NCBI GenBank assembly: GCA_018822665.1
Contig: JAHJJX010000031.1
Coordinates: forward strand, 31,549 to 95,548
DNA length: 64,000 nucleotides
Source: a bacterium
GTDB taxonomy: Bacteria; Campylobacterota; Campylobacteria; Campylobacterales; Sulfurimonadaceae
Direction of reading: 5' to 3'
The notes below the pieces were generated by a model that worked only from the letters and a program-made list of their open reading frames with translations, was not told where the DNA came from and did not search any database. Both the position numbers and the translations under genes were made by a program. Of this stretch, positions 1 through 64,000 are shown piece by piece. Positions within the stretch are counted from its first letter, which is position 1. Every line of letters begins with the position of its first letter.

Positions 1-8
1 TAGCATAA

Positions 9-1919
9 CTAGTTTTCCTTTGTCTCTTGAATATTTTTCCTATTCGTCGACTCCTCTAAAACAGGTTCCAAAGGGATATTTTCCTTGTCATTTGCAGTAT
101 TTATAACCGTGCCCTCACTCTCAATCTTTTTAAATACTTCAATATTATATTCTTTTTGTAGTTTTGCCATTACTCCCAATTCTCTTTGAAGCTGTGAGAG
201 TTTTTCACTTTTATCTATGACATAAGGAGTTAGTATAACGACTAAATTATCTTGTTCATTCGATACGGTGTTAGATGAAAACAACCAATCTCCCAGCCAA
301 GGGATATCACCCAGAAAAGGCACTTTAGTTTTGCCTTCCAAATCATACATCTTTACAAGTCCACCAATAATTATACTCTCCCCGTGACGAAGAATTGCCT
401 GCGTTTTCACATTCTGCTTGGAGGTAACGGGCTGTCCCGTTGCATTGCTTGAACCATCATCCAAAACATTTTCCAAAATAGTTTCAACATCCAAAGTCAC
501 TTTATCCACAGAAGAAACCCTAGGTTTTATCTTCAAAGTTAAACCAACCTCTTCTCTTTTATAATTGTTTGTTATGCCCGATACGGCATTTGATGTAGAC
601 CCGTTTAAGATAGATATTGTTTTACCCACATATATAGAAGATTCTTTATTATTTACACAAAGAATGGATGGGTCAGAAATAGCTTTTGAGGCACCATTTG
701 TTTGTAGAAAGTCAATCGTCGCACCCAGAGCAAATGCACTTTTAGCACCAGAACCAATATTTCCTAAATAGTCCGAAACTGCACCCGAAGATATAGTAGT
801 TAAGCCTGCGTCGCCAAAGTTTGCACTCATCGCATATAAGCCCGACGCGGAAACATCGCCGGCAGCAAAACCGTATTTAATTCCTAAGGCTTCTGCATTT
901 TTTTTATTAATTTCTATAATTTTAGCCTGAACATAGACTTGGTATTTTTCTTTGTCAAGTTCATCAATAATATACTTTATCCCCTTAATAATATTCGGTT
1001 CACCCACCGCAATGATTGCATTTATCTCTTCATTCATTGAGACATTGGGTTTTAATGAAGGGTCTGTAAAAGTCTGTTTGGAAATAATTTCGGTTAGACT
1101 GGCCAGAACCGTTTTTGCGTCAGAATTTTTAAGGTCAAATATTTGTACGGCATTGCTTATGTTGGATTCCACATCAAGCTTTTGAATTAAAGATTCCAAG
1201 GTTATAACATTTGATTTGTTCCCTACAACAATGACTCCGTTTATATTATCATCTAAAATAATCTTCACCTCTTGCGCCGCTACTTTATCGTTAAAAAGCG
1301 ATTTAGAGATATCGAGCAGTTTTGTCTGAAGTTTTTTAGCCTCTGCATTTTTTATCGGTATTATTTTCACCACAGCCTGATTGTTCGTGTCTATCTCTTT
1401 AATAACCTGCTTGACGGTTTCAATATTTTTTGGATAGTCTGTAATTAAAATCGTATTGCTCTCTTTCATCGTCATAAGTTTTGCGGTTTTTGAAATCAGA
1501 TAACGGATTTTTGCGGCTATGATGTCCACATTCTCTCCCTTAACCTCAATAACCTGCGTAACCATCAGGGAGCCGTTGAGTTTTTTACCCTGCTTAATAA
1601 CGGCGGCATTGTATTGTGCTGCATCCGTTGAGCGGACAATCTCATAAAGTGAACCCTGCTGTATAAGAGTAAAACCTTTTGACTCCAAAACAGACACTAA
1701 AATATCCATAAGTTCATCATCATAAACAGGCGTTGTACTGATAAAATCAACCGTTCCGTTTACTTTATGATTAATCAAAATATTTTTATTTGTAATTTTT
1801 GATGTTAATTTTATAAAATCATCTATCTCTAAATTTGAAAAATTAACATTCACCTGTTCTCTAGCCTGTAAAACTAACACTAAGCTAAGTGTTAAAAAAA
1901 TAAATCTAATGAATCTCAT
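9..1919 (-). CDS. gspD: Type II secretion system secretin GspD
   Basis: 636 aa, signal peptide, secretin N-domains and C-terminal secretin motif (VGLTLKIKPRVS...ILRHGESIIIGGLVK...VPFLGDIPWLGDWLFSS); last visible gene of gsp operon; a further ATG (rc of 4-6) just downstream fits the next gene. Confidence 0.93.
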   Translation of the reverse strand: MRFIRFIFLTLSLVLVLQAREQVNVNFSNLEIDDFIKLTSKITNKNILINHKVNGTVDFISTTPVYDDELMDILVSVLESKGFTLIQQGSLYEIVRSTDAAQYNAAVIKQGKKLNGSLMVTQVIEVKGENVDIIAAKIRYLISKTAKLMTMKESNTILITDYPKNIETVKQVIKEIDTNNQAVVKIIPIKNAEAKKLQTKLLDISKSLFNDKVAAQEVKIILDDNINGVIVVGNKSNVITLESLIQKLDVESNISNAVQIFDLKNSDAKTVLASLTEIISKQTFTDPSLKPNVSMNEEINAIIAVGEPNIIKGIKYIIDELDKEKYQVYVQAKIIEINKKNAEALGIKYGFAAGDVSASGLYAMSANFGDAGLTTISSGAVSDYLGNIGSGAKSAFALGATIDFLQTNGASKAISDPSILCVNNKESSIYVGKTISILNGSTSNAVSGITNNYKREEVGLTLKIKPRVSSVDKVTLDVETILENVLDDGSSNATGQPVTSKQNVKTQAILRHGESIIIGGLVKMYDLEGKTKVPFLGDIPWLGDWLFSSNTVSNEQDNLVVILTPYVIDKSEKLSQLQRELGVMAKLQKEYNIEVFKKIESEGTVINTANDKENIPLEPVLEESTNRKNIQETKEN

Positions 1920-2733
1920 ATACCAACTCCATCTCTTGATTGTCTCTTAATACCACGATTTGCACCGTGTCTAACTTGTTTATGTTTTTATAAATCTCTA
2001 TTGCATCTCTGTAAGACTGAAGATTAACATTATTTGCCCTGATAATTAAATCTCCCTTTTGCAGTCCTAGAGTCGCAAATTTTGAATCTGCTTTTATGGC
2101 GGTTACTTTAAAGCCGACTATTTTTTCCCCATTTTTAACTTCAACTATAGAGATATCTTTCCATATTTGCTTTGGGTCTTTTGCATAAAAAGCTATATCT
2201 TGGCGAGAAACTCCCCTTGGTTCACCGGTTTCATAATTATTTTTCACTTTAGTGATGGATGCGTTTTTCTTTATCTCCTCGAGGCTAAGAATGTAGTCTT
2301 TGCCTAATTTTTGGAAAATAGCACTTGCGGGCAAAATAGTTTTTAAGGTATATCCGCCGAAAACTTCGCCTAGCCCTATAATGGAAGTCGCTTTTTGGTT
2401 TGCTTTCATAGCAACAATGACATATCCTCCCGAGCTTGTTCCGTATAAACCTTTTAGCACCATATTTGTAATGCTGATACCTGTATTTGTATCTTGTTCT
2501 GCTTGTTTATTTTCTGCGATTTCTTCCATAGTTATCATATTTTTAAAATCCACTCTTTGGTATTTTGGCTGATAATTGTTTTGAATATTAAGCTCAACTC
2601 CATCGCTTGGAAAATACCACCAAACCCCAAGCGAAAAAACTTTGGCAAGTGCCAATAAAATAAGTAATTTTGTAAGAAAAATTATCATTGCGGGATTAGA
2701 AAGTTTTGTCATAAAGATACTCCCCGCTTTCAT
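1906..2733 (-). CDS. gspC: GspC-like inner membrane protein with C-terminal PDZ domain
   Basis: N-terminal TM, PDZ-like C-terminus (FATLGLQKGDLIIRANNVNLQSYRDAIEIYKNINKLDTVQIVVLRDN); overlaps gspD start. Confidence 0.75.
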   Translation of the reverse strand: MKAGSIFMTKLSNPAMIIFLTKLLILLALAKVFSLGVWWYFPSDGVELNIQNNYQPKYQRVDFKNMITMEEIAENKQAEQDTNTGISITNMVLKGLYGTSSGGYVIVAMKANQKATSIIGLGEVFGGYTLKTILPASAIFQKLGKDYILSLEEIKKNASITKVKNNYETGEPRGVSRQDIAFYAKDPKQIWKDISIVEVKNGEKIVGFKVTAIKADSKFATLGLQKGDLIIRANNVNLQSYRDAIEIYKNINKLDTVQIVVLRDNQEMELVYEIH

Positions 2734-3226
2734 TTTTCACAAGTGTTTTTAATGTATGCGTATAATCTTTAAGCATCACATCCGAGGGAATCAACTTGAG
2801 ATGAAGTGTGTTTTGCAAAAGATTGAACTGCGCTTGCACTTCGCCAAAGTCACCTTTGGCATGTGCAACAACATGTAAAGGATTCAAAACCGTATATCGT
2901 ATCTCTGCCGCATCTGCCTGCAATGGGATGAAAGAACCTGCCGCACTCGATAAAGTAATATTTTTTAGATTCAAAGAGTTGTAAAGAACGAAAATTTTCA
3001 CACCGATTTCTCCGATATTTGCACTCTCTATTGATTTAACGGAGATACTCGCATGTTCTATGCCAAGCGTAAAGCCATCATCTTTTACTTCTTCTGAACT
3101 TATGATGACGGCGTACGGCTTGAGCTGTTGTTCGAGGAAATAATACACACTTACCTTTGGAGTAAAATACATAAGTGCAAGTATAAAAAAGACAAAATAT
3201 CCAAGAAATCTAGAAAGTTTTACCAT
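2696..3226 (-). CDS. GspN-like protein of T2SS operon
   Basis: N-terminal TM, position between gspM-like and gspC-like genes, overlapping reading frames. Confidence 0.5.
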   Translation of the reverse strand: MVKLSRFLGYFVFFILALMYFTPKVSVYYFLEQQLKPYAVIISSEEVKDDGFTLGIEHASISVKSIESANIGEIGVKIFVLYNSLNLKNITLSSAAGSFIPLQADAAEIRYTVLNPLHVVAHAKGDFGEVQAQFNLLQNTLHLKLIPSDVMLKDYTHTLKTLVKNESGEYLYDKTF

Positions 3227-3627
3227 GTTATCTCCATATGCAAACTCGCCTTTGTTTCACTCAGTTTTTTTATCTTCAATGCAGTTATATTGTAAGAGCT
3301 GTTTAAAATCTTCCCCATCAATAAATTGAGTGCGATTATATCCATACTGCTTGAGCTTATTTCAAGACCTGAACGTTTTATTTTTTGCTCCAAAGAAGCT
3401 GATTTTAAAGACGTTAAATTTAAAATGCCCGCCAAGGATTTTTTAATCTGTTCTTTATCTCCGTAAACCTCTTTCAATCCACTCAAATCTGCCGCAACTT
3501 TTGCAGTGAATGTATACGATTCTTTGGCTTGGAAAAGCTCATCTTTCGCACTGCTTAACTTAAACAGCAAAATTATCAAAATCACAAAAAGCAATATGCC
3601 GATGTAAAGAGGATTTACGCGATTCAT
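3220..3627 (-). CDS. GspM-like T2SS protein
   Basis: Single N-terminal TM, small, operon position after gspL-like gene. Confidence 0.5.
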   Translation of the reverse strand: MNRVNPLYIGILLFVILIILLFKLSSAKDELFQAKESYTFTAKVAADLSGLKEVYGDKEQIKKSLAGILNLTSLKSASLEQKIKRSGLEISSSSMDIIALNLLMGKILNSSYNITALKIKKLSETKASLHMEITW

Positions 3628-4562
3628 AGTGACATTTCCAGATGCATAATACTATCTTTATAATCTATGTTGAATGAAATATTTTTAGATTTGAGCATGT
3701 TTGAGATATGTGAATCTTTACCCTTTTGTATTCCGGTAAAATCAATTTCCAAGCTATTATTTTTCATATTTATTTGTGAGATTTTTTCTCCGCTGTTGAG
3801 CTTTAATGTCAAAATATAAGAGGCATATTCCCTTAGCTTCATTTGCTTTTTATGAATAGAATCAAATTTTTTTAACATAGATTCATTTTGCATCATTGTT
3901 GATTTTAATCCGTATTTTGTGAAAAGTTCATCTTTTAATTCTAAAATTTCTTCTGTTTTTTGGGCGGTAATAAAATATTCCGTACCCACAAGCAAAGACA
4001 AAATAACTATAATTGCCGCTATTTTATAGAGACTTGACTTGTCTACAATGTGTCCGAACTGTTCCAAGACAATGCTATGCTGCGATAAAGTAAGTTCATT
4101 GATTTCTAAATTCTCGCACTCCTTCGTCCAAGCACCGGGAACCAGCACAACAATGCCATCTTTTACATATATATTTTGTGATTCATTGATTCGCAGGGCA
4201 CCTTCAATGTTCCATAATTCACTTTGGGCAAAATAAACATTGGCAACATTCGCCGCTACAATACCTTTTTGCGCCATCGTGTCTAAAATGAGTTTATCTT
4301 CGTATGCAAATACAAAAAACTCATCTGCAACTTTATAGGCACTATAGCTGTATTTTCCGGCGGGGAGCGTATCTTCAAAAATAGATGGAAGAAGTTTTTT
4401 CACCTCTCTTATATACTTTACAGGAAGAGAAAGCTTTTTAACCCAGTAAAGGGAAGGGGAAAGAATCAGATTTACTTTCTCATTTTTTTCATCTTGGGTA
4501 AAAACTGACGCTTCTGGGTCTAAAAACAGTGTTTTTAACTTATTGTTAAATTTCATAAACAA
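3624..4562 (-). CDS. GspL-like T2SS protein
   Basis: Cytoplasmic domain followed by single TM and short periplasmic domain; operon position. Confidence 0.55.
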   Translation of the reverse strand: MFMKFNNKLKTLFLDPEASVFTQDEKNEKVNLILSPSLYWVKKLSLPVKYIREVKKLLPSIFEDTLPAGKYSYSAYKVADEFFVFAYEDKLILDTMAQKGIVAANVANVYFAQSELWNIEGALRINESQNIYVKDGIVVLVPGAWTKECENLEINELTLSQHSIVLEQFGHIVDKSSLYKIAAIIVILSLLVGTEYFITAQKTEEILELKDELFTKYGLKSTMMQNESMLKKFDSIHKKQMKLREYASYILTLKLNSGEKISQINMKNNSLEIDFTGIQKGKDSHISNMLKSKNISFNIDYKDSIMHLEMSL

Positions 4563-5460
4563 AATTATACCCCTGTTTTTTTTTCATATCATATTCAAAA
4601 TTTATTACAGAATTGTTTTCATTTTGAATAATTTCAACTCTCACGTCTAAATAAGGCTCAAAAAAACTTGGGCCAAATTTTTCCAAAGCCAGTCTTTCAT
4701 CCTCACTTAAAAGTAAATCCTCAAGCGATTTATAATAGCCTCCGCCCAAATGAAGCTCTTGCGCTCGTAGCGCATCGACTCCTAACATCAATTCCCATGT
4801 TTGAGGTGTTGCATAGTTTACGTCAATCAAAGTATTCTTCTCTTTCGTGCAATAAAAAAGATTCTTGAAATCTATGTTTTTCAAACTATTTTCATGATAT
4901 CTTTTTATGTAAAAATCATTTACCTCATCAAGATGTTTTAACGAAACTATATAATCCCTAAAAAGGTAAGGTTTTTCATAAAATATGTCACTATTATAAG
5001 ACATGTCTTCTTTAATTCCGCCCATTATATCAAGTAAAAAATCTACATACTCGCTATTGACTCTGTATCTGTCTACATATCGCTTGAGTGCGTCTACTCT
5101 GTAAGCACTGCCGTTTGTGTCTGCGAGTAAATTTGGATTAAATTTCGCCCTTGCACTTTTTAACTCAATGATTACTTTAATGCCCGAGCTCTCAAAAGGG
5201 ATAAAAGAGGCCTGAGATAAAAATGCAAATAAATCATCTCCCGAGTTATCTTTTACAATCATATCTAGCTCTTTGGAATTTTGCAAAAGCGTTAACACAT
5301 CGTCTAAAAGCACACTTGTTTGAAGCATAAAGCTTTCATTTTCCACATGCCAAGATGCTTCGTTAATTTGCTTAAGCCCGACTCCAACCGCCACCGTAAT
5401 GGCTATGATGAAAAACATCGTTATGAGAAGCGCTATCCCTTTTTTTCTGAATTTCCACAT
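4546..5460 (-). CDS. gspK: GspK-like minor pseudopilin
   Basis: N-terminal KKGIALLITMFFIIAITVAVG and long C-terminal region with LIDVNYATPQTWELMLG. Confidence 0.7.
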   Translation of the reverse strand: MWKFRKKGIALLITMFFIIAITVAVGVGLKQINEASWHVENESFMLQTSVLLDDVLTLLQNSKELDMIVKDNSGDDLFAFLSQASFIPFESSGIKVIIELKSARAKFNPNLLADTNGSAYRVDALKRYVDRYRVNSEYVDFLLDIMGGIKEDMSYNSDIFYEKPYLFRDYIVSLKHLDEVNDFYIKRYHENSLKNIDFKNLFYCTKEKNTLIDVNYATPQTWELMLGVDALRAQELHLGGGYYKSLEDLLLSEDERLALEKFGPSFFEPYLDVRVEIIQNENNSVINFEYDMKKKQGYNFVYEI

Positions 5461-5463
5461 GCC

Positions 5464-6678
5464 TTATCCGACACTCATAGAAAAAATCGGTAAAAGCATA
5501 GCTGCAACAATAAATCCTATACTTCCCCCCACAAACAGCATTAAAGCAGGTTCTAGCAAAGTCAAAAGCATACTTATCTTATCTCTGTTTTCCTCAAAAT
5601 AAAGTTCGGAAATATTAGTTAGAACGCTTTGCACCTGCGAAGTTTCCTCTCCAAGCGCAATGGACTGAATAAAGGCATGGTCAATCTTTGTTTTGGACTC
5701 GTGAAGCGCACTGGAGAGAAGTTTTCCCTCTACCACTTTTTTTGCGGCAGAGCTGAAAAGTTCTTTGAGAACAAGATTGTTGAGTATGTTTGCGCTCAGA
5801 TTAATCGTTTGAACAAAAGGAACACCCGAACGGGTAAGCAAGGACGCTATATAAGAAAATCTTGCCAGCTCACTCTTGAGTGCGATATCGCCAAAATAGG
5901 GAAGTTTAAGTATAAGTTTATGGATAAAATATGCAAAATTGTGGCTTTTTTTCATAAAAATCATAAAAGTAATAACCGAAACAAAAATCAGCACAAGGAT
6001 GGTTATAAAATTATTATTGAAAAAATCTCCCATTGCGATAACGAACTTTGTAGGAGTCGGCAACTCTTGATTCATACTCTCAAATATGCCCGTAATTTGG
6101 GGAACAACAAAGGCAAGCATAAAAGATATCATCAACAATGAGATAATAATCATAAAAGACGGATAAGCAAAAGCGCCCCTTATCTCTTTGGTGATTCTGT
6201 CTTGTTCTTTTAAAAATCTGGATAATTCCATCAGGACTTCATCCAAAATTCCACCGCTTTCACTCACTTTGATAGACTGCTTGAAAAACTCCGGCAAAAT
6301 CACTATGCTTTGAGACTCGAGTGCGGTGTAAAAGTTTTTTCCCTCATCCAGATGCGTACTGACCGTTGTTAAAAAAAGTTTCATTTTTTTGTTATTTTCG
6401 TAGTGTGTTTGAACAATTTTAAGTGCGGAGACTATGCTGATTCCAGAGCGGATATACATAGAAAGTTCACGCGATAATCCTGCCAACTCTTTTGCAGGAA
6501 TTTTGTATTTTTTACTAAAATCGAGCTCTTCATAAAAAGACGGGCTGTCCTCTGAAATATTCTGATAAATGATTTTTTTTGCTTTAAGTTTACTTTTGGC
6601 TTCCAAAAGTGACGTGGCTTCCACCTTGTCATTTACTTTCTTACCGTTTGAATCGATTCCTTTGTATTTAAAAATCAT
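5464..6678 (-). CDS. gspF: Type II secretion system inner membrane protein GspF
   Basis: 404 aa; typical GspF/PilC layout (ELAGLSRELSMYIRSGISIVSALKI; GGILDEVLMELSRFLKEQDRI). Confidence 0.92.
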   Translation of the reverse strand: MIFKYKGIDSNGKKVNDKVEATSLLEAKSKLKAKKIIYQNISEDSPSFYEELDFSKKYKIPAKELAGLSRELSMYIRSGISIVSALKIVQTHYENNKKMKLFLTTVSTHLDEGKNFYTALESQSIVILPEFFKQSIKVSESGGILDEVLMELSRFLKEQDRITKEIRGAFAYPSFMIIISLLMISFMLAFVVPQITGIFESMNQELPTPTKFVIAMGDFFNNNFITILVLIFVSVITFMIFMKKSHNFAYFIHKLILKLPYFGDIALKSELARFSYIASLLTRSGVPFVQTINLSANILNNLVLKELFSSAAKKVVEGKLLSSALHESKTKIDHAFIQSIALGEETSQVQSVLTNISELYFEENRDKISMLLTLLEPALMLFVGGSIGFIVAAMLLPIFSMSVG

Positions 6679-7202
6679 CGTAAAACTTCTTGTTCTATTT
6701 TTCGCTTGGCGGTTAGCGCTTCGCCAAGAGAGTTATATTTTGGCGGCAACGTGAGGTAGGATGTAAAGTCATACACTGCTTTGTCATATTCTATGAGCAC
6801 TTGTTCACCTACTCCTTGTCTGTCTACTGCGTATGAAAAACAAACTTTTTCTTCCACATCTTCTTCGTTAAAATACACATCCTGAAGTTTTGAAACCGCA
6901 CCCAGCAAAAAGTCATATCTGTAAACTTTTATGCTCTCATCTATAAAATCGTCAAAAAAACCTTCAAGACCTTTTTGTTTCTCACCGTCGACAAAAACAT
7001 CACAACTTGAACAATCATCCAGACACACAAGCTTTACGCTCTTGGCATGTGGAAACTGTTGCAAATACTCTTTTAAATTCTGCAAAGTGAGTTTTGTCGC
7101 ATTCTCTTCAATCTTATTAAAATTGGTGATAGCCAGATTATAAACAATCCCTATGATTAAAACAACTATCAGAAGTTCTACAAGAGAAAAAGCTTTTTTC
7201 AA
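6675..7202 (-). CDS. Type II secretion pseudopilin
   Basis: Prepilin N-terminus MKKAFSLVELLIVVLIIGIVYNLAITNF. Confidence 0.8.
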   Translation of the reverse strand: MKKAFSLVELLIVVLIIGIVYNLAITNFNKIEENATKLTLQNLKEYLQQFPHAKSVKLVCLDDCSSCDVFVDGEKQKGLEGFFDDFIDESIKVYRYDFLLGAVSKLQDVYFNEEDVEEKVCFSYAVDRQGVGEQVLIEYDKAVYDFTSYLTLPPKYNSLGEALTAKRKIEQEVLR

Positions 7203-7206
7203 AGAT

Positions 7207-7644
7207 TTATTTACACTCGCTCATTTTAATATCGGCAGCTTCATCTTTCCCGCCCTCTTTTCTGTCGGCGCCAAAAGAAATAAGTTCTATCGTACCTTCA
7301 TCATTGATATAAATAAAATTATTGCCCCATGAATCTTTAGGCATCTTTGAATCTTTAAAATACCCGCTCATTGAGTAGTTTTGGTACTTTTCTTCATCAG
7401 GATTTTTAACCAATGCCTCGAGTCCCTCTTCGGTTGAAGGATAAACACTGTTGTTTATTTTAAACATATCCAAAGCGCCGTTATAAATGCTCTTCATTTG
7501 AACACAAACTAAATTTCTCTTGGCCTCTTCACCTTTTCCGGTAAGACTCGGCATAACCATAGCCGCTAAAAGACCTAAGATGACGATTACTATCATAAGC
7601 TCGATGAGGGAAAACGCATTTCTAAAGTTTGTTTGTTTTTGCAT
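7207..7644 (-). CDS. gspG: Major pseudopilin GspG
   Basis: FSLIELMIVIVILGLLAAMVMPSL...YPSTEEGLEALV...DSWGNNFIYI, hallmark of GspG. Confidence 0.93.
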   Translation of the reverse strand: MQKQTNFRNAFSLIELMIVIVILGLLAAMVMPSLTGKGEEAKRNLVCVQMKSIYNGALDMFKINNSVYPSTEEGLEALVKNPDEEKYQNYSMSGYFKDSKMPKDSWGNNFIYINDEGTIELISFGADRKEGGKDEAADIKMSECK

Positions 7645-7765
7645 AAAAATACCTTTATTGATTTTAATCGCTTATTATAGTAAAAAATGATTACATTTTG
7701 TATATGGTACTAAAATTTTGCTTGCCCTAAAAGAGAAAGCTGCCTGCAGCTAAGGTGTAGTCACA

Positions 7766-7793
7766 AATTCTCAAGCATGAAAGCTTGAGAATT
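7766..7793. terminator. Perfect 11-bp inverted repeat, 6-nt loop (AATTCTCAAGC ATGAAA GCTTGAGAATT), putative transcription terminator/stem-loop
   Basis: Read directly; lies between the giant lipoprotein gene and gspG; no strong T-tract. Confidence 0.5.
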
Positions 7794-7811
7794 GCGAAGC
7801 AGAAAAATCAT

Positions 7812-10800
7812 TTATTCATTATTTACACTAAACGGTCCGTTTGGTAGAATTTTTTTGAAATCCACACCATTGCTCTGTTTAACTATAGGATAGTTTGTAA
7901 TATCAAAGCTTAGTGTTTGACTAGGATTAAAACCCGCATTGCCGTTAAAATCATAAGATGCGTTCGCTGTAAGATTCACAGTTAATGTGTTTATCTCAGT
8001 GGATGCATTATAGGTGCCAATCTCAAATGCATTCACTAGTTCATTATTGCTTGTCAAACTAATATCATGAATCGTTTTATTTGCAAAATCAATATCAGCA
8101 ACCATATATTTACCATCTCCGCTAAGCAGCAACGCTCTCGTTATACCGCCATCTTCGCCAAACCAAGCACCCGTCCATGGTAAGTCCGCTTCTGCAGCGC
8201 GTGTCATAGGGTTTGTAAACTCCGGAACAGATATCGTATCTGAAGTGCTGTTGTATGTTAAAGTTATGCCCTGGGCAGTATCTCCCGCATTTGTATTGAT
8301 ATCCGGAGTAAAGCCAAAAAGCGTTGTATTGTTCTCAAGAGTATACGTACCCACTTCTATTCCTCCGGCAATGCCTCCCTCTCCAACATCTTTTTGCATC
8401 ATAAAGTAGTGTGCATTATCGACAACAACCAATACAATATCCATATAGCCGTCCAACAGCCATGCACCGACTACCGGGCTGTCATTGGGTGTCGCAGACC
8501 CGATATTGCATTGCGCATAATTCTGGGCAGCTGTAAGCGTAGTAAAGTATTTATTTGTGCTATCCGTCTCATTTGTATCACCTGAAACCCAATTTCCTGT
8601 CATAAAATACGGCTCGTCTGTTGCATCTTGATATGTAGTCGTACCGCTTAACACCCCATCCTCATACGTTAACATCGAATTAGCATCCACTGTATAGGTA
8701 AGGGATGTTATTTCATTTGGTTCTACGGTAATTCTTGTAACTAAGAGGGTGTTGGCTTCCCCAAATTCACCTTTTACGATATGTTTCCTACAAGTACTTG
8801 TCTCACTATCATCAACTGTAACATCATAGACATCATAAATCGTTATTCCGGCTAGATTATTCAGGTCAATGCTTAGCGTAGGTACCGAGTTAAACATATT
8901 TTCAATTGCCCTCGCCGCTATATCGTTGAAATACGTATTTATACTTCCCGTATCTGTCGCTTGGTAATCCCCTCTCCATACAACGTTCGTTGCATTGCCC
9001 TCTATGCCGAAACTATCGAGTACAAAAATCATGTCATCATACCCTGATGCACTCACAGTTACTCTTACAATATCAGAGTTATTGCCATCTACGGTTTCAT
9101 GTCTCACAATATCCCATGTTCCTGCGTTTGGATTCACCACAAAAGGCTCTCCCTGATTTTCGTAAACATTTGTCATGTCTACTTCTATAATATTTCCGCT
9201 TGCGGAGCTAAAGTTTTGGTTATTGTCAAAAATAAGAAGTCTCTTATAGTTTGTATTATTACCTGATACAACTCCGTTATTTTCAACAAAAGCAACCAAT
9301 GAATCGTACGTTAGCACTGTACCTGTTCTCCAATCTTTTACTACATCATTAAATTTATAACGCTCACTTTTCATTAACATCGCCATCTCATACGCGACTG
9401 CACCCTCAGGCAAAGTGATGTTTAAATCAGCAGAGATAGCTGCTGCGTCATAAATATTGAGAAGTTTAACATCCGCAACATTTGCTTGTGCATCATAGAA
9501 TGTACCCATTGAAATCGAAGTGGCACCGTCTGTTAAACCGGCTTCATACGCATAGTCGGTTTCATTGTCGTCTGTGATGAAAAATCGAAAACCGCTTGAA
9601 ATGAATTCCATATAGCCTGATTCAAGAGTTGTAACATTATTCTCATCTGTTTGCGTACCCCAGAAATCGTACAGTTTCGTATCTTCAGGGATAGCTTGTA
9701 AATTCACATAAGCATCAAACATCGCCTTATCTATTTTATCTCCCTCACTGTATGAATAAGGGTTATTGTCATTTGTTTCTGCGGAGACGATATGAATGTA
9801 AAAATCCGCTTCGTCACTCATCGCAGGGTTTGCGCTGTCGGTAACTTTTACGACTATTTTACCTTCTCCTATCGTGCTTGCAGTAATACTGTACGCTCCG
9901 CTAGAGCTTAAAGAACTTCCTTGTAAATTTGCAAGATTACTGCTTTCAAACACCACTGAATATGTCAAAGTGTCATTTACATCAACATCGCTTGCCATTA
10001 CCTGACCCGTAATCGTTTCACCCACTACCATTGTCAATGTCCCGCCCATAGCAACAGGAGCATGATTTCCGGACACAAGAACACTTACTAAGGCTGTTGC
10101 ATTTAACTCACCGTCTGTAACGGTACATGAGAAAGTATCTGTTCCTATGAATTCATTTGCAGGAGTATACGATGTAACCTCAGACGAAGTATAGGTTAGC
10201 GCACCTGCGTTGGCAGTCGTAGTCTCACAACTAGCAATACTTAAACTTCCATCCACATCACTGTCGTTTGCTAAAATATCCCAGCCGTCTGCATTGGTAG
10301 TATTTAACAATGCTGTAAAACTGTCTGCTACCGCTATAGGAGCATCGTTGACTGCATTTACGCTCAGCGCAATCGAAAGATTTACTGTTTGTGTGCCTTG
10401 CGTTGCTGAAACTGTAATGCTTTCATTTCCGCTTGCATTTGCAACTGCCGAAATTGTTAAGCTTGCACCTGTCACGTTTGCACTGACGATACCCGTAGTG
10501 CCTACAAGAGCATACGTCACGGCACCGTCCACATCTGTTGCATCCAGCGTAACACTCAATGGTGCAAAATCTTCGTCCACCGCGCCAAGTGTGGCCGCCG
10601 TGTTCCAAACTAAAGTATCATTGACAGGGGTAACTGTTACTAACACCGTTGCATTGGCTTCATTTCCACTTAAGGTTTGCGCAGTGTATGTAAATGTATC
10701 CGAACCATTGTAGTTCGCTTCAGGCACATAAAGCAAGCCACCCGCGGTGATTGTTACACTTCCGTGTGCAGGGGCTGAAACTGCCGAGACTATAGTACCG

Positions 10801-13301
10801 CTTGCAGGAGTTGTATCTATCTCAAAAGTTGAAATATCATTACTCAATACGTCAATCGTCACATTCGTATCCTCTGCAATCGTCGACGTGTCATTGTTTG
10901 CAACAATGTTAATAATGGCATCAACAACATTGATAGTTATAGTAGCCGTATTAGATACTGCATTACTGGCATCTCTCACTGTAAATGTAAAATTTCCTTC
11001 GCCAAGATAATCCGTCGTTGGATTGTAAGTAAATGCGCCTGTTGCAGGATTTGTAATAGTTAGCGTTCCATTTACATTTGTTTGATTTGCGATGGTATAT
11101 GTGAGTGTGTCTCCCGCATCTACATCCGTCGCACTTAATGTCCCTGCATAGAGTGTATTTTTAAGAGTTCCTATTGAACTGTCTTGCGCTGTTGGAACAT
11201 CATTTGTATTTGTAATGCTTACATCAAAAGTTGCAAGAACAAGAGGTGAAGCAATGATTCCGTCAGTTACAAGAACTTCAACACCGACAGCTGTTCCCAC
11301 ATCTTCGTTGAGAGGCGTTCCGCTTACTGCTCCACTTCCTGAGTCTATGTGCATCCATGCAGGATTGTTTGCAAGAGAGTATGTTAAAACTGCACCTGCA
11401 TCCACATCCGTGGCAACTGCCATAAAGCTATACGCTGCATCTTCCGCTATTGTTGCAAGAGGAGTAAATATACCCGCTATCGGAGCATCATTTGTATTTA
11501 TAACACTTACATCAAAAATTGCAAGAAAAACAGCAGGAGCGATTGCATCTGTTACAAAAACTTCAACACCGACAGTTGTTCCTACATCTTTGTTTGCAGG
11601 AAATCCGCTCACAACACCTGTACTGGCATTAATATCCATCCATACAGGATTATTTACAAGAGAATATGTTAAAACCGCATCTGTGTCTGCGTCTGTAGCC
11701 TGTGCGGTAAAAGTATAGATTGCATCCTCCAATACAGTTGTAAGAGGCGTCGTAGTTCCGGCTATCGGAACGTCATTTATAGATTTTACAGTTACATTAA
11801 CTGTTCCCGTGGTACTCAAACCTGTATTATCGCGAACAGTGTAAGTAAATGTATCTGCGCCGCTAAAGTTTGCGTTTGGCTTATAACTGATAACATTTCC
11901 GGCTAAGACTACGGCACCATGCGCCGCATTTGTGTAAGCCGTGAGTGTCAAAACATCATTTGTATTTGTATCTGAATAATTTAAAGTGATTGCACTTGCG
12001 CTTGCATCTTCATCGATTGTAATATTTGTATCTACTGCAATCGGTGCATATTCGTTCCTCTTAACAATCAAATCGAATTTTCTGTTGTTTGTGGCTAAAG
12101 AGTTGTTCACTCTCGCTTTGAGCTGCACCGCAATATCTACCGTGTCGCTAGCATTTCTTGCACCGCTTGAGGCATCAATCGCCGAGTTGCTTGAACTCCA
12201 AGTGAGATTTAAATCATTCGTGTCAAAAGGAGCCGCATTTACGGCTGTTAAGACAAGATTTGCGGTAATATTGTTGTTAGCGCTGTTTGAACCTAAATAA
12301 CTGATGTTATGGTCTAAAGCACTTTCAACTTGCGCCAAAGCGCTTAACAATAAATCTGTATAGGTTCCATCCGCTACTTCATTTATGGTTGTATTGACAT
12401 CCATAGTCTCAAGAGTATTTTGCGTCGTTGTAATCAGAGCCGTATCATTTGCATCTAATGCACCCTCTACAACTTCGGTATACGCATTTAAAATCCCTCC
12501 GTAAGTATCCAAATCACCTACTGTCACACCCAAGGCTGTCATTGTATCTACCGTCTGCGTATAAGTATCAAGGAAAGTGCTAATGGATGTCGCCACTCCT
12601 CCATCTATCGCGCCACCATCCGTTTGAACCTGCAAAACAAGTCGTGTCGCGTTAAAATCTGCACTAGGATTTGCTTTAACATCTTTTGCCAAAGAACCAA
12701 AAACTTCTTTGTACGCTTTATTGAAATCTGTGCTGCCTTTTGCCGTGGCAATCACTTCCACAGTTTTTTGCACCTTTTGTGCCGCCATAAAAAGAGCAGG
12801 TACACTCATCGGGTCTTTGCTTACATCTGCCGCACTAATCCCTAAGTTTGCCGCAACCAAATTCGTAGCCTCTTCAAAACTTATATCGCTATCAACCAAA
12901 GCTGTAATATACGTAGTTAAAGGTGACAATATCACAGGCTGGCGAGTTGCATCGTAAACTGCTGAGAGTTTTCCCTCAAATGCCAAGCCCGTACTCTTAT
13001 CTATTCCGCCATAGGCATATATTTTTGTCCCATCACTAATTGTACCCAAGAGTTCAAAGTCACCATCTGCATTCGTTATAACCGAGTGTTCGGTGTCATT
13101 GTGTTCACCCTCTGCGCTTGTGTCAACAAAGACTGTTGCACTTTGGAGATAACCGTCTACGGCTCCACCGGAACTTAAGGTTGTTACAGCAGGATTCGCT
13201 GCGCCGTCTGAAGATTCGCCTCCACCGCTACAACCCGTAGTTCCCAAAACAATCGCTACTGCAAGTGAAAACATTGATGTTTTTAATATGACCTTTTTCA
13301 T
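7812..13301 (-). CDS. Giant Ig/cadherin-like repeat lipoprotein (~1829 aa)
   Basis: Start re-placed to MKKVILKTSMFSLAVAIVLGTTGCSGGG (lipobox; RBS GGGAGAAG upstream); multiple repeats with NDAPIA / EDA..F / TDVDAGDTLTYT motifs. Confidence 0.85.
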   Translation of the reverse strand: MKKVILKTSMFSLAVAIVLGTTGCSGGGESSDGAANPAVTTLSSGGAVDGYLQSATVFVDTSAEGEHNDTEHSVITNADGDFELLGTISDGTKIYAYGGIDKSTGLAFEGKLSAVYDATRQPVILSPLTTYITALVDSDISFEEATNLVAANLGISAADVSKDPMSVPALFMAAQKVQKTVEVIATAKGSTDFNKAYKEVFGSLAKDVKANPSADFNATRLVLQVQTDGGAIDGGVATSISTFLDTYTQTVDTMTALGVTVGDLDTYGGILNAYTEVVEGALDANDTALITTTQNTLETMDVNTTINEVADGTYTDLLLSALAQVESALDHNISYLGSNSANNNITANLVLTAVNAAPFDTNDLNLTWSSSNSAIDASSGARNASDTVDIAVQLKARVNNSLATNNRKFDLIVKRNEYAPIAVDTNITIDEDASASAITLNYSDTNTNDVLTLTAYTNAAHGAVVLAGNVISYKPNANFSGADTFTYTVRDNTGLSTTGTVNVTVKSINDVPIAGTTTPLTTVLEDAIYTFTAQATDADTDAVLTYSLVNNPVWMDINASTGVVSGFPANKDVGTTVGVEVFVTDAIAPAVFLAIFDVSVINTNDAPIAGIFTPLATIAEDAAYSFMAVATDVDAGAVLTYSLANNPAWMHIDSGSGAVSGTPLNEDVGTAVGVEVLVTDGIIASPLVLATFDVSITNTNDVPTAQDSSIGTLKNTLYAGTLSATDVDAGDTLTYTIANQTNVNGTLTITNPATGAFTYNPTTDYLGEGNFTFTVRDASNAVSNTATITINVVDAIINIVANNDTSTIAEDTNVTIDVLSNDISTFEIDTTPASGTIVSAVSAPAHGSVTITAGGLLYVPEANYNGSDTFTYTAQTLSGNEANATVLVTVTPVNDTLVWNTAATLGAVDEDFAPLSVTLDATDVDGAVTYALVGTTGIVSANVTGASLTISAVANASGNESITVSATQGTQTVNLSIALSVNAVNDAPIAVADSFTALLNTTNADGWDILANDSDVDGSLSIASCETTTANAGALTYTSSEVTSYTPANEFIGTDTFSCTVTDGELNATALVSVLVSGNHAPVAMGGTLTMVVGETITGQVMASDVDVNDTLTYSVVFESSNLANLQGSSLSSSGAYSITASTIGEGKIVVKVTDSANPAMSDEADFYIHIVSAETNDNNPYSYSEGDKIDKAMFDAYVNLQAIPEDTKLYDFWGTQTDENNVTTLESGYMEFISSGFRFFITDDNETDYAYEAGLTDGATSISMGTFYDAQANVADVKLLNIYDAAAISADLNITLPEGAVAYEMAMLMKSERYKFNDVVKDWRTGTVLTYDSLVAFVENNGVVSGNNTNYKRLLIFDNNQNFSSASGNIIEVDMTNVYENQGEPFVVNPNAGTWDIVRHETVDGNNSDIVRVTVSASGYDDMIFVLDSFGIEGNATNVVWRGDYQATDTGSINTYFNDIAARAIENMFNSVPTLSIDLNNLAGITIYDVYDVTVDDSETSTCRKHIVKGEFGEANTLLVTRITVEPNEITSLTYTVDANSMLTYEDGVLSGTTTYQDATDEPYFMTGNWVSGDTNETDSTNKYFTTLTAAQNYAQCNIGSATPNDSPVVGAWLLDGYMDIVLVVVDNAHYFMMQKDVGEGGIAGGIEVGTYTLENNTTLFGFTPDINTNAGDTAQGITLTYNSTSDTISVPEFTNPMTRAAEADLPWTGAWFGEDGGITRALLLSGDGKYMVADIDFANKTIHDISLTSNNELVNAFEIGTYNASTEINTLTVNLTANASYDFNGNAGFNPSQTLSFDITNYPIVKQSNGVDFKKILPNGPFSVNNE
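11191..11770 (-). repeat. Two adjacent ~290-bp domain repeats inside the giant lipoprotein gene
   Basis: Protein repeats TPL.T..EDA.Y.F.A.ATD.D..AVLTYSL.NNP.WM.I...GAVSG.P...DVGT.VGVEV.VTD...F DVS..NTND.P visible as two consecutive units. Confidence 0.75.
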
Positions 13302-13439
13302 AAACTTCTCCCTATTTTCCAAAGTATTTTCTGCTTGATTATATGAACTTTGCGTCACATTCCATGTCACAACTCATTTATTTAAACAAAGTATTATGTG
13401 GATTGTTCTACGAAAACAGTGTTTGGCGATAAAGAGATA

Positions 13440-13733
13440 TCAATACACTTTAAATTTGTAGGGTTTATAGAGATGAGCTTTGCCGTATATTTTTACCCGT
13501 AAAAGCGTGTCTTGCAGGTCAATGGGACTAGTTGGCTTAAAAATGCAGATGGATTTGCCTATGCAATGTTGCAATTGTAGATTGTACTCTTTTTCAAATA
13601 ATGTAAAATCAAAGGATTCTATCTGCTTTATGTTTATCTGTATCCAAGCTTGTGCATTATCTTGTCTGTTTTCATCTTTTTCCACACCAAGTGCCAGTGA
13701 AAAAAACAAAACGATTGTTATAAATATTTTCAT
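13440..13733 (-). CDS. Small exported protein of unknown function
   Basis: Start re-placed to MKIFITIVLFFSLALG; TAATG overlap with upstream protease stop suggests translational coupling. Confidence 0.6.
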   Translation of the reverse strand: MKIFITIVLFFSLALGVEKDENRQDNAQAWIQINIKQIESFDFTLFEKEYNLQLQHCIGKSICIFKPTSPIDLQDTLLRVKIYGKAHLYKPYKFKVY

Positions 13734-16132
13734 TAATGACCCCTTATACTTAATTCTAATCCCTGCAAAAAACCGCTGTCTAGCGCCTGTGCATCCCGTA
13801 CAACGACTTTCCACATGCCAAGAGACTCTTCACCCAAAAATGCCAAAGAACTCAATCTAAACCCTTGAGAATATCCATCAAACTTGATATCATTTACGCT
13901 CATAAGATTGCTCACCGTGCCCGATGGTGCAATTAAATCGATGTTCAAATCTCCGCTAAAAGGGTGATTGCTTTTAAATTCAAGTCCTACCCATTCTATA
14001 ATCAGGGATTCTTTAATATTTAAAGTTACATATACAGACTGGTTGTTATCCGGTATAGGGATGTTTACTACCTGATACGATGAAGATGTAATTTTTGCTT
14101 CATGAAGAGGTTTAAAATACCCTTCTCTGCACAGCTCTATCATTAACGACGGATTTATTAAACCAAACCCGTAGTTATTGCTGTGCCAGAATCCTGCACT
14201 GTTTTTCTTCCACGACACATCCTCCTCATCCACTTTTTTTGCAGTTATTGCACTCAACCATTTCAAATCACGCCAACTCAAATTTGGACAGGCATCGAGA
14301 GTGAGTGCCAAAGAGGAGCTAACCATTGGAGCCGCCGCGCTTGTTCCATTCATAGCGACTGTATAGTTTCTGCTTGTATCTGCATAATCCGTGAGGGCTC
14401 CCTTTAAACCATAAAGCTCATTTTCGTAATAGGATTTTCCCATCAAAAGCGTAGTGGCAATCGTCGGTGCTTCGTAATACCTCTCACCCCCATACGCACT
14501 TACAAGCAGGTTTGAACCTGGATTGGAATATTTTGAATACCTGTTCTCATGATTGAGCGCAGCTACTGCAAATACATAAGGATTATTTATCAAATAAGAT
14601 AAATTTGCATTTCCGAAATTTTCACGATCATTGCCCGCCGCAAAAACAAAGATGCGCCCTTTTGCATCTCTAAGTTCTCGCGTTGCTATCTCCATTATCT
14701 GCTCAAAACTATCATCTTCCACAAAATATCCGCCCCAACTGTTATTGCTCACCGGACAAGTTCGTGCAGCTTCTGAGTTGTACCATAAATCTTCGAGCTT
14801 TTGAATCTCACCGCTCTCGAGCCAATTACTTCCTGCTATGCTGGCACCCGGAACCATTCCGCGAACTCCGACACCGTTTTGTACTTTGGCTGCTATTATC
14901 CCTGCAACCGCCGTTCCGTGGCCTATTGAAAGAGGGGAAGTTTTATCATAAACAGATACCGTTGCCACCGGAGTCGGGTCATTGCTATTGTTTATTGCAT
15001 TTGAAGAAAGAGCCAAATCTACATCAAGGTCTTCATGCACAGCCTGTACGCCTGTGTCTACCACCTGTATTTTTGGTCGAGAGATTAAAGTGGCGGTTTG
15101 GGCATTGAGCTTAAAAACGTCCAAATCATTTCCGGATACGGTGGCTATATTTTTAGTGTTGTTCACCACTGTTGCTTCGCTATGAAGATGCCACTGTAAA
15201 AACAAAAGAGTGTCCCCGTCTATCCCGTCTTGTATCCCGTTAAAATCTTCATCCCCCACTAAAGGATTTGTAAATAATGCCAGCTCCACTCCATCACCCA
15301 GATAATCACCGTCCGTATCTGCCAAGAGTGGCGATGTTGCATAACTCATTTCATCCTTGTCGTTTATTCCGTCAAAATCACTATCGGCTCTACACGGTGA
15401 TGTGCCCAGCTGTACCTCATCATAATCGCTCAAACCATCAGAATCACTGTCACTCAGCAAATCTGAACTACAGTACAACATCTCTTCAAGTAAAGACAAG
15501 TTATCATTATCTTCATCCTTATTGAGCAAAACATTTATATTTTCATCTTCTAAAACAGCGGCAATGAGCCCGCTTTCTATAAAAGACTGCATGAGGTTTG
15601 CGTGCACAAGCGCAATTGTATTTGTCGGGAGCAAAGAGAGCAAATCATCCCTGTCGATATCTGTATCTTCATCCACACTTCTTCTGAGAACCAAGGATGC
15701 AAAAGTTGAGTTGTGCTGTGTATCATAAAGTTCTTGAAATGCGCTCAACTCCGAGATAACGATGTGTTCCTCTCTTAACTGCTTCGCACTGACATTAACA
15801 CGCACCTGTTTTGTAAAGGGGATGCCCTTAATGGTTCCCCCGCTTACTACAAGTCTTAAACTAGCATTATCTTCTATATTTTGATCAACAAAAAGTTCAA
15901 ATCTTGAACCTCTTTGCTCATCAAATGCCAAAGCCTGCGTAGAAATAATCTCTTTTTCATCTTGATAAATTGTAACTGTTGCATTGGAAAGGGACCCAAA
16001 GTAAATAGTGTGGCTCACAAGCGCGATACTTGGAGTTTGTTGTTTTTCAGAATACGTATCACTGCATCCTGAAAAAATGAGTACCGCTGCTACAAGAGCA
16101 GCAGTAACTTTAGTTCCAAAGTCTTGAAACAT
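13733..16132 (-). CDS. Subtilisin-like (S8) protease lipoprotein with thrombospondin type-3 repeats and C-terminal P-domain
   Basis: Lipobox VLIFSGCSD; DSDSDGLSDYDEVQLGTSP repeats; catalytic motifs VVDTGVQAVHEDL, GHGTAVAGIIAA, GTSAAAPMVSS; C-terminal P-domain-like SGDLNIDLIAPSGT...MWKVVVRDA. Confidence 0.88.
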   Translation of the reverse strand: MFQDFGTKVTAALVAAVLIFSGCSDTYSEKQQTPSIALVSHTIYFGSLSNATVTIYQDEKEIISTQALAFDEQRGSRFELFVDQNIEDNASLRLVVSGGTIKGIPFTKQVRVNVSAKQLREEHIVISELSAFQELYDTQHNSTFASLVLRRSVDEDTDIDRDDLLSLLPTNTIALVHANLMQSFIESGLIAAVLEDENINVLLNKDEDNDNLSLLEEMLYCSSDLLSDSDSDGLSDYDEVQLGTSPCRADSDFDGINDKDEMSYATSPLLADTDGDYLGDGVELALFTNPLVGDEDFNGIQDGIDGDTLLFLQWHLHSEATVVNNTKNIATVSGNDLDVFKLNAQTATLISRPKIQVVDTGVQAVHEDLDVDLALSSNAINNSNDPTPVATVSVYDKTSPLSIGHGTAVAGIIAAKVQNGVGVRGMVPGASIAGSNWLESGEIQKLEDLWYNSEAARTCPVSNNSWGGYFVEDDSFEQIMEIATRELRDAKGRIFVFAAGNDRENFGNANLSYLINNPYVFAVAALNHENRYSKYSNPGSNLLVSAYGGERYYEAPTIATTLLMGKSYYENELYGLKGALTDYADTSRNYTVAMNGTSAAAPMVSSSLALTLDACPNLSWRDLKWLSAITAKKVDEEDVSWKKNSAGFWHSNNYGFGLINPSLMIELCREGYFKPLHEAKITSSSYQVVNIPIPDNNQSVYVTLNIKESLIIEWVGLEFKSNHPFSGDLNIDLIAPSGTVSNLMSVNDIKFDGYSQGFRLSSLAFLGEESLGMWKVVVRDAQALDSGFLQGLELSIRGH

Positions 16133-19100
16133 CTAAACCTATGCTAAGCGGGTTTAGTTTTGGAAGCTCTTTCGCCCCACTTTCTTGCGTACTTGCCGCT
16201 GCAACAGAATAATTATAATAGTCATAAAAATACGTATGCATTGAACGAGAAGGCAAGATAGACCATACATGATAATCCATTCCTGAAGTATTAAAGATGC
16301 TTAATATTTCAGCTTCCGTTTTGTCTTTATACTCTGTCATATCAAGATAAGATTCACCCCAGTATATGCTAGAGAGTTCCCGTTCTAAATCTTCAACCGA
16401 GTTGACAACGCTTTGAGGAAGTACACGACTTAAATTCACATCCTGTACACTGTTCGCAACTACGGTAGTAGCGATGTTGAAATTCAACGTAAACATATCT
16501 CCTTGCGCTGTTTTACTATAAGTAAGCACACTGACTTTACTTAAATCATTTCCGCCAAACTCAAGATTTTTATCTACTGCTGAAACAGTTATGTCAAGTT
16601 GCGGATAATCAGCCAAAGTATACACCGTTTGAAGTGTTCCGTCTCCATAGTAGTTGTTATGGGAATAATATAGATTGAGCCCATCCACAGAAGCTGACTT
16701 CGTACCGTTAATAGCAATACTGGCCTCCGGAATTTCAAAAATATTCATCGTATAACCACCATCATTTGGAACTCTATCACCTTGTATATAGTAATTAAGC
16801 TCTTTATAGAGTCCGCTCAAATACATTGAACCTTCAGTAGTGTCCAAGGCTGCAACAAAATCAACAGAAGTTCCTCTGTCAAATGAGCTTACACTCACAC
16901 TAAGGCCGCTTTGTAGCTCTGTAGCCGTACCTTCTATGAAATAAAAGCTTACATTAGTATCAACTGTCAATTTAGCCAAGAAGCTGTACTTGCCGTCTGC
17001 TCCAACACTATAAGCATTTACAGGTGCCGTGATGGAGTTCGTGCCGCTGTTATAGCCATAACCATTACCATTGCCGCTCACATTTACATAACTGCTTAGC
17101 GCAGAATCTAAGCCCGTAATCGTTAAGTTGAACTCTTTTAAGCTCAAATCACTACATTGAATACTTTCTTGATACTGTGCGTATTCCTGATATTGATTAA
17201 ACATAGAAATAGAATACTCTTGAACAGGAACGGATGCAAGCATTTGTGTTGTAATCACTTTGCTTTCATTATCATATTCGCTCAAAGTAATTTGACCATC
17301 ACTATTTGTATCATTCAATAATAGAACAGCTGCGTACAGCTCTGTATTATCTACAAAACCGTCATTACTTGTGTCTATTTCGTCTGCAGTCAAAAGAACC
17401 GTATTGTTTTCATCTGTCGGCGGATTAAGGTCAACAATCCAGTTTGGAAAACTTTGAGTGTCTGAAATAGCACATAAATCTACACTTGCGCAGAGCAACG
17501 TTGTGTTTACATCTGTTGAATAAGAACAAGCATAAATCGCTTCGGAGATAAGCATATCCCGAATCTCTTTGACTATAATCGTAGAACTAAGCACGGTATC
17601 GGATGTTAATGAAACTGAGAAAGTTGTTCTGTCTCCGCTAACACTAAACGTCGCACGACCATTGCTGTCTGTGAGTTTTTCTTGTCCGGCTATCGGTTCT
17701 AACGTTGTCATGTCATGTAGTGCAACCGTTAAACCTGGCATTTCTGTATTTACCGTTAATGTACCTGTTACAGTCGGGTCAACAACCGTATATACTGCAC
17801 TTGAAGTAGCGATTTTTCCATCGCCGTCAGTTGCAGTACATGATATATTCACTTGACCGGTTGTAGAAAATGTTTGACTGAGAGTCGTTCCGCTTGTTCC
17901 CTGCACTACACCGTTTACAGTCCATGCATAGGTAACAAATGTACCTTCAGGGTCACTTGCCACACAAATCAAGTCTTTAGTTGTTCCGACATTGACTGTT
18001 TCGCTTAAGAGCTCCGTAGTAAAAATCGGTTTTTGGTTATTCGCAATCACTTCAACTTTTACTTTATAAGGAGCACTCGTAGCACCGTCTTTATCTGTGG
18101 CAGTAATGTCATACGTGTATGTACCTATGCTAGAAGGTGTGAACGCAGCACTTACATACATCCCTTTAAGAGCATTGTATGTCAACGGATAACTCGTTTT
18201 ATTTTGGTCCACCGCTTGTACCGACGTAACGATGTTTCCGTCTTCTTTATCTTTGATGAAAGCGTATAGACTTACAGTCTGTGATGCACCGATATCAACA
18301 AGATAAGATTTTGCACCCGCTGAAGATACGACAGGAGGATTATTTCCAACCCAAAAAGTGTACGATTTAGCGGTCGTCAATGAACCGTCACTTACACTGA
18401 CACCTATTGTATGACTACCCGTTGCGAGTGCTACACCGACACCGCTGCTTACATTGCCATCAAGCGTATAGGTGGTAGTTGTCGAATCACCGTTTGGATC
18501 ATAAGAGTAAGAGCGAATATCATAGGTTCCTACGTCAATTGTTCCGGTTAAATATACATACCCTTTCGTTGCACTGTAAAGATATGTGCTATTTATAACA
18601 GGTGCGCTGTTTGGCACTATTTTTAATTGAGCGGTACTGCTTCCGCTGGATTTTCCATCAGAATATGTAGCTGTTAAATTATTGTCTGAACCAGCATTAG
18701 TTTTATTTAAATCTAAAACCGCGTATACGTAATCATACGAAGTACCTGTATAACGCTCAGTTACACTGTAATGCGTATCTTTAACAAGATTCACTCCATT
18801 GAGCGTCAAACTGCTCATTGTAACTTTATCTCCATTTGCATCTGAAGCAGAGATAGAAAACTTGGCGGTTGTTGCAACACTGCTTATTTCAGATTTGTTA
18901 AATCTTGTATAAACCACAGGTGCTTTATTTTCATCTTGCACACTCACACTTAAAGAACGGCGACTGTCGGCTGTTTCCGGACTTTGTACCGAGCCGTTAG
19001 CGTTTACATTCGCCTCTTTGGTTGCATACCTTACTACATACGCAGTATCGGGTTTAATTTTAAATGTGGCCATGCCATTCGCATCTAAATATTGACTCTC

Positions 19101-20657
19101 GTAAAAATAGTTCCCATACGTGTTATTGTAGACATAAACATATCCTACCCCAACAGTACCGTCAATTTTTTTAGCCGTAACCTGCATAATTGTACTGTAT
19201 GGGTTTTCAACACTCAGAGCTAAATCATAATCACAACCCGCTGTACTGCTTTTGACAATTAAACTATTGTCTATAGCAACACTCGACCAGCCTGTAATTG
19301 CCCCTGAATAAGAAAATGCATACTCACTCGCTGTACTTCCTGATGTTAAGGCTAAGGTTGCTTTTCCTTCACTATTGAGCCATCTTGTTTCATAGGCCGT
19401 ATCTTTTTTTGCGGTAATGCCCAAACTAGTGACTGCATTGCCTTCTTGGTCGGTTGCAGTTACACAAACAGCTTTTGGCTGTTCTATCGCAAAGTCATAA
19501 TCCAGATTAAGATATTCACCCCAGTTTTCCGTAATACACATAGTAGCAAATGCTCTTCCCGTAGTGTTATTCACATCTGTCGCAGATGTATAATACGCAA
19601 CACCGAGATAATCCCACATGCCGAGTTTTGAGTTGTAGTACCACATAGGAACTTCAAAATCCGTCGTCGTATTGTCATCATCTCCGTAGTTCTCTATGAG
19701 CGTAACTTGTGCGCTAGAGAGATAACGGACTTTTGTTTGCAGACAATTGTCATAATCGGCTTGTGCAAGCAGTTTTGAAGTTCTCAATACGGAATTGTCA
19801 AGTACGACCGGATCCCCGTTTTGATCTTTAAGGCTCACCAAGTCAAAAGCGGCAGACACTAATTGTCTCTCCTCTGTAGAACCTCCTACACCTGTTCCTT
19901 TGTATTCACCCGGGAAATATTTGCTGTCCTCTTCGCTCGTCGGGTCAAATGCTTGTATATCCGCAGTAATTTCCGTGACGCTCGGAGGTACCGTATCCAA
20001 AGGAATAACGGAAGAAGAAACATCTTCTAGTCCGAAACTAGGGTCGGTAGCCTCTGCATGCAACTCACTCAGCGACATAATTCTAGAATATGAACTAAGA
20101 CCTGTTGATGTTTGTTTAATGCCGAGTTTTAAATAACTGCCGCCTGGTACCGTAGTATTTCTATCAATTGAAACAACCTCGGTAAGCACAGGCAAAGCAC
20201 CCGCTTCAGCGACAACAGAAACATTCTGTCCGTCCGTTAAAGTAACTACTTTAGTTACCTTTGCAAAGCCGTTTTTACTCACCGTAAGCTCAGCTTTAGT
20301 TTCTCCGCTCTTATTCACTTGTACATCTTTAAACTCAAAAGAGCCGTTTACGCCGACAACAGATGTATATTTAACATCCCCGCTGTCTCCGTATATTTTG
20401 TTTTTGCTTAAATCTACTACAAGCTGTGCCGATGCATCTGCATCAATATCTGACACACTCATCGCACTAAATCTACTCGGCGCAGTAACAACGTCCCCCG
20501 ACGTATCCTGCGCTATCGTTCCGCTCAATGCAGAAGAACCCGTCACAACAACAGGATCCGTCGTATCCCCGCTACTGTCACCGCCGCCGCTAGAACACCC
20601 CGCCAGCGAAAGCATCAATACTAATGCCACCAATGTTGAATAAGCCCAATTTTTCAT
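16110..20657 (-). CDS. Giant Ig/PKD-like lipoprotein (~1515 aa)
   Basis: Start re-placed to MKNWAYSTLVALVLMLSLAGCSSGGGD (lipobox, RBS AAGGAG); repeated beta-rich domains, EF-hand-like DTNSDGQITLSEYD. Confidence 0.82.
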   Translation of the reverse strand: MKNWAYSTLVALVLMLSLAGCSSGGGDSSGDTTDPVVVTGSSALSGTIAQDTSGDVVTAPSRFSAMSVSDIDADASAQLVVDLSKNKIYGDSGDVKYTSVVGVNGSFEFKDVQVNKSGETKAELTVSKNGFAKVTKVVTLTDGQNVSVVAEAGALPVLTEVVSIDRNTTVPGGSYLKLGIKQTSTGLSSYSRIMSLSELHAEATDPSFGLEDVSSSVIPLDTVPPSVTEITADIQAFDPTSEEDSKYFPGEYKGTGVGGSTEERQLVSAAFDLVSLKDQNGDPVVLDNSVLRTSKLLAQADYDNCLQTKVRYLSSAQVTLIENYGDDDNTTTDFEVPMWYYNSKLGMWDYLGVAYYTSATDVNNTTGRAFATMCITENWGEYLNLDYDFAIEQPKAVCVTATDQEGNAVTSLGITAKKDTAYETRWLNSEGKATLALTSGSTASEYAFSYSGAITGWSSVAIDNSLIVKSSTAGCDYDLALSVENPYSTIMQVTAKKIDGTVGVGYVYVYNNTYGNYFYESQYLDANGMATFKIKPDTAYVVRYATKEANVNANGSVQSPETADSRRSLSVSVQDENKAPVVYTRFNKSEISSVATTAKFSISASDANGDKVTMSSLTLNGVNLVKDTHYSVTERYTGTSYDYVYAVLDLNKTNAGSDNNLTATYSDGKSSGSSTAQLKIVPNSAPVINSTYLYSATKGYVYLTGTIDVGTYDIRSYSYDPNGDSTTTTYTLDGNVSSGVGVALATGSHTIGVSVSDGSLTTAKSYTFWVGNNPPVVSSAGAKSYLVDIGASQTVSLYAFIKDKEDGNIVTSVQAVDQNKTSYPLTYNALKGMYVSAAFTPSSIGTYTYDITATDKDGATSAPYKVKVEVIANNQKPIFTTELLSETVNVGTTKDLICVASDPEGTFVTYAWTVNGVVQGTSGTTLSQTFSTTGQVNISCTATDGDGKIATSSAVYTVVDPTVTGTLTVNTEMPGLTVALHDMTTLEPIAGQEKLTDSNGRATFSVSGDRTTFSVSLTSDTVLSSTIIVKEIRDMLISEAIYACSYSTDVNTTLLCASVDLCAISDTQSFPNWIVDLNPPTDENNTVLLTADEIDTSNDGFVDNTELYAAVLLLNDTNSDGQITLSEYDNESKVITTQMLASVPVQEYSISMFNQYQEYAQYQESIQCSDLSLKEFNLTITGLDSALSSYVNVSGNGNGYGYNSGTNSITAPVNAYSVGADGKYSFLAKLTVDTNVSFYFIEGTATELQSGLSVSVSSFDRGTSVDFVAALDTTEGSMYLSGLYKELNYYIQGDRVPNDGGYTMNIFEIPEASIAINGTKSASVDGLNLYYSHNNYYGDGTLQTVYTLADYPQLDITVSAVDKNLEFGGNDLSKVSVLTYSKTAQGDMFTLNFNIATTVVANSVQDVNLSRVLPQSVVNSVEDLERELSSIYWGESYLDMTEYKDKTEAEILSIFNTSGMDYHVWSILPSRSMHTYFYDYYNYSVAAASTQESGAKELPKLNPLSIGLDVSRLWN

Positions 20658-20928
20658 CTTAAACTCCTTTAACCTTTGAAACAATCATGACTCCAAATCA
20701 CTTAAATAAATATTAACCAAAAAAATTTTATTAATTTTTTTATTAATTTTTCTTTGATAGATTCTGATTGGAGGGGAGTTCAAGGATGTCAAAATAATTT
20801 AAATTTATTTTATTTTATGGATTTTTTTAGCAGAAAATTTTCTTTTTTTTTGTTAATTGAGAGATATGCTGTTTTAAGAAGTTGTATAGGATTAAAAAAT
20901 AATTGAAATGTGATAAAACGAAAGAAAG

Positions 20929-21033
20929 ACTCCCCTCCAGATACCTGCGGCACATGACAAATCAAGGTGTGCTGCTGTATTCCTACCCTGACACATTGTC
21001 TCAAAATACCATTGCACAGGTCTAAAGGGAAGC
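20929..21033 (-). ncRNA. ffs: Small signal recognition particle RNA (4.5S/SRP RNA)
   Basis: Minus strand has apical domain TGTGTCAGGGTAGGAATACAGCAGCACA (GGAA tetraloop, conserved internal loop; 20971-20990 core) with complementary arms CTTCCCTTTAGACCTG / CAGGTATCTGGAGGGGAG; TATAAT box at 21040-21045 (rc). Confidence 0.85.
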
Positions 21034-21089
21034 GGTGGAATTATAGCCAAAAAATATAAAATTACAAAACTATTTTGCTACAATAACGC

Positions 21090-21632
21090 ATGTTGTACAT
21101 TATCACCGCGCTCAAACCTGAGGCTCAGGCTTTTATTGATAAATATAAACTCAAAAAAGAGAGGCTTCATCGTTATACGCTCCATACGAACGAAAACATG
21201 AAACTTATCGTAAGTGGTCTTGGAGTTCTTGACGCAATGCTGGCCACCCAAGCCCTTATCAATCAGTATGACATTAATGATACAGATATCTTTTTAAATA
21301 TAGGAATATGCGGTGCAGACAGCAGATTTAAGATAGGGCAGCTTCTAGAGATAAGTTCTATTTACTACAAAGATGCAATGTATACACTCAACGAAAATTC
21401 AAAAGAAAACATAGTTTGTTTAGACCATGAAGCCTCGCAAAATGATTATGAAATAGTGGATATGGAATCTTACGGATTTTATGAAGCAACAAAACATTCA
21501 TCTGCTATCAAAAACATCTTTATGCTAAAGGTTGTCTCAGACCATTTTGAGCCAAAAAAAGTTACGAAAGAGGCAACAAAATCACTTATTTTTAATGTAT
21601 TGGAAGAAGTTTTGAAAAAGGTATATACTTAA
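21090..21632 (+). CDS. Nucleoside phosphorylase/nucleosidase family protein
   Basis: LNIGICGADSRFKIGQLLEISSI, VDMESYGFYEA motif of PNP/UDP superfamily. Confidence 0.7.
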   Translation: MLYIITALKPEAQAFIDKYKLKKERLHRYTLHTNENMKLIVSGLGVLDAMLATQALINQYDINDTDIFLNIGICGADSRFKIGQLLEISSIYYKDAMYTLNENSKENIVCLDHEASQNDYEIVDMESYGFYEATKHSSAIKNIFMLKVVSDHFEPKKVTKEATKSLIFNVLEEVLKKVYT

Positions 21633-22327
21633 TGAAAACAGCAGTTGTTACAGGCTCAAGCAGCGGAATCGGCAAAGCAATATGCCAAAGACTTTTATCC
21701 CTTGGTTTTCAAGTCGTCGGCATCAGCCGAAAAAGCTCCCGCGAAGATTTCAATCATGCAAATTTTATTCCGCTTCAAGCCGATTTATCCAATGAAACCG
21801 CAACACTCTTGGCATGTGGAACTCTCCGCAAACAAGATATTCATATCCTTGTAAACTGTGCAGGTTTTGGCAGATTTGAGCCACATGAAGAGCTTCACCC
21901 AAAGATTATTACAGATATGGTTTTTTTAAACCTAACCGCCCCGATGTTACTGACAAACGCAACACTAAAAAGTTTAAAAAGCAACAGCGGCTATCTTCTA
22001 AACATAAACTCCATAGAAGCACTGCGCGCTAGTAAATTTGCAGGTGTTTACAGTGCTACAAAAGCAGGATTGAGGGCATTTGGCGACTCACTGTTTGAAG
22101 AGTGCAGAAAAAGCGAGCTAAGCATTACAAATATAAATCCGGACATGACCCAAAGCTCTTTTTATGATGCGCTTCGATTTTCCACAAGCGACAAGGAAGA
22201 TGAAAAACTGATGGCAAGCGACATAGCCGATGCGATTGAGCATATACTAGGCATGCGAAAAGGTGCCGTTGTAAGCGAATACACCCTGAGAAGTTTAAAA
22301 TTTGGGATTACTAAAAAGAAGTTATGA
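21632..22327 (+). CDS. Short-chain dehydrogenase/reductase
   Basis: TGSSSGIGKAI, NCAGFG, YSATKAGL motifs. Confidence 0.85.
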   Translation: MKTAVVTGSSSGIGKAICQRLLSLGFQVVGISRKSSREDFNHANFIPLQADLSNETATLLACGTLRKQDIHILVNCAGFGRFEPHEELHPKIITDMVFLNLTAPMLLTNATLKSLKSNSGYLLNINSIEALRASKFAGVYSATKAGLRAFGDSLFEECRKSELSITNINPDMTQSSFYDALRFSTSDKEDEKLMASDIADAIEHILGMRKGAVVSEYTLRSLKFGITKKKL

Positions 22328-22576
22328 CTTTATATCTAATCTTCTTGAAGTTGGAATATCGGTAGAGCGTAAAAACGATAAATTTTTTTGAATCTTTTTC
22401 ATCGACAAGGAAACTTCATCTTGCAAAGTGTACATAAGTTCCGCCGCCTCTCTTAAAAGGTAGATAGATTCCTCTATATCTTTCATATTGCTAAGCTCGG
22501 GAATCTCATCAAGAAGCTTATTGATAGAATCTATGTTTTTTTCAATGATTGCTATTTTTAACTTATTGAGCCACAT
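22322..22576 (-). CDS. Small flagellar chaperone-like protein (FliT-like by position)
   Basis: 84 aa helical protein directly downstream of fliS in fliD-fliS operon. Confidence 0.5.
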   Translation of the reverse strand: MWLNKLKIAIIEKNIDSINKLLDEIPELSNMKDIEESIYLLREAAELMYTLQDEVSLSMKKIQKNLSFLRSTDIPTSRRLDIKS

Positions 22577-22979
22577 CTGTAGTTTCTCTCCATGCTTCTA
22601 AAAGCCCTTTAAATACATTGCTCACCTCATCAAGTTCATCCATATTGTTATGAATTCCCGCAGAAGTTAAAAGCTGTATCTCATAATTATACAAACCTTC
22701 CAAATATTTAGAAACATCACCCCCGTGCGAGTGGTCCAAAATGGAAACAAGTTCAGTAATAACGGCAACCGAACGGTTTATCCAATACACTCTTTTTTCC
22801 ACATCTCTGTCTTTGACGGCTTTTTTTGCCTGCGCATTAAAGCGAAGAACTCCCTCGTAAAGCATCTCCACCAGCTTGGCCGGAGACTCAACACCTATAT
22901 TATTTTGTGCATAAATATTATGAGCTAAATTACCATACATCTTAGAATCCTTTTCATCTTTATTATTTAAATCATCCAT
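22563..22979 (-). CDS. fliS: Flagellar export chaperone FliS (start may be internal Met at 22940)
   Basis: YAQNNIGVESPAKLVEMLYEGVLRFNAQAKKAV...; position after fliD. Confidence 0.88.
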   Translation of the reverse strand: MDDLNNKDEKDSKMYGNLAHNIYAQNNIGVESPAKLVEMLYEGVLRFNAQAKKAVKDRDVEKRVYWINRSVAVITELVSILDHSHGGDVSKYLEGLYNYEIQLLTSAGIHNNMDELDEVSNVFKGLLEAWRETTDVAQ

Positions 22980-23030
22980 GCAAAGTACATCGGCTTCTTG
23001 GCTGTTTACTTTAATTTTTTAGCTGTAAAT

Positions 23031-24410
23031 TTAATTACTTTGAGCCGCAATTTGCGCATTTGCTATCTCTGTAAACATAGAGGAAGCAGAATTTATTTTA
23101 CTTATGATTAAATCGAAGGCGGCATACTGCTTTTTCATTATCTCATACTTAGCATCCAATCTTTCAGTAGCGGTAGTTTTTCTCTCTTCAAGCGTTGTAA
23201 TATTTTCGGCAATAGAATTTTTAAACAAATCCAACGTTGCATTGTATTTTGTATAGCCTTCTACTTTTGTAGCGAGTTCATTAAATGCTCCCTCCACTTC
23301 AACCGTAGAACCATCGGTATTTGTAAAAGTCCCCCCTGCAAAAAACGCTTCCACATTTGCAGGATTCTCATCTAACTTTGTATTTAACACGGTTTTATCC
23401 ACCGTCATTTTTCCGTCTTTATCGACATCAAACCCGTAATCCGCCATAGAGCCGACACCTCCGCCAATACTTGCAATCATGTCTTCTATAGCTCTTTTCA
23501 TATTTTTTATAGTGCTTTCGCCTGAGAAAATTCCTCTCTCCGCACTGTCGGTACTCGGTTTTGTCATCTTCGTTAATTCGGTGATTGCAGAATTGTATTT
23601 TTCAACAAAGCTGTCAATTTTTGTCATGATGTTATCGCGGTTTTGCTCTATGCTCACTACAGATGCGCCAACTTCTTTTAAAGTAATACTCAAACCGCTG
23701 ATTAAATCACTCACTAAATTGCTCGTACGCGTTATAGACTGGCCGTTAAACGTAAAGTTAGCATCAATACCCGACTGTATAGCAGTCGCATCAAAGGAGG
23801 TAGTCAGCCTTGTATCCAAGGCCGGCGCATTATTATCCGTCATGGTAATATTTTGCGTTGTTCCCGTATCGGCGGAACTTATAAATAAACGGAACTCACC
23901 GCTGTTTATCTGAACAATCGTCGCATCCACTTTGTCCCCTGCGATATCATTAATAAGCTTTTTAAAATCATCCAGCGTTGTCGTTGCGTCATAATCTATT
24001 GTAAAGTCCTGAGCGTCTATATTTAAATTCATACTGCCCGCACCAGAAGCGATAAGATCAGTTCTAGCTCCAAATGCGCCCGATTGCTCTATCTGCTTTG
24101 TTGCCAAAGTAACAACATTGAGCGTAAAATCCTGTATATCGCTGCTTGCAGCCGCAGTAGCCGTAACGGATGAGCCGCTAATGGTGGCTGAGCGTTCATC
24201 AAAAAGAGTCTGACTTTTCACAGCCGTTATGCTGTCTATAAAATTTTTCATGCTCGCTTCTATAAGAGTCATAGCATCTTTTTTGTCATTCTCATTCGCT
24301 AAATTCAACTCGATTGGTTTAATTTGCGCAGATTCATCGGCACTTCTCAACTGGTCTAAAACATCTTGCGTTAAAATACTCGAACCCACACCAAGTGAAC
24401 TGATACCCAT
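23031..24410 (-). CDS. fliD: Flagellar hook-associated protein 2 (filament cap) FliD
   Basis: 459 aa; FliD N- and C-terminal patterns, fliD-fliS gene order. Confidence 0.9.
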   Translation of the reverse strand: MGISSLGVGSSILTQDVLDQLRSADESAQIKPIELNLANENDKKDAMTLIEASMKNFIDSITAVKSQTLFDERSATISGSSVTATAAASSDIQDFTLNVVTLATKQIEQSGAFGARTDLIASGAGSMNLNIDAQDFTIDYDATTTLDDFKKLINDIAGDKVDATIVQINSGEFRLFISSADTGTTQNITMTDNNAPALDTRLTTSFDATAIQSGIDANFTFNGQSITRTSNLVSDLISGLSITLKEVGASVVSIEQNRDNIMTKIDSFVEKYNSAITELTKMTKPSTDSAERGIFSGESTIKNMKRAIEDMIASIGGGVGSMADYGFDVDKDGKMTVDKTVLNTKLDENPANVEAFFAGGTFTNTDGSTVEVEGAFNELATKVEGYTKYNATLDLFKNSIAENITTLEERKTTATERLDAKYEIMKKQYAAFDLIISKINSASSMFTEIANAQIAAQSN

Positions 24411-24464
24411 AATAAATCCTTTTTATAAACTGTCTTACAAAGCTTTTATTTTTTACTAGGAACA

Positions 24465-24491
24465 AAATCGACAAATTGTATTATTCTTTTA
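24465..24491 (-). promoter_or_regulatory. Candidate FliA (sigma-28) promoter for fliD
   Basis: Minus strand TAAA-N17-CGATTT ~75 bp upstream of fliD start. Confidence 0.45.
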
Positions 24492-24512
24492 GCAAAATCT
24501 AAAAATGATATA

Positions 24513-24528
24513 TGGCACTCTTTTTGCT
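24513..24528 (+). promoter_or_regulatory. Sigma-54 (RpoN) promoter upstream of pseB
   Basis: TGGCACTCTTTTTGCT: exact GG-N10-GC spacing and TGGCAC/TTGCT elements, 32 bp before pseB ATG. Confidence 0.85.
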
Positions 24529-24535
24529 CTGATAA

Positions 24536-25567
<1,032 letters not shown>

Positions 25568-26695
25568 ATGATTCCCTATTCCACTCAGCATATTGAACAA
25601 GATGATATAGATGCTGTCGTTGAAGTTTTAAAATCATCCCACCTGACGCAGGGGGAGAAAGTTTCAGAGTTTGAAGCTATGCTTTGTGATTATGTCAATG
25701 TTGCACATGCCGTTTGTTTCAACTCTGCAACCTCCGCACTTCTTGGGGCATATACCGTGGGCGAAATCAGCGAAGGAGATGAGATTATCACCACTCCCAT
25801 CAGTTTCGTTGCCACTTCAAATATGTTTGTTGTTCTTGGGGCAAAGCCCGTCTGGTGCGATGTAAAACTTGACGGAAATATAGATGAAAGAGGGATTGAG
25901 AAACTGATAACGCCAAAAACAAAGGCTATCGTCGTTGTGGATTTTGGAGGAAAACCCGTTGAGATGCAGTGCATAAGCGAAATTGCGAAAAAACATAATC
26001 TGCTTCTCATTGATGATGCATCCCACGCTCTGGGTTCAAGTATCAACGGCAAAAAAATCGGCTCTTTTGCAGATATGAGCATCTTTAGTTTTCATGCCAT
26101 TAAGCCCATCACCACCGGTGAGGGGGGAGCTGTTTTAACCGACAATGCGGAGTATGCAGCAAAATTAAAACTTTTTCGCTCTCACGGCATAATAAAAAAA
26201 GCCCTTTGGAATTCAGATATGCTAAGTCTTGGACATAATTTCAGGCTAACGGAATTTGCCGCTGCTCTTGGGATAAGCCAGCTTAAAAAGCTCGATGGTT
26301 TCATACAAAAACGAACAAAAATAGCCTCGTATTACGATAAACGATTTTGCAATGAAAAGCTTTTTATATGCCAACAGATTCCACATGCCGACATCTCTGC
26401 GAGACATCTCTATCCTATTATTTTAAACCCTGAACTTCAATGTTCAAAAGAAGATATTTTTACGCAACTTCTGGCATGTGGAATCGGAGTGCAGGTTCAC
26501 TATAAACCCATCTATCAAAACAGTTTTTACAAAGAAAAATTCGGTGAAATCTCCCTGCCTGTTGCAAATGATTTTTACAAAAGTGAAATCTCCCTCCCCT
26601 GCCAGCATAAAATGACGCTTGATGATGCGAAGTTTGTAGCCGACACATTTTTAAAAATCATTCATACCTACAAACTCAAGGGGTGCAGTTTTTAA
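25568..26695 (+). CDS. pseC: UDP-4-amino-4,6-dideoxy-AltNAc transaminase PseC
   Basis: MIPYSTQHIEQDDIDAVVEVLKS, PLP Lys motif SFHAIKPITTGEGGAV. Confidence 0.93.
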   Translation: MIPYSTQHIEQDDIDAVVEVLKSSHLTQGEKVSEFEAMLCDYVNVAHAVCFNSATSALLGAYTVGEISEGDEIITTPISFVATSNMFVVLGAKPVWCDVKLDGNIDERGIEKLITPKTKAIVVVDFGGKPVEMQCISEIAKKHNLLLIDDASHALGSSINGKKIGSFADMSIFSFHAIKPITTGEGGAVLTDNAEYAAKLKLFRSHGIIKKALWNSDMLSLGHNFRLTEFAAALGISQLKKLDGFIQKRTKIASYYDKRFCNEKLFICQQIPHADISARHLYPIILNPELQCSKEDIFTQLLACGIGVQVHYKPIYQNSFYKEKFGEISLPVANDFYKSEISLPCQHKMTLDDAKFVADTFLKIIHTYKLKGCSF

Positions 26696-28170
26696 TGAAA
26701 ACTTCAACAGCCGACAGCCTTGAGTATCTCAAACTAGGACTTCTGTGCAAAAGTAAAAACGACGCACAAAATGCGGAACTTTATTTTAAAAAAGCGATAG
26801 AAATCGACCCGCTTTGCAGTGATGCTTATGAAAACATCGGCGATTTGTACAAAGAGCATCATTTTATGCAGGATGCAAAAAAGTGTTATGCCATGGCAAT
26901 AAAACTCAATCCCAATCAGCTGACTTCCTACATCCCTCTAGGACAGATTTATCAAGGCGACAATGATATGCAGAGTGCACTTTTTTGCTTTGAAAAAGCA
27001 CTTGAAATAAACCCCGATATTGCTCAAACCTACACGAGTATCGGAAATCTTTACTTTGCCGATGGAAATTTAACGCAGGCAAAACCTTATTATCAAAAAG
27101 CTATCTCTCTCAACCCCGCAAGTTATGAATCTTACAATAATTTTGCTTCTTGCTTTATGTATCAAAACAAACTCAAACAGGCAAAAAAGTATTATAAAAA
27201 AGCACTTGAGATAAACCCGAAAGGAAGTTTATCGCTCTATAATTTATCTCTGATTTCTTTGCTTGAAAAAGAGTACATATCGGGGTTTAATCAATACAGA
27301 CACAGATACAGCCACGAAGTAAGAGGAAGCAGTCTTGGAGGAGTTGCCTACCCGCCCACACTCCTCACCCCAAACGACGATATTTCCGAAAAAACACTCT
27401 ATATCAGTCATGAGCAGGGCTTGGGCGACACCATACAGTTCATCCGTTTTTTACCGTTTTTTTTAGAAAAAAATGCACATATTCTTTGTTACGTTCCCCC
27501 CTCTTTAAAAAAGCTTTTTGAGTACAACTATCCGGAGGTTGAATTTGTTTTGCCCAAAACGAACATCTCCTTTGATTATAACTTTCCCATGCTCGAAGCA
27601 CCGTATCTGCTTGGGACAAGCTATGAAACAATCCCTTATGGGGAAAAATATATCCGCGTCCATCCTGAGGATGCTGCGGCATTTCAGGCAAAACACGACA
27701 TTTGCAAAACGAAAAAAAAGATTGGAATCTGCTATCGCGGTTCTCAAGGTGCCAATGCGGTGAAAAACAGGTCTTTGGAACTCGAATATCTGCTTTCGTA
27801 TCTCAATAAATTGCAGGGTAGTTTTGAATTATACTCTTTGCAATACGAAAGAACCCCTCAAGAAGATGCGCTTTTAAAAGCGCACAATGTTAACAATTTG
27901 GGAGTCCATATACAAGATTTTTACGATACGGCGCTTGGGATTGATGCCATGGATTTGCTCATCAGCATCGACACCTCTTTTCTTCACCTTTGCGGTGCTA
28001 TGGGAAAAGAGAGTTTTGCTCTGGTGAAATTCTCCCCCGACTGGAGATGGGGGCTTCAGGGGAGCACTAGCAAATGGTATGAGAGTATCACGATTATAAG
28101 ACAAAAAGCAATGGGAGACTGGGAGAATGTTTTGGATACTCTTCTTGTCTTGCTTAAGGAAAAACTATGA
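26695..28170 (+). CDS. TPR-repeat protein with C-terminal glycosyltransferase (heptosyltransferase-like) domain
   Basis: N-terminal TPR units (AELYFKKAIEIDPLCSDAYENIGDLY...); C-terminal LYISHEQGLGDTIQFIRFLPFF...KKIGICYRGS; TAATG coupling to pseC. Confidence 0.75.
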   Translation: MKTSTADSLEYLKLGLLCKSKNDAQNAELYFKKAIEIDPLCSDAYENIGDLYKEHHFMQDAKKCYAMAIKLNPNQLTSYIPLGQIYQGDNDMQSALFCFEKALEINPDIAQTYTSIGNLYFADGNLTQAKPYYQKAISLNPASYESYNNFASCFMYQNKLKQAKKYYKKALEINPKGSLSLYNLSLISLLEKEYISGFNQYRHRYSHEVRGSSLGGVAYPPTLLTPNDDISEKTLYISHEQGLGDTIQFIRFLPFFLEKNAHILCYVPPSLKKLFEYNYPEVEFVLPKTNISFDYNFPMLEAPYLLGTSYETIPYGEKYIRVHPEDAAAFQAKHDICKTKKKIGICYRGSQGANAVKNRSLELEYLLSYLNKLQGSFELYSLQYERTPQEDALLKAHNVNNLGVHIQDFYDTALGIDAMDLLISIDTSFLHLCGAMGKESFALVKFSPDWRWGLQGSTSKWYESITIIRQKAMGDWENVLDTLLVLLKEKL

Positions 28171-28859
28171 AAAATGCAGTAGCCATCATCCCTGCACGGG
28201 GGAAAAGCAAAAGAATTCCACACAAAAACATCAAAGATTTTCACGGTAAACCGCTCATCGCCTACTCCATAGAAGCGGCTTTGAGAAGCGGACTTTTTGA
28301 GCGGGTGATTGTTTCAACCGATGATGAGGAGATTGCAAAAGTGGCGCGCAGATACGGCGCCCAAGTTCCTTTTATGCGCCCTGATGCACTTGCCGATGAT
28401 TTTACGGGAACAGATGCCGTAACGGCGCATGCCCTGCATTGGCTAAAGGAAAACGCTCAGCATTATGATTTTGTCTGCACCATTTATGCAACGGCTCCCC
28501 TTTTGGATGAAAAATATCTCATCCAAGGGCTCCAAATGCTCAAAAATTCCGATGCCATCAACGCCTTTTCATGCACCTCTATGCCTTTTCCTATACAGCG
28601 CACTTTTAAGATAACACAAGAGGGAAGATGCGAAATGTTTTTTCCCCAGCACTACCATACAAGAAGTCAGGATTTGGAAGAAGCGTATCAGGATGCAGGG
28701 CAGTTTTACTGGAGCAAAATAGGCAAAAGTTCCGATGTTATCTTCTCTAGCGAGAGTATTCCAATCGTCTTGCCACGCCATCTTGTTCAAGATATTGACA
28801 CCCAAGAAGACTGGAAGAGAGCCGAGTTTATGTACGAAGCCCTTATAAAATCAAAATGA
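28167..28859 (+). CDS. pseF: Pseudaminic acid cytidylyltransferase PseF
   Basis: AIIPARGKSKRIPHKNIKDFHGKPLIAYSIEAA. Confidence 0.92.
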   Translation: MKNAVAIIPARGKSKRIPHKNIKDFHGKPLIAYSIEAALRSGLFERVIVSTDDEEIAKVARRYGAQVPFMRPDALADDFTGTDAVTAHALHWLKENAQHYDFVCTIYATAPLLDEKYLIQGLQMLKNSDAINAFSCTSMPFPIQRTFKITQEGRCEMFFPQHYHTRSQDLEEAYQDAGQFYWSKIGKSSDVIFSSESIPIVLPRHLVQDIDTQEDWKRAEFMYEALIKSK

Positions 28860-29797
28860 ATATCTTAATAAGGGCGGACGCATCCAACACAATCGGAACA
28901 GGTCATATCATGCGTGATTTGATTTTGGCACACGAATTAAAAAAACAGTATCCACATGCCAAGATACTTTTTGCCACACGCAATCTTGCCGGAAATATCA
29001 ATCATAAAATACTCGAAGCAGGCTATACAATACACACCCTGCACTCACATGCCAAAGATGAACTTTTAGAATGTATGCAAAAATTTCAAACAAATATGCT
29101 GGTGATTGACCATTACAAAATCGACTATGCGTATGAAAGTTTTCTCAAAAACAATTCAGAGGCAAAAATTTTGGTTTTTGATGACACCTACGTCCAACAC
29201 AACTGCGACATACTTTTAAACCATAACATAAGTGCTGATGAAAAAAAATATAAAAACCTGCTTCCACAAGGGTGTGAGCTTCGCTGCGGAGCAAAATACA
29301 CCCTCCTAAGAGAAGAGTTTACAGAGCAAAAAGCAAAACAAAAAGCTTTAAAAAATTTCCATAAAAAAATGAATATTTTAGTTGCCTTGGGCGGTACGGA
29401 TAATTTCAATCTCAATATAAAAATTTTAGAGCTTCTCAAAGGTTTTAAAAATATTCAGGTTCATCTCATCACCACAACAGCCAATAAAAATCTGAAAAAA
29501 CTTCAAAACTATGCAAAAAGCAAAAAATTTGCAAAACTTCATATCAACACAAATCAGATGGCGCAAAAGATGGCAGAGGCCGATTTGGGAATCATCACTC
29601 CCAGCGTAAGCGCAAATGAAGCGTATTTTATGAATTTGGATTTTATTGCAATAAAAATAGTATCCAACCAAAATGCCATGTATAAATATTTAAAACGAAA
29701 AAGATTTAAAACATTAGATAAATTCAATAAAAGGGGTTTGAAGTGTCATTTGATGAAAGCTGGGAAAAACAAATCTATTCACAAAATAAACATATAA
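28856..29797 (+). CDS. pseG: UDP-2,4-diacetamido-2,4,6-trideoxy-altropyranose hydrolase PseG
   Basis: IRADASNTIGTGHIMRDLILA; between pseF and pseI. Confidence 0.88.
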   Translation: MNILIRADASNTIGTGHIMRDLILAHELKKQYPHAKILFATRNLAGNINHKILEAGYTIHTLHSHAKDELLECMQKFQTNMLVIDHYKIDYAYESFLKNNSEAKILVFDDTYVQHNCDILLNHNISADEKKYKNLLPQGCELRCGAKYTLLREEFTEQKAKQKALKNFHKKMNILVALGGTDNFNLNIKILELLKGFKNIQVHLITTTANKNLKKLQNYAKSKKFAKLHINTNQMAQKMAEADLGIITPSVSANEAYFMNLDFIAIKIVSNQNAMYKYLKRKRFKTLDKFNKRGLKCHLMKAGKNKSIHKINI

Positions 29798-30459
29798 ACA
29801 GATACCCTTACGGGGAATTGGTTTCTATTTTTTTCAACTCTTTAAAATTTTTGCCGCAAGAGCGTTGTGGCGAAAAAAAAGAGATGAAAATTTTAGAGCT
29901 TGGTTGCGGAAGCGGGAACAATCTCTGGTTTTTATCGGAACTCGGGTTTGATGTTTACGGAGTGGATGCAAGCAGCAGTGCATGTGCAATTGCAAAAAAA
30001 GAGTGTGAAAAACGGGGCACGTATCCAAATATTCTCGAAGCTTCTTTTGATAAGCTGCCTTTTGAGGAGAATTGTTTCGACATCATCATTGACAGAGAAT
30101 CAACGTATTGCGGCACAAAAGAGAGTATCAAAAACTCCTGGAGTGAAGCAAATAGAGTTTTAAAAAGCAAAGGAGTTGTCATCTCCTTTATGTTTTGCGA
30201 TGACAGTCCCGACCTGCTGAAGATACAAAACAAAGAGATTCAGGCGACCTGCCTTGAACCAAACACCTATACGGATGTTCAAAAAGGAACATTTAAAGAC
30301 ACGGGAATCGTTCATTTTACAAGCTACGACGAACTGCTGGATATCTTTTCATTTTGCGATATTCAATTTATCAATAAAAATACATCTCTTAGGGTATATA
30401 ATAATTCAAATAATCAATTTAACTATTGCGAATGGATTGTTGTGGGGGTCAAAAAATGA
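29743..30459 (+). CDS. Class I SAM-dependent methyltransferase (GTG start)
   Basis: KILELGCGSGNNLWFLSELGFDVYGVDASSSACAIA; overlaps pseG 3' end by 55 nt. Confidence 0.82.
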   Translation: MSFDESWEKQIYSQNKHINRYPYGELVSIFFNSLKFLPQERCGEKKEMKILELGCGSGNNLWFLSELGFDVYGVDASSSACAIAKKECEKRGTYPNILEASFDKLPFEENCFDIIIDRESTYCGTKESIKNSWSEANRVLKSKGVVISFMFCDDSPDLLKIQNKEIQATCLEPNTYTDVQKGTFKDTGIVHFTSYDELLDIFSFCDIQFINKNTSLRVYNNSNNQFNYCEWIVVGVKK

Positions 30460-31478
30460 GTGTTTTTATTATTGCGGAAGTGGGGATAAACCATAACGGC
30501 GATATCTCTCTTGCCAAAAAGATGATAGATGAAGCCAAAAGAGCCGGAGCCGACTGTGTAAAGTTTCAAACTTTTAAAGCTCAAGAGTTTGTAAGTGATG
30601 CAAGCCAAACCTATACCTACACTTCCGGGGGCAAAGAGATTACGGAATCTATGCTGGAAATGTTTCAAAGGTATGAGTTTAACAAACAAGAGTGGATTGA
30701 AATCATAGCCTACTGCAAAGAAAAAGGGATTGCCTTTAGCTCCACCGCGCAAAATAGTTCCGATTTGGACTTTTTGCTCTCCCTGACAAAACTCCCTTTT
30801 ATTAAAGTAGGAAGCGATGATTTGACATCTCTGCAACAACTCCGATACTACGCTTCTAAAGGACTGCCTATGATAATCTCCGCAGGGATGGCGTATGAGT
30901 CAGAGATACACGATGCTCTTGAGGCCATAAGAGAAACAAGGAACGATGACATCACCGTCTTGCATTGCGTCTCCTCCTACCCGACGCAAGCAGAAGAGGT
31001 CAATCTGAAAAAAATCCCCGCTATCAAAAATATCTTTGGAGTGAAAGTGGGTTTTTCCGACCATACGCTAGGAAGTACGGCCGCAGTCGGGGCTGTTTGT
31101 TTTGGAGCTTGCGTCATAGAAAAACACTTCACTCTTGATAATGCCATGGCAGGACCCGACCACTGGTTCAGCGTCAATCCAAAAGAGCTCCAAAAGTACA
31201 TACAAGATATCCGTTTTATTGAAAATGCCATCGGCTCAAGTGAATTGAAACCGACAACAAAAGAGTTGGAGATGCGAAAACTCGCACGCAGAAAAGTTGT
31301 AGCCAAAACAGAGATACAAGCAGGCCAAACCATAGAAGCACGGCATGTGGACTTCAAAAGAGTAAATGCCTCCGCACAAGGAACCGTAGAGCCAAAAAAT
31401 GCACAACTTCTCTTTGGAAAAACTGCAAAATCAAACATAGCAAAAAACACCCCAATCACTTTGGAGATGCTCTCGTGA
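30456..31478 (+). CDS. pseI: Pseudaminic acid synthase PseI (NeuB family)
   Basis: MSVFIIAEVGINHNGDISLAKKMIDEAKRAGADCVKFQTF; start re-placed to 30456 (ATGA overlap). Confidence 0.93.
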   Translation: MSVFIIAEVGINHNGDISLAKKMIDEAKRAGADCVKFQTFKAQEFVSDASQTYTYTSGGKEITESMLEMFQRYEFNKQEWIEIIAYCKEKGIAFSSTAQNSSDLDFLLSLTKLPFIKVGSDDLTSLQQLRYYASKGLPMIISAGMAYESEIHDALEAIRETRNDDITVLHCVSSYPTQAEEVNLKKIPAIKNIFGVKVGFSDHTLGSTAAVGAVCFGACVIEKHFTLDNAMAGPDHWFSVNPKELQKYIQDIRFIENAIGSSELKPTTKELEMRKLARRKVVAKTEIQAGQTIEARHVDFKRVNASAQGTVEPKNAQLLFGKTAKSNIAKNTPITLEMLS

Positions 31479-31951
31479 AGCAAAATTTTAACTGCGAGGG
31501 TTATGAGCTTCTTAATTATCTCAATCTTCATCCGCAAGAAATAGAGATGATTTTGGAGTGGAGAAACCATGAAAGCGTAAGAACTTTTATGAGAGAGCAA
31601 AACATCATAAGTATGCAAGAACATCTGAGCTATCTCGATAACTTAAAAAACAATAAGCAAAAGTTTTGTTTTTTACTCAAAGAAAAGGGTGCGTATCTAG
31701 GGGTGATTGAGTTGAGTAAGATTACAAAAAACAGTGCCTACATTGCTTTAAATAAAAATCCACATGCCAAGCATGTCGGAGCAAAACTCATGAAAGCCCT
31801 CGAGTGCACGGCCGCAAATATCTTTAAGTTGCAGCTTTTAAAATTGTCTGTTTTACAAACCAATACCCTCGCCTTTGCCCTGTATGAAAAATCCGGTTTT
31901 AAGCTGATATCAAAAAACGAAAGAGAGTTTTTTATGGAAAAAAGCTTATGA
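31475..31951 (+). CDS. pseH: GNAT N-acetyltransferase, PseH
   Basis: GNAT pattern (LEWRNHESVRTFM..., LNKNPHAKHVGAKLMKALE, YEKSGFKLI) following pseI. Confidence 0.82.
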   Translation: MKQNFNCEGYELLNYLNLHPQEIEMILEWRNHESVRTFMREQNIISMQEHLSYLDNLKNNKQKFCFLLKEKGAYLGVIELSKITKNSAYIALNKNPHAKHVGAKLMKALECTAANIFKLQLLKLSVLQTNTLAFALYEKSGFKLISKNEREFFMEKSL

Positions 31952-32670
31952 TAGTCTCTGCCCACCAAAGCGCTTACAACCCTTGGCTAGGGTATATGCA
32001 TAAAATACTTGTTTCTGATGTTTTTGTCGTGATGGATGACGTACAGTTTGAGAAAAATTCTTTTATCAACAGAAATAAAATCCTACAAAACAAGAATGAA
32101 ATAATGCTGAGTATCCCTATACATACAAAAGACTACAAGTCAAAAACCATCAAAGATATGCAGATAAGTTCGGGCATGTGGAAAACAAAACATCTCAAAA
32201 GCATAGAGCAGTCCTACAAGAAATCACCCTGCTTTGAAGAGGTTTTTTGCCAACTTGAAAATATTTATCTACAAGAGAGCGACTTGCTGATTGATTATAC
32301 GAATGCTTTTCTTGATTTTTTGGTTTCATACCTGCAAATACAAACAAAAATAATCTATGCAAGCAGCTTAAATATTAGATCAAAAAAACTCGATTATGTG
32401 ATAGAACTCACTCAAAAAGTCGGAGGAGACTGTTTTGTTTTTGGCTCTCTTGCCCGAGCGTACGCAAACGAAGACAAACTCAAAGAAAATGGGATTATTC
32501 CCTATTTTCAGGAGTATAAACATCCCCTATATCAACAAATGTCCACTCCATTTCACCCCTATATGGGAATCCTTGATTTACTTTTCAATGAAAACGCGGC
32601 GGATATAAAAGATATAATTTTAAAAGACAACATTACAAAAAAGGAACTTCCATGCCAAAAAAAATCTTGA
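31948..32670 (+). CDS. WbqC-like family protein
   Basis: MIVSAHQSAYNPWLGYMHKILVSDVFVVMDDVQFEKNSFINRNKI. Confidence 0.8.
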   Translation: MIVSAHQSAYNPWLGYMHKILVSDVFVVMDDVQFEKNSFINRNKILQNKNEIMLSIPIHTKDYKSKTIKDMQISSGMWKTKHLKSIEQSYKKSPCFEEVFCQLENIYLQESDLLIDYTNAFLDFLVSYLQIQTKIIYASSLNIRSKKLDYVIELTQKVGGDCFVFGSLARAYANEDKLKENGIIPYFQEYKHPLYQQMSTPFHPYMGILDLLFNENAADIKDIILKDNITKKELPCQKKS

Positions 32671-33320
32671 TAGTTGCAGCACACCCCGATGATGAAGTCT
32701 TAGGATGTTTTGGCACGGTAGCCAGACTGATACAAGAGGGGTATGAGGCATACACGCTTATCCTTGGCGAGGGCAAAACTGCAAGAAAAAGCGAAAACAC
32801 GGATACGGAACTTGAGATTTTACATGATGAGATGAAAAAAGCAAATGCGCAGATAGGGATAAAAAAAGTTTTTACCTGCGATTTTGCCGATAACAGTTTT
32901 GACACTGTGCCCTTGCTTGAAATCATCCAAGCCGTCTCAAAAGTGAAAGAAGAAATAAATCCGGACATCATTTTCACCCACTTTGAAAATGACCTCAACA
33001 TCGACCATCAGATAACATATAAGGCTGTTCTTACCGCGACAAGACCGATGAAACAAGAAAGCGTCAAAGAGATATACAGTTTTGAGGTTTTAAGCTCGAG
33101 TGAATGGAACTATCCCCTCTCTTTTTCACCCGATACTTTTTTTGACATCAGTGCCACAATCGGTTTAAAACTTCAAGCCATGAACCGATATAAATCAGAA
33201 TTATGCCAATATCCCCATCCAAGAAGTCTTGAGGGGATTGAACTCCATGCAAAATACAGAGGCATGGGTGTCGGAGTTGCACATGCCGAAGCTTTTAAAT
33301 GTGTAAGAGCTATCAAATAA
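32652..33320 (+). CDS. PIG-L/LmbE family deacetylase
   Basis: ILIVAAHPDDEVLGCFGT; DNSFDTVPLLEI; DLNIDHQITYKA. Confidence 0.85.
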   Translation: MPKKILIVAAHPDDEVLGCFGTVARLIQEGYEAYTLILGEGKTARKSENTDTELEILHDEMKKANAQIGIKKVFTCDFADNSFDTVPLLEIIQAVSKVKEEINPDIIFTHFENDLNIDHQITYKAVLTATRPMKQESVKEIYSFEVLSSSEWNYPLSFSPDTFFDISATIGLKLQAMNRYKSELCQYPHPRSLEGIELHAKYRGMGVGVAHAEAFKCVRAIK

Positions 33321-35278
33321 TGCTAAACAATCTCCAAGGCAAGGCGCTTAGAACCTTTGAAAACAACCTTGTTTATTTTGAAAAAAAACAAAAAAATGTT
33401 TATGACAAACTCGCCGCACTGAATTGGGCGCTCGAACAAAACGCGTATCAAAGCAGGTATGATTTAATTCTTGAAGAGAGTTATTTTGAGGTGATAGAAC
33501 TCTCAAGCAAAACAAAACTCTACAACTCCGACAGCTTTGCTTATGGCGATATCGTGAGAGAAAGTGTCAATTACAAAAAAAATGAAAATGTTTTTGAAAC
33601 TTTTAAAAGAGTGCATCTGAATGAAAAAAATGATGAGCACATAGACATTTATGAGATTTTAAATTATATAAATACTTATAAAGCAAAATCCGACACCTTA
33701 AATTCTCTGGATAAATTTATCTTTTTCGGAGCAGGTCTTGGGACGCACATCAGCAAGGTAAATGAAAAAATCAAAGCTTCGTCTTACCTCATTATCGAAG
33801 ATGATTTGGAACTTTTCAAACTCTCTTTGTTTGTCACTCCCTACTATGAAATAGCAAAAAACAGCAAACTTTTTTTTAGTGTTTTTGAATCGAATGATGA
33901 GTTTAAAACAGTATCCCAACAGTTTATCAACCACAGTTTTCATCTCAACCATTACATAAAATATTTCCACATGCTCAGCCACGGCGAAGAAAAAATAAAA
34001 GAGTTTCATCTGCGGGTCATCTCCCAGTCGCACAATATCTTTTTTTATAAATCTATTTTAGACCAGTATCTCAAACCTCTCGATTATATCAAAGAGGGAT
34101 ATAAGTTTTTAAATATGCTGCACTCCTATAAAGGCTCCTCTTTAGATACGAAACCGGTGCTTCTTCTAGGAGCCGGCCCCTCCTTAAAAATAAACATGGA
34201 GTGGCTCAACAAAAATCAAAACAGTTTTGTCGTCGTTGCAATTTCATCCACTCTCAATATACTCCAAGCGCACGCTATCCAACCCGACATTGTAATTCAC
34301 ATGGATGGTTTTGAATCAAGCGGGGCACATTTCACAAAGCTGGAAAACTTTGAGTTTTTAAGCAAAAGCATCTTTTTTTTCTCAGCCAGAACACCCCAAT
34401 CCATAATAAAACTTCTCAACAAAGATAAAATATTTTTTTATGAAAACGGAACAAGCTACAAAATAGGTTTGGGAAACCTCAGCGCCGCCTGCGTCGGCTC
34501 CACTTCCTACCTTTTGCTTCTTGGCGGACTCAAAGTAAGCGCGCTGTATTTGCTGGGGCTTGATTTGGCACTAGACAGCCAAAGCGGAGAAACCCATTCC
34601 AAGGGGCATGAATACGCCCAAAAACTTGATTTAAGTTCACACGAACTTCACAATGATGCGATGGAGTTTAAAAAAACCGTGTTAAAAGTTCAGGGCAATT
34701 TTGACCCCTTTGTTTATACAACCCCTGAATGGCTGCTCTCCATAGACTCCATCCATACCTCTTCAACATCTTTTAAAGAGCCTTCTCAAAACATTTACAA
34801 CCTTAGCAAAGGTGCATTTTTTAAAAATACAATCCCCACTCCTCTTGAATCGCTTCAAATGGATACCTTGATGGATAAAGACAAACTCAACGCAGAACTT
34901 TTCGATAGTTTCAATTTTGCATGCTCTCAAAATTTAGGCAAGGATGAGAAAACACTTTTGCAAAGTAAACTCAAAAAAGCGAAGAAACTTCAAAAAATAC
35001 TCTCAAACCATCAAGAACCGCGTAACAGTGATGTCTTTTTAAAAACTCTCCCTGCACTTTTCACCGAACTCTCAGGCGATACATCGCAAAGCGGATACGA
35101 TATATCGCTCATTTTGCAGGAATATTTTAAATTTATCTATACCAATATTTTTGATTTTTTCAATACTCAAGGTTTAAGCCAAAAAGATTTGCATGCAAAA
35201 GAGATAAACGCTTCGCTTGTAAAAGCACTACAAAGAATTGTGAGAGTGTATATAAAAGCCCTAGAAGCCGTACTCTAG
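33320..35278 (+). CDS. Motility accessory factor (Maf; DUF115/6-hydroxymethylpterin pyrophosphokinase-like), copy 1
   Basis: PVLLLGAGPSLKINMEWL, YLLGLDLALD, SYLIIEDDLELFKLSLF; TAATG with LmbE gene. Confidence 0.85.
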   Translation: MLNNLQGKALRTFENNLVYFEKKQKNVYDKLAALNWALEQNAYQSRYDLILEESYFEVIELSSKTKLYNSDSFAYGDIVRESVNYKKNENVFETFKRVHLNEKNDEHIDIYEILNYINTYKAKSDTLNSLDKFIFFGAGLGTHISKVNEKIKASSYLIIEDDLELFKLSLFVTPYYEIAKNSKLFFSVFESNDEFKTVSQQFINHSFHLNHYIKYFHMLSHGEEKIKEFHLRVISQSHNIFFYKSILDQYLKPLDYIKEGYKFLNMLHSYKGSSLDTKPVLLLGAGPSLKINMEWLNKNQNSFVVVAISSTLNILQAHAIQPDIVIHMDGFESSGAHFTKLENFEFLSKSIFFFSARTPQSIIKLLNKDKIFFYENGTSYKIGLGNLSAACVGSTSYLLLLGGLKVSALYLLGLDLALDSQSGETHSKGHEYAQKLDLSSHELHNDAMEFKKTVLKVQGNFDPFVYTTPEWLLSIDSIHTSSTSFKEPSQNIYNLSKGAFFKNTIPTPLESLQMDTLMDKDKLNAELFDSFNFACSQNLGKDEKTLLQSKLKKAKKLQKILSNHQEPRNSDVFLKTLPALFTELSGDTSQSGYDISLILQEYFKFIYTNIFDFFNTQGLSQKDLHAKEINASLVKALQRIVRVYIKALEAVL

Positions 35279-35959
35279 TTCCGCCTGTGCGTAACTCTCG
35301 GGCGTGCCTATGTCTCTGTGGTACACATCATTTAAAAAGGTATTTATTTTCCCCATATACGCAGGCAAAACATCCAAACTGAAATCTGCCTCTTTTTTGC
35401 CAAGGCTTTTTATAAACTCTATGACACCTCTTTCGCAGATGTAAACCGCTCCGTTTGCAAGATTGGAGGGGGGATTTTGCACTTTTTCATAAAACTTCTG
35501 TACAACACCCTCTTTGTCCGGTTCAACAATTCCACATGCCGAGGGATTATCCGTTTTGAATGTCATCATCGTTATTTCGCACCCCTTTGGACGTTTGGCA
35601 TGTGCATCCATAAAGGCTTTAAAATCGCAAAAACAAAGATTGTCCGCATGCACCAGCATAAAAGCCTCATTTTGAAAAAAAGCCTCATTTGCCAAAAGAG
35701 TTCCGCCGGTATTTAAAAGCTTCTCTTCATGCGTAAGGGTGATTGCATCTTTAAATTTGGAATGATTTACAAAGCTTTCTACCTGCTTGGCCAAATAAGA
35801 AGTATTAATTAAAAATTCGTCCACTCCCGCGCCGCTGAGATTTTCAAGCCAATAGTGCAAAAGCGGTTTGCCCTTGATGGGCACTAAACATTTTGGGGTC
35901 CTAAGGGTAAGAGGACGAAGTCTCGTTCCCTCTCCTGCGGCTAAAAGAAGTGCTCTCAT
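35261..35959 (-). CDS. Sugar nucleotidyltransferase (HddC/RmlA-like)
   Basis: MRALLLAAGEGTRLRPLTLRTPKCLVPIKGKPLLHYWLENL. Confidence 0.85.
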   Translation of the reverse strand: MRALLLAAGEGTRLRPLTLRTPKCLVPIKGKPLLHYWLENLSGAGVDEFLINTSYLAKQVESFVNHSKFKDAITLTHEEKLLNTGGTLLANEAFFQNEAFMLVHADNLCFCDFKAFMDAHAKRPKGCEITMMTFKTDNPSACGIVEPDKEGVVQKFYEKVQNPPSNLANGAVYICERGVIEFIKSLGKKEADFSLDVLPAYMGKINTFLNDVYHRDIGTPESYAQAELEYGF

Positions 35960-37387
35960 CTATTCAAACTCTTTTAAAATCTCTTCTTTTTTAATAGGAA
36001 CATTTCCCACGCGGCTTATCTGAATGGCAGAGGCCAAAGAACCCAGATAAGCGGCTTCCCAGATATTTGCCCCTACACCCAGCGCCATAGCGCTGCAGGT
36101 AAGCAGAGAATCTCCCGCACCGCTTACGTCTTTTACGATATTGCCCAGTGCGCTTATATTGTCCGTGAGCAGTTTGTCTTTTGGAGTGTTGTATATCATC
36201 ATCCCCTCCGCGCCCAAAGTGGTAAAGATATATTTTGCATTGGAGACGACGGAGAGCTTATCGGAGAGGACAACCAGCCCTGATTCAAAATCATTGAGGG
36301 AGAGTCGTATCTCCCTCTCCGTAGGTGTCACCAGAGTCATCTCTTTGAACTTGGATATATCTCCCACTTGCGAGGAGCTTTGAGAATCCGCCGCCATCAA
36401 AATAGAGTTCTCAAGACCCAGCTTTGATATGTTTTGGATAAGGGTTTTGGTTAAAACTCCGTAACTGAAATCTGAAAACAGTATCAAATCGATATCTTTT
36501 ATCTCATGTGCTAGAGCTTCCAAAACCGTATTTTCAATATCTAGGCTGATAGAGTGCTGTTTGAGATGGTTTACCCGTAAAAGCGTTTTTGAACTAGCAC
36601 GAAATCTTTGTTTGAGCGTCGTCGGACGCGTACAGTCGGAGTACAAAAAGACGTCGATGCCCAAGGCTTCAAGCCCGTTTTTAACATATTCCTTATTTTC
36701 ATCTTCCCCGACGACGGAAAAGAACTTTACCTTTGCCCCGAGGGTTGCGGCATGAGAAGCAACGATTGCGGCTCCCCCTATAAACTTGTTGCTCGCAAGC
36801 GGACTCACCACGATAGTAGGGTCTTCCTGACTCATCCCCAAAGGCTCACAGGTGATATACTCATCGACAATGGTGTCGCCGATTACTAAAACATTTAAAT
36901 TTGAAAATTTCTCAACAATATCTCTGAGGTCTTGGAGTTTAAAACTGTGACGCTCAAGGTACGAGGCGCTGTGATTCACCTTGTAATTGGAGGTGAAGAA
37001 CTCTTTTTTTAACAAGTCCATTGAGGAAAAACCAATCTCGCCTGAACTAAAAAGCAATTTCCCCCCATACCCTTTGATTATCTCTAATTCAGGATTATAC
37101 TTGCTCTCGAACTCTTTTCCCTTTACGACGATATCGGGGCGATTTTTTTGTATGTAGGCAACAGCGCTCTCTTGCAAAATAAAAGCCTCATCCACATAAC
37201 TTGTCGCCCGTATCGATTCGAGTCGTACGTCCTGATTTATCCCTTTGTTAAAAGTTACATCATCACTGTTGACACCGACAATAAGGTAGGTTCCGCTCTC
37301 TTTTGCAAACTTTAAAAGTCGGAGGTGTCCGGGGTGGAGAATATTAAAATCACCATAAACAAAAACCGCTATTTTTTTATTTTTCAT
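35960..37387 (-). CDS. Fused cytidylyltransferase-like plus PfkB-family sugar kinase (HldE-like, domain order inverted)
   Basis: N-term VYGDFNILHPGHLRLLKFAKESG (nucleotidyltransferase HxGH), C-term VLVIGDTIVDEY...GGAAIVASHAATLGAKV...VKDVSGAGDSLL (PfkB). Confidence 0.82.
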   Translation of the reverse strand: MKNKKIAVFVYGDFNILHPGHLRLLKFAKESGTYLIVGVNSDDVTFNKGINQDVRLESIRATSYVDEAFILQESAVAYIQKNRPDIVVKGKEFESKYNPELEIIKGYGGKLLFSSGEIGFSSMDLLKKEFFTSNYKVNHSASYLERHSFKLQDLRDIVEKFSNLNVLVIGDTIVDEYITCEPLGMSQEDPTIVVSPLASNKFIGGAAIVASHAATLGAKVKFFSVVGEDENKEYVKNGLEALGIDVFLYSDCTRPTTLKQRFRASSKTLLRVNHLKQHSISLDIENTVLEALAHEIKDIDLILFSDFSYGVLTKTLIQNISKLGLENSILMAADSQSSSQVGDISKFKEMTLVTPTEREIRLSLNDFESGLVVLSDKLSVVSNAKYIFTTLGAEGMMIYNTPKDKLLTDNISALGNIVKDVSGAGDSLLTCSAMALGVGANIWEAAYLGSLASAIQISRVGNVPIKKEEILKEFE

Positions 37388-38249
37388 TATGTTTCCTAAA
37401 AAGTGTGATGTACTCTTTTAAATACGTATCTATCGGTTTTGGAGCAAAAAGAGGAATCTTTTCTTGTAATGCCCTTGTATCAAAAAACAAATCACCGGCT
37501 CTGAGCTCCTGCGCTTTTTCATATCGGATATCAAAAGGAATCTCCAAAAGAGAAAAAACTTTTTTGATTAGATTCATTAAAGAGATACTTGTTCCCGTTG
37601 CCACATTCAAAACACCTTCGAGCTCATTTTTTATGGCAAAATCCAAAACTTGCACCAAGATGCCCACAGGCAAAAAATCTCTTTGCAGCGAACCGTCTCC
37701 GACAAGAGCAGCCGACTTGTTCTTATAAATATTTGTCACGATTTTAGCGATTGTACTGTTGGTATAATCGTATTTTCCGTAAACGCCGCTTGCTCTTAGG
37801 CGCGTTAGTTTGATGCCGTTTTGAGCACAAAACACCTTGAGTATATATTCACCCGCAACTTTTGAAACAGCATAATAATCCTCGGGATTCAGCGGTGTAG
37901 ATTCATCGATGGCATGTGGAAGATTTTTAACTCCGTACACATCGATACTGCTAAAAAACAGCAGGTGTTTGACTTTGCACTCTTGAAGTTTACGAAGAAG
38001 ATTTTGAATCATAAGAATATTTTTATTCATAGATTCAAGGGAATTTTCTCTGAGTCTTGTGATGGAGGAGGCGAGAAGGAGCGTGTCCTCAGGCTTGAGG
38101 ATTTCAAGCGCTCTGCCAAGTGAATCTGCGTCTAGCAAATCGCACTCTTTGGAGCCAAAGCCCACTATCTCTTCACCCCGATTTTGAAAATACTCAAAAA
38201 TATTTTTTCCGATAAAACCGCTAGAGCCAAGAAGTACAATTTTTCCCAT
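37377..38249 (-). CDS. NAD-dependent sugar epimerase/dehydratase
   Basis: Start re-placed to MGKIVLLGSSGFIGKNIFEYF; YAVSKVAGE motif. Confidence 0.82.
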   Translation of the reverse strand: MGKIVLLGSSGFIGKNIFEYFQNRGEEIVGFGSKECDLLDADSLGRALEILKPEDTLLLASSITRLRENSLESMNKNILMIQNLLRKLQECKVKHLLFFSSIDVYGVKNLPHAIDESTPLNPEDYYAVSKVAGEYILKVFCAQNGIKLTRLRASGVYGKYDYTNSTIAKIVTNIYKNKSAALVGDGSLQRDFLPVGILVQVLDFAIKNELEGVLNVATGTSISLMNLIKKVFSLLEIPFDIRYEKAQELRAGDLFFDTRALQEKIPLFAPKPIDTYLKEYITLFRKHNEK

Positions 38250-38250
38250 T

Positions 38251-39330
38251 TTAGTCCTTGACCTCATTTTTGGGCTTGAGCCAGCCGCATCGGTTACACC
38301 CCTCGACAAGCCCCTCTTTTTTGATGACAGATTTAAACGCTCCAAAGGCTTTGCCGAAAATAATCTCCTCCAAACGCATCTCTTTGACATTTCCCATAGA
38401 GATAGCCATACAGGGACAGAGATTCCCGTCATAATTGATATGCACGCTCGACCACGGAAACTTGCAAGGCTTAAAATCTTTATAGTTCATCGCCTCTTCA
38501 TTGATGCAATCCAACTGAGCAAGAGAGTCTTCTTGGATGAGTGAGCCTACTTTTGGGTGTAAAAAAGATTTTTTCTTCTTCGCTTGATTGTACTCCTGAA
38601 TCTGTTTGAGCTGTTTTTTTATCTCTGCAAACTCGCCATAGACATAGGCGTGGGATTTTTCGTACATCTTGTCTGCATCGTAAATCTTATCGGAGTGTTG
38701 CAGATAGGAACCTTTTAAAAACTGAAACCCGTGGGTGTCACAGCCCAAATCTTCAACGCAGTATCTGTATATTTCAAACAAATCTTTTGCATTCTCATCC
38801 AAAATAGTCGTTTTTATATCCAAAACGCAACTGCTTTTGAGCGCATCTCTTTTTTTCACAAAATAGCGAAGCTTCTCTTCGAGTTCGCTCCACTCTTTTG
38901 GCGAGACATCACGAATGCTGTTTGTGATATTGTCTATGGAGATGGAGAGCACTTTAAAATTATCGTATTTAAGCATCTCATCTATAAGCTCATAGCTCAA
39001 GAGCAAACCGTTGGAGATGATATTGCAGTGCGCTTTACTTGCAACAATTTTAAAAAGCTCCCTAAAATTAGGAAATATCAGCGGTTCGCCGCCTGTGAGT
39101 GTGACTCTTGCATTTTGCGGAATCTGTTCAAGAAGATTGACCCAGTCCTCAAACTTCATATTTGAGTTCATAACTTTTTTTTCCTGAAAACAAAAACTGC
39201 ATTTTAAATTGCATCTGTTAGTAAGCACAAAAACATACCTGTGGGGAAGCACGTCTTCGTGCTCATACGCATACTCCGTAAACTCCAAAAGATTATTGTG
39301 AAAATCTATATTTTTATTTGTGCCAGTCAT
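38251..39330 (-). CDS. Radical SAM protein with SPASM-like C-terminal Cys cluster
   Basis: CNLKCSFC; TGGEPLI; C-terminal C...CPC...GCNRCGW. Confidence 0.85.
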   Translation of the reverse strand: MTGTNKNIDFHNNLLEFTEYAYEHEDVLPHRYVFVLTNRCNLKCSFCFQEKKVMNSNMKFEDWVNLLEQIPQNARVTLTGGEPLIFPNFRELFKIVASKAHCNIISNGLLLSYELIDEMLKYDNFKVLSISIDNITNSIRDVSPKEWSELEEKLRYFVKKRDALKSSCVLDIKTTILDENAKDLFEIYRYCVEDLGCDTHGFQFLKGSYLQHSDKIYDADKMYEKSHAYVYGEFAEIKKQLKQIQEYNQAKKKKSFLHPKVGSLIQEDSLAQLDCINEEAMNYKDFKPCKFPWSSVHINYDGNLCPCMAISMGNVKEMRLEEIIFGKAFGAFKSVIKKEGLVEGCNRCGWLKPKNEVKD

Positions 39331-40132
39331 TGCCGTGCCTTTTTAGTTTATAGAGTCCGCCGTCGGATTTTAGTTTATCCAAAAGAAGCGCTTCGTTTCT
39401 CCACGGGTCATGCACCACCGAAAAGTTTCTTCCGCTCACCAGAGCTTTTTCCTTGGAACGAAGCCATACAAAACATTCGTATATATCCTGCATGCTTGTT
39501 CCCTCGTTGTTTTGCATAAACTCTTTGGTCTTTTGATACTTCTCATCCCCTTTGTCGGAGTTTTCCAAAATCAAATCATGCACTTTTGTTTTTACCCAGC
39601 CGGGACCTATGAGCATAAACTTCATATCCTCGTTTTCCGCATCCAGATATTCACACATTTTCAAAAGAAGAATTTTTCCCGAAGCCACGGCGGAAAACTT
39701 TACGACCTCCGAATTGATACCGGCTGTTCCGAAAAAGAAAACATCGGTGATACCCGCCGTATTTCTGTATTTATGGAGTGTATGGAGCAGTTTTAACTGA
39801 TGTATGGAGTTGATATGTACAGAATCACTCCAGGCATGGAAGTCTGCTTCAAAAAAATTCTGCATAGGCAGCGGTGTCGCCGGAGCTGAGATATAGATGT
39901 CCCAAACGATATCGAGTTTTTTAAACGCATTCTCAAATTGATGGATACTGATTTGGCTTGCGAGTTCAATGCTATAGAGTGAGATATCGTCCTCTTCTTT
40001 AAAGCAGCCCTCCACGGAGCCCGATGTTCTGTAAGTACCGACCACCTTGTATCCGTCTTTTAAATATCTGCGGGCCAGTTCCCTGCCGATATCACTCCCC
40101 ACGCCGATAATCAGCACTACCTTTTTACCCAT
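39314..40132 (-). CDS. Short-chain dehydrogenase/reductase
   Basis: VLIIGVGSDIGRELARRYLKDGYKVVGTYRTSG. Confidence 0.75.
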   Translation of the reverse strand: MGKKVVLIIGVGSDIGRELARRYLKDGYKVVGTYRTSGSVEGCFKEEDDISLYSIELASQISIHQFENAFKKLDIVWDIYISAPATPLPMQNFFEADFHAWSDSVHINSIHQLKLLHTLHKYRNTAGITDVFFFGTAGINSEVVKFSAVASGKILLLKMCEYLDAENEDMKFMLIGPGWVKTKVHDLILENSDKGDEKYQKTKEFMQNNEGTSMQDIYECFVWLRSKEKALVSGRNFSVVHDPWRNEALLLDKLKSDGGLYKLKRHGNDWHK

Positions 40133-40135
40133 AGC

Positions 40136-41911
40136 CTAGACCCTGCTTTGAGTAATCATGAGACTTTTTAACTCATCCGCATCCAAAAACGGAGCCATAT
40201 CTTCGAGTGTCGTTGAAGCCAAAGAACCGTCCTCTTGCTTTTTAAACGCCATTCGGGGGATAAGCTCCTGCTCGGGTGATGTCATTATCTCACACACATA
40301 CGGCTTGTCCGAAGCCAAGAACTCTTTTATCGAAGTGCTTATGTCGTCCTTAACTGTTATTCTCTTATACGCAATCCCGTAAGCCGGTACCACTTTTGAG
40401 TAATCAGGCATACTGATGCCCCCTTTATCGGAGGAACCAGCATATCTCTCATCCAAAAAGGCCCCTTGCGTATGTCGTATGGCAAGGTAGCCTTCATTGT
40501 TTATCAGCAAGATTTTTACGGGAAGCTGATGATGGAAGATGGTCTGGAGTTCATGAATATTAAACTGCATGCTCCCATCCCCTATGATGCACAGCACTCT
40601 CTTTTTATCATGTGCAAAGCAGGCCCCTATGGCTTCTGGAAGTCCTATCCCCATAGAACCTATCCCTGCGGAAACTATCATCCTCTGCCCCTCTTTGAGG
40701 CACATAGACTGAAACGGCATATATAAAGCCGTTCCGCCCCCGTCAACGGCGATAATATCCTCTTCACTTAGTTCATCACTCAAAAGGTCTAAATACTCGT
40801 AGGGGTCAATATAAGCGCTCTCTTGGCTTTTGCTTTTATTGTATGTTCCGTATTTTAAACAGACATCATTCCACATGCCGAAGTCTGATGCAAATTTTTT
40901 GTCTTCAAGGAAATGGATGAAAGAGTTTAAAAACTCTTTGGCATCGCAATGGATAGAAAAATCCACCCTCACCGTCTCATGCTCAATCTCCTCTTTATCA
41001 ATATCAATCATCACTATTTTTGCATCTTTTGCAAACTGCTCAAACCTTGTCCCTGTCAAAGGAATACTCAAATGGGAACCTATACTGAGAATGAGGTCGC
41101 TGTTTTGAACGGCGAGATTGGCACCTCTTTGTCCTGCAATCCCCAGTCTTCCGCAATTGAGCGGGTTCTCTGCCCCAAACATATCGCTTGAGTTCCAGGT
41201 CGTGACAAAGGGGATGTTGAGATTTTTCACTAAAGTGTTTATCTCCTCTTTGCCACCGGAGAGTCTTACTCCGTTGCCCACGACAAAAAGGGGTCTTTTT
41301 GACTGCCCTATCATCTCCAACAACTTCTCAAAACTCCCCTTTTGTATTTTTGGTCTTTCATCTTTGGCTTCAAAACTTTCAAGTTCGCTTGGAGTAATCT
41401 CGCTCCACTGAAAATCCATAGGAACATCTATCCAGACAGGCCCGGGTCTGCCGCTTTTTGCTATATGGATAGCTTTTTGCATCTCATATTTTATCTTTTG
41501 GGGGTTATCAATCATAACGGCATACTTGCTGATACTCTCTACCAGGGTGACGATATCCATCTGCTGAGAGCCTACTTGGCGCAGAGGCGATTTATGATTC
41601 GTGTGCTCAAACCTTTGTTGTCCCGATATAAAGATGCAGGGGATAGAATCAAGATACGCCGCTGCGAGACCTGTAAGGGCATTTGTGCCCCCCGGTCCGG
41701 TCGTAACGATACAGGCACCCAAACCTTTGATTCTGGCATAGGCTTCAGCCGCACATGCCGCAGCCTGCTCGTGATGGGTGTAGACGGCTTCTATCTTCCC
41801 GTTTTTATCGATGGAATCAAAAAAATGTACGGCAGCACCGCCCGTAACGCCAAAGACGGTCTTAATCCCCTCTTGTGCTAAAACTTCTACCATATAATCC
41901 GTGAGTTTCAT
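40136..41911 (-). CDS. Thiamine diphosphate-dependent enzyme (acetolactate synthase-like)
   Basis: VFGVTGGAAVHFFDSI, HHEQAAACAAEAYAR, ThDP motif GDGSMQFNIHELQTIFHHQLPVKILLINN. Confidence 0.88.
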   Translation of the reverse strand: MKLTDYMVEVLAQEGIKTVFGVTGGAAVHFFDSIDKNGKIEAVYTHHEQAAACAAEAYARIKGLGACIVTTGPGGTNALTGLAAAYLDSIPCIFISGQQRFEHTNHKSPLRQVGSQQMDIVTLVESISKYAVMIDNPQKIKYEMQKAIHIAKSGRPGPVWIDVPMDFQWSEITPSELESFEAKDERPKIQKGSFEKLLEMIGQSKRPLFVVGNGVRLSGGKEEINTLVKNLNIPFVTTWNSSDMFGAENPLNCGRLGIAGQRGANLAVQNSDLILSIGSHLSIPLTGTRFEQFAKDAKIVMIDIDKEEIEHETVRVDFSIHCDAKEFLNSFIHFLEDKKFASDFGMWNDVCLKYGTYNKSKSQESAYIDPYEYLDLLSDELSEEDIIAVDGGGTALYMPFQSMCLKEGQRMIVSAGIGSMGIGLPEAIGACFAHDKKRVLCIIGDGSMQFNIHELQTIFHHQLPVKILLINNEGYLAIRHTQGAFLDERYAGSSDKGGISMPDYSKVVPAYGIAYKRITVKDDISTSIKEFLASDKPYVCEIMTSPEQELIPRMAFKKQEDGSLASTTLEDMAPFLDADELKSLMITQSRV

Positions 41912-42912
41912 ATCTTCCCTTTTATCTGCATTGCTATTTTTAAAATCATATCCTCTTGCCCCGCGATAACCTTTTGTCTGCCCAGCTCTTGTAATATCTC
42001 GCCGACATCCAGATTATGCTCTTTTGCAATCTTTTGTACCTGGTATTTAAATCCGGAAAAGACCCCGTGCACTCCGCCTAAAATACTCGAACTGTTTGAA
42101 TAGGGAAGCTCTTTTAAGAGATGCGCATGAGCATAATCGGCTAAATCCAAAACTTTATCCACCCTCGCTTTAAAAGAATAGCCCTCTCTCTTGAGAAGCG
42201 CGGCTAAAATCTCAAGCTGGGCATTTCCCGCCCCTGCTCCAAATCCCCGTGAGCAGCCGTCTGCTATTGTCGCACCCGATTGAATGCTTGAGAGCGTATT
42301 TGCCACCGCCAGCCCTAAGTTGTTATGAGCATGAAAGGCAACAGGTTTTTCAAGATGCGCCCTGAGATACGATATCTTTTCGCTTACCGTTTGGGGAGTC
42401 ATATACCCTGCAGAATCAAACAAGAAGATGGCATCCGCCCCGTAAGAGACACCTATCTGCGCCTGTTTCAACAACTCCTCTTTGCAAACCATGTGCGACA
42501 TCATAAGCGCCAAATAAACATCCTTGCCGCTTGATTTTATAAAATCGATATAACTCACGCTCAGAGTTGCCTCACTGCAATGCACCGCCACCCTGAAGAT
42601 ATCTACCCCGATATCTACGGCATCTTTTAAATCATTTTTAATCGACACAAAACCGGGTAAAACAAGGGTGGAGAGTTTTGTTTTATCCAAGTTTGCCTTG
42701 GCGCTCTCAAACATCTCTTTGTCGCTGAGCAAAGCCATACCCACCTGAAAAGAGGAACCCGCCAGCCCGTTTCCGTGACCCACTTCGACTATATCTATGC
42801 CGCTTGATTCGGCTAATTTTGTATAGTTATGAATCTGCTCTTTTGTTATTTGATGAGAGAGGGCATGATTGCCGTCCCTTAATGTCGAGTCATAAAAAAG
42901 TAGTTCTCTCAT
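41908..42912 (-). CDS. 4-hydroxy-2-oxovalerate aldolase-like (DmpG/MhpE family)
   Basis: DSTLRDGNHALSHQITKEQI, FHAHNNLGLAVANTL, GFGAGAGNAQLEILAALL. Confidence 0.88.
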   Translation of the reverse strand: MRELLFYDSTLRDGNHALSHQITKEQIHNYTKLAESSGIDIVEVGHGNGLAGSSFQVGMALLSDKEMFESAKANLDKTKLSTLVLPGFVSIKNDLKDAVDIGVDIFRVAVHCSEATLSVSYIDFIKSSGKDVYLALMMSHMVCKEELLKQAQIGVSYGADAIFLFDSAGYMTPQTVSEKISYLRAHLEKPVAFHAHNNLGLAVANTLSSIQSGATIADGCSRGFGAGAGNAQLEILAALLKREGYSFKARVDKVLDLADYAHAHLLKELPYSNSSSILGGVHGVFSGFKYQVQKIAKEHNLDVGEILQELGRQKVIAGQEDMILKIAMQIKGKI

Positions 42913-43796
42913 TTTGTCTCTTTGTTTTGTGCTAGATTTTCTGCAACATATATTGCAGAACAGGTGATGATATCCAGGTTTCCTGCATACGCGGGCAGAT
43001 AATCTCCCGCTCCGTTCACGCTTATCATGATTGTCAAGATCCCCTCCTCATAGAGCGGTGCAATCACGATGCCGTAACCCGGAATATACTCTTGCAAGCG
43101 TCGGACAACGGCATTAAAAGCAGGTATAAACTCTCTTTGTTTATACTCCTTTACAAGTGCTTTGATACTTACCTGCATATTGATACATGGCTGTGCAGGG
43201 TTGACAATAAGTATCGTTTTGGCATTTTTTACGCCGCAAAACTCCTCTATCGCACTTTTTGTCACATCAATATACTCGCTGATATTCTCTCGTGTAGCCA
43301 TTCCCGCACTCTTGGATGAGATGGTTGAGACCACCTCCACATATTCCAAGACTCCGTGTATTTTAGAAATGGCATCTATAAGGGGGATGCAGGCCTGCCC
43401 CCCGCATGTCACCATATTTACATTTTTATACTTTTTTGCTTCATCCAGGTTTATTTCAGGAACAATGGCCTGCCCGAGTTTGGAGGGTGTCATATCTATG
43501 ACATCCATTCCAAGTTCGTCAAATCTTTGAGCATTTTTCAGATGTGATGCAGCGGAAGTTGCATCAAACACCAGGTCGATTGCATCCCTGTTTTTTATAA
43601 TGGCTTCCATGCTGTTGCTGAAGGTTTTGACTCCCAGCGAAGCGGCAAAAGCCAAACCCTCCGATTGTTCGTCCCGTCCTGAGATCAACACCACATGAAG
43701 ATAGGGTGATTTTTCTGCTTTTACCAGCAAATCCAAAGCGATATTTCCGCTTCCCAAAATAGCAATATTTATTTTTTTATTTACAGATTTTTTCAT
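42909..43796 (-). CDS. Acetaldehyde dehydrogenase (acylating)-like (DmpF/MhpF family)
   Basis: ILGSGNIALDLL, MTPSKLGQAIVPEINL, catalytic-Cys region VTCGGQACIPLI; 4-nt overlap with aldolase gene. Confidence 0.88.
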   Translation of the reverse strand: MKKSVNKKINIAILGSGNIALDLLVKAEKSPYLHVVLISGRDEQSEGLAFAASLGVKTFSNSMEAIIKNRDAIDLVFDATSAASHLKNAQRFDELGMDVIDMTPSKLGQAIVPEINLDEAKKYKNVNMVTCGGQACIPLIDAISKIHGVLEYVEVVSTISSKSAGMATRENISEYIDVTKSAIEEFCGVKNAKTILIVNPAQPCINMQVSIKALVKEYKQREFIPAFNAVVRRLQEYIPGYGIVIAPLYEEGILTIMISVNGAGDYLPAYAGNLDIITCSAIYVAENLAQNKETK

Positions 43797-43807
43797 ATAT
43801 TCTTTAC

Positions 43808-45238
43808 TTAAAAAACAAGCGTTTGTCTTGATTTTTTTCTGATTTCATTGAGTTCTTCCACACTCAAACCCCACAAAGAAGCTACTTTTTCTATTCTGTT
43901 TGGAGCAAAATTGATTCTGTCCCACTCATAAAGTCTTAATATGCTTATATCCTGTGCGCTCCATTCATCCGATTTTATCTGCGAATATCTCCAGTCTGTT
44001 TTTGGAAACTCATCGTTATGCGACAAAAACTCTCCCATAGAGGCTATGCTGTAAAGCTCGGTGCCATACAGAGGCACCGCCACAAAAAATTTCACATAAT
44101 CCGCACCGCAATGTTCGGCAAAATATATAGTTTCTCGTATCTCTTCCCAAGTCTCCCCCGGAAAACCTATGATGAAATTCGCTATACAGTGCATGCCGTA
44201 CTCTTTGACTTTGCGAATGATATTTGGGACCTCTTTTAAATCTTTTATAGGTTTTTTGACAATCTGCTTTAAGACCCTCTGCGTTCCGGATTCTATCGCC
44301 ACGTTTAAGCCGATACAGCCGGACTCTTTCATCAGTCTGAGGTGTTTATCCGTAAGTAAGAAAAGGGCAAATGCCGTTCCCACCCATCGCAGGTTTACCT
44401 CTTTGTCTATCATCTCCTGAAATAAAGAAGCGGCATATCTTCCCCCATCAGCCATAAGCATATTGTCATCGCCAAATACGATTGACTTTATACCATATCG
44501 CTCTTTTAAAAATAAAATCTCTTCCACTACATTTTTTGGGTCTTTGTATCTTACCTTTTTACCCGATATCATCTCCACCTGGCAAAATGAACAGCCAAAA
44601 GGGCATCCCCTAGTCGTATTTACGCTGTAAGAGGGATATTCAGGGGGTCGGTTTGGTCCGATTCGCTCCCCCCTTTGAAGATACTCTTCAAAATTTATAT
44701 AGGAGTAATCAGGCCAGGGAAGCGTGTTTAAATCCTCAACCCAGACTATCTCCTGAACATGGACCTGAGCGTTTGCATCTCTGTAAATAAGCCCTTTTTT
44801 GGGGAATTCTCCCTTGCCCTGCAAATAAAGGAGCAGCTCTTTTAAGACAAACTCCCCCTCTCCGTTTACGCCGTAATCCAAATCTTGGTTTCTAAAAGCA
44901 AAGGCATGTTTGGTTGTTATATGCACGCCTCCTGCGATAGTAATCATCGCGGAGTTCACCTCTTTGGCAAGCTCTATGGCTGTATCCAGAGTGTCCTGGT
45001 ATTCGGAGGAGAGTATGGAGATACCGATATAATCGGGGTTAATCTCTTTGAGCCTGTTTTTAAACTCCTCCCTGCTCATATCATAAAACTGCGCATCTAT
45101 AATGTGCACTTCTACGATATCTTTCACCATAGCGGCTAAAAGACAGAGCGTTACGGGATTTAAATCCCAGACCGTATTCATATCCTCTTTCTGCCATCTT
45201 TGGTTTGGATAGGTTAAGACTAATTTTTTCACATTCAA
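43808..45238 (-). CDS. Cobalamin-binding-domain radical SAM protein
   Basis: N-term B12-binding-like IDAQFYDMSREEFKNRLKEINPDYIGISILSSEY...GGVHIT; radical SAM CPFGCSFCQ. Confidence 0.85.
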   Translation of the reverse strand: MNVKKLVLTYPNQRWQKEDMNTVWDLNPVTLCLLAAMVKDIVEVHIIDAQFYDMSREEFKNRLKEINPDYIGISILSSEYQDTLDTAIELAKEVNSAMITIAGGVHITTKHAFAFRNQDLDYGVNGEGEFVLKELLLYLQGKGEFPKKGLIYRDANAQVHVQEIVWVEDLNTLPWPDYSYINFEEYLQRGERIGPNRPPEYPSYSVNTTRGCPFGCSFCQVEMISGKKVRYKDPKNVVEEILFLKERYGIKSIVFGDDNMLMADGGRYAASLFQEMIDKEVNLRWVGTAFALFLLTDKHLRLMKESGCIGLNVAIESGTQRVLKQIVKKPIKDLKEVPNIIRKVKEYGMHCIANFIIGFPGETWEEIRETIYFAEHCGADYVKFFVAVPLYGTELYSIASMGEFLSHNDEFPKTDWRYSQIKSDEWSAQDISILRLYEWDRINFAPNRIEKVASLWGLSVEELNEIRKKSRQTLVF

Positions 45239-45243
45239 TCCCT

Positions 45244-45903
45244 TTAGGGTATAAACCAGTAGTAGTCACCCTCGTAACCACACTCTTTAAAAAACGCTTT
45301 CCACTCTGCCGTATGCATCATTGTGAGTGCCGTAAGGTTCCAGGCTTCCATCGCTTTTTTTTCCTCATCATCTCTATAAGCATCAAGCGTAATAAAAGCA
45401 TCTTTTTTACTCACTCTCATAATTTCTTTAAGAGCTATTTTCATCTCATCTTTATCTAAATTGTGTAATGTTGTTATAGAGATAACTAAATCAAAACTGT
45501 TATCTTCAAATGGCAAACGCATCGCATTTGCCACTTGAAGATACTCTTTCACCTCCTCTTTGGCATGTGAAATTGCATATTCGGATATATCAACTCCCCT
45601 TACACCAATTTCGGGTATAAGCCTTTGAAAGTCATAAAGCATAAAACCTTTAGCACAACCGATATCCAATATTTTACTACTCTTATCAAGTTTGTAATAC
45701 TCTTTAAATGTTGGAATCACATCCTCCCAAAACTTTGGACTATAATAAAATCCGCCATACCCATGACTTCTCTCACCGTCAAAAAATTCTTTAGAAAATT
45801 GTCGCGCCAAGGCTTTATCTTGTTCTGTTTTCTCTTCTAATCTTTTACTCAAATCCCTCTTTGTTTTAGGGTAGTTTTGCATCAGATTTATCTCTTTACC
45901 CAT
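45244..45903 (-). CDS. Class I SAM-dependent methyltransferase
   Basis: SKILDIGCAKGFMLYDFQRL..GVRGVDISEYAI. Confidence 0.82.
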   Translation of the reverse strand: MGKEINLMQNYPKTKRDLSKRLEEKTEQDKALARQFSKEFFDGERSHGYGGFYYSPKFWEDVIPTFKEYYKLDKSSKILDIGCAKGFMLYDFQRLIPEIGVRGVDISEYAISHAKEEVKEYLQVANAMRLPFEDNSFDLVISITTLHNLDKDEMKIALKEIMRVSKKDAFITLDAYRDDEEKKAMEAWNLTALTMMHTAEWKAFFKECGYEGDYYWFIP

Positions 45904-46979
45904 TACACAAAGCCCATATGTTCTTTATCAACATCTAAATATTTAAATATTAGTTTATTCTTCTCATTAACAGCACAGTGATGGTTACAATCTATGGACG
46001 GATTGACATTAAAAAATTTATCTTTTTCGTTCATCCAGAGCTCTTTAAATCTTCTCTTTTTTATACTTCCCAATCCACCCGTGTCCAAATTATATGCTTT
46101 GTCATGACATGTATAAACATTCATATCAGCCCCGATTACCGGATTTATTTGCACATATGGACACCACTTATAATCTTTGTCAAATTTATAATCTAGTAGA
46201 TGATAACTATCAAACACTTCAAATGAGGCATCCTCTAATTCATCCTTAACCTGCATGGACAGATTCTTCGCTTCTTGGTAAATCGGCTCATGATATCTAT
46301 TGTTTTCTATCCCGTTGTTGCCAATAACACAAGGTGCGATTTTAATACTATCAACACCAATCTCTTTCATTAGCTTTGAAAAGTTATAAATCTCTTTATA
46401 GTTCTTGTTATCAACGATAAAGCTGATACCGAGATTACACTTTCTCTTAGGTATCTTTGCAAAGTTTTTCATGTTGTTGATAACTCTTGTGAACTCTCCG
46501 TGCTTTACATTTCTATACTTAGCATAACTCTCATCATCCCATCCATCAATGGAGACTCTTACCCAAGTTCCATATTTTGCAAATACATCGGCTATCTCAC
46601 CCTCTAATCTTGAACCGTTTGTTAAAGATGCAAATTTAATACTGCTTGTAGCCAAATTCTGTACAGTTTCTAATAGATGAGGGTAAAGAAACGGCTCACC
46701 CCCACCGCTGAAAGTTATTGATTGAACTTCCATATCAATACAGTCTTCAATGATTTCTCTCATTTTATCTTTAGGAATTGTATCTTTGATTGTCATATCT
46801 TTACCAAGCTGAATATCATCCAGACTCTGATAGGAGCAGTACCAACATGAATGATTACATACATTGGTGGGCTTGATTCTAATATGCAGCGGCGCTTTTA
46901 TCGTATCTACCTCTTTAGATAAAGAGTCAAGCTTATCTTGAAAATGAAATATTTTATACTCAGAATATTTAGTTGCCAT
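45903..46979 (-). CDS. Radical SAM protein with SPASM-like C-terminus
   Basis: CNHSCWYCS; SGGGEPFLYPHL; C-terminal Cys-containing extension. Confidence 0.85.
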   Translation of the reverse strand: MATKYSEYKIFHFQDKLDSLSKEVDTIKAPLHIRIKPTNVCNHSCWYCSYQSLDDIQLGKDMTIKDTIPKDKMREIIEDCIDMEVQSITFSGGGEPFLYPHLLETVQNLATSSIKFASLTNGSRLEGEIADVFAKYGTWVRVSIDGWDDESYAKYRNVKHGEFTRVINNMKNFAKIPKRKCNLGISFIVDNKNYKEIYNFSKLMKEIGVDSIKIAPCVIGNNGIENNRYHEPIYQEAKNLSMQVKDELEDASFEVFDSYHLLDYKFDKDYKWCPYVQINPVIGADMNVYTCHDKAYNLDTGGLGSIKKRRFKELWMNEKDKFFNVNPSIDCNHHCAVNEKNKLIFKYLDVDKEHMGFV

Positions 46980-46992
46980 ATTAACCCGCTTT

Positions 46993-47490
46993 TTATAAAC
47001 ATCTTAAATATGTCGGACCATTAGAGGCAAACATATCTTCTACATCTTGCTGTAAACTTTTTACAGTCGGTGCAAAAAGTTTAAAATTTTTAAAAATTTC
47101 CATCATCTGCACATCATCACTATCCATGCAGTGACTTCGCCCTAGCTTATCAAAGTAGTTATCGGCACCTACACCGATAAGTTTAACATTCATTTTATGC
47201 TCGTTCAAATCATAGCGTATCTGCTCATAAGCACGCATAACCAAAAACGGTACTTGAGAATATACTATCGGTTTAAGTCCTGCCAAATACATTCCTGCAC
47301 TCATGCTAATAGTAGCCTGTTCACAAATACCTACATTAAAAACTCTCTCTTTATGGTTATCAAAGTAGTTATCAAGAACAGCAAACCCCATATCTCCGAC
47401 TAAAAGAGCCATTTTTTCATCATATTTGAAGTAACTGTAGATTTCACTCATTACCTCTTTTTTTGTTACTAACCTACTCATCAGTTTCAC
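46993..47490 (-). CDS. Transketolase pyrimidine-binding (C-terminal subunit) domain, short
   Basis: FNVGICEQATISMSAGMYLAGLKPIVYSQ; only 165 aa, appears to lack the usual third domain. Confidence 0.8.
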   Translation of the reverse strand: MKLMSRLVTKKEVMSEIYSYFKYDEKMALLVGDMGFAVLDNYFDNHKERVFNVGICEQATISMSAGMYLAGLKPIVYSQVPFLVMRAYEQIRYDLNEHKMNVKLIGVGADNYFDKLGRSHCMDSDDVQMMEIFKNFKLFAPTVKSLQQDVEDMFASNGPTYLRCL

Positions 47491-48265
47491 CTAAAACGTA
47501 ACCGTCTTGAGTTGGACATCTAAAGTGATACGCTATTGAATTTTCACAAGGCTTTAGCCCTTTTCCTTTTACGGTATCACAAAACAGAATCGAAAAATTT
47601 GAGTTTTTATTTGTAAAAAACTCTCCCATCTTCTCTTTTAAGAGAGTCTCATTGTGCCCATCTATTTTTGAATAATTATCACTGTAACTACTCAAAACTT
47701 TAGCAAGTCTCTCATTATCAAGTCCAACATCTTCAACTCTATCCATTGCTTGAAGTCCGTTTGCATCCACAATTAAAAGAAGATTATCAAGCTTAAATCT
47801 ATATGCAAGTCCAAGAGCTTCAAAATTACTCCCCTCTTGCATCTCGCCATCCCCTACAATACAAACAACCTTATTACTCATATTTTGCATTTTAAACGCA
47901 TGTGCCATACCGACGGCTATGGGCAATCCGTGTCCTAACGATCCTGTTGAGGCCTCAATCATATAATCACTGTTTTTAGTTAAACACCCTTTTATAGATG
48001 CTCCGTTATAAAAACTCTCCAACTCGCTGTTTGGTAAAAATCCAAGTTCATTTAAAATAATATAATAGGCATAAGCACCGTGCCCTTTGGAAAAGAGAAC
48101 TCTGTCTCTGCTCTCATCTTTTACATTTTTTGTATTGTAAGTCAAAAAATCTCTAAATAAAACCGTGAGCATCTCCACGCACGAAAGGGAGGGAGCAAGA
48201 TGCCCCGCACCGCTTTTGCACGAGAGTTCTATCGTCTTTTTCCGTATATCCGCTGCTTCAAGCAT
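47474..48265 (-). CDS. Transketolase N-terminal (ThDP pyrophosphate-binding) subunit
   Basis: GHLAPSLSCVEMLTVLF, FSKGHGAYAYYIIL, VGDGEMQEGSNFEALGLAYRFKLDNLLLIVDANGLQ. Confidence 0.88.
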   Translation of the reverse strand: MLEAADIRKKTIELSCKSGAGHLAPSLSCVEMLTVLFRDFLTYNTKNVKDESRDRVLFSKGHGAYAYYIILNELGFLPNSELESFYNGASIKGCLTKNSDYMIEASTGSLGHGLPIAVGMAHAFKMQNMSNKVVCIVGDGEMQEGSNFEALGLAYRFKLDNLLLIVDANGLQAMDRVEDVGLDNERLAKVLSSYSDNYSKIDGHNETLLKEKMGEFFTNKNSNFSILFCDTVKGKGLKPCENSIAYHFRCPTQDGYVLGETDE

Positions 48266-49259
48266 CCTTGTCTCCAAGACACTCAAACCACTCTTTTGTC
48301 GCTTCTTGGATACTGTCCTCATCCCATACGGGAGCTTCTCTCCACTGCTCTATATTCTCAAGCATCGTCTTCACACCCTCTTCAAAACTCACTTTTGGAG
48401 TCCAGCCGAGCATGGTTTTTATCTTTGTTATATCGGCATAGGTGCATTCCGGCTCTCCGGGTCTTTTTGAGATATGCACCTTCTCCCCTCCCAAAAGTTC
48501 GACCAGATAGTTTATACTGTAGGTGTTATCGCTTCCCACATTAAATATCTCTTGGACGTAGGAGCTTTGGCAGGCGGTGTAACATGCATCTACGATATCC
48601 GTTACATAGGTAAAATCCCGTGTTTGTTCTCCGTCGCCGACTATCGTCAGAGGCTTTTTGTTTAAAAGCTGTGCCAAAAACACCCCAAAAACAGCTCCGT
48701 ATGTTCCGCCGGTTCTGTGCCTTATCCCGTAGACATTAAAAAATCGCATGCTCACAACCGGCATCTTGTACACCTGACCCCAGTGCATCACATACTGCTC
48801 CCCTACCGTTTTGGTGTGGGCATAGGGGTATTCCGGTCGTATGGCACTGCTCTCGGGTGTCGGATACACATCGGGTATCCCATAGCATGAGCTTGAGGCG
48901 GCATACACGAACTTTTTAAGGTTTTTCGATTTTCTGCTCGCTTGCAAAACCCGCATCGTACCGTCAACATTTGCCTGATGGTATTTTAGCGGTTCATTTA
49001 TAGAGGGCACGATATCCGCCAAAGCGGCATAATGAAACACATAATCCACATCAGCAAAGACCTCGTCCAAAGAGAGCTTATAGTCACCGATATCGGCTTG
49101 AATAAATCGGACTTTACCCTTATGATGCTCTATATTTTCCAATCTTCCGTTTGCAAGATTATCGATAACCGTCACTTCATAATTTTTAGAGACCAATAAA
49201 TCTACCATGTGCGAGCCTATAAATCCTGCTCCTCCGGTTACAATTGCTTTCATTATCAA
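48258..49259 (-). CDS. NAD-dependent sugar epimerase (UDP-glucose/GlcNAc 4-epimerase-like)
   Basis: AIVTGGAGFIGSHMVDLL, YAASSSCYG, YPYAHTKTVGEQ. Confidence 0.87.
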   Translation of the reverse strand: MIMKAIVTGGAGFIGSHMVDLLVSKNYEVTVIDNLANGRLENIEHHKGKVRFIQADIGDYKLSLDEVFADVDYVFHYAALADIVPSINEPLKYHQANVDGTMRVLQASRKSKNLKKFVYAASSSCYGIPDVYPTPESSAIRPEYPYAHTKTVGEQYVMHWGQVYKMPVVSMRFFNVYGIRHRTGGTYGAVFGVFLAQLLNKKPLTIVGDGEQTRDFTYVTDIVDACYTACQSSYVQEIFNVGSDNTYSINYLVELLGGEKVHISKRPGEPECTYADITKIKTMLGWTPKVSFEEGVKTMLENIEQWREAPVWDEDSIQEATKEWFECLGDKDA

Positions 49260-49262
49260 TCC

Positions 49263-50357
49263 TTAAATAAAATTATCATGGGCATGTGGATTCTTCAGTC
49301 TGAAAAGGTAACGGTTTACCTCATCCATTCTGCAATTTACCCTGCAATTCTTTATATCCAACTCATTTTTTACATATTCGTAGGATTTTTTTCTTTTGTC
49401 GCTTTCCCATATCTGGCTGAAACTGTTCTCATATATATTTCCATAGCAAAACTTATCATCGCCCAGATACGCACTGCACCCGAAAACTTTTCCGTCTGCC
49501 GCGATATATCCCCAAAAGAAGGGTGTAGAATGGCATGTGGAATAGGAATGCGTTTTTTGCACATGCTTTTTCATCGTATTTGCACGAAAGACCACGCTGA
49601 AATTTTCATCATTCAAACACTCCAACTCTTTTTCCAAATCCTGTGTATCGGAATAATCGATATCTGCATATTTTGTGGTTTGGCTAAAGTTGTGCTGCGA
49701 ATAAGGCTTGATAACCAGATAGTCTACTCCCGTCTCTTTACACTTTTGCGCCAAAATAACGGCCTCATCCTTGTTTTCGGGCAAAAGCAGCATCTGTACG
49801 CCGAGCGTGCATTTTAAATTGTTTTGTTTTCTATACTCCAGGGCATATTCAAGATTATGCATAACCCTCTCAAAATCAAGCTCTTTTGTTTGATGTATCT
49901 GCGCATAACTCTTCGCTGTTCCCCCGTTGAGGCTCACCTTTATCCAAGAGCAGCTCTCTATACATCTTTCAATGTTTTTTTTATTCAGCGGTACGAAATT
50001 TGTCGTGAGTGAAGTATCTATTCCCACACGTGAGCAATGTTCCACGATAAGGTCCAAGTCTTTAAAAAGAAGAGGTTCCCCCTCCCCCGCAAACATCACG
50101 CTTTTTACACCTTTTTGAGCCATGTCGCTCAGGGTGTTTTTTAAAACATCAAACTCCAAACCTATGTTTTCATACCCCATATAATCAAGTGCACAAAAGG
50201 TGCAGCGGTGGTTGCACCCGCCATAAGGTGAAATCTCTACATACACGGGATATATCTTTTTTAACTTTTGCCAATCCTCTTTTGCTTCAAGCCACTTAGC
50301 AACCCGAAGAGGATGCAGACCCATCTTATGAGAGTCTATTGAAAATTTATCGCTCAT
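49263..50357 (-). CDS. Radical SAM protein with SPASM-like C-terminus
   Basis: CNHRCTFCALDY; MFAGEGEPLLFKDL; C-terminal C..., GCSAYLGD, CRVNC. Confidence 0.85.
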   Translation of the reverse strand: MSDKFSIDSHKMGLHPLRVAKWLEAKEDWQKLKKIYPVYVEISPYGGCNHRCTFCALDYMGYENIGLEFDVLKNTLSDMAQKGVKSVMFAGEGEPLLFKDLDLIVEHCSRVGIDTSLTTNFVPLNKKNIERCIESCSWIKVSLNGGTAKSYAQIHQTKELDFERVMHNLEYALEYRKQNNLKCTLGVQMLLLPENKDEAVILAQKCKETGVDYLVIKPYSQHNFSQTTKYADIDYSDTQDLEKELECLNDENFSVVFRANTMKKHVQKTHSYSTCHSTPFFWGYIAADGKVFGCSAYLGDDKFCYGNIYENSFSQIWESDKRKKSYEYVKNELDIKNCRVNCRMDEVNRYLFRLKNPHAHDNFI

Positions 50358-51761
50358 CTAACCCACTTCTTGTTCGATTTTTTTCACCATTCTTGTAACA
50401 AAAGCGTTAAAGGACATCTCCTCAGCTATTCCATACACATTTTTTTTCGGCTCTTCGCCTAATATATCGACAAGCTCCTCATAATTTGAAAACAAAAGCG
50501 TATTTTCTTCATAATCATACTTCTCTTCGCTCATCGCTCTGCAATCATAAGACACCGGAATAGTTCCACATGCCGCCATCTCCGGCAATCTTTGCTGATA
50601 CATATCAAAAGAATGGGCATAAACCGAGTAGCGGGCGCTGTTGTAAACCTTCGAGAGTTCTTTGCCGTGGGGAAGTTCTCCTTTAAAATACGGAGCGACA
50701 AGGGGATTATTTTCCCAATGCCTGCCATACACTTCGACAGCTATGTTCTTTTGTTTGCATATCCACTCCACGCTGCATTCGCGTACGGCCATTGCAAGAG
50801 GGCTCAACAAGATTAAATTATAGTCTATCTCATATTTTCGTGAGAGTTCCCCAACATACTCCGGCGTTATTTTCATCCCCGTGTTCAGGTTTTCTCTAAA
50901 AATATTATAAAGTTCTCTGAATCTCTTATCGCTTATCTCTTTATTTAAAACAGCGGCATAAGAGGAACCTATAAAAATGATTTTATTCTCTTTTTGAATT
51001 GTTTCATCCCTGTAAAAATCACTCTTACTGACACAAAACCTCTGAATCTCATAGCTCTCTTTGATAAATTTTTTCTTCATTATCATATCCGAGAGCGCAT
51101 AAATAATGTCTCTTTGTCTTAAATGGATTTTGCTCTCATCATATAAAATCGGCATCGGGTCTTGAAACCAGACAAAATTAAAAATAGAATCGCTTAAAAA
51201 AGTATTGTTGAGATTATTGATATTGATTGTGGCATGGGGCTGAAACTCTGACATAATTTTAAAAGAACTTAAATCTTCTATCCCCTCATACAATTCAAAA
51301 CAAACTTCATAACCCATATCTCTTAAAGTATTGGCGATATTTTTAGATACGTACTGCATCACTTGGGTTGAAACATTGGCGCAGAGGTGAAATCTTAAAC
51401 GCTCGCTAAAATCCGGCGAAGAGTTTTTCATTTTTTGCAAATAATGTGTATTAAGCTGTGTTCTATACATTTTTGCCTGTTCAATGGATAAATTAAAGTT
51501 CATTAACACCTCTAATTTAATATCACTCGATATTTCCAATCCCGTAAAATCTATTTTTGAGGGTATTCTGTATGTGCCGTAAGCCAATGTTTCGAGCAGA
51601 TTTTCTATTGGAAGATGTACAAGATTTGCCAAATCGCTCTCTATCTTTTCACCTTCATAGTAACATAACTGTAAATAATAATTGTTTTCGCCCCATCTGT
51701 TTTGTTGTGAGGCAACCCGCAGAGCTTCCTTTGGGCTAAGGAAGTAAATATCTTCATGCAT
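50358..51761 (-). CDS. Glycosyltransferase-like protein (CgeB-like)
   Basis: YGRHWENNPLVAPYFKGELPHGKELSKVYNSARYSVYAHSFDMYQQRLPEMAACGTIPVSYD. Confidence 0.7.
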   Translation of the reverse strand: MHEDIYFLSPKEALRVASQQNRWGENNYYLQLCYYEGEKIESDLANLVHLPIENLLETLAYGTYRIPSKIDFTGLEISSDIKLEVLMNFNLSIEQAKMYRTQLNTHYLQKMKNSSPDFSERLRFHLCANVSTQVMQYVSKNIANTLRDMGYEVCFELYEGIEDLSSFKIMSEFQPHATININNLNNTFLSDSIFNFVWFQDPMPILYDESKIHLRQRDIIYALSDMIMKKKFIKESYEIQRFCVSKSDFYRDETIQKENKIIFIGSSYAAVLNKEISDKRFRELYNIFRENLNTGMKITPEYVGELSRKYEIDYNLILLSPLAMAVRECSVEWICKQKNIAVEVYGRHWENNPLVAPYFKGELPHGKELSKVYNSARYSVYAHSFDMYQQRLPEMAACGTIPVSYDCRAMSEEKYDYEENTLLFSNYEELVDILGEEPKKNVYGIAEEMSFNAFVTRMVKKIEQEVG

Positions 51762-51839
51762 TGTTTTAATCTTTATATTTGATTTGTTTGAGTAAAATAC
51801 AACACTTTGACTTAAGGGTTCGTAAGAGGAGAAACATTA

Positions 51840-52397
51840 GTGAAAAACTTTGCAAAAGATTACACAGGCAGACTCATAGCACTTTTGCAAAGCATAGATA
51901 CGGATGCTATCGCAGAAATCATTCAGGCACTCGAGCGCACAAAAGGACGCATTTACATCATAGGCAACGGAGGAAGTGCCGCTACCGCTTCGCACATGGT
52001 GAATGATTTGGGGGTCGGACTCAAGCGAAGAGATATAAGAAATTTTGATGTGCAGAGTCTCAGCGACAACACTCCCGTCTGCAGTGCCATCGCCAATGAT
52101 ATCGGGTACGAAAATGTTTTTTACATGCAGCTCAAAAACAGAATCTCCAAGGATGATCTGCTTATCGCCATCTCTTGCAGCGGAAACTCTTCAAACATCA
52201 CAAAAGCGCTAAGCTATGCAAGAGAGCAGGGAGCTACCGTCATCGGCGTCACGGGATTTGACGGAGGGGAACTCAAAAGACTCTCCCATATCAGTTTTCA
52301 TGTCGATACCCCAAAAAACGAATACGGACTCGTGGAAGATATGCACATGATTTTAGACCACATCATCTACAGCTACTACATAGACCAAGCAAAATAA
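51840..52397 (+). CDS. SIS-domain phosphosugar isomerase (GmhA-like), GTG start
   Basis: IYIIGNGGSAATASHMVNDLGVG, LLIAISCSGNSSNITKAL; RBS AAGAGGAG. Confidence 0.85.
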   Translation: MKNFAKDYTGRLIALLQSIDTDAIAEIIQALERTKGRIYIIGNGGSAATASHMVNDLGVGLKRRDIRNFDVQSLSDNTPVCSAIANDIGYENVFYMQLKNRISKDDLLIAISCSGNSSNITKALSYAREQGATVIGVTGFDGGELKRLSHISFHVDTPKNEYGLVEDMHMILDHIIYSYYIDQAK

Positions 52398-52398
52398 G

Positions 52399-53586
52399 AT
52401 GGATATACTCAAACTTATAGGACGGGAAAAAGAACTTTTCATGGAGGATATTTCGGCATGTGCAACTCAGCTCTGCGAGACGGTTGCCTCCTCCTCTTTT
52501 TTGGTAATCGGAGGAGCCGGAAGTATCGGTCAGGCCGTTGTAAAAGAGATATTTAAACGCAAACCCAAAAGACTTCATGTCGTGGATATCAGCGAAAACA
52601 ACATGGTTGAGCTTGTCCGTGACATACGGAGCAGTCTTGGTTATATAGAGGGGGAATTTGCCACCTTTGCCCTTGATGTCGGCTCCATAGAATATGACGC
52701 TTTTATACAAAATGACGGCAGGTATGATTATGTTTTAAACCTCTCCGCCCTTAAACATGTGCGAAGCGAAAAGGACCCTTACACCCTGATGAGGATGCTT
52801 GATGTCAATATCTTCAATACGGACAAGACCATAGCCCAGGCAATTCAAAAACGCAGCAAAAAATATTTCTGCGTCAGTACGGACAAGGCGGCAAATCCCG
52901 TAAACATGATGGGAGCGAGCAAACGTATCATGGAGATGTTTTTAATGCGCCGCAGCAAATACATCAAAATATCTACCGCAAGATTCGCCAATGTCGCATT
53001 TAGCGACGGTTCCCTTTTGCACGGATTTAACCAGAGAATCCAAAAAAGACAGCCCATCGTTGCACCAAACGATATAAAACGCTACTTTGTGACACCCCAA
53101 GAAAGCGGTGAGCTTTGTCTTATGAGCTGTATCTTCGGGGAGAACCGCGATATCTTTTTCCCAAAACTCGATGATACTTTGCACCTTGTCTCTTTTGCGG
53201 ATATCGCGCTTAAGTATCTCAAAGAGTTAGGATACGAACCCTATCTTTGCGCGAATGAGGATGAGGCAAGAGAGCTTTGCGCAACTTTGATTGATGAAGG
53301 GAAATGGCCTTGTCTTTTTGGAGCAAGCGACACAAGCGGAGAAAAAGATTTTGAAGAGTTTTACACCGACAATGAGATTTTGGACATGCAGAGATTTAAA
53401 TCTATCGGTCTTATAAAAAATGAGCCTCTTTATAATGAAAATTTATTGAACTCTTTTACGAACAATATCCGAAGCATGAAGCGAAATCTTTTTTGGAGTA
53501 AAGAAGATATCCTCAAAGAGTTTTTCAAACTTCTCCCGGAGTTTGGGCATGTGGAAACGGGTAAATATCTTGATGCAAAGATGTAA
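52399..53586 (+). CDS. legB: UDP-sugar 4,6-dehydratase of legionaminic acid pathway (LegB-like)
   Basis: [43 protein letters not shown]; followed by aminotransferase/acetyltransferase/NeuB/NeuC. Confidence 0.82.
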   Translation: MDILKLIGREKELFMEDISACATQLCETVASSSFLVIGGAGSIGQAVVKEIFKRKPKRLHVVDISENNMVELVRDIRSSLGYIEGEFATFALDVGSIEYDAFIQNDGRYDYVLNLSALKHVRSEKDPYTLMRMLDVNIFNTDKTIAQAIQKRSKKYFCVSTDKAANPVNMMGASKRIMEMFLMRRSKYIKISTARFANVAFSDGSLLHGFNQRIQKRQPIVAPNDIKRYFVTPQESGELCLMSCIFGENRDIFFPKLDDTLHLVSFADIALKYLKELGYEPYLCANEDEARELCATLIDEGKWPCLFGASDTSGEKDFEEFYTDNEILDMQRFKSIGLIKNEPLYNENLLNSFTNNIRSMKRNLFWSKEDILKEFFKLLPEFGHVETGKYLDAKM

Positions 53587-53587
53587 G

Positions 53588-54730
53588 ATGCAGAATATTA
53601 TTGATTTTATACAAGCGCTTTATGGCAAAAAAGAGTTTATTGCTCTACATGAACCCCGTTTTATCGGCAATGAAAAAAAATATCTTAATGAATGTATCGA
53701 CTCCACTTTTGTCTCAAGCGTAGGCAAGTTTGTCGATACGTTTGAGAGAGATTTTGCGAAATTTGTCGGTTGTCGCTACGCTATTGCCACGGTCAACGGA
53801 ACGTCTGCACTTCACATAGCCCTGCTTTTATCCGGAGTAAAAAGCGGCGATGAAGTTCTCACGCAGGCTCTGAGTTTTGTGGCAACCGCCAACGCCATAA
53901 GCTACACCGGTGCAAAACCTCTGTTTTTGGATGTTGATTTGGACACTTTGGGATTAAGTCCACATGCCATAAAGAAATTTTTTGAGACAAACTGTGAGAT
54001 ACTCCATGGCGAATGTATCAATAAAACAACTAAAAAAGTGATTCGGGCATGTGTGCCTATGCACACTTTTGGGCATCCGTGCAAAATCGATGAGATAAAA
54101 ACAATCTGCGAACTCTGGCATGTGGAAGTGCTCGAAGATGCTGCGGAGAGTTTGGGAAGTTTTTACAAAGAGAAACACACAGGCACTTTTGGGCGCTTGG
54201 GTGCTTTTAGTTTTAACGGCAACAAAATCATCACCTCCGGCGGCGGCGGAGTCATTGTTACGGACGATGAAGCGCTTGCAAAAAGAGCCAAACATCTCAC
54301 CACCACGGCAAAAATTCCACATGCCTACGAATATGTACATGATGAACTTGGCTATAACTACCGCATGCCAAACCTCAATGCCGCCCTTCTTGTTGCACAA
54401 CTCGAACAGCTCCGCGGATTTTTGGAAGATAAAAGAGCCCTTGCAAGCGAATATGAGAATTTTTTTAGCGGATTGGACGATATAAGCTTTATAAAAGAAC
54501 CAAAGGGTGCAAAATCAAACTACTGGCTTCATGCAATTATGTTTAAAAATAAAGCTCAAAGAGATGCTTTTTTAGAGTTCTCCAATGCAAAGGGTGTCAT
54601 GACGCGTCCGATATGGAAACTTTTAAATTCGCTGGAGATGTATAAAAATACTCAAAGCGATGCGCTTAAAAACTCAAAATATTTAAGTGCGCGTCTTGTC
54701 AACATACCAAGCAGTGTGAGAATCTCATGA
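53588..54730 (+). CDS. legC: PLP-dependent aminotransferase (LegC-like, DegT family)
   Basis: Start re-placed to 53588; VNGTSALHIALLLSGVKSGDEVLTQALSFVATANAI, SFNGNKIITSGGGGVIV. Confidence 0.87.
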   Translation: MQNIIDFIQALYGKKEFIALHEPRFIGNEKKYLNECIDSTFVSSVGKFVDTFERDFAKFVGCRYAIATVNGTSALHIALLLSGVKSGDEVLTQALSFVATANAISYTGAKPLFLDVDLDTLGLSPHAIKKFFETNCEILHGECINKTTKKVIRACVPMHTFGHPCKIDEIKTICELWHVEVLEDAAESLGSFYKEKHTGTFGRLGAFSFNGNKIITSGGGGVIVTDDEALAKRAKHLTTTAKIPHAYEYVHDELGYNYRMPNLNAALLVAQLEQLRGFLEDKRALASEYENFFSGLDDISFIKEPKGAKSNYWLHAIMFKNKAQRDAFLEFSNAKGVMTRPIWKLLNSLEMYKNTQSDALKNSKYLSARLVNIPSSVRIS

Positions 54731-55299
54731 AAGAAATTATTCTCGTAGGCGGCGGCGGTCATTGCAAGTCTGTAATAGACGTAATAGAACAAGAAGGCAA
54801 ATACAAAATCGCCGGAATTGTTGATAAAAAAGAGTTTCTTGCGCGGGATGTTTTGGGCTATAAAATTATCGGCTGTGATGAAGATTTGCCCGATTTAAGA
54901 AAAAAGTTTCCACATGCCCTCATTACTCTAGGACATATAAAATCCAACGAAACAAGGGTAAAGCTCTTTCATCTTTTAAAAAGTTTGAAGTTCCACATGC
55001 CAAGCATTATTTCCCCGCTTGCTTATGTCTCCCGACATGCTTTTGTGGATGAGGCAACGGTGGTGATGCATCATGCCCTTATCAATCCACATGCCAGAGT
55101 TGGCAAAAACTGTATTATTAATTCAAAGGCACTCATCGAGCATGATGCCGTCGTAGAAGACAATTGCCATATTTCCACCTCTGCGGTTATCAACGGAGGG
55201 GCACGTGTACAAGAGAACACTTTTTTTGGAAGCAAGGCTCTTCTTAGGGAGTATGCCGACGCAAGCGGATTTATCAAAGCAGGGAGCGTGGTCAAATGA
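54727..55299 (+). CDS. legH: Hexapeptide sugar N-acyltransferase (PglD/LegH-like)
   Basis: IILVGGGGHCKSVIDVIEQEG and left-handed beta-helix hexapeptide C-terminus. Confidence 0.82.
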   Translation: MKEIILVGGGGHCKSVIDVIEQEGKYKIAGIVDKKEFLARDVLGYKIIGCDEDLPDLRKKFPHALITLGHIKSNETRVKLFHLLKSLKFHMPSIISPLAYVSRHAFVDEATVVMHHALINPHARVGKNCIINSKALIEHDAVVEDNCHISTSAVINGGARVQENTFFGSKALLREYADASGFIKAGSVVK

Positions 55300-56294
55300 A
55301 TAAAGTATTTATTATCGCCGAGGCGGGAGTAAATCATAACGGCTCCGTTGAACTTGCAAAAAAACTCATTGACGCGGCCTGTGAATCCGGAGCGGATGCC
55401 GTAAAATTCCAAACCTTCAAGGCCCAAAAGCTTGTGAGCAAACATGCGCAAAAAGCGGAGTATCAAAAACGCTTCACCGATAAAGAAGAGTCGCAGTTTG
55501 AGATGCTTCAAAAACTCGAACTGGATGTGCAGACGCATAAAGAGCTGATTTTATACTCCAAAAGTAAAAACATCATGTTTTTATCTACCCCTTTTGACCG
55601 TGAGAGCATAGACCTTCTACATGACTTAGGGCTTGAAATATTTAAAATTCCAAGCGGTGAAATTACGAACCTGCCCTATTTGAGGCATTTAGGAAAACTA
55701 AACACAAAAATAATACTCTCCACGGGCATGTCGGATATGGGCGAAATAGAAGACGCTTTAGATATTTTACTACAAGCGGGAACAAAAAAAGAAAATATCA
55801 CCGTGCTTCACGCAAATACTATGTATCCGACTCCCATGGAAGATGTCAATCTCAAGGCTATGGTGACTATCGGAAATACTTTTGATATTGCTTTTGGATA
55901 CAGTGACCATACTTTGGGAATCGAAGTGGATATCGCCGCTGTTGCGATGGGGGCATGCTGTATCGAAAAACACTTTACCCTCGATAAAAACATGGACGGA
56001 CCCGACCATAAAGCCTCCCTTGAGCCGAACGAATTAAGTGCGATGGTCAAAGCTATCCGCAACATAGAACTGGCTCTAGGCAAGGGGATAAAAAAACCAA
56101 GCAAAAGTGAAATGCCAAATATGCACGTTGCTAGAAAATCCATTGTCGCTGCGCGCAAAATTAAAAAGGGTGAAACCTTCAGTGAAGAAAATCTGACCAT
56201 TAAAAGACCGGGTGGGGGAATGAGCCCTATGCGATGGGATGAAATCTTGCATACCCTCGCGCACAAAGATTATGATGAAGATGAACCCTTATGA
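55296..56294 (+). CDS. legI: Legionaminic acid synthase (NeuB family)
   Basis: VFIIAEAGVNHNGSVELAKKLIDAACESGADAVKFQTF; second NeuB paralogue in window. Confidence 0.88.
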   Translation: MNKVFIIAEAGVNHNGSVELAKKLIDAACESGADAVKFQTFKAQKLVSKHAQKAEYQKRFTDKEESQFEMLQKLELDVQTHKELILYSKSKNIMFLSTPFDRESIDLLHDLGLEIFKIPSGEITNLPYLRHLGKLNTKIILSTGMSDMGEIEDALDILLQAGTKKENITVLHANTMYPTPMEDVNLKAMVTIGNTFDIAFGYSDHTLGIEVDIAAVAMGACCIEKHFTLDKNMDGPDHKASLEPNELSAMVKAIRNIELALGKGIKKPSKSEMPNMHVARKSIVAARKIKKGETFSEENLTIKRPGGGMSPMRWDEILHTLAHKDYDEDEPL

Positions 56295-57457
56295 ATAAGA
56301 AAAAAATATGTGCAATAACCGGCTCGCGCGCAGAATACGGCCTTCTTTTTTGGCTCCTCAAAGAGATAGAAGCAGATTCTGATTTGGAACTTCAGATTAT
56401 CGTCACGGGAATGCATCTGAGTCCGGAATTTGGCTTAACCTACAAAGAGATAGAAAAAGAGTTTAAGATAAACAAAAAAGTGGAGATGCTTTTATCTAGC
56501 GATACTCCCCTTGGCATTTCAAAATCGATGGGACTCGCCCAAATCGGATTTGCTGAGGCGTATGAAGATTTAAAACCCGATATCGTACTGGTTTTGGGGG
56601 ATAGATACGAGATATTTTCTGCCGTAAGCACAGCCATGATAGCCGGAATTCCCATAGCACATCTTCACGGCGGAGAGTTGACGGAGGGTGCCTTTGATGA
56701 CGCTATGCGACACGGCATAACAAAAATGAGCCATCTTCATTTTACAGCCGCCGATGTGTATAAAAACAGAGTCATACAGCTAGGGGAACAGCCAAAAAGA
56801 GTTTTTAATTTCGGCGGCATGGGGATAGAAAATATAAAAAGATTGAAACTGTTAAGCAAAGAGGAGTTTGAAAAATCCATTGATTTTAAGCTTGGCAATA
56901 AAAATATTTTAGTTACTTTTCATCCTGTCACCTTGGAAAATGCGACTGCTTCGCAACAGTTTCAAGAACTGCTTGATGCACTCGATGAACTTCAAGAAAC
57001 ACATATTATCTTTACAAAAGCCAACAGCGACACGCAGGGAAGAGTTATTAACAAAATGATTGATTTGTATGTCTCCAGAAATCTTCATACATCCATCAGC
57101 TTTATCTCCATGGGGCAGTTACGCTATCTCAGCGCTTTGCAATATATCGACACTCTTCTCGGCAACAGTTCTAGCGGCTTGCTTGAAGCACCAAGCTTTA
57201 AAATAGCCACCATCAACATCGGCGACAGACAAAAAGGGAGAATCAAAGCGAGCAGCGTTATTGATTGCGAGCCAAACCTTGCCTCCATACAAAACGCCAT
57301 ACAAAAAAGCTACTCCAAAGAATTTCAAAAAACTTTACGCAACACAAGCAACCCTTACGGAGAGGCTATGGCAAGTAAAAAAATCAAAGAAATTATAAAA
57401 AATACTGATTTAAACGATATATTGAAAAAGCAATTTTATGATATCCAAGGGAACTAG
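56291..57457 (+). CDS. legG: UDP-sugar hydrolase/2-epimerase (NeuC family)
   Basis: ICAITGSRAEYGLLFWLLKEI, IPIAHLHGGELTEGAFDDAMRHGITKMSHLHF. Confidence 0.9.
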   Translation: MNKKKICAITGSRAEYGLLFWLLKEIEADSDLELQIIVTGMHLSPEFGLTYKEIEKEFKINKKVEMLLSSDTPLGISKSMGLAQIGFAEAYEDLKPDIVLVLGDRYEIFSAVSTAMIAGIPIAHLHGGELTEGAFDDAMRHGITKMSHLHFTAADVYKNRVIQLGEQPKRVFNFGGMGIENIKRLKLLSKEEFEKSIDFKLGNKNILVTFHPVTLENATASQQFQELLDALDELQETHIIFTKANSDTQGRVINKMIDLYVSRNLHTSISFISMGQLRYLSALQYIDTLLGNSSSGLLEAPSFKIATINIGDRQKGRIKASSVIDCEPNLASIQNAIQKSYSKEFQKTLRNTSNPYGEAMASKKIKEIIKNTDLNDILKKQFYDIQGN

Positions 57458-58222
57458 ATGAATGTAAGAATAATTGTAAAGTTGGATGTAAAACCGCCTT
57501 ATGTCGTTAAACCCCTGCACTTTGAAGGGCTGAAGGTGATAGCAACACCTGCGGAGCTTTGTAAAAAGTATTATATGCAGGGTGCGGATGAAGTTTACTA
57601 CATCGACATAGTCGCTTCACTTTATCAGCGGGAGATTTTGCTTTCTCACATAGAGGAGAGCGCGAAAGAACTCTTCATCCCTTTTTGTGTCGGCGGAGGA
57701 GTAAGAAGCATAGAAGATTTTTCACAGCTTTTTCACAGGGGAGCCGACAAGGTTGCTTTAAATACCTATGCCTTACAGGAAAATCCCCAAATCATCAACG
57801 AAGCTGCCCAAATTTTTGGTAATCAGGCGGTTGTCGTCAATATTGAAGCCAAAAAATGGGATAACAGATGGGAATGTTATAGCGACTGCGGAAGAATTCA
57901 AAGCGGCAAAGATGTCATAGAGTGGGCTAAAGAGGTGGAACAAAGAGGTGCGGGAGAAATACTCCTTCAGTCTGTGGATTGCGATGGAGTGGGGAGAGGT
58001 TTTGACTTGGAGCTTGCAAAAAAAGTGGTGCAGAGTGTTCATATTCCCGTCGTTGTAACAAGCGGAGCCGGAGAACTTAAAGATATTTTAGAGCTTATAC
58101 ACTATGCAAAACCAAGCGGTGTCGCCATTGCAAGTCTGCTTCATTACGACAAGCTCACGATAAGCGATATAAAAAATTATTTACAGCAAAACGGCATCAA
58201 GGTATCAGCATGCGTCATATAA
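57458..58222 (+). CDS. HisF-like cyclase/ammonia-lyase subunit (HisF2-type)
   Basis: EVYYIDIVASLYQRE, IPFCVGGGVRSIEDFSQLFHRGADKVALNT. Confidence 0.87.
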   Translation: MNVRIIVKLDVKPPYVVKPLHFEGLKVIATPAELCKKYYMQGADEVYYIDIVASLYQREILLSHIEESAKELFIPFCVGGGVRSIEDFSQLFHRGADKVALNTYALQENPQIINEAAQIFGNQAVVVNIEAKKWDNRWECYSDCGRIQSGKDVIEWAKEVEQRGAGEILLQSVDCDGVGRGFDLELAKKVVQSVHIPVVVTSGAGELKDILELIHYAKPSGVAIASLLHYDKLTISDIKNYLQQNGIKVSACVI

Positions 58223-58818
58223 TAGGAATTATCAACTATGGAATGGCCGGAAATATTCACAGCATAATCAAAGCTGTTGAAAAAGCCGGGGGAACGCTTA
58301 AAGTCGTCAACTTCAAAGAAGAGCTTAAAAATGTGGATAAAATAATTATTCCGGGAGTCGGAAGCTTCAAAGATGCTATCAGCGAACTCAAAAGCAGTGA
58401 TTTGTTTGATACCTTAAAAGAGCAGATAAAAATAAAACCGACTTTAGGAATCTGCCTTGGGATGCAGATACTCTCCTCTGTCGGTTTTGAATATGGAAAA
58501 ACCGAGGGCTTATGCGGCATCAACGCAGAGGTTAGACCTATGCTCATCGATGCAAAAATACCCCACATGGGGTTCAACACAGTCGATGTCATCAAACCGA
58601 GCATACTCTTCAGCGGTATAGAAAATAAAGAATTTTATTTTATGCACTCCTATGAAGTTGTAAATTTTCATGATGTTTTATCAACCACCGCATACGCATC
58701 CCATCAATTTGTCTCCTCCATACAAAAAGGCAATCTCTTTGGGGTGCAGTTTCATCCTGAAAAAAGTCGCGAAGCAGGGATACGGCTATTTAAAAATTTT
58801 ATCGAATTCGAGGGCTGA
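58210..58818 (+). CDS. HisH-like glutamine amidotransferase (HisH2-type)
   Basis: IIPGVGSFKDAI, LGICLGMQILSSVGFEYG, GVQFHPEKS. Confidence 0.88.
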   Translation: MRHIIGIINYGMAGNIHSIIKAVEKAGGTLKVVNFKEELKNVDKIIIPGVGSFKDAISELKSSDLFDTLKEQIKIKPTLGICLGMQILSSVGFEYGKTEGLCGINAEVRPMLIDAKIPHMGFNTVDVIKPSILFSGIENKEFYFMHSYEVVNFHDVLSTTAYASHQFVSSIQKGNLFGVQFHPEKSREAGIRLFKNFIEFEG

Positions 58819-58821
58819 CTT

Positions 58822-59997
58822 ATGATTGAAAATAAAAACACACAGACAAGATATAATCTCCCCTTGGAAGTAAAATATTGCACAAAGTGTACTCTATCCA
58901 ACCAGCGTCCCCGCATCACCTTTGATGCGCACGGGGTTTGTGCGGCTTGCCAATATGCCGAGTTTAAAAAAACAAAAATTGATTGGGCATTGAGAGAGAA
59001 AGAATTAAAAGAGCTGTGCAATAAATACAGAAAAAACGACGGCTCCTATGATGTCATTGTTCCTTCAAGCGGCGGCAAAGACAGCGCTTTTGTTGCTTAC
59101 CAATTAAAATACAAATACGGGATGAATCCTCTCACAGTCACATGGTCTCCGCATCTGTGGACAAAAGACGGTTTCGATAATTTTCAGGGCCATATTCACA
59201 CCGGAGGCTTTGATAATATTTTAGGCACTCCAAACGGGCGCATTCACAGAAAATTGACAAAAATCTCTTTTGAAGTTTTGGGAGACCCTTTTCAGCCCTT
59301 TATTTACGGACAGACAAACTACCCGATGCAGATGGCACTCAAACACAATGTATCGCTTATTATGTACGGAGAAAACGGTGAAGTTGAGTATGGAGGCAAT
59401 ATGAAAAATGCCTTTAAGCCAAACCGTGATTATAAAACAGACCACAAGGAGCATTATTTTTCCGGACTCGCTCCCGAAGATTTGCTTGAATACGGAATTC
59501 ATTCCAATGACATTCTCCCTTATATGGCTCCGGAAAATGAAAAACTTGAAAAACTTGGACTCAATATCCACTTTTTTGGTTATTATAAAAAATGGATACC
59601 TCAAGAGCTGTATTACCATGCAGTGGAACATACGGGGTTTAAACCAAGATTTGCGAGAAATGAAGGTACCTACTCGAAGTATGCTTCTTTTGATGATCAA
59701 ATTGACGGGTTTCATTACTATTTGGCATATATAAAATTCGGTTTGGGAAGAACAACATCCGATACTGCCCATGAAATTAGAGACGGGCATATCACACGTG
59801 AAGAGGGAATCCGTTTGGTAAAAAGGTTTGATGGAGAATTTCCTGCTCTGCATTTCAAAACTTTTTTACACTACTGCGATATCGGCGAGGAGCACTACTA
59901 CGACATCATCGACAGCTGGAGGTCGCCTCATTTATGGGAAAAAAATCACGGTAAATGGGAACTGAAACATCCTATATTTAAAGAAAATACCCAATGA
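58822..59997 (+). CDS. N-acetyl sugar amidotransferase (WbpG/PseA/PtmG family)
   Basis: KYCTKCTLSNQRPRITFDAHGVCAACQYAEFK, VPSSGGKDSAFVAYQLK. Confidence 0.87.
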   Translation: MIENKNTQTRYNLPLEVKYCTKCTLSNQRPRITFDAHGVCAACQYAEFKKTKIDWALREKELKELCNKYRKNDGSYDVIVPSSGGKDSAFVAYQLKYKYGMNPLTVTWSPHLWTKDGFDNFQGHIHTGGFDNILGTPNGRIHRKLTKISFEVLGDPFQPFIYGQTNYPMQMALKHNVSLIMYGENGEVEYGGNMKNAFKPNRDYKTDHKEHYFSGLAPEDLLEYGIHSNDILPYMAPENEKLEKLGLNIHFFGYYKKWIPQELYYHAVEHTGFKPRFARNEGTYSKYASFDDQIDGFHYYLAYIKFGLGRTTSDTAHEIRDGHITREEGIRLVKRFDGEFPALHFKTFLHYCDIGEEHYYDIIDSWRSPHLWEKNHGKWELKHPIFKENTQ

Positions 59998-61049
59998 ATA
60001 ATGTACAAAATATTTTATTAAAGTCTACATCCACCATCAAAGAAGCATTAAAAATCATTGATGACGGTGCGATGAAAATAGCCCTCGTGATTGATGATGA
60101 GGGAAAGCTCATCGGAACCATCAGCGACGGAGATATCCGAAGGGGTCTTCTTAAAGATTTAACACTTCAAGATACGATTGAAACCATAATCTTCAAAGAA
60201 CCGACCGTTTGCAGTATGGAAGCTTCCAAAGAAACGATTCTTTCTCTTGCTCTTGGGAAAAAACTTTACCAGATTCCAATTGTCGACCATGAGGGCAGAC
60301 CTATCGGTATTGAAGAAGTGGATGCACTTTTAAAGCCTACCGACAAAAGCAACAAGGTTGTTTTAATGGTTGGAGGTTTAGGCACACGGCTTCGCCCCCT
60401 CACGCATAAACTTCCAAAACCTATGCTCAAAGTGGGTGACAAGCCGATTCTTGAAACAATTATCCTTAACTTCAAAAAATACGGTTTTCACAACATCATA
60501 CTCAGCGTGAGCTACAAATCAGAAATGATAGAGGAGTATTTTGGAGACGGCTCCAAATTTGGAGTAAACATCGAATATATCCATGAAAATAAAAGAATGG
60601 GAACGGCAGGGTCACTCTCTTTAATGAAACAAAAATTAAGCGAGCCGTTTTTTGTCATGAATGGCGATTTGCTTACCAATATTAACTTTAAACACATGAT
60701 GGATTATCATACGATTTATAATTCACATGCAACAATGGGTATCAGAGAATATGATTTTGAAGTTCCTTACGGGGTTGTCAATATTGAAAACAACGCTATC
60801 ACTTCCATAGAAGAAAAGCCGATTTATAACTTTTTTGTGAGTGCAGGCGTTTATGTTTTAAACCCTATTGCATTAGAATCCATCCCTTATGATGAGTTTT
60901 ACGACATGCCTTCGCTCTTTGACAAACTCATTAAAAGCGGTTTTCAAACGCTCTCTTTCCCCATCAAAGAGTATTGGCTGGATATCGGAAGAATGGAAGA
61001 ATTTGAAAAAGCAAATAACGAATATTCCGAATATTCCAAGGTATTTTAA
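59994..61049 (+). CDS. ptmE: CBS-domain nucleotidyltransferase (PtmE-like)
   Basis: N-terminal CBS pair (IDDEGKLIGTISDGDIRRGLL) then VVLMVGGLGTRLRPLTHKLPKPMLKVGDKPILE. Confidence 0.85.
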   Translation: MNNVQNILLKSTSTIKEALKIIDDGAMKIALVIDDEGKLIGTISDGDIRRGLLKDLTLQDTIETIIFKEPTVCSMEASKETILSLALGKKLYQIPIVDHEGRPIGIEEVDALLKPTDKSNKVVLMVGGLGTRLRPLTHKLPKPMLKVGDKPILETIILNFKKYGFHNIILSVSYKSEMIEEYFGDGSKFGVNIEYIHENKRMGTAGSLSLMKQKLSEPFFVMNGDLLTNINFKHMMDYHTIYNSHATMGIREYDFEVPYGVVNIENNAITSIEEKPIYNFFVSAGVYVLNPIALESIPYDEFYDMPSLFDKLIKSGFQTLSFPIKEYWLDIGRMEEFEKANNEYSEYSKVF

Positions 61050-61735
61050 TGTTTAAAGAGAAAACTTTTTTAGCCATCATCCCCGCACGCGGAGGGAGTA
61101 AACGACTTCCAAGAAAAAATATTTTGGATTTAGCCGGAAAACCTCTCCTTGCCTGGAGCATTGAAGCCGGATTAAAAAGCAAATATATAGACAAAGTGCT
61201 TGTAACAAGCGATGATGAAGAGATTCTTCTTATTGCGCAACAATTCGGAGCAGAGATTATTCAAAGACCAAAACATCTCGCCGCCGATACTTCAACCACC
61301 TTTGATTCCATAAAACATACGATTGACAATATGCCCCGCTATGACTATATCGTCTTGCTTCAGCCCACCTCCCCCCTTAGAAATGAAAAACATATAGACG
61401 AGGCTATCGAGCTGCTCTTTAGCAAACAAGCAGATGCAATCATCTCGGTTTGCGAGATGGAGCATACACCGCTTTGGGCCAATACTTTGCCGCAAAACGA
61501 CAGCATGCATAATTTTTTAAGAGATGAGATTAAAAACAAGCGAAGTCAGGATTTTGAACAATATTACAGACTCAACGGAGCCATTGATGTTTGTCAAACC
61601 GATAAGCTTCTGGAAGAAAAAAGTTTTATGCTTCAAAATAATATTTTTGCGTATAAAATGGATAAAAAATATTCTATCGATATTGATGAAGAGATTGATT
61701 TTAAAATAACACAGATTCTTTTTGCGAACCTTTAA
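61049..61735 (+). CDS. legF: CMP-legionaminic acid synthetase (NeuA/PtmB family)
   Basis: LAIIPARGGSKRLPRKNILDLAGKPLLAWSIEAGL. Confidence 0.88.
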   Translation: MFKEKTFLAIIPARGGSKRLPRKNILDLAGKPLLAWSIEAGLKSKYIDKVLVTSDDEEILLIAQQFGAEIIQRPKHLAADTSTTFDSIKHTIDNMPRYDYIVLLQPTSPLRNEKHIDEAIELLFSKQADAIISVCEMEHTPLWANTLPQNDSMHNFLRDEIKNKRSQDFEQYYRLNGAIDVCQTDKLLEEKSFMLQNNIFAYKMDKKYSIDIDEEIDFKITQILFANL

Positions 61736-61780
61736 AAAAGGAATATATTTTGCTACTAAAAAGACAAAAAGGCTCTCTTC

Positions 61781-63784
61781 ATGGAAGCGATACAAGATCA
61801 GGCGATTCAAACATATCAAAAAAATTTAGAATACTTAGCCAAAAATCATAAAGAGCTGTCCAAGCTCTTGCATATCTTTGAACGCGCCATCCAAAATGGC
61901 GATTTTGTTCCGCAGTTTGATTTGGAGTATATCAACGGATACTTTGACATTAAAGATTTAAAATCAAACAAATATCTTTACGAAAGCGACTCACTCGAAA
62001 TCTCAAAACAATTCGTCAATAAAATCAACTTCAGAAAAAACTCCTATATCTTTGAGGGTTTCCCCGTCTATAACTTTAGCCCTGAGGGTCTCAAAAATCT
62101 GGATACCACTTCAAAAACTATAGAAGGCGTACTCCCTATTATGAGCTATTATTCTCAAAACTTTAGTGAATTCGACACTATGAAAAAAATATATAAATTT
62201 ATGATTATCGGGGTTGGGATTGGTTTGCATATTCCCCTTATCCATCAAAAAGTATCCGCAAGCGAGTACCTTATAGTTGAAGATAATCTAGAAATTTTTA
62301 AGCTCTCTTTGTTTACAACAAAATATTATGAATTAGCAGAAGATGCCGAGCTTTATTTTGCGATATCGGATGATGAAAATATCTTTTTACAGACGATGAC
62401 CAATTTTCTCGAAGGCAACTTCTTTTTTAACAGATATATAAAATATTTCAAATTCCCTACCCATTCAAACGATAAACTCAAACAAATACAAAATGCCATT
62501 ACCACCCAATCTTTTATATTTTTTCCCTATAAAGCAGAACTGTTTAAATCACTCAAGCCTCTGGAATATTTAAATGACGGTTATAATCTTTTAAATGTCG
62601 GTACCCATTTTAACGATGCTCTTTTTTATGACAAACCTGTTTTGCTTCTAGCCGCCGGTCCCTCATTTCAAAAAAATATAGAGTGGATAAAAAACAATCA
62701 CAAAAAATTTATAATCATTGCCGTTTCTGCTACCTTAAACACCCTCAATAAACACAACATTAAACCCGATTTGATAACACATCTTGATGGTGATGATATA
62801 TCGGCAGAACATTTTAGAGATGCCTGCAAAACAGATTTTTTAGACCATGCTCTTGTGCTCTTTGGTCCCAACACCCCTACAATAGTAAGAAAAATGTTTA
62901 AAAAAGAGCAGATTTTTTACTATGATGAAGGTACCGATTTCGTTAAAAATTCCGGTTCTATCTATGCCCCGTGTATTGGCTCTTCAAGCCTTTTTATGTC
63001 GCTAGTTTTCAACACGCAAAATCTTTATCTTCTGGGTCTCGATTTGGCTGTTAATCAAGAAACGGGGGGAACGCATGCCGATGAAGAACATGTTGATTTT
63101 CAAAAAATAAACCTAGACAAGAAACATGAGCTTCAAAGCACTATGGAATATATCAAAAACCTTTTCCCGATTCAGGGAAATTTTAAAGATATCGTCTATA
63201 CAAACTCCCTTTTGCATACCTCCGTTCAATCGCTTTACAGAAATATCTCCAGCATCAAAAGAGCAGACCAAAAAATTTACAATTTGAGCGAAGGCGCTAA
63301 AATATCAAAAGCAATTCCCACTTCTATAAAGGATGTACATACAGAGCATCTGCCGGAGTTGGATAAAGAAATATTAAGCCAATCTCTTCATTCTCTGTTT
63401 TTAAGTCATTCTCTAAAAAATCTCCATCCTCAAGATATTGAGTTAATTCAAAAAAGGCTTGAAAGTGCGAAAAATATTCGTGCAATCATTGATGAATACG
63501 ACAATCTTTCACATACGAATACAGAAAAATATCTTTATGACCTGCTCGGTCTTATTTCATCTATTTTACACAAAAAAGGTCCACAAAATAAAAATATAGT
63601 ACAAACTTATCTGCTATTTTTCAAATATTCATTGGCAATAATCATCGATTTTATGAACGCTAAAGAGCTGAAAAATGAAAAAAGACACATCAAAAAATTA
63701 GACAAATTATTAAAGAGTGAGATGTACGACATCGCCGACATCTATATAAGCAAGATTGAAGAGTTTCTAAAAACCAGAGGATAA
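61781..63784 (+). CDS. Motility accessory factor (Maf; DUF115), copy 2
   Basis: PVLLLAAGPSFQKNIEWI, LYLLGLDLAVNQETGGTHADEEH, YLIVEDNLEIFKLSLF; paralogue of 33320-35278. Confidence 0.87.
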   Translation: MEAIQDQAIQTYQKNLEYLAKNHKELSKLLHIFERAIQNGDFVPQFDLEYINGYFDIKDLKSNKYLYESDSLEISKQFVNKINFRKNSYIFEGFPVYNFSPEGLKNLDTTSKTIEGVLPIMSYYSQNFSEFDTMKKIYKFMIIGVGIGLHIPLIHQKVSASEYLIVEDNLEIFKLSLFTTKYYELAEDAELYFAISDDENIFLQTMTNFLEGNFFFNRYIKYFKFPTHSNDKLKQIQNAITTQSFIFFPYKAELFKSLKPLEYLNDGYNLLNVGTHFNDALFYDKPVLLLAAGPSFQKNIEWIKNNHKKFIIIAVSATLNTLNKHNIKPDLITHLDGDDISAEHFRDACKTDFLDHALVLFGPNTPTIVRKMFKKEQIFYYDEGTDFVKNSGSIYAPCIGSSSLFMSLVFNTQNLYLLGLDLAVNQETGGTHADEEHVDFQKINLDKKHELQSTMEYIKNLFPIQGNFKDIVYTNSLLHTSVQSLYRNISSIKRADQKIYNLSEGAKISKAIPTSIKDVHTEHLPELDKEILSQSLHSLFLSHSLKNLHPQDIELIQKRLESAKNIRAIIDEYDNLSHTNTEKYLYDLLGLISSILHKKGPQNKNIVQTYLLFFKYSLAIIIDFMNAKELKNEKRHIKKLDKLLKSEMYDIADIYISKIEEFLKTRG

Positions 63785-63795
63785 CCTCCGGTTTT
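63770..63795. terminator. Putative bidirectional terminator between convergent maf copy 2 and flagellin
   Basis: AAAACC-A-GAGG ATAA CCTC-C-GGTTTT: stem with one mismatch flanked by A and T runs. Confidence 0.5.
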
Positions 63796-63831
63796 ATGAA
63801 GAAATATGCACGGCTCACGCCGCTATTTCAT

Positions 63832-64000
63832 CTACTGAAGCAGACGAAGTACGTTTTGTTGAACAGCGTTAGCCTGACTCATCGCATACGAACCTGACTG
63901 CGCTAAAATATTATGTTTAGCAAAGTTTGCGCTCTCTGCGGCAAAGTCAACATCTCTAATTTGAGATTCTGCGGCTGTAACATTCACTTGTGTTACGGAA
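63832..64000 (-). CDS. Flagellin, C-terminal fragment (gene continues beyond window)
   Basis: Reverse-complement translation ...[54 protein letters not shown]. Confidence 0.93.

Follow-up and report, generated by a model that had tools for sequence, protein, structure and literature searches.

A candidate biosynthetic cassette of acetaldehyde dehydrogenase, pyruvate aldolase and ThDP enzyme in a bacterial surface-glycan island

Gene content of the operon

The window, by which we mean the whole 64,000-nucleotide stretch analysed (GCA_018822665.1 JAHJJX010000031.1:31549-95548), contains four minus-strand ORFs at 39314-43796 that encode an acylating acetaldehyde dehydrogenase (AcDH), an aldolase, a ThDP enzyme and an SDR. 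As a preliminary description of the window had reported, they are consecutive and mostly overlapping: the gaps are -4 nt (AcDH/aldolase), -4 nt (aldolase/ThDP enzyme) and +3 nt (ThDP enzyme/SDR), and there is a 17 nt overlap between the SDR gene and the gene after it. The four belong to a minus-strand operon of 16 genes (35261-51761), composed as follows.

50358..51761, minus: glycosyltransferase-like protein (PF13524)
49263..50357, minus: radical SAM/SPASM protein (rSAM3), belonging to a frame that several Campylobacterota genomes share
48258..49259, minus: extended SDR, epimerase/dehydratase-like, a possible ketosugar source (PF16363/PF01370)
47474..48322, minus: split transketolase, ThDP-binding N subunit (PF00456)
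46993..47490, minus: split transketolase, 165-aa subunit with the pyrimidine-binding part only (PF02779)
45903..46979, minus: radical SAM protein (rSAM2; PF04055)
45244..45903, minus: SAM methyltransferase, homologous to a domain fused to the ThDP enzyme of loci L043 and L062 (Pfam, blastp)
43808..45238, minus: B12-binding radical SAM protein (PF02310 and PF04055)
42909..43796, minus: AcDH of the DmpF/MhpF family, 295 aa (TIGR03215, over cut-off)
41908..42912, minus: DmpG/MhpE-type class II pyruvate aldolase, 334 aa (TIGR03217, over cut-off; DmpG_comm domain)
40136..41911, minus: putative ThDP carboligase, YerE/ErwE/JanthE-like, 591 aa (8rph match, tree)
39314..40132, minus: divergent SDR, 272 aa, catalytic Tyr replaced by Val149 (weak adh_short match)
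38251..39330, minus: radical SAM/SPASM protein (rSAM1), recurring with some clade C trios (Pfam)
37377..38432, minus: NAD-dependent epimerase/dehydratase-like protein (Pfam; 43% identity in L038)
35960..37387, minus: HldE-like fusion, a cytidylyltransferase-like domain followed by a PfkB kinase (Pfam, NCBIfam)
35261..35959, minus: sugar-1-phosphate nucleotidyltransferase (PF00483)

The sugar-nucleotide genes first described as both neighbours of the four are not there; the adjoining genes encode radical-SAM proteins, of the SPASM type at 38251-39330 and B12-binding at 43808-45238. For the extended SDR at 48258-49259 the nearest solved structures are mostly epimerases, so that its likeness to an epimerase is as strong as to a dehydratase. 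The 165-aa subunit at 46993-47490 matches the pyrimidine-binding domain only and showed no C-terminal domain of transketolase. The surrounding island also contains FliD, NeuB-family, LegC-type and MptE/Maf-type genes, with a GNAT-type acetyltransferase at 31475-31951; read from its genes, the island makes nonulosonic acids, and a flagellar glycan role for the operon is plausible from this company.

The AcDH/aldolase pair

Both proteins exceed the cut-offs of NCBIfam equivalogs, AcDH with 336 bits against TIGR03215 (cut-off 282) and the aldolase with 324 bits against TIGR03217 (cut-off 286). AcDH has a Cys within a TCGGQA motif common to MhpF, and is 46-49% identical to homologues from Rfb loci and 42-44% to catabolic homologues. 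In the aldolase, Arg12, Asp13, His16, His194 and His196 are conserved and align with the catalytic Arg, the metal-binding Asp and His, and the catalytic His. In 74 AcDH/aldolase pairs AcDH lies directly 5′ of the aldolase, the genes overlapping or standing within 20 nt of each other in 64 of the 74, an order and closeness as in aldolase-dehydrogenase complexes. The window pair shares both proteins, the catalytic residues and the overlap of the genes with DmpFG, MhpEF and BphIJ; it differs from them in that its aldolase has Phe at BphI Tyr290, and in that its setting is biosynthetic whereas theirs are catabolic.

The residue in question is Phe285 of the window aldolase, and Leu83 falls at BphI Leu87 (BphI numbering is that of MhpE plus 2, which is backed by an equal 203-residue spacing). 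At positions 87 and 290, four catabolic aldolases have Leu/Tyr and 68 of 75 glycan-locus aldolases outside clade C (defined below) have His/Phe; the window aldolase and that of L038, a second Campylobacterota locus, are Leu/Phe, keeping the Leu87 that most glycan-locus members lack. Stereocontrol is lost in the BphI variant Y290F and inverted in L87N/Y290F and L87W/Y290F (PMC3962088). Because Phe290 and His87 occupy these stereochemistry positions, aldolases from glycan loci could by nature be of a (4R) type or relaxed in their stereochemistry.

A quick tree separates the four catabolic aldolases from the rest with a support of 100 and puts the window aldolase with the glycan-locus group. PF00903 (extradiol dioxygenase) and PF01557 (dienoate hydratase), the two families searched for, had no match in the genome, while positive controls matched; the pair is therefore probably not catabolic, which bears out the non-catabolic use supposed at first. 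Meta-cleavage catabolism was rejected on this ground. AcDH and the aldolase do pass the cut-offs of two families known chiefly as catabolic, but with neither Pfam family matched and the aldolase outside the catabolic clade, it is scarcely credible that they are a displaced fragment of a meta-cleavage pathway.

The ThDP enzyme and the SDR

The ThDP enzyme lies under every acetolactate-synthase NCBIfam cut-off shown (390 bits at best, versus 538). It scores 440 bits to the structure 8rph, versus 307 to acetolactate synthase, and is 31% identical to the IlvB-like protein of the same genome. We identified 8rph as JanthE by its CDG motif; it is the best solved-structure match and covers nearly the whole enzyme, although JanthE belongs to another clade and the window enzyme keeps GDG. 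JanthE accepts pyruvate (PMC12247030).

In a tree made by a quick method, with long outgroup branches, the glycan-locus ThDP enzymes stand apart from IlvI, Gcl and PoxB (SH-aLRT 99). The window enzyme groups with those of five other loci (L038, L043, L062, L073 and L097) in what we call clade C (support 99), and no RfbF, RfbG or RfbH was found near these five, each of which has an incomplete flank on one side or both. Two of them encode a ThDP enzyme with a C-terminal methyltransferase domain (L043 3827-6418, by blastp; L062 7265-9835, by Pfam).

The SDR matches adh_short of Pfam weakly, and its predicted structure has a pLDDT of 43.7 from a shallow alignment. When it is aligned to 3kzv, Val149 takes the place of the catalytic Tyr of YxxxK and Lys153 is kept; V149 is also found in the L038 SDR. 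The SDR proposed as a reductase in the preliminary description is thus present, but its function as a ketoreductase is doubtful because the catalytic Tyr is missing.

Relatives in other genomes

In a first set of 60 relatives, AcDH was matched in the window's genome only. TIGR03215 exceeded its cut-off in 10 of 397 genomes of the phylum, and six neighbourhoods among the other nine genomes were read (L032-L037): in three (L033-L035) the AcDH/aldolase/ThDP trio is beside homologues of RfbF, RfbG and RfbH, and the other three look catabolic, as judged by reading the sequences. A scan of 85,462 genomes with four glycan-type aldolases gave 336 relatives, the best 80 loci of which were examined. Among these best 80 of 336, a sample picked by aldolase similarity, 45 had full flanks (7 kb or more to either side); AcDH was within 2 kb in 43 of the 45, a ThDP enzyme within 8 kb in 43, and in 39 the same 8 kb held RfbF or RfbH with an identity of at least 40%. 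A search of other glycan loci for the four-gene set had been proposed; what recurs in them is the trio, with RfbF/RfbH genes. Trio relatives span bacteria and archaea and are in many surface-polysaccharide loci. The literature searched had no relevant account of this gene set in O-antigen loci, a scan of viral contigs with AcDH yielded no relative, and a phage collection gave one distant match.

HH..MGEGG, a mark of the deoxygenating dehydrase rather than of an aminotransferase, is present in 44 of 47 RfbH homologues. This bears on the first of two hypotheses in the preliminary description, an aldol reaction leading to a 3-hydroxyacyl-CoA donor for N-acylation. The ThDP enzyme would free 3-hydroxybutanal, and its oxidation by AcDH would give 3-hydroxybutyryl-CoA, the donor for N-acylation of an amino sugar. 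The chemistry is possible, and the island has its GNAT-type acetyltransferase and makes nonulosonic acids. Nevertheless, the trio recurs with RfbF/G/H, makers of non-amino 3,6-dideoxyhexoses, the closest characterised enzymes are carboligases, and AcDH directly precedes the aldolase in the 74 pairs as in aldolase-dehydrogenase complexes. We retain the aldol step and consider the N-acylation improbable, since the relatives' RfbH leaves no amino group.

The second hypothesis was a two-carbon branch made from pyruvate, as in yersiniose. YerE-type sugar branching is favoured by JanthE as the closest structure, by the placement of the window enzyme in the YerE-type family and by relatives in CDP-3,6-dideoxyhexose loci. 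The length of the branch is another matter: a C2 branch leaves AcDH and the aldolase without a role. Moreover, in a second tree with added family members, the ThDP enzymes of three Rfb loci that have a ThDP enzyme and lack AcDH and aldolase (L183-L185) form a separate clade, the absence being weak for L183 and L185, on contigs of 6559 and 5806 bases. A C2 branch is accordingly quite unlikely, and a C4 branch is preferred. The ThDP enzyme of L181, however, falls inside the trio clade with AcDH and aldolase absent nearby, which counts against the C4 branch.

Several other arrangements were seen. In L176-L179, which are Rfb loci with a ThDP enzyme, a 361-aa protein and one of about 261 aa replace AcDH and aldolase, and perhaps represent a third donor supply. 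L118 and L119 8995-12260, on Leisingera and Phaeobacter plasmids, have an aldolase and AcDH with aminotransferase and ATP-grasp genes and no ThDP gene annotated nearby. On the symbiotic plasmid of Paraburkholderia phenoliruptrix (L120 8096-13309), AcDH, aldolase, SDR, carboxymuconolactone decarboxylase and ThDP enzyme occur together; no glycan genes are annotated nearby, and the ThDP enzyme is outside the clade. An ORF with a GTW motif is near the aldolase in L039, L043, L062, L073, L114 and L116, that of L062 being an HpcH/HpaI aldolase match in Pfam and the other five recognised by pattern alone.

Some of these features would suit a different role, in which the ThDP enzyme takes 4-hydroxy-2-oxopentanoate as its acceptor, or makes a free small molecule for tailoring by the methyltransferase and radical-SAM enzymes, and no branched sugar is made. 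The clade C loci found without RfbF/G/H, the methyltransferases that lie close to the ThDP enzyme or are fused with it, and the aldolase/AcDH pairs accompanied by aminotransferase and ATP-grasp genes all point this way. Nucleotidyltransferase, HldE-like and epimerase-like genes in the window and L038 operons and in Methylophilaceae loci argue against it, and we regard it as unlikely.

A variable frame in Campylobacterota

The whole operon is syntenic in one second Campylobacterota genome (L038) at 43-83% protein identity, and is therefore not a chance assembly. L175 was kept out as independent evidence, because it has the same genes with near-identical percentages, on a contig as long as that of L038 (26175), and is probably the L038 record reversed. 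rSAM1 is 71% identical in L038 and 51-54% in L043 and L062.

The rSAM3 gene is present in 28 of 397 Campylobacterota genomes. In eight rSAM3 neighbourhoods (L160-L167), the transketolase N subunit is found in all eight, the pyrimidine-binding subunit in seven, and, over the 20 kb examined, the HldE-like gene in six, with varying genes between. The HldE-like gene was not seen in L161, where the stretch stops shortly past the transketolase genes, or in L167. A ninth locus, in genome G180, has the frame without the AcDH/aldolase/ThDP trio. The frame, which consists of rSAM3 and the split transketolase, often with glycosyltransferase, dehydratase, HldE-like and nucleotidyltransferase genes, was seen with different inserts in the window, L160-L167, L123 and L140. 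The window trio looks like one variable insert in it. A literature search on transketolase and radical SAM in flagellin glycosylation found none.

Discussion

Gene content, family membership, clade placement and conserved neighbourhoods are what we observe at this locus, and from these we infer which reactions occur, which way AcDH runs, what the acceptor is and where the sugar ends up. The trio is likely to be a biosynthetic cassette in which AcDH and the aldolase build a C4 unit and the ThDP enzyme attaches it to a sugar. AcDH is best understood as a predicted reductase of acetyl-CoA to acetaldehyde, which would be handed to the bound aldolase; the aldolase is predicted to make 4-hydroxy-2-oxopentanoate from acetaldehyde and pyruvate. 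The ThDP enzyme would decarboxylate this oxoacid and transfer what is left, the 3-hydroxybutanoyl C4 unit, to the ketone of an activated sugar. This would yield a higher-carbon sugar with a C-branch, destined for a glycan of the cell surface, probably that of the flagellum. The scheme would combine the aldol step of the first hypothesis with the sugar branching of the second, with a C4 branch and no acyl-CoA.

The closest parallel is erwiniose of Pectobacterium atrosepticum. ErwE joins 4-hydroxy-2-oxoacids, not pyruvate, to CDP-4-keto-3,6-dideoxyglucose to give erwiniose (PMC12247030), which is a 10-carbon sugar (PMC8657720). A C5 oxoacid from AcDH and aldolase would, when decarboxylated, leave a C4 branch, and this fits a 10-carbon product. 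As described, ErwE is a YerE-like ThDP enzyme like that of the window; the donor supply that its chemistry would call for is present, in that AcDH and a DmpG-type aldolase adjoin the ThDP enzyme, and trio relatives adjoin genes (RfbF/RfbH) for CDP-4-keto-3,6-dideoxyglucose, the substrate of ErwE. The window differs in that neither RfbH nor CDP-glucose dehydratase was found in its genome, and in that its ThDP enzyme is in a separate clade. Caryophyllose, a 4-C-(1,3,4,5-tetrahydroxyhexyl)-3,6-dideoxyhexose (PMC5706390), has the pattern expected from a pyruvate-aldol donor, and MMAR_2332, of caryophyllose in Mycobacterium marinum, is described as having an ErwE-like donor preference (PMC12247030).

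The C4 branch is thus favoured because, of the 45 full-flank loci of aldolase relatives, 43 have a ThDP enzyme and 39 RfbF or RfbH, and ErwE takes 4-hydroxy-2-oxoacids, because the ThDP enzyme groups with glycan-locus enzymes and not with IlvI, Gcl or PoxB, and because the Rfb loci without AcDH and aldolase hold a separate ThDP clade. Counting against it, in addition to L181, are the Leu87 kept by the window and L038 aldolases, the SDR without its catalytic Tyr, and the failure to find RfbH or CDP-glucose dehydratase.

The last point concerns the acceptor. In a search of the window genome for RfbH and RfbG, the RfbH-like hits were 32-35% identical, and no CDP-glucose dehydratase (RfbG) exceeded the cut-off; RfbH hits in the L038 genome were at most 37% identical. 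The acceptor therefore probably differs from the CDP-3,6-dideoxyhexose of most relatives, and may be some oxidised intermediate that the transketolase/HldE-like/epimerase frame of the operon produces. We suggest, tentatively and at somewhat less than even confidence, that the acceptor to which clade C adds the C4 unit is not CDP-4-keto-3,6-dideoxyglucose, and that in the window, with the split transketolase and several radical-SAM enzymes, this gives flagellin or LPS a higher-carbon sugar that is as yet undescribed.

Finally, the C4-branch reading would mean that genes with aromatic-degradation annotations serve in many phyla to build surface glycans, and could make it testable from sequence which YerE-like enzymes take a C4 donor.

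Follow-up and report, generated by a model that had tools for sequence, protein, structure and literature searches.

Branched sugars made by ThDP-dependent enzymes are known from O-antigens and antibiotics. The closest described carboligases, YerE, ErwE and JanthE, belong to the yersiniose and erwiniose pathways (PMC12247030, PMC12188165), and for the YerE-like ErwE the preferred donors were reported to be 4-hydroxy-2-oxo-butanoate, -pentanoate and -hexanoate (PMC12247030). For the majority of YerE-like gene clusters no sugar structure has been established (PMC12247030). Split-gene transketolases have been proposed to branch keto-sugars in the biosynthesis of miharamycin and amipurimycin; the 13 candidates listed all belong to Streptomycetes, and sugar branching has yet to be demonstrated for any split transketolase (PMC12247030). 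Among the radical-SAM enzymes, BtrN holds its auxiliary cluster with four C-terminal cysteines (PMC9012708).

Operon layout and gene content

The window, i.e., the whole stretch of DNA that was analyzed (64,000 nucleotides), stems from a Sulfurimonas-like genome and contains an operon of 16 genes on the minus strand (51761→35261, ~16.5 kb), in which all neighbouring genes are spaced by -17 to +13 nt. The operon adjoins flagellin-glycosylation genes, and its flanks carry genes of the pseudaminic- and legionaminic-acid type. Its genes and one divergent neighbour are:

35261..35959, minus strand: HddC-like sugar-1-phosphate nucleotidyltransferase (PF00483, E 4.6e-39)
35960..37387, minus strand: HldE-like fusion, reversed order (PF01467 and PF00294)
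37377..38249, minus strand: Epi2, extended-SDR epimerase/dehydratase (PF01370, E 1.6e-35; listed ORF reaches 38432, probable start ATG 38249)
38251..39330, minus strand: RS1, radical-SAM protein, predicted twitch-type C-terminus (PF04055 1.6e-17, PF13186 7.1e-12)
39314..40132, minus strand: SDR-fold protein (PF00106 1.9e-8)
40136..41911, minus strand: YerE-like ThDP-dependent carboligase, acetolactate-synthase fold (by PDB match and tree)
41908..42912, minus strand: 4-hydroxy-2-oxovalerate aldolase (TIGR03217 323.6 bits, cut-off 286)
42909..43796, minus strand: acylating acetaldehyde dehydrogenase (TIGR03215 336 bits, cut-off 282)
43808..45238, minus strand: B12-binding radical-SAM protein (PF02310 2.4e-14, PF04055 2.1e-27)
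45244..45903, minus strand: class I SAM methyltransferase (PF08241 3e-19)
45903..46979, minus strand: RS3, radical-SAM protein, predicted twitch-type C-terminus by Cys pattern (PF04055 2.2e-21)
46993..47490, minus strand: TktC, pyrimidine-binding subunit of a split transketolase (PF02779 only; without the usual C-terminal domain)
47474..48265, minus strand: TktN, ThDP-binding subunit of the split transketolase (PF00456 1.5e-24; listed ORF reaches 48322, probable start ATG 48265)
48258..49259, minus strand: Epi1, GalE-like extended SDR (PF01370 3.2e-58)
49263..50357, minus strand: RS4, radical-SAM protein, predicted twitch-type C-terminus (PF04055 6.5e-18, PF13186)
50358..51761, minus strand: CgeB-like glycosyltransferase (PF13524 1.3e-8)
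51840..52397, plus strand: SIS isomerase resembling GmhA, divergently oriented (TIGR00441, 101 bits against a cut-off of 209)

A sequence-only reading of this DNA had described four radical-SAM genes in one 12-kb cluster. The genes are indeed clustered, in a unit larger than was supposed, and all four were confirmed in coordinates, strand, Pfam Radical_SAM match and CX3CX2C motif (RS1 CNLKCSFC, RS3 CNHSCWYC, RS4 CNHRCTFC, and CPFGCSFC in 43808-45238), as was their co-orientation with epimerases, a methyltransferase and a glycosyltransferase. Genome-wide, 25 radical-SAM matches exceeded the Pfam cut-off (26 in all, 2.507 Mb), so that ~0.12 genes per 12.1 kb are expected by chance where four were observed (P ~8e-6 for a fixed window, a value which ignores operon clustering of related genes). 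Radical-SAM-rich relatives of this arrangement are present again in other genomes. What the earlier reading missed, namely the YerE-like carboligase, the aldolase/dehydrogenase pair, the split transketolase and the heptose-activation genes, is most telling on the product, and the enzymes joining carbon to carbon are the strongest clue to the role of the operon. We know of no tested function for any operon enzyme or close orthologue; literature searches yielded no description of the gene set, nor was the combination of two carbon-joining systems with four radical enzymes met in the literature searched.

Enzyme families and related loci

The top PDB match of the carboligase 40136-41911 is 8rph, JanthE, with 440 bits (the next, an acetolactate synthase, reached 307), and in the tree it falls into a 100/100 clade with JanthE and homologues from Rfb cassettes (RfbF-RfbG...RfbH), which excludes the genome's own IlvB, ALS II and plant AHAS. 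It possesses the ThDP motif GDG and a C-terminal tail common to JanthE; judged by sequence, it would decarboxylate a 2-oxoacid and couple the remainder with a keto-sugar. A housekeeping role in valine/isoleucine synthesis was rejected, as the genome's own IlvB (31%) lies elsewhere. The carboligase gene forms a translationally coupled trio with those of the aldolase and the dehydrogenase, which are adjacent, overlap by 4 nt and both exceed curated equivalog cut-offs. Working in the synthetic direction, this pair would yield a 4-hydroxy-2-oxoacid donor of the ErwE type. In the aldolase tree 41908-42912 groups with three sugar-cluster copies (100/100); a catabolic meta-cleavage role was rejected, since copies lacking the carboligase form a separate 100/100 group (G226, G253, G279 and G261, as judged in the stretch available). 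A plasmid search for the YerE-like gene gave zero matches at 1e-60.

Upstream of the trio lies the split transketolase (46993-48265), in which both ThDP domains, PP (PF00456) and Pyr (PF02779), are present and whose TktN finds its best PDB match in 6yak, a split-chain transketolase. The transketolase C-terminal domain (PF02780) is absent from the operon's enzyme and three close orthologues and present in distant ones. TktN and TktC of the operon fall into a long-branched clade at a clear distance from the Rfb-linked forms; given this and the missing domain, they may catalyse a reaction other than theirs.

In other Campylobacterales the trio was found between RfbF-RfbG and RfbH (L067, families checked; layout identical in L066 and L068), TktN-TktC fills the same slot in L113 (checked) and L114, and in L115 (checked) the slot holds TktN, TktC and an ALS-like gene which the tree places outside the YerE-like clade. 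As this comparison of sequences established, trio and split transketolase alternate in the slot of a CDP-3,6-dideoxyhexose cassette, and therefore both most likely branch keto-sugars. RfbF, RfbG and RfbH, which supply CDP-4-keto-3,6-dideoxyhexose, accompany them in L067, L113 and L115 but not here: no RfbG in the genome exceeds the cut-off (best 97 vs 278 bits), and neither RfbF nor RfbH was seen in the window. TktN also occurs in GmhA-HddC-HddA heptose cassettes (L120-L122).

The heptose-activation genes of the window miss the curated cut-offs for GmhA, HldE/HddA and HddC (101 vs 209, 204 vs 345 and 73 vs 300 bits, respectively). The fusion protein 35960-37387 combines an N-terminal cytidylyltransferase-like with a C-terminal heptose-7-P-kinase-like PfkB domain (TIGR02198 204 bits, TIGR02199 66 bits, both below cut-off), and the nucleotidyltransferase 35261-35959 has a mannose-1-P guanylyltransferase type as its best NCBIfam match, with all NCBIfam scores below cut-off. 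Orthologues of the latter (58-79%) and homologues of the CgeB-like glycosyltransferase (35-49%) occur in related loci, those of the GmhA-like isomerase (55-79%) in GmhA-type loci, those of Epi1 (79-84%) next to RS4 in six other genomes, and those of the methyltransferase (77-79% identical) in G261 and G096. Since housekeeping Tkt, IlvB, HldE (31% in the kinase part) and GmhA (37%) are separate genes, the operon copies are specialised.

SPASM-like, Cys-rich C-termini had been proposed for three of the radical-SAM proteins. Alignment revealed four conserved C-terminal cysteines in each (RS1: C289/C307/C345/C348; RS3: C273/C291/C331/C335; RS4: C275/C294/C338/C342), yet only RS1 and RS4 reach the SPASM profile, and the pattern points to a single auxiliary cluster, as in 'twitch' domains, and not to the two of a SPASM domain, the cluster itself being predicted. 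All three thus carry the BtrN-type combination of CX3CX2C with four cysteines for one auxiliary cluster. Twitch enzymes of this kind would oxidise or deoxygenate the sugar. For RS4 (model pLDDT 81) the closest folds are DesII, at the top, SuiB, BlsE and BtrN, and the profile search likewise placed DesII first, with BlsE and BtrN among the matches; the C-terminus of RS1 matches BtrN. RS4, found in 18 of 299 genomes, is the most widespread of the radical-SAM proteins surveyed; in each of the 17 RS4-bearing genomes in which this was testable, TktN/TktC lie no more than ~3 kb away. A homologue resides on a Solidesulfovibrio plasmid; relatives in phages match at just 25-26%. In G134, G111, G046, G271 and G297, RS3 has orthologues (53-62%) with a methyltransferase and Tkt in the vicinity, whereas RS1 has a relative in only one other of the 299 genomes, and the Epi2-RS1 pair recurs in G096 (L059).

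As had been noticed earlier, 43808-45238 is the sole radical-SAM protein of the four with a B12-binding domain (PF02310), which precedes the radical-SAM core as in cobalamin-dependent radical-SAM methylases. Its fold matches are TsrM, MgmA, AprD4 and OxsB, and the low-confidence model (pLDDT 65) is too weak to choose between methylase and dehydratase; no characterised methylase family was assigned (the highest NCBIfam score, 160 bits, falls short of the cut-off of 575). Orthologues occur in only two other of the 299 genomes, and a scan of genome contigs with this protein retrieved one locus.

Proposed product and alternatives

We consider it rather likely that the operon makes an undescribed nucleotide sugar with a branched chain and a higher carbon number, probably derived from a heptose, which is placed on flagellin or another surface glycan. 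Several radical steps (dehydration, epimerisation, C-methylation) on an undescribed monosaccharide had been suggested before, and in outline, though not for these particular steps protein by protein, the sugar-activation paralogues, the keto-sugar carboligases and the RS4 folds agree with this; the identity of the end product and of the individual radical reactions is our inference. The GmhA-, kinase- and nucleotidyltransferase-like paralogues would furnish an NDP-heptose-type sugar, whose ring the SDRs and the twitch radical-SAM proteins, RS4 above all, would oxidise and/or deoxygenate to a keto-(deoxy)sugar, the job of RfbG and RfbH in the yersiniose and erwiniose pathways. The acetaldehyde dehydrogenase, drawing on acyl-CoA, and the aldolase would form a 4-hydroxy-2-oxoacid, which the YerE-like carboligase would decarboxylate and whose remainder it would join to the ketone; the split transketolase would add a two-carbon branch or may have done so in a parent pathway. 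Methyltransferase, B12 radical-SAM protein and RS1/RS3 would tailor the product, and the CgeB-like enzyme would transfer it.

Some points speak against this reading. The canonical YxxxK active-site motif is missing from the SDR 39314-40132, a candidate for reducing the acyl branch, and no close homologue was found in the compared loci; the heptose label derives from model scores below cut-off, and the operon has no phosphatase; the modelled RS4 fold also matches peptide-acting enzymes; and the presence of two carboligase systems may mean two sugars. Only tentatively do we extend the reading to a novel branched-sugar pathway, where the twitch enzymes take the place of the 4,6-dehydratase RfbG and the 3-dehydrase RfbH in providing the keto-(deoxy)sugar acceptor, a heptose-type backbone receives a C4 branch from the hydroxy-oxoacid and/or a C2 branch from the minimal split transketolase, and the core is an exchangeable glycan module; the radical-SAM/transketolase module would then have spread through Campylobacterota and reached other phyla.

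It seems unlikely that the split transketolase builds the backbone itself (e.g., an octulose phosphate), comparable to the octose supply of the lincosamides, with the GmhA-like isomerase, kinase and nucleotidyltransferase converting the ketose phosphate to an NDP-octose or other higher sugar and the YerE-like trio as a separate add-on. The distance of the operon's TktN clade from the Rfb-linked one, the missing C-terminal domain, and the HldE- and HddC-like, mostly also GmhA-like, genes in loci of this clade would fit, but RS4-Tkt pairs are also present in L055-L057 and L061-L065, where the stretch read contains no GmhA/HldE/HddC, related split transketolases are located between RfbG and RfbH, in a setting with a hexose backbone already in place, and the genome has a housekeeping transketolase. 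Less probable still is a mosaic of exchangeable cassettes (core RS4/Tkt/heptose; RS3 and methyltransferase; aldolase/dehydrogenase/carboligase; RS1 and Epi2) that yields at least two distinct unusual building blocks: the cassettes do stand apart elsewhere (trio in L066-L068, RS3 and methyltransferase in L055-L057, RS1 and Epi2 in L059), and two copies of the core, differing in their cargo, are present in G096, but the present operon is tightly coupled, with only one glycosyltransferase and one sugar-activation set. Peptide modification, giving a RiPP-like product or altered flagellin side chains, had also been envisaged and was rejected as the main reading, being very improbable: twitch/SPASM C-termini are common among peptide maturases, SuiB and SkfB come close behind the sugar enzymes in the RS4 fold matches and SkfB is the best PDB match of RS1, but the largest operon gap of 13 nt cannot fit a precursor gene, all RiPP-family models score well below their cut-offs, and the sugar enzyme DesII tops both the profile and the fold matches of RS4.

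Should the branched-heptose reading be true, it would provide a pathway for several uncharacterised sugar-acting radical-SAM families and suggest a new monosaccharide class on the flagella or surface of bacteria. Among the operon and its relatives, the type of carboligase, the cassette supplying the sugar and the radical-SAM partners vary independently of one another, so that reactions become assignable by comparison.

Comparison with described systems

With YerE, ErwE and JanthE the operon shares the carboligase clade, the GDG motif and the JanthE tail, and its coupled genes could supply donors of the kind ErwE prefers. The acceptors of the yersiniose and erwiniose pathways are CDP-4-keto-3,6-dideoxyhexoses, whereas this genome has no RfbG above cut-off, and the carboligase stands amid activation genes of the heptose type and radical-SAM enzymes instead. 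As in the miharamycin and amipurimycin clusters, a two-gene transketolase lies inside a sugar-modification cluster; unlike those candidates, it is encoded in Campylobacterota in linkage with RS4, and its C-terminal domain is missing. BtrN, DesII, BlsE and AprD4 are matched in CX3CX2C core and fold, and RS4, RS3 and RS1 have the four C-terminal cysteines of the BtrN auxiliary cluster, at an identity of 15-18% in the fold match and below every NCBIfam cut-off. From the GDP-heptose pathway of capsule heptoses (GmhA-HddA-HddC) the operon differs in its PfkB-type kinase, which in a reversed arrangement follows a fused cytidylyltransferase-like domain, and in its scores below cut-off; the logic of isomerase, kinase and nucleotidyltransferase is common to both, and in relatives GmhA-HddC-HddA cassettes occur together with a split transketolase.

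The operon and its setting

All four radical-SAM proteins proposed in the sequence-only reading were recovered at the positions given there, and a profile search confirmed their family membership. They belong to a minus-strand operon (51761-35261) of 16 genes, in which the largest intergenic gap is at most 13 nt, and which includes:

49263-50357, minus: RS4, radical-SAM protein
47474-48265, minus: TktN, split transketolase
46993-47490, minus: TktC, split transketolase
45903-46979, minus: RS3, radical-SAM protein
43808-45238, minus: B12 protein, radical-SAM
42909-43796, minus: acylating acetaldehyde dehydrogenase
41908-42912, minus: 4-hydroxy-2-oxovalerate aldolase
40136-41911, minus: ThDP enzyme of acetolactate-synthase fold
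39314-40132, minus: SDR-fold protein
38251-39330, minus: RS1, radical-SAM protein

The host genome (2.5 Mb, 44 contigs) holds 25 radical-SAM matches over the cut-off, and four in 12 kb is far in excess of the 0.12 expected from this total. Genes over the cut-off are pseB, pseC, pseF and pseG upstream and a LegC-type aminotransferase, a NeuC-type epimerase and a WbuX-type amidotransferase downstream; fliS/fliD-like genes precede both sets. Position and content thus point to a flagellin-glycosylation region. The nonulosonate synthase of the pse set (30426-31478) scored 355 with the NeuB and 267 with the PseI model, neither reaching the cut-off. WbqC-like and PIG-L-like genes (31948-33320) lie next to a Maf-like gene, and this trio recurs in G276 (locus L049). 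Three very large ORFs (7812-20684), one with subtilisin-like motifs (13733-16132), adjoin type II secretion/pilus-like genes (9-7644).

The RS4 core and the radical-SAM proteins

RS4 homologues were found in 18 of the 299 Campylobacterales genomes, and TktN/TktC lay within about 3 kb in 17/17 genomes whose contig continues; in the eighteenth, G024, the contig ends before they could appear. Two layouts were distinguished.

Layouts of the RS4 core
Layout A: GmhA-like, RS4, SDR, TktN, TktC, second radical-SAM and/or methyltransferase, cargo, HldE-like, HddC-like. Members: window, G181, G276, G212, G004, G214, G176, G096 (two copies), G261
Layout B: RS4, TktN, long TktC, then RS3 with methyltransferase and/or RS5-like protein; heptose genes absent within the stretch read. 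Members: G134, G111, G046, G271, G050, G159, G183, G297

Layout A TktN sequences form a ten-member clade (100/100). The window's TktC consists of the pyrimidine domain only, a truncation shared by the three RS4-linked orthologues tested, and the transketolase C-terminal domain was missing from layout A members (4/4 tested). On a Solidesulfovibrio plasmid, an RS4 homologue (47%) has SIS, PfkB and more radical-SAM genes as neighbours; pse genes and a split transketolase follow at a distance of about 8 kb.

G111 has an intact second RS4-like gene (L056:10633-11745), which G134 (L055:7879-9029) and G046 (L057:8958-10071) carry as two separate ORFs. Loci L055, L059, L009 and L049 are further radical-SAM-rich glycan loci of the order (5 to 7 CX3CX2C ORFs within 20 kb). 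In an alphaproteobacterial glycan cluster on an Azospirillum oryzae plasmid (L112), SIS, PfkB and split ThDP enzyme genes accompany a radical-SAM protein of RS5-like type (60%).

The predicted RS4 structure (pLDDT 81) matched DesII best and SuiB next, by fold and profile, with SkfB and BlsE following in the fold search and BtrN lower. The BtrN auxiliary cluster is held by four Cys (PMC9012708), a pattern that the four C-terminal Cys of RS4 match in alignment. The B12 protein is rare (3/299 genomes), and its weak structure model resembles methylases as well as the diol-dehydratase AprD4. A relative 67% identical occurs in a Sulfurimonas MAG of the same genus; among the cargo there (L009:3164-7030), one gene (5339-7030) probably encodes a carbamoyltransferase, and the rest have no assigned role.

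Two ThDP systems and their exchange

The ThDP enzyme, aldolase and dehydrogenase, a trio missing from the sequence-only account of the cluster, are encoded between RS1 and the B12 protein. Each junction overlaps by 4 nt, and the latter two passed curated cut-offs. The closest solved structure to the ThDP enzyme was 8rph (440 bits; runner-up 307 bits), which is JanthE, a YerE-like enzyme coupling 2-oxoacids to ketones (PMC12188165). In the tree the enzyme, JanthE and three Campylobacterales homologues formed one 100/100 clade, separate from the genome's own IlvB and AHAS. Aldolases and dehydrogenases of these families, run synthetically, yield a 4-hydroxy-2-oxoacid, and here they would work in this direction, giving an ErwE-type donor. 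ErwE, of the JanthE-type subclass, uses 4-hydroxy-2-oxoacids as donors and forms erwiniose (PMC12247030). Upstream of the trio sits the split transketolase, also absent from the sequence-only account; among solved structures a split-chain transketolase matches it best.

The trio also occurs within sugar clusters of common layout in G194, G150 and G089, flanked in G150 by RfbF, RfbG and RfbH, all over the cut-off. G126 and G043 have TktN-TktC in place of the trio in this slot, whereas G273 combines TktN and TktC there with an ALS-like enzyme (gene families checked in G126 and G273); as the latter enzyme is not a member of the YerE-like clade, G273 supports exchange more weakly. GmhA-, HddC- and HddA-like genes followed by TktN-TktC were found in L120-L122. 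These cassette exchanges, which like the enzyme families were established by sequence comparison, are the main evidence suggesting that both ThDP systems branch the carbon of keto-sugars. Since profile search found no CDP-glucose 4,6-dehydratase over the cut-off in the window's genome, the carboligase acceptor there must differ.

Proposed pathway

Most likely, a heptose-type NDP-sugar would be supplied by GmhA/HldE/HddC paralogues (all below cut-off) and converted by SDR/radical-SAM enzymes to a keto-(deoxy)sugar, to which the YerE-like enzyme, perhaps also the split transketolase, would attach the branch before tailoring and transfer; substrates, step order and product are those we infer. One weak point is the SDR-fold protein at 39314-40132, which lacks the canonical YxxxK motif, may not be a reductase and has no close homologue in the compared loci. 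Two further weak points are that the layout A transketolase may act on the sugar backbone and that the two carboligases may make two products. No description of the gene combination was found in the literature searched, subscription papers on YerE-like clusters being outside reach. We regard the operon as a new variant among the pathways that branch sugars by ThDP enzymes, unusual in its radical-SAM component.
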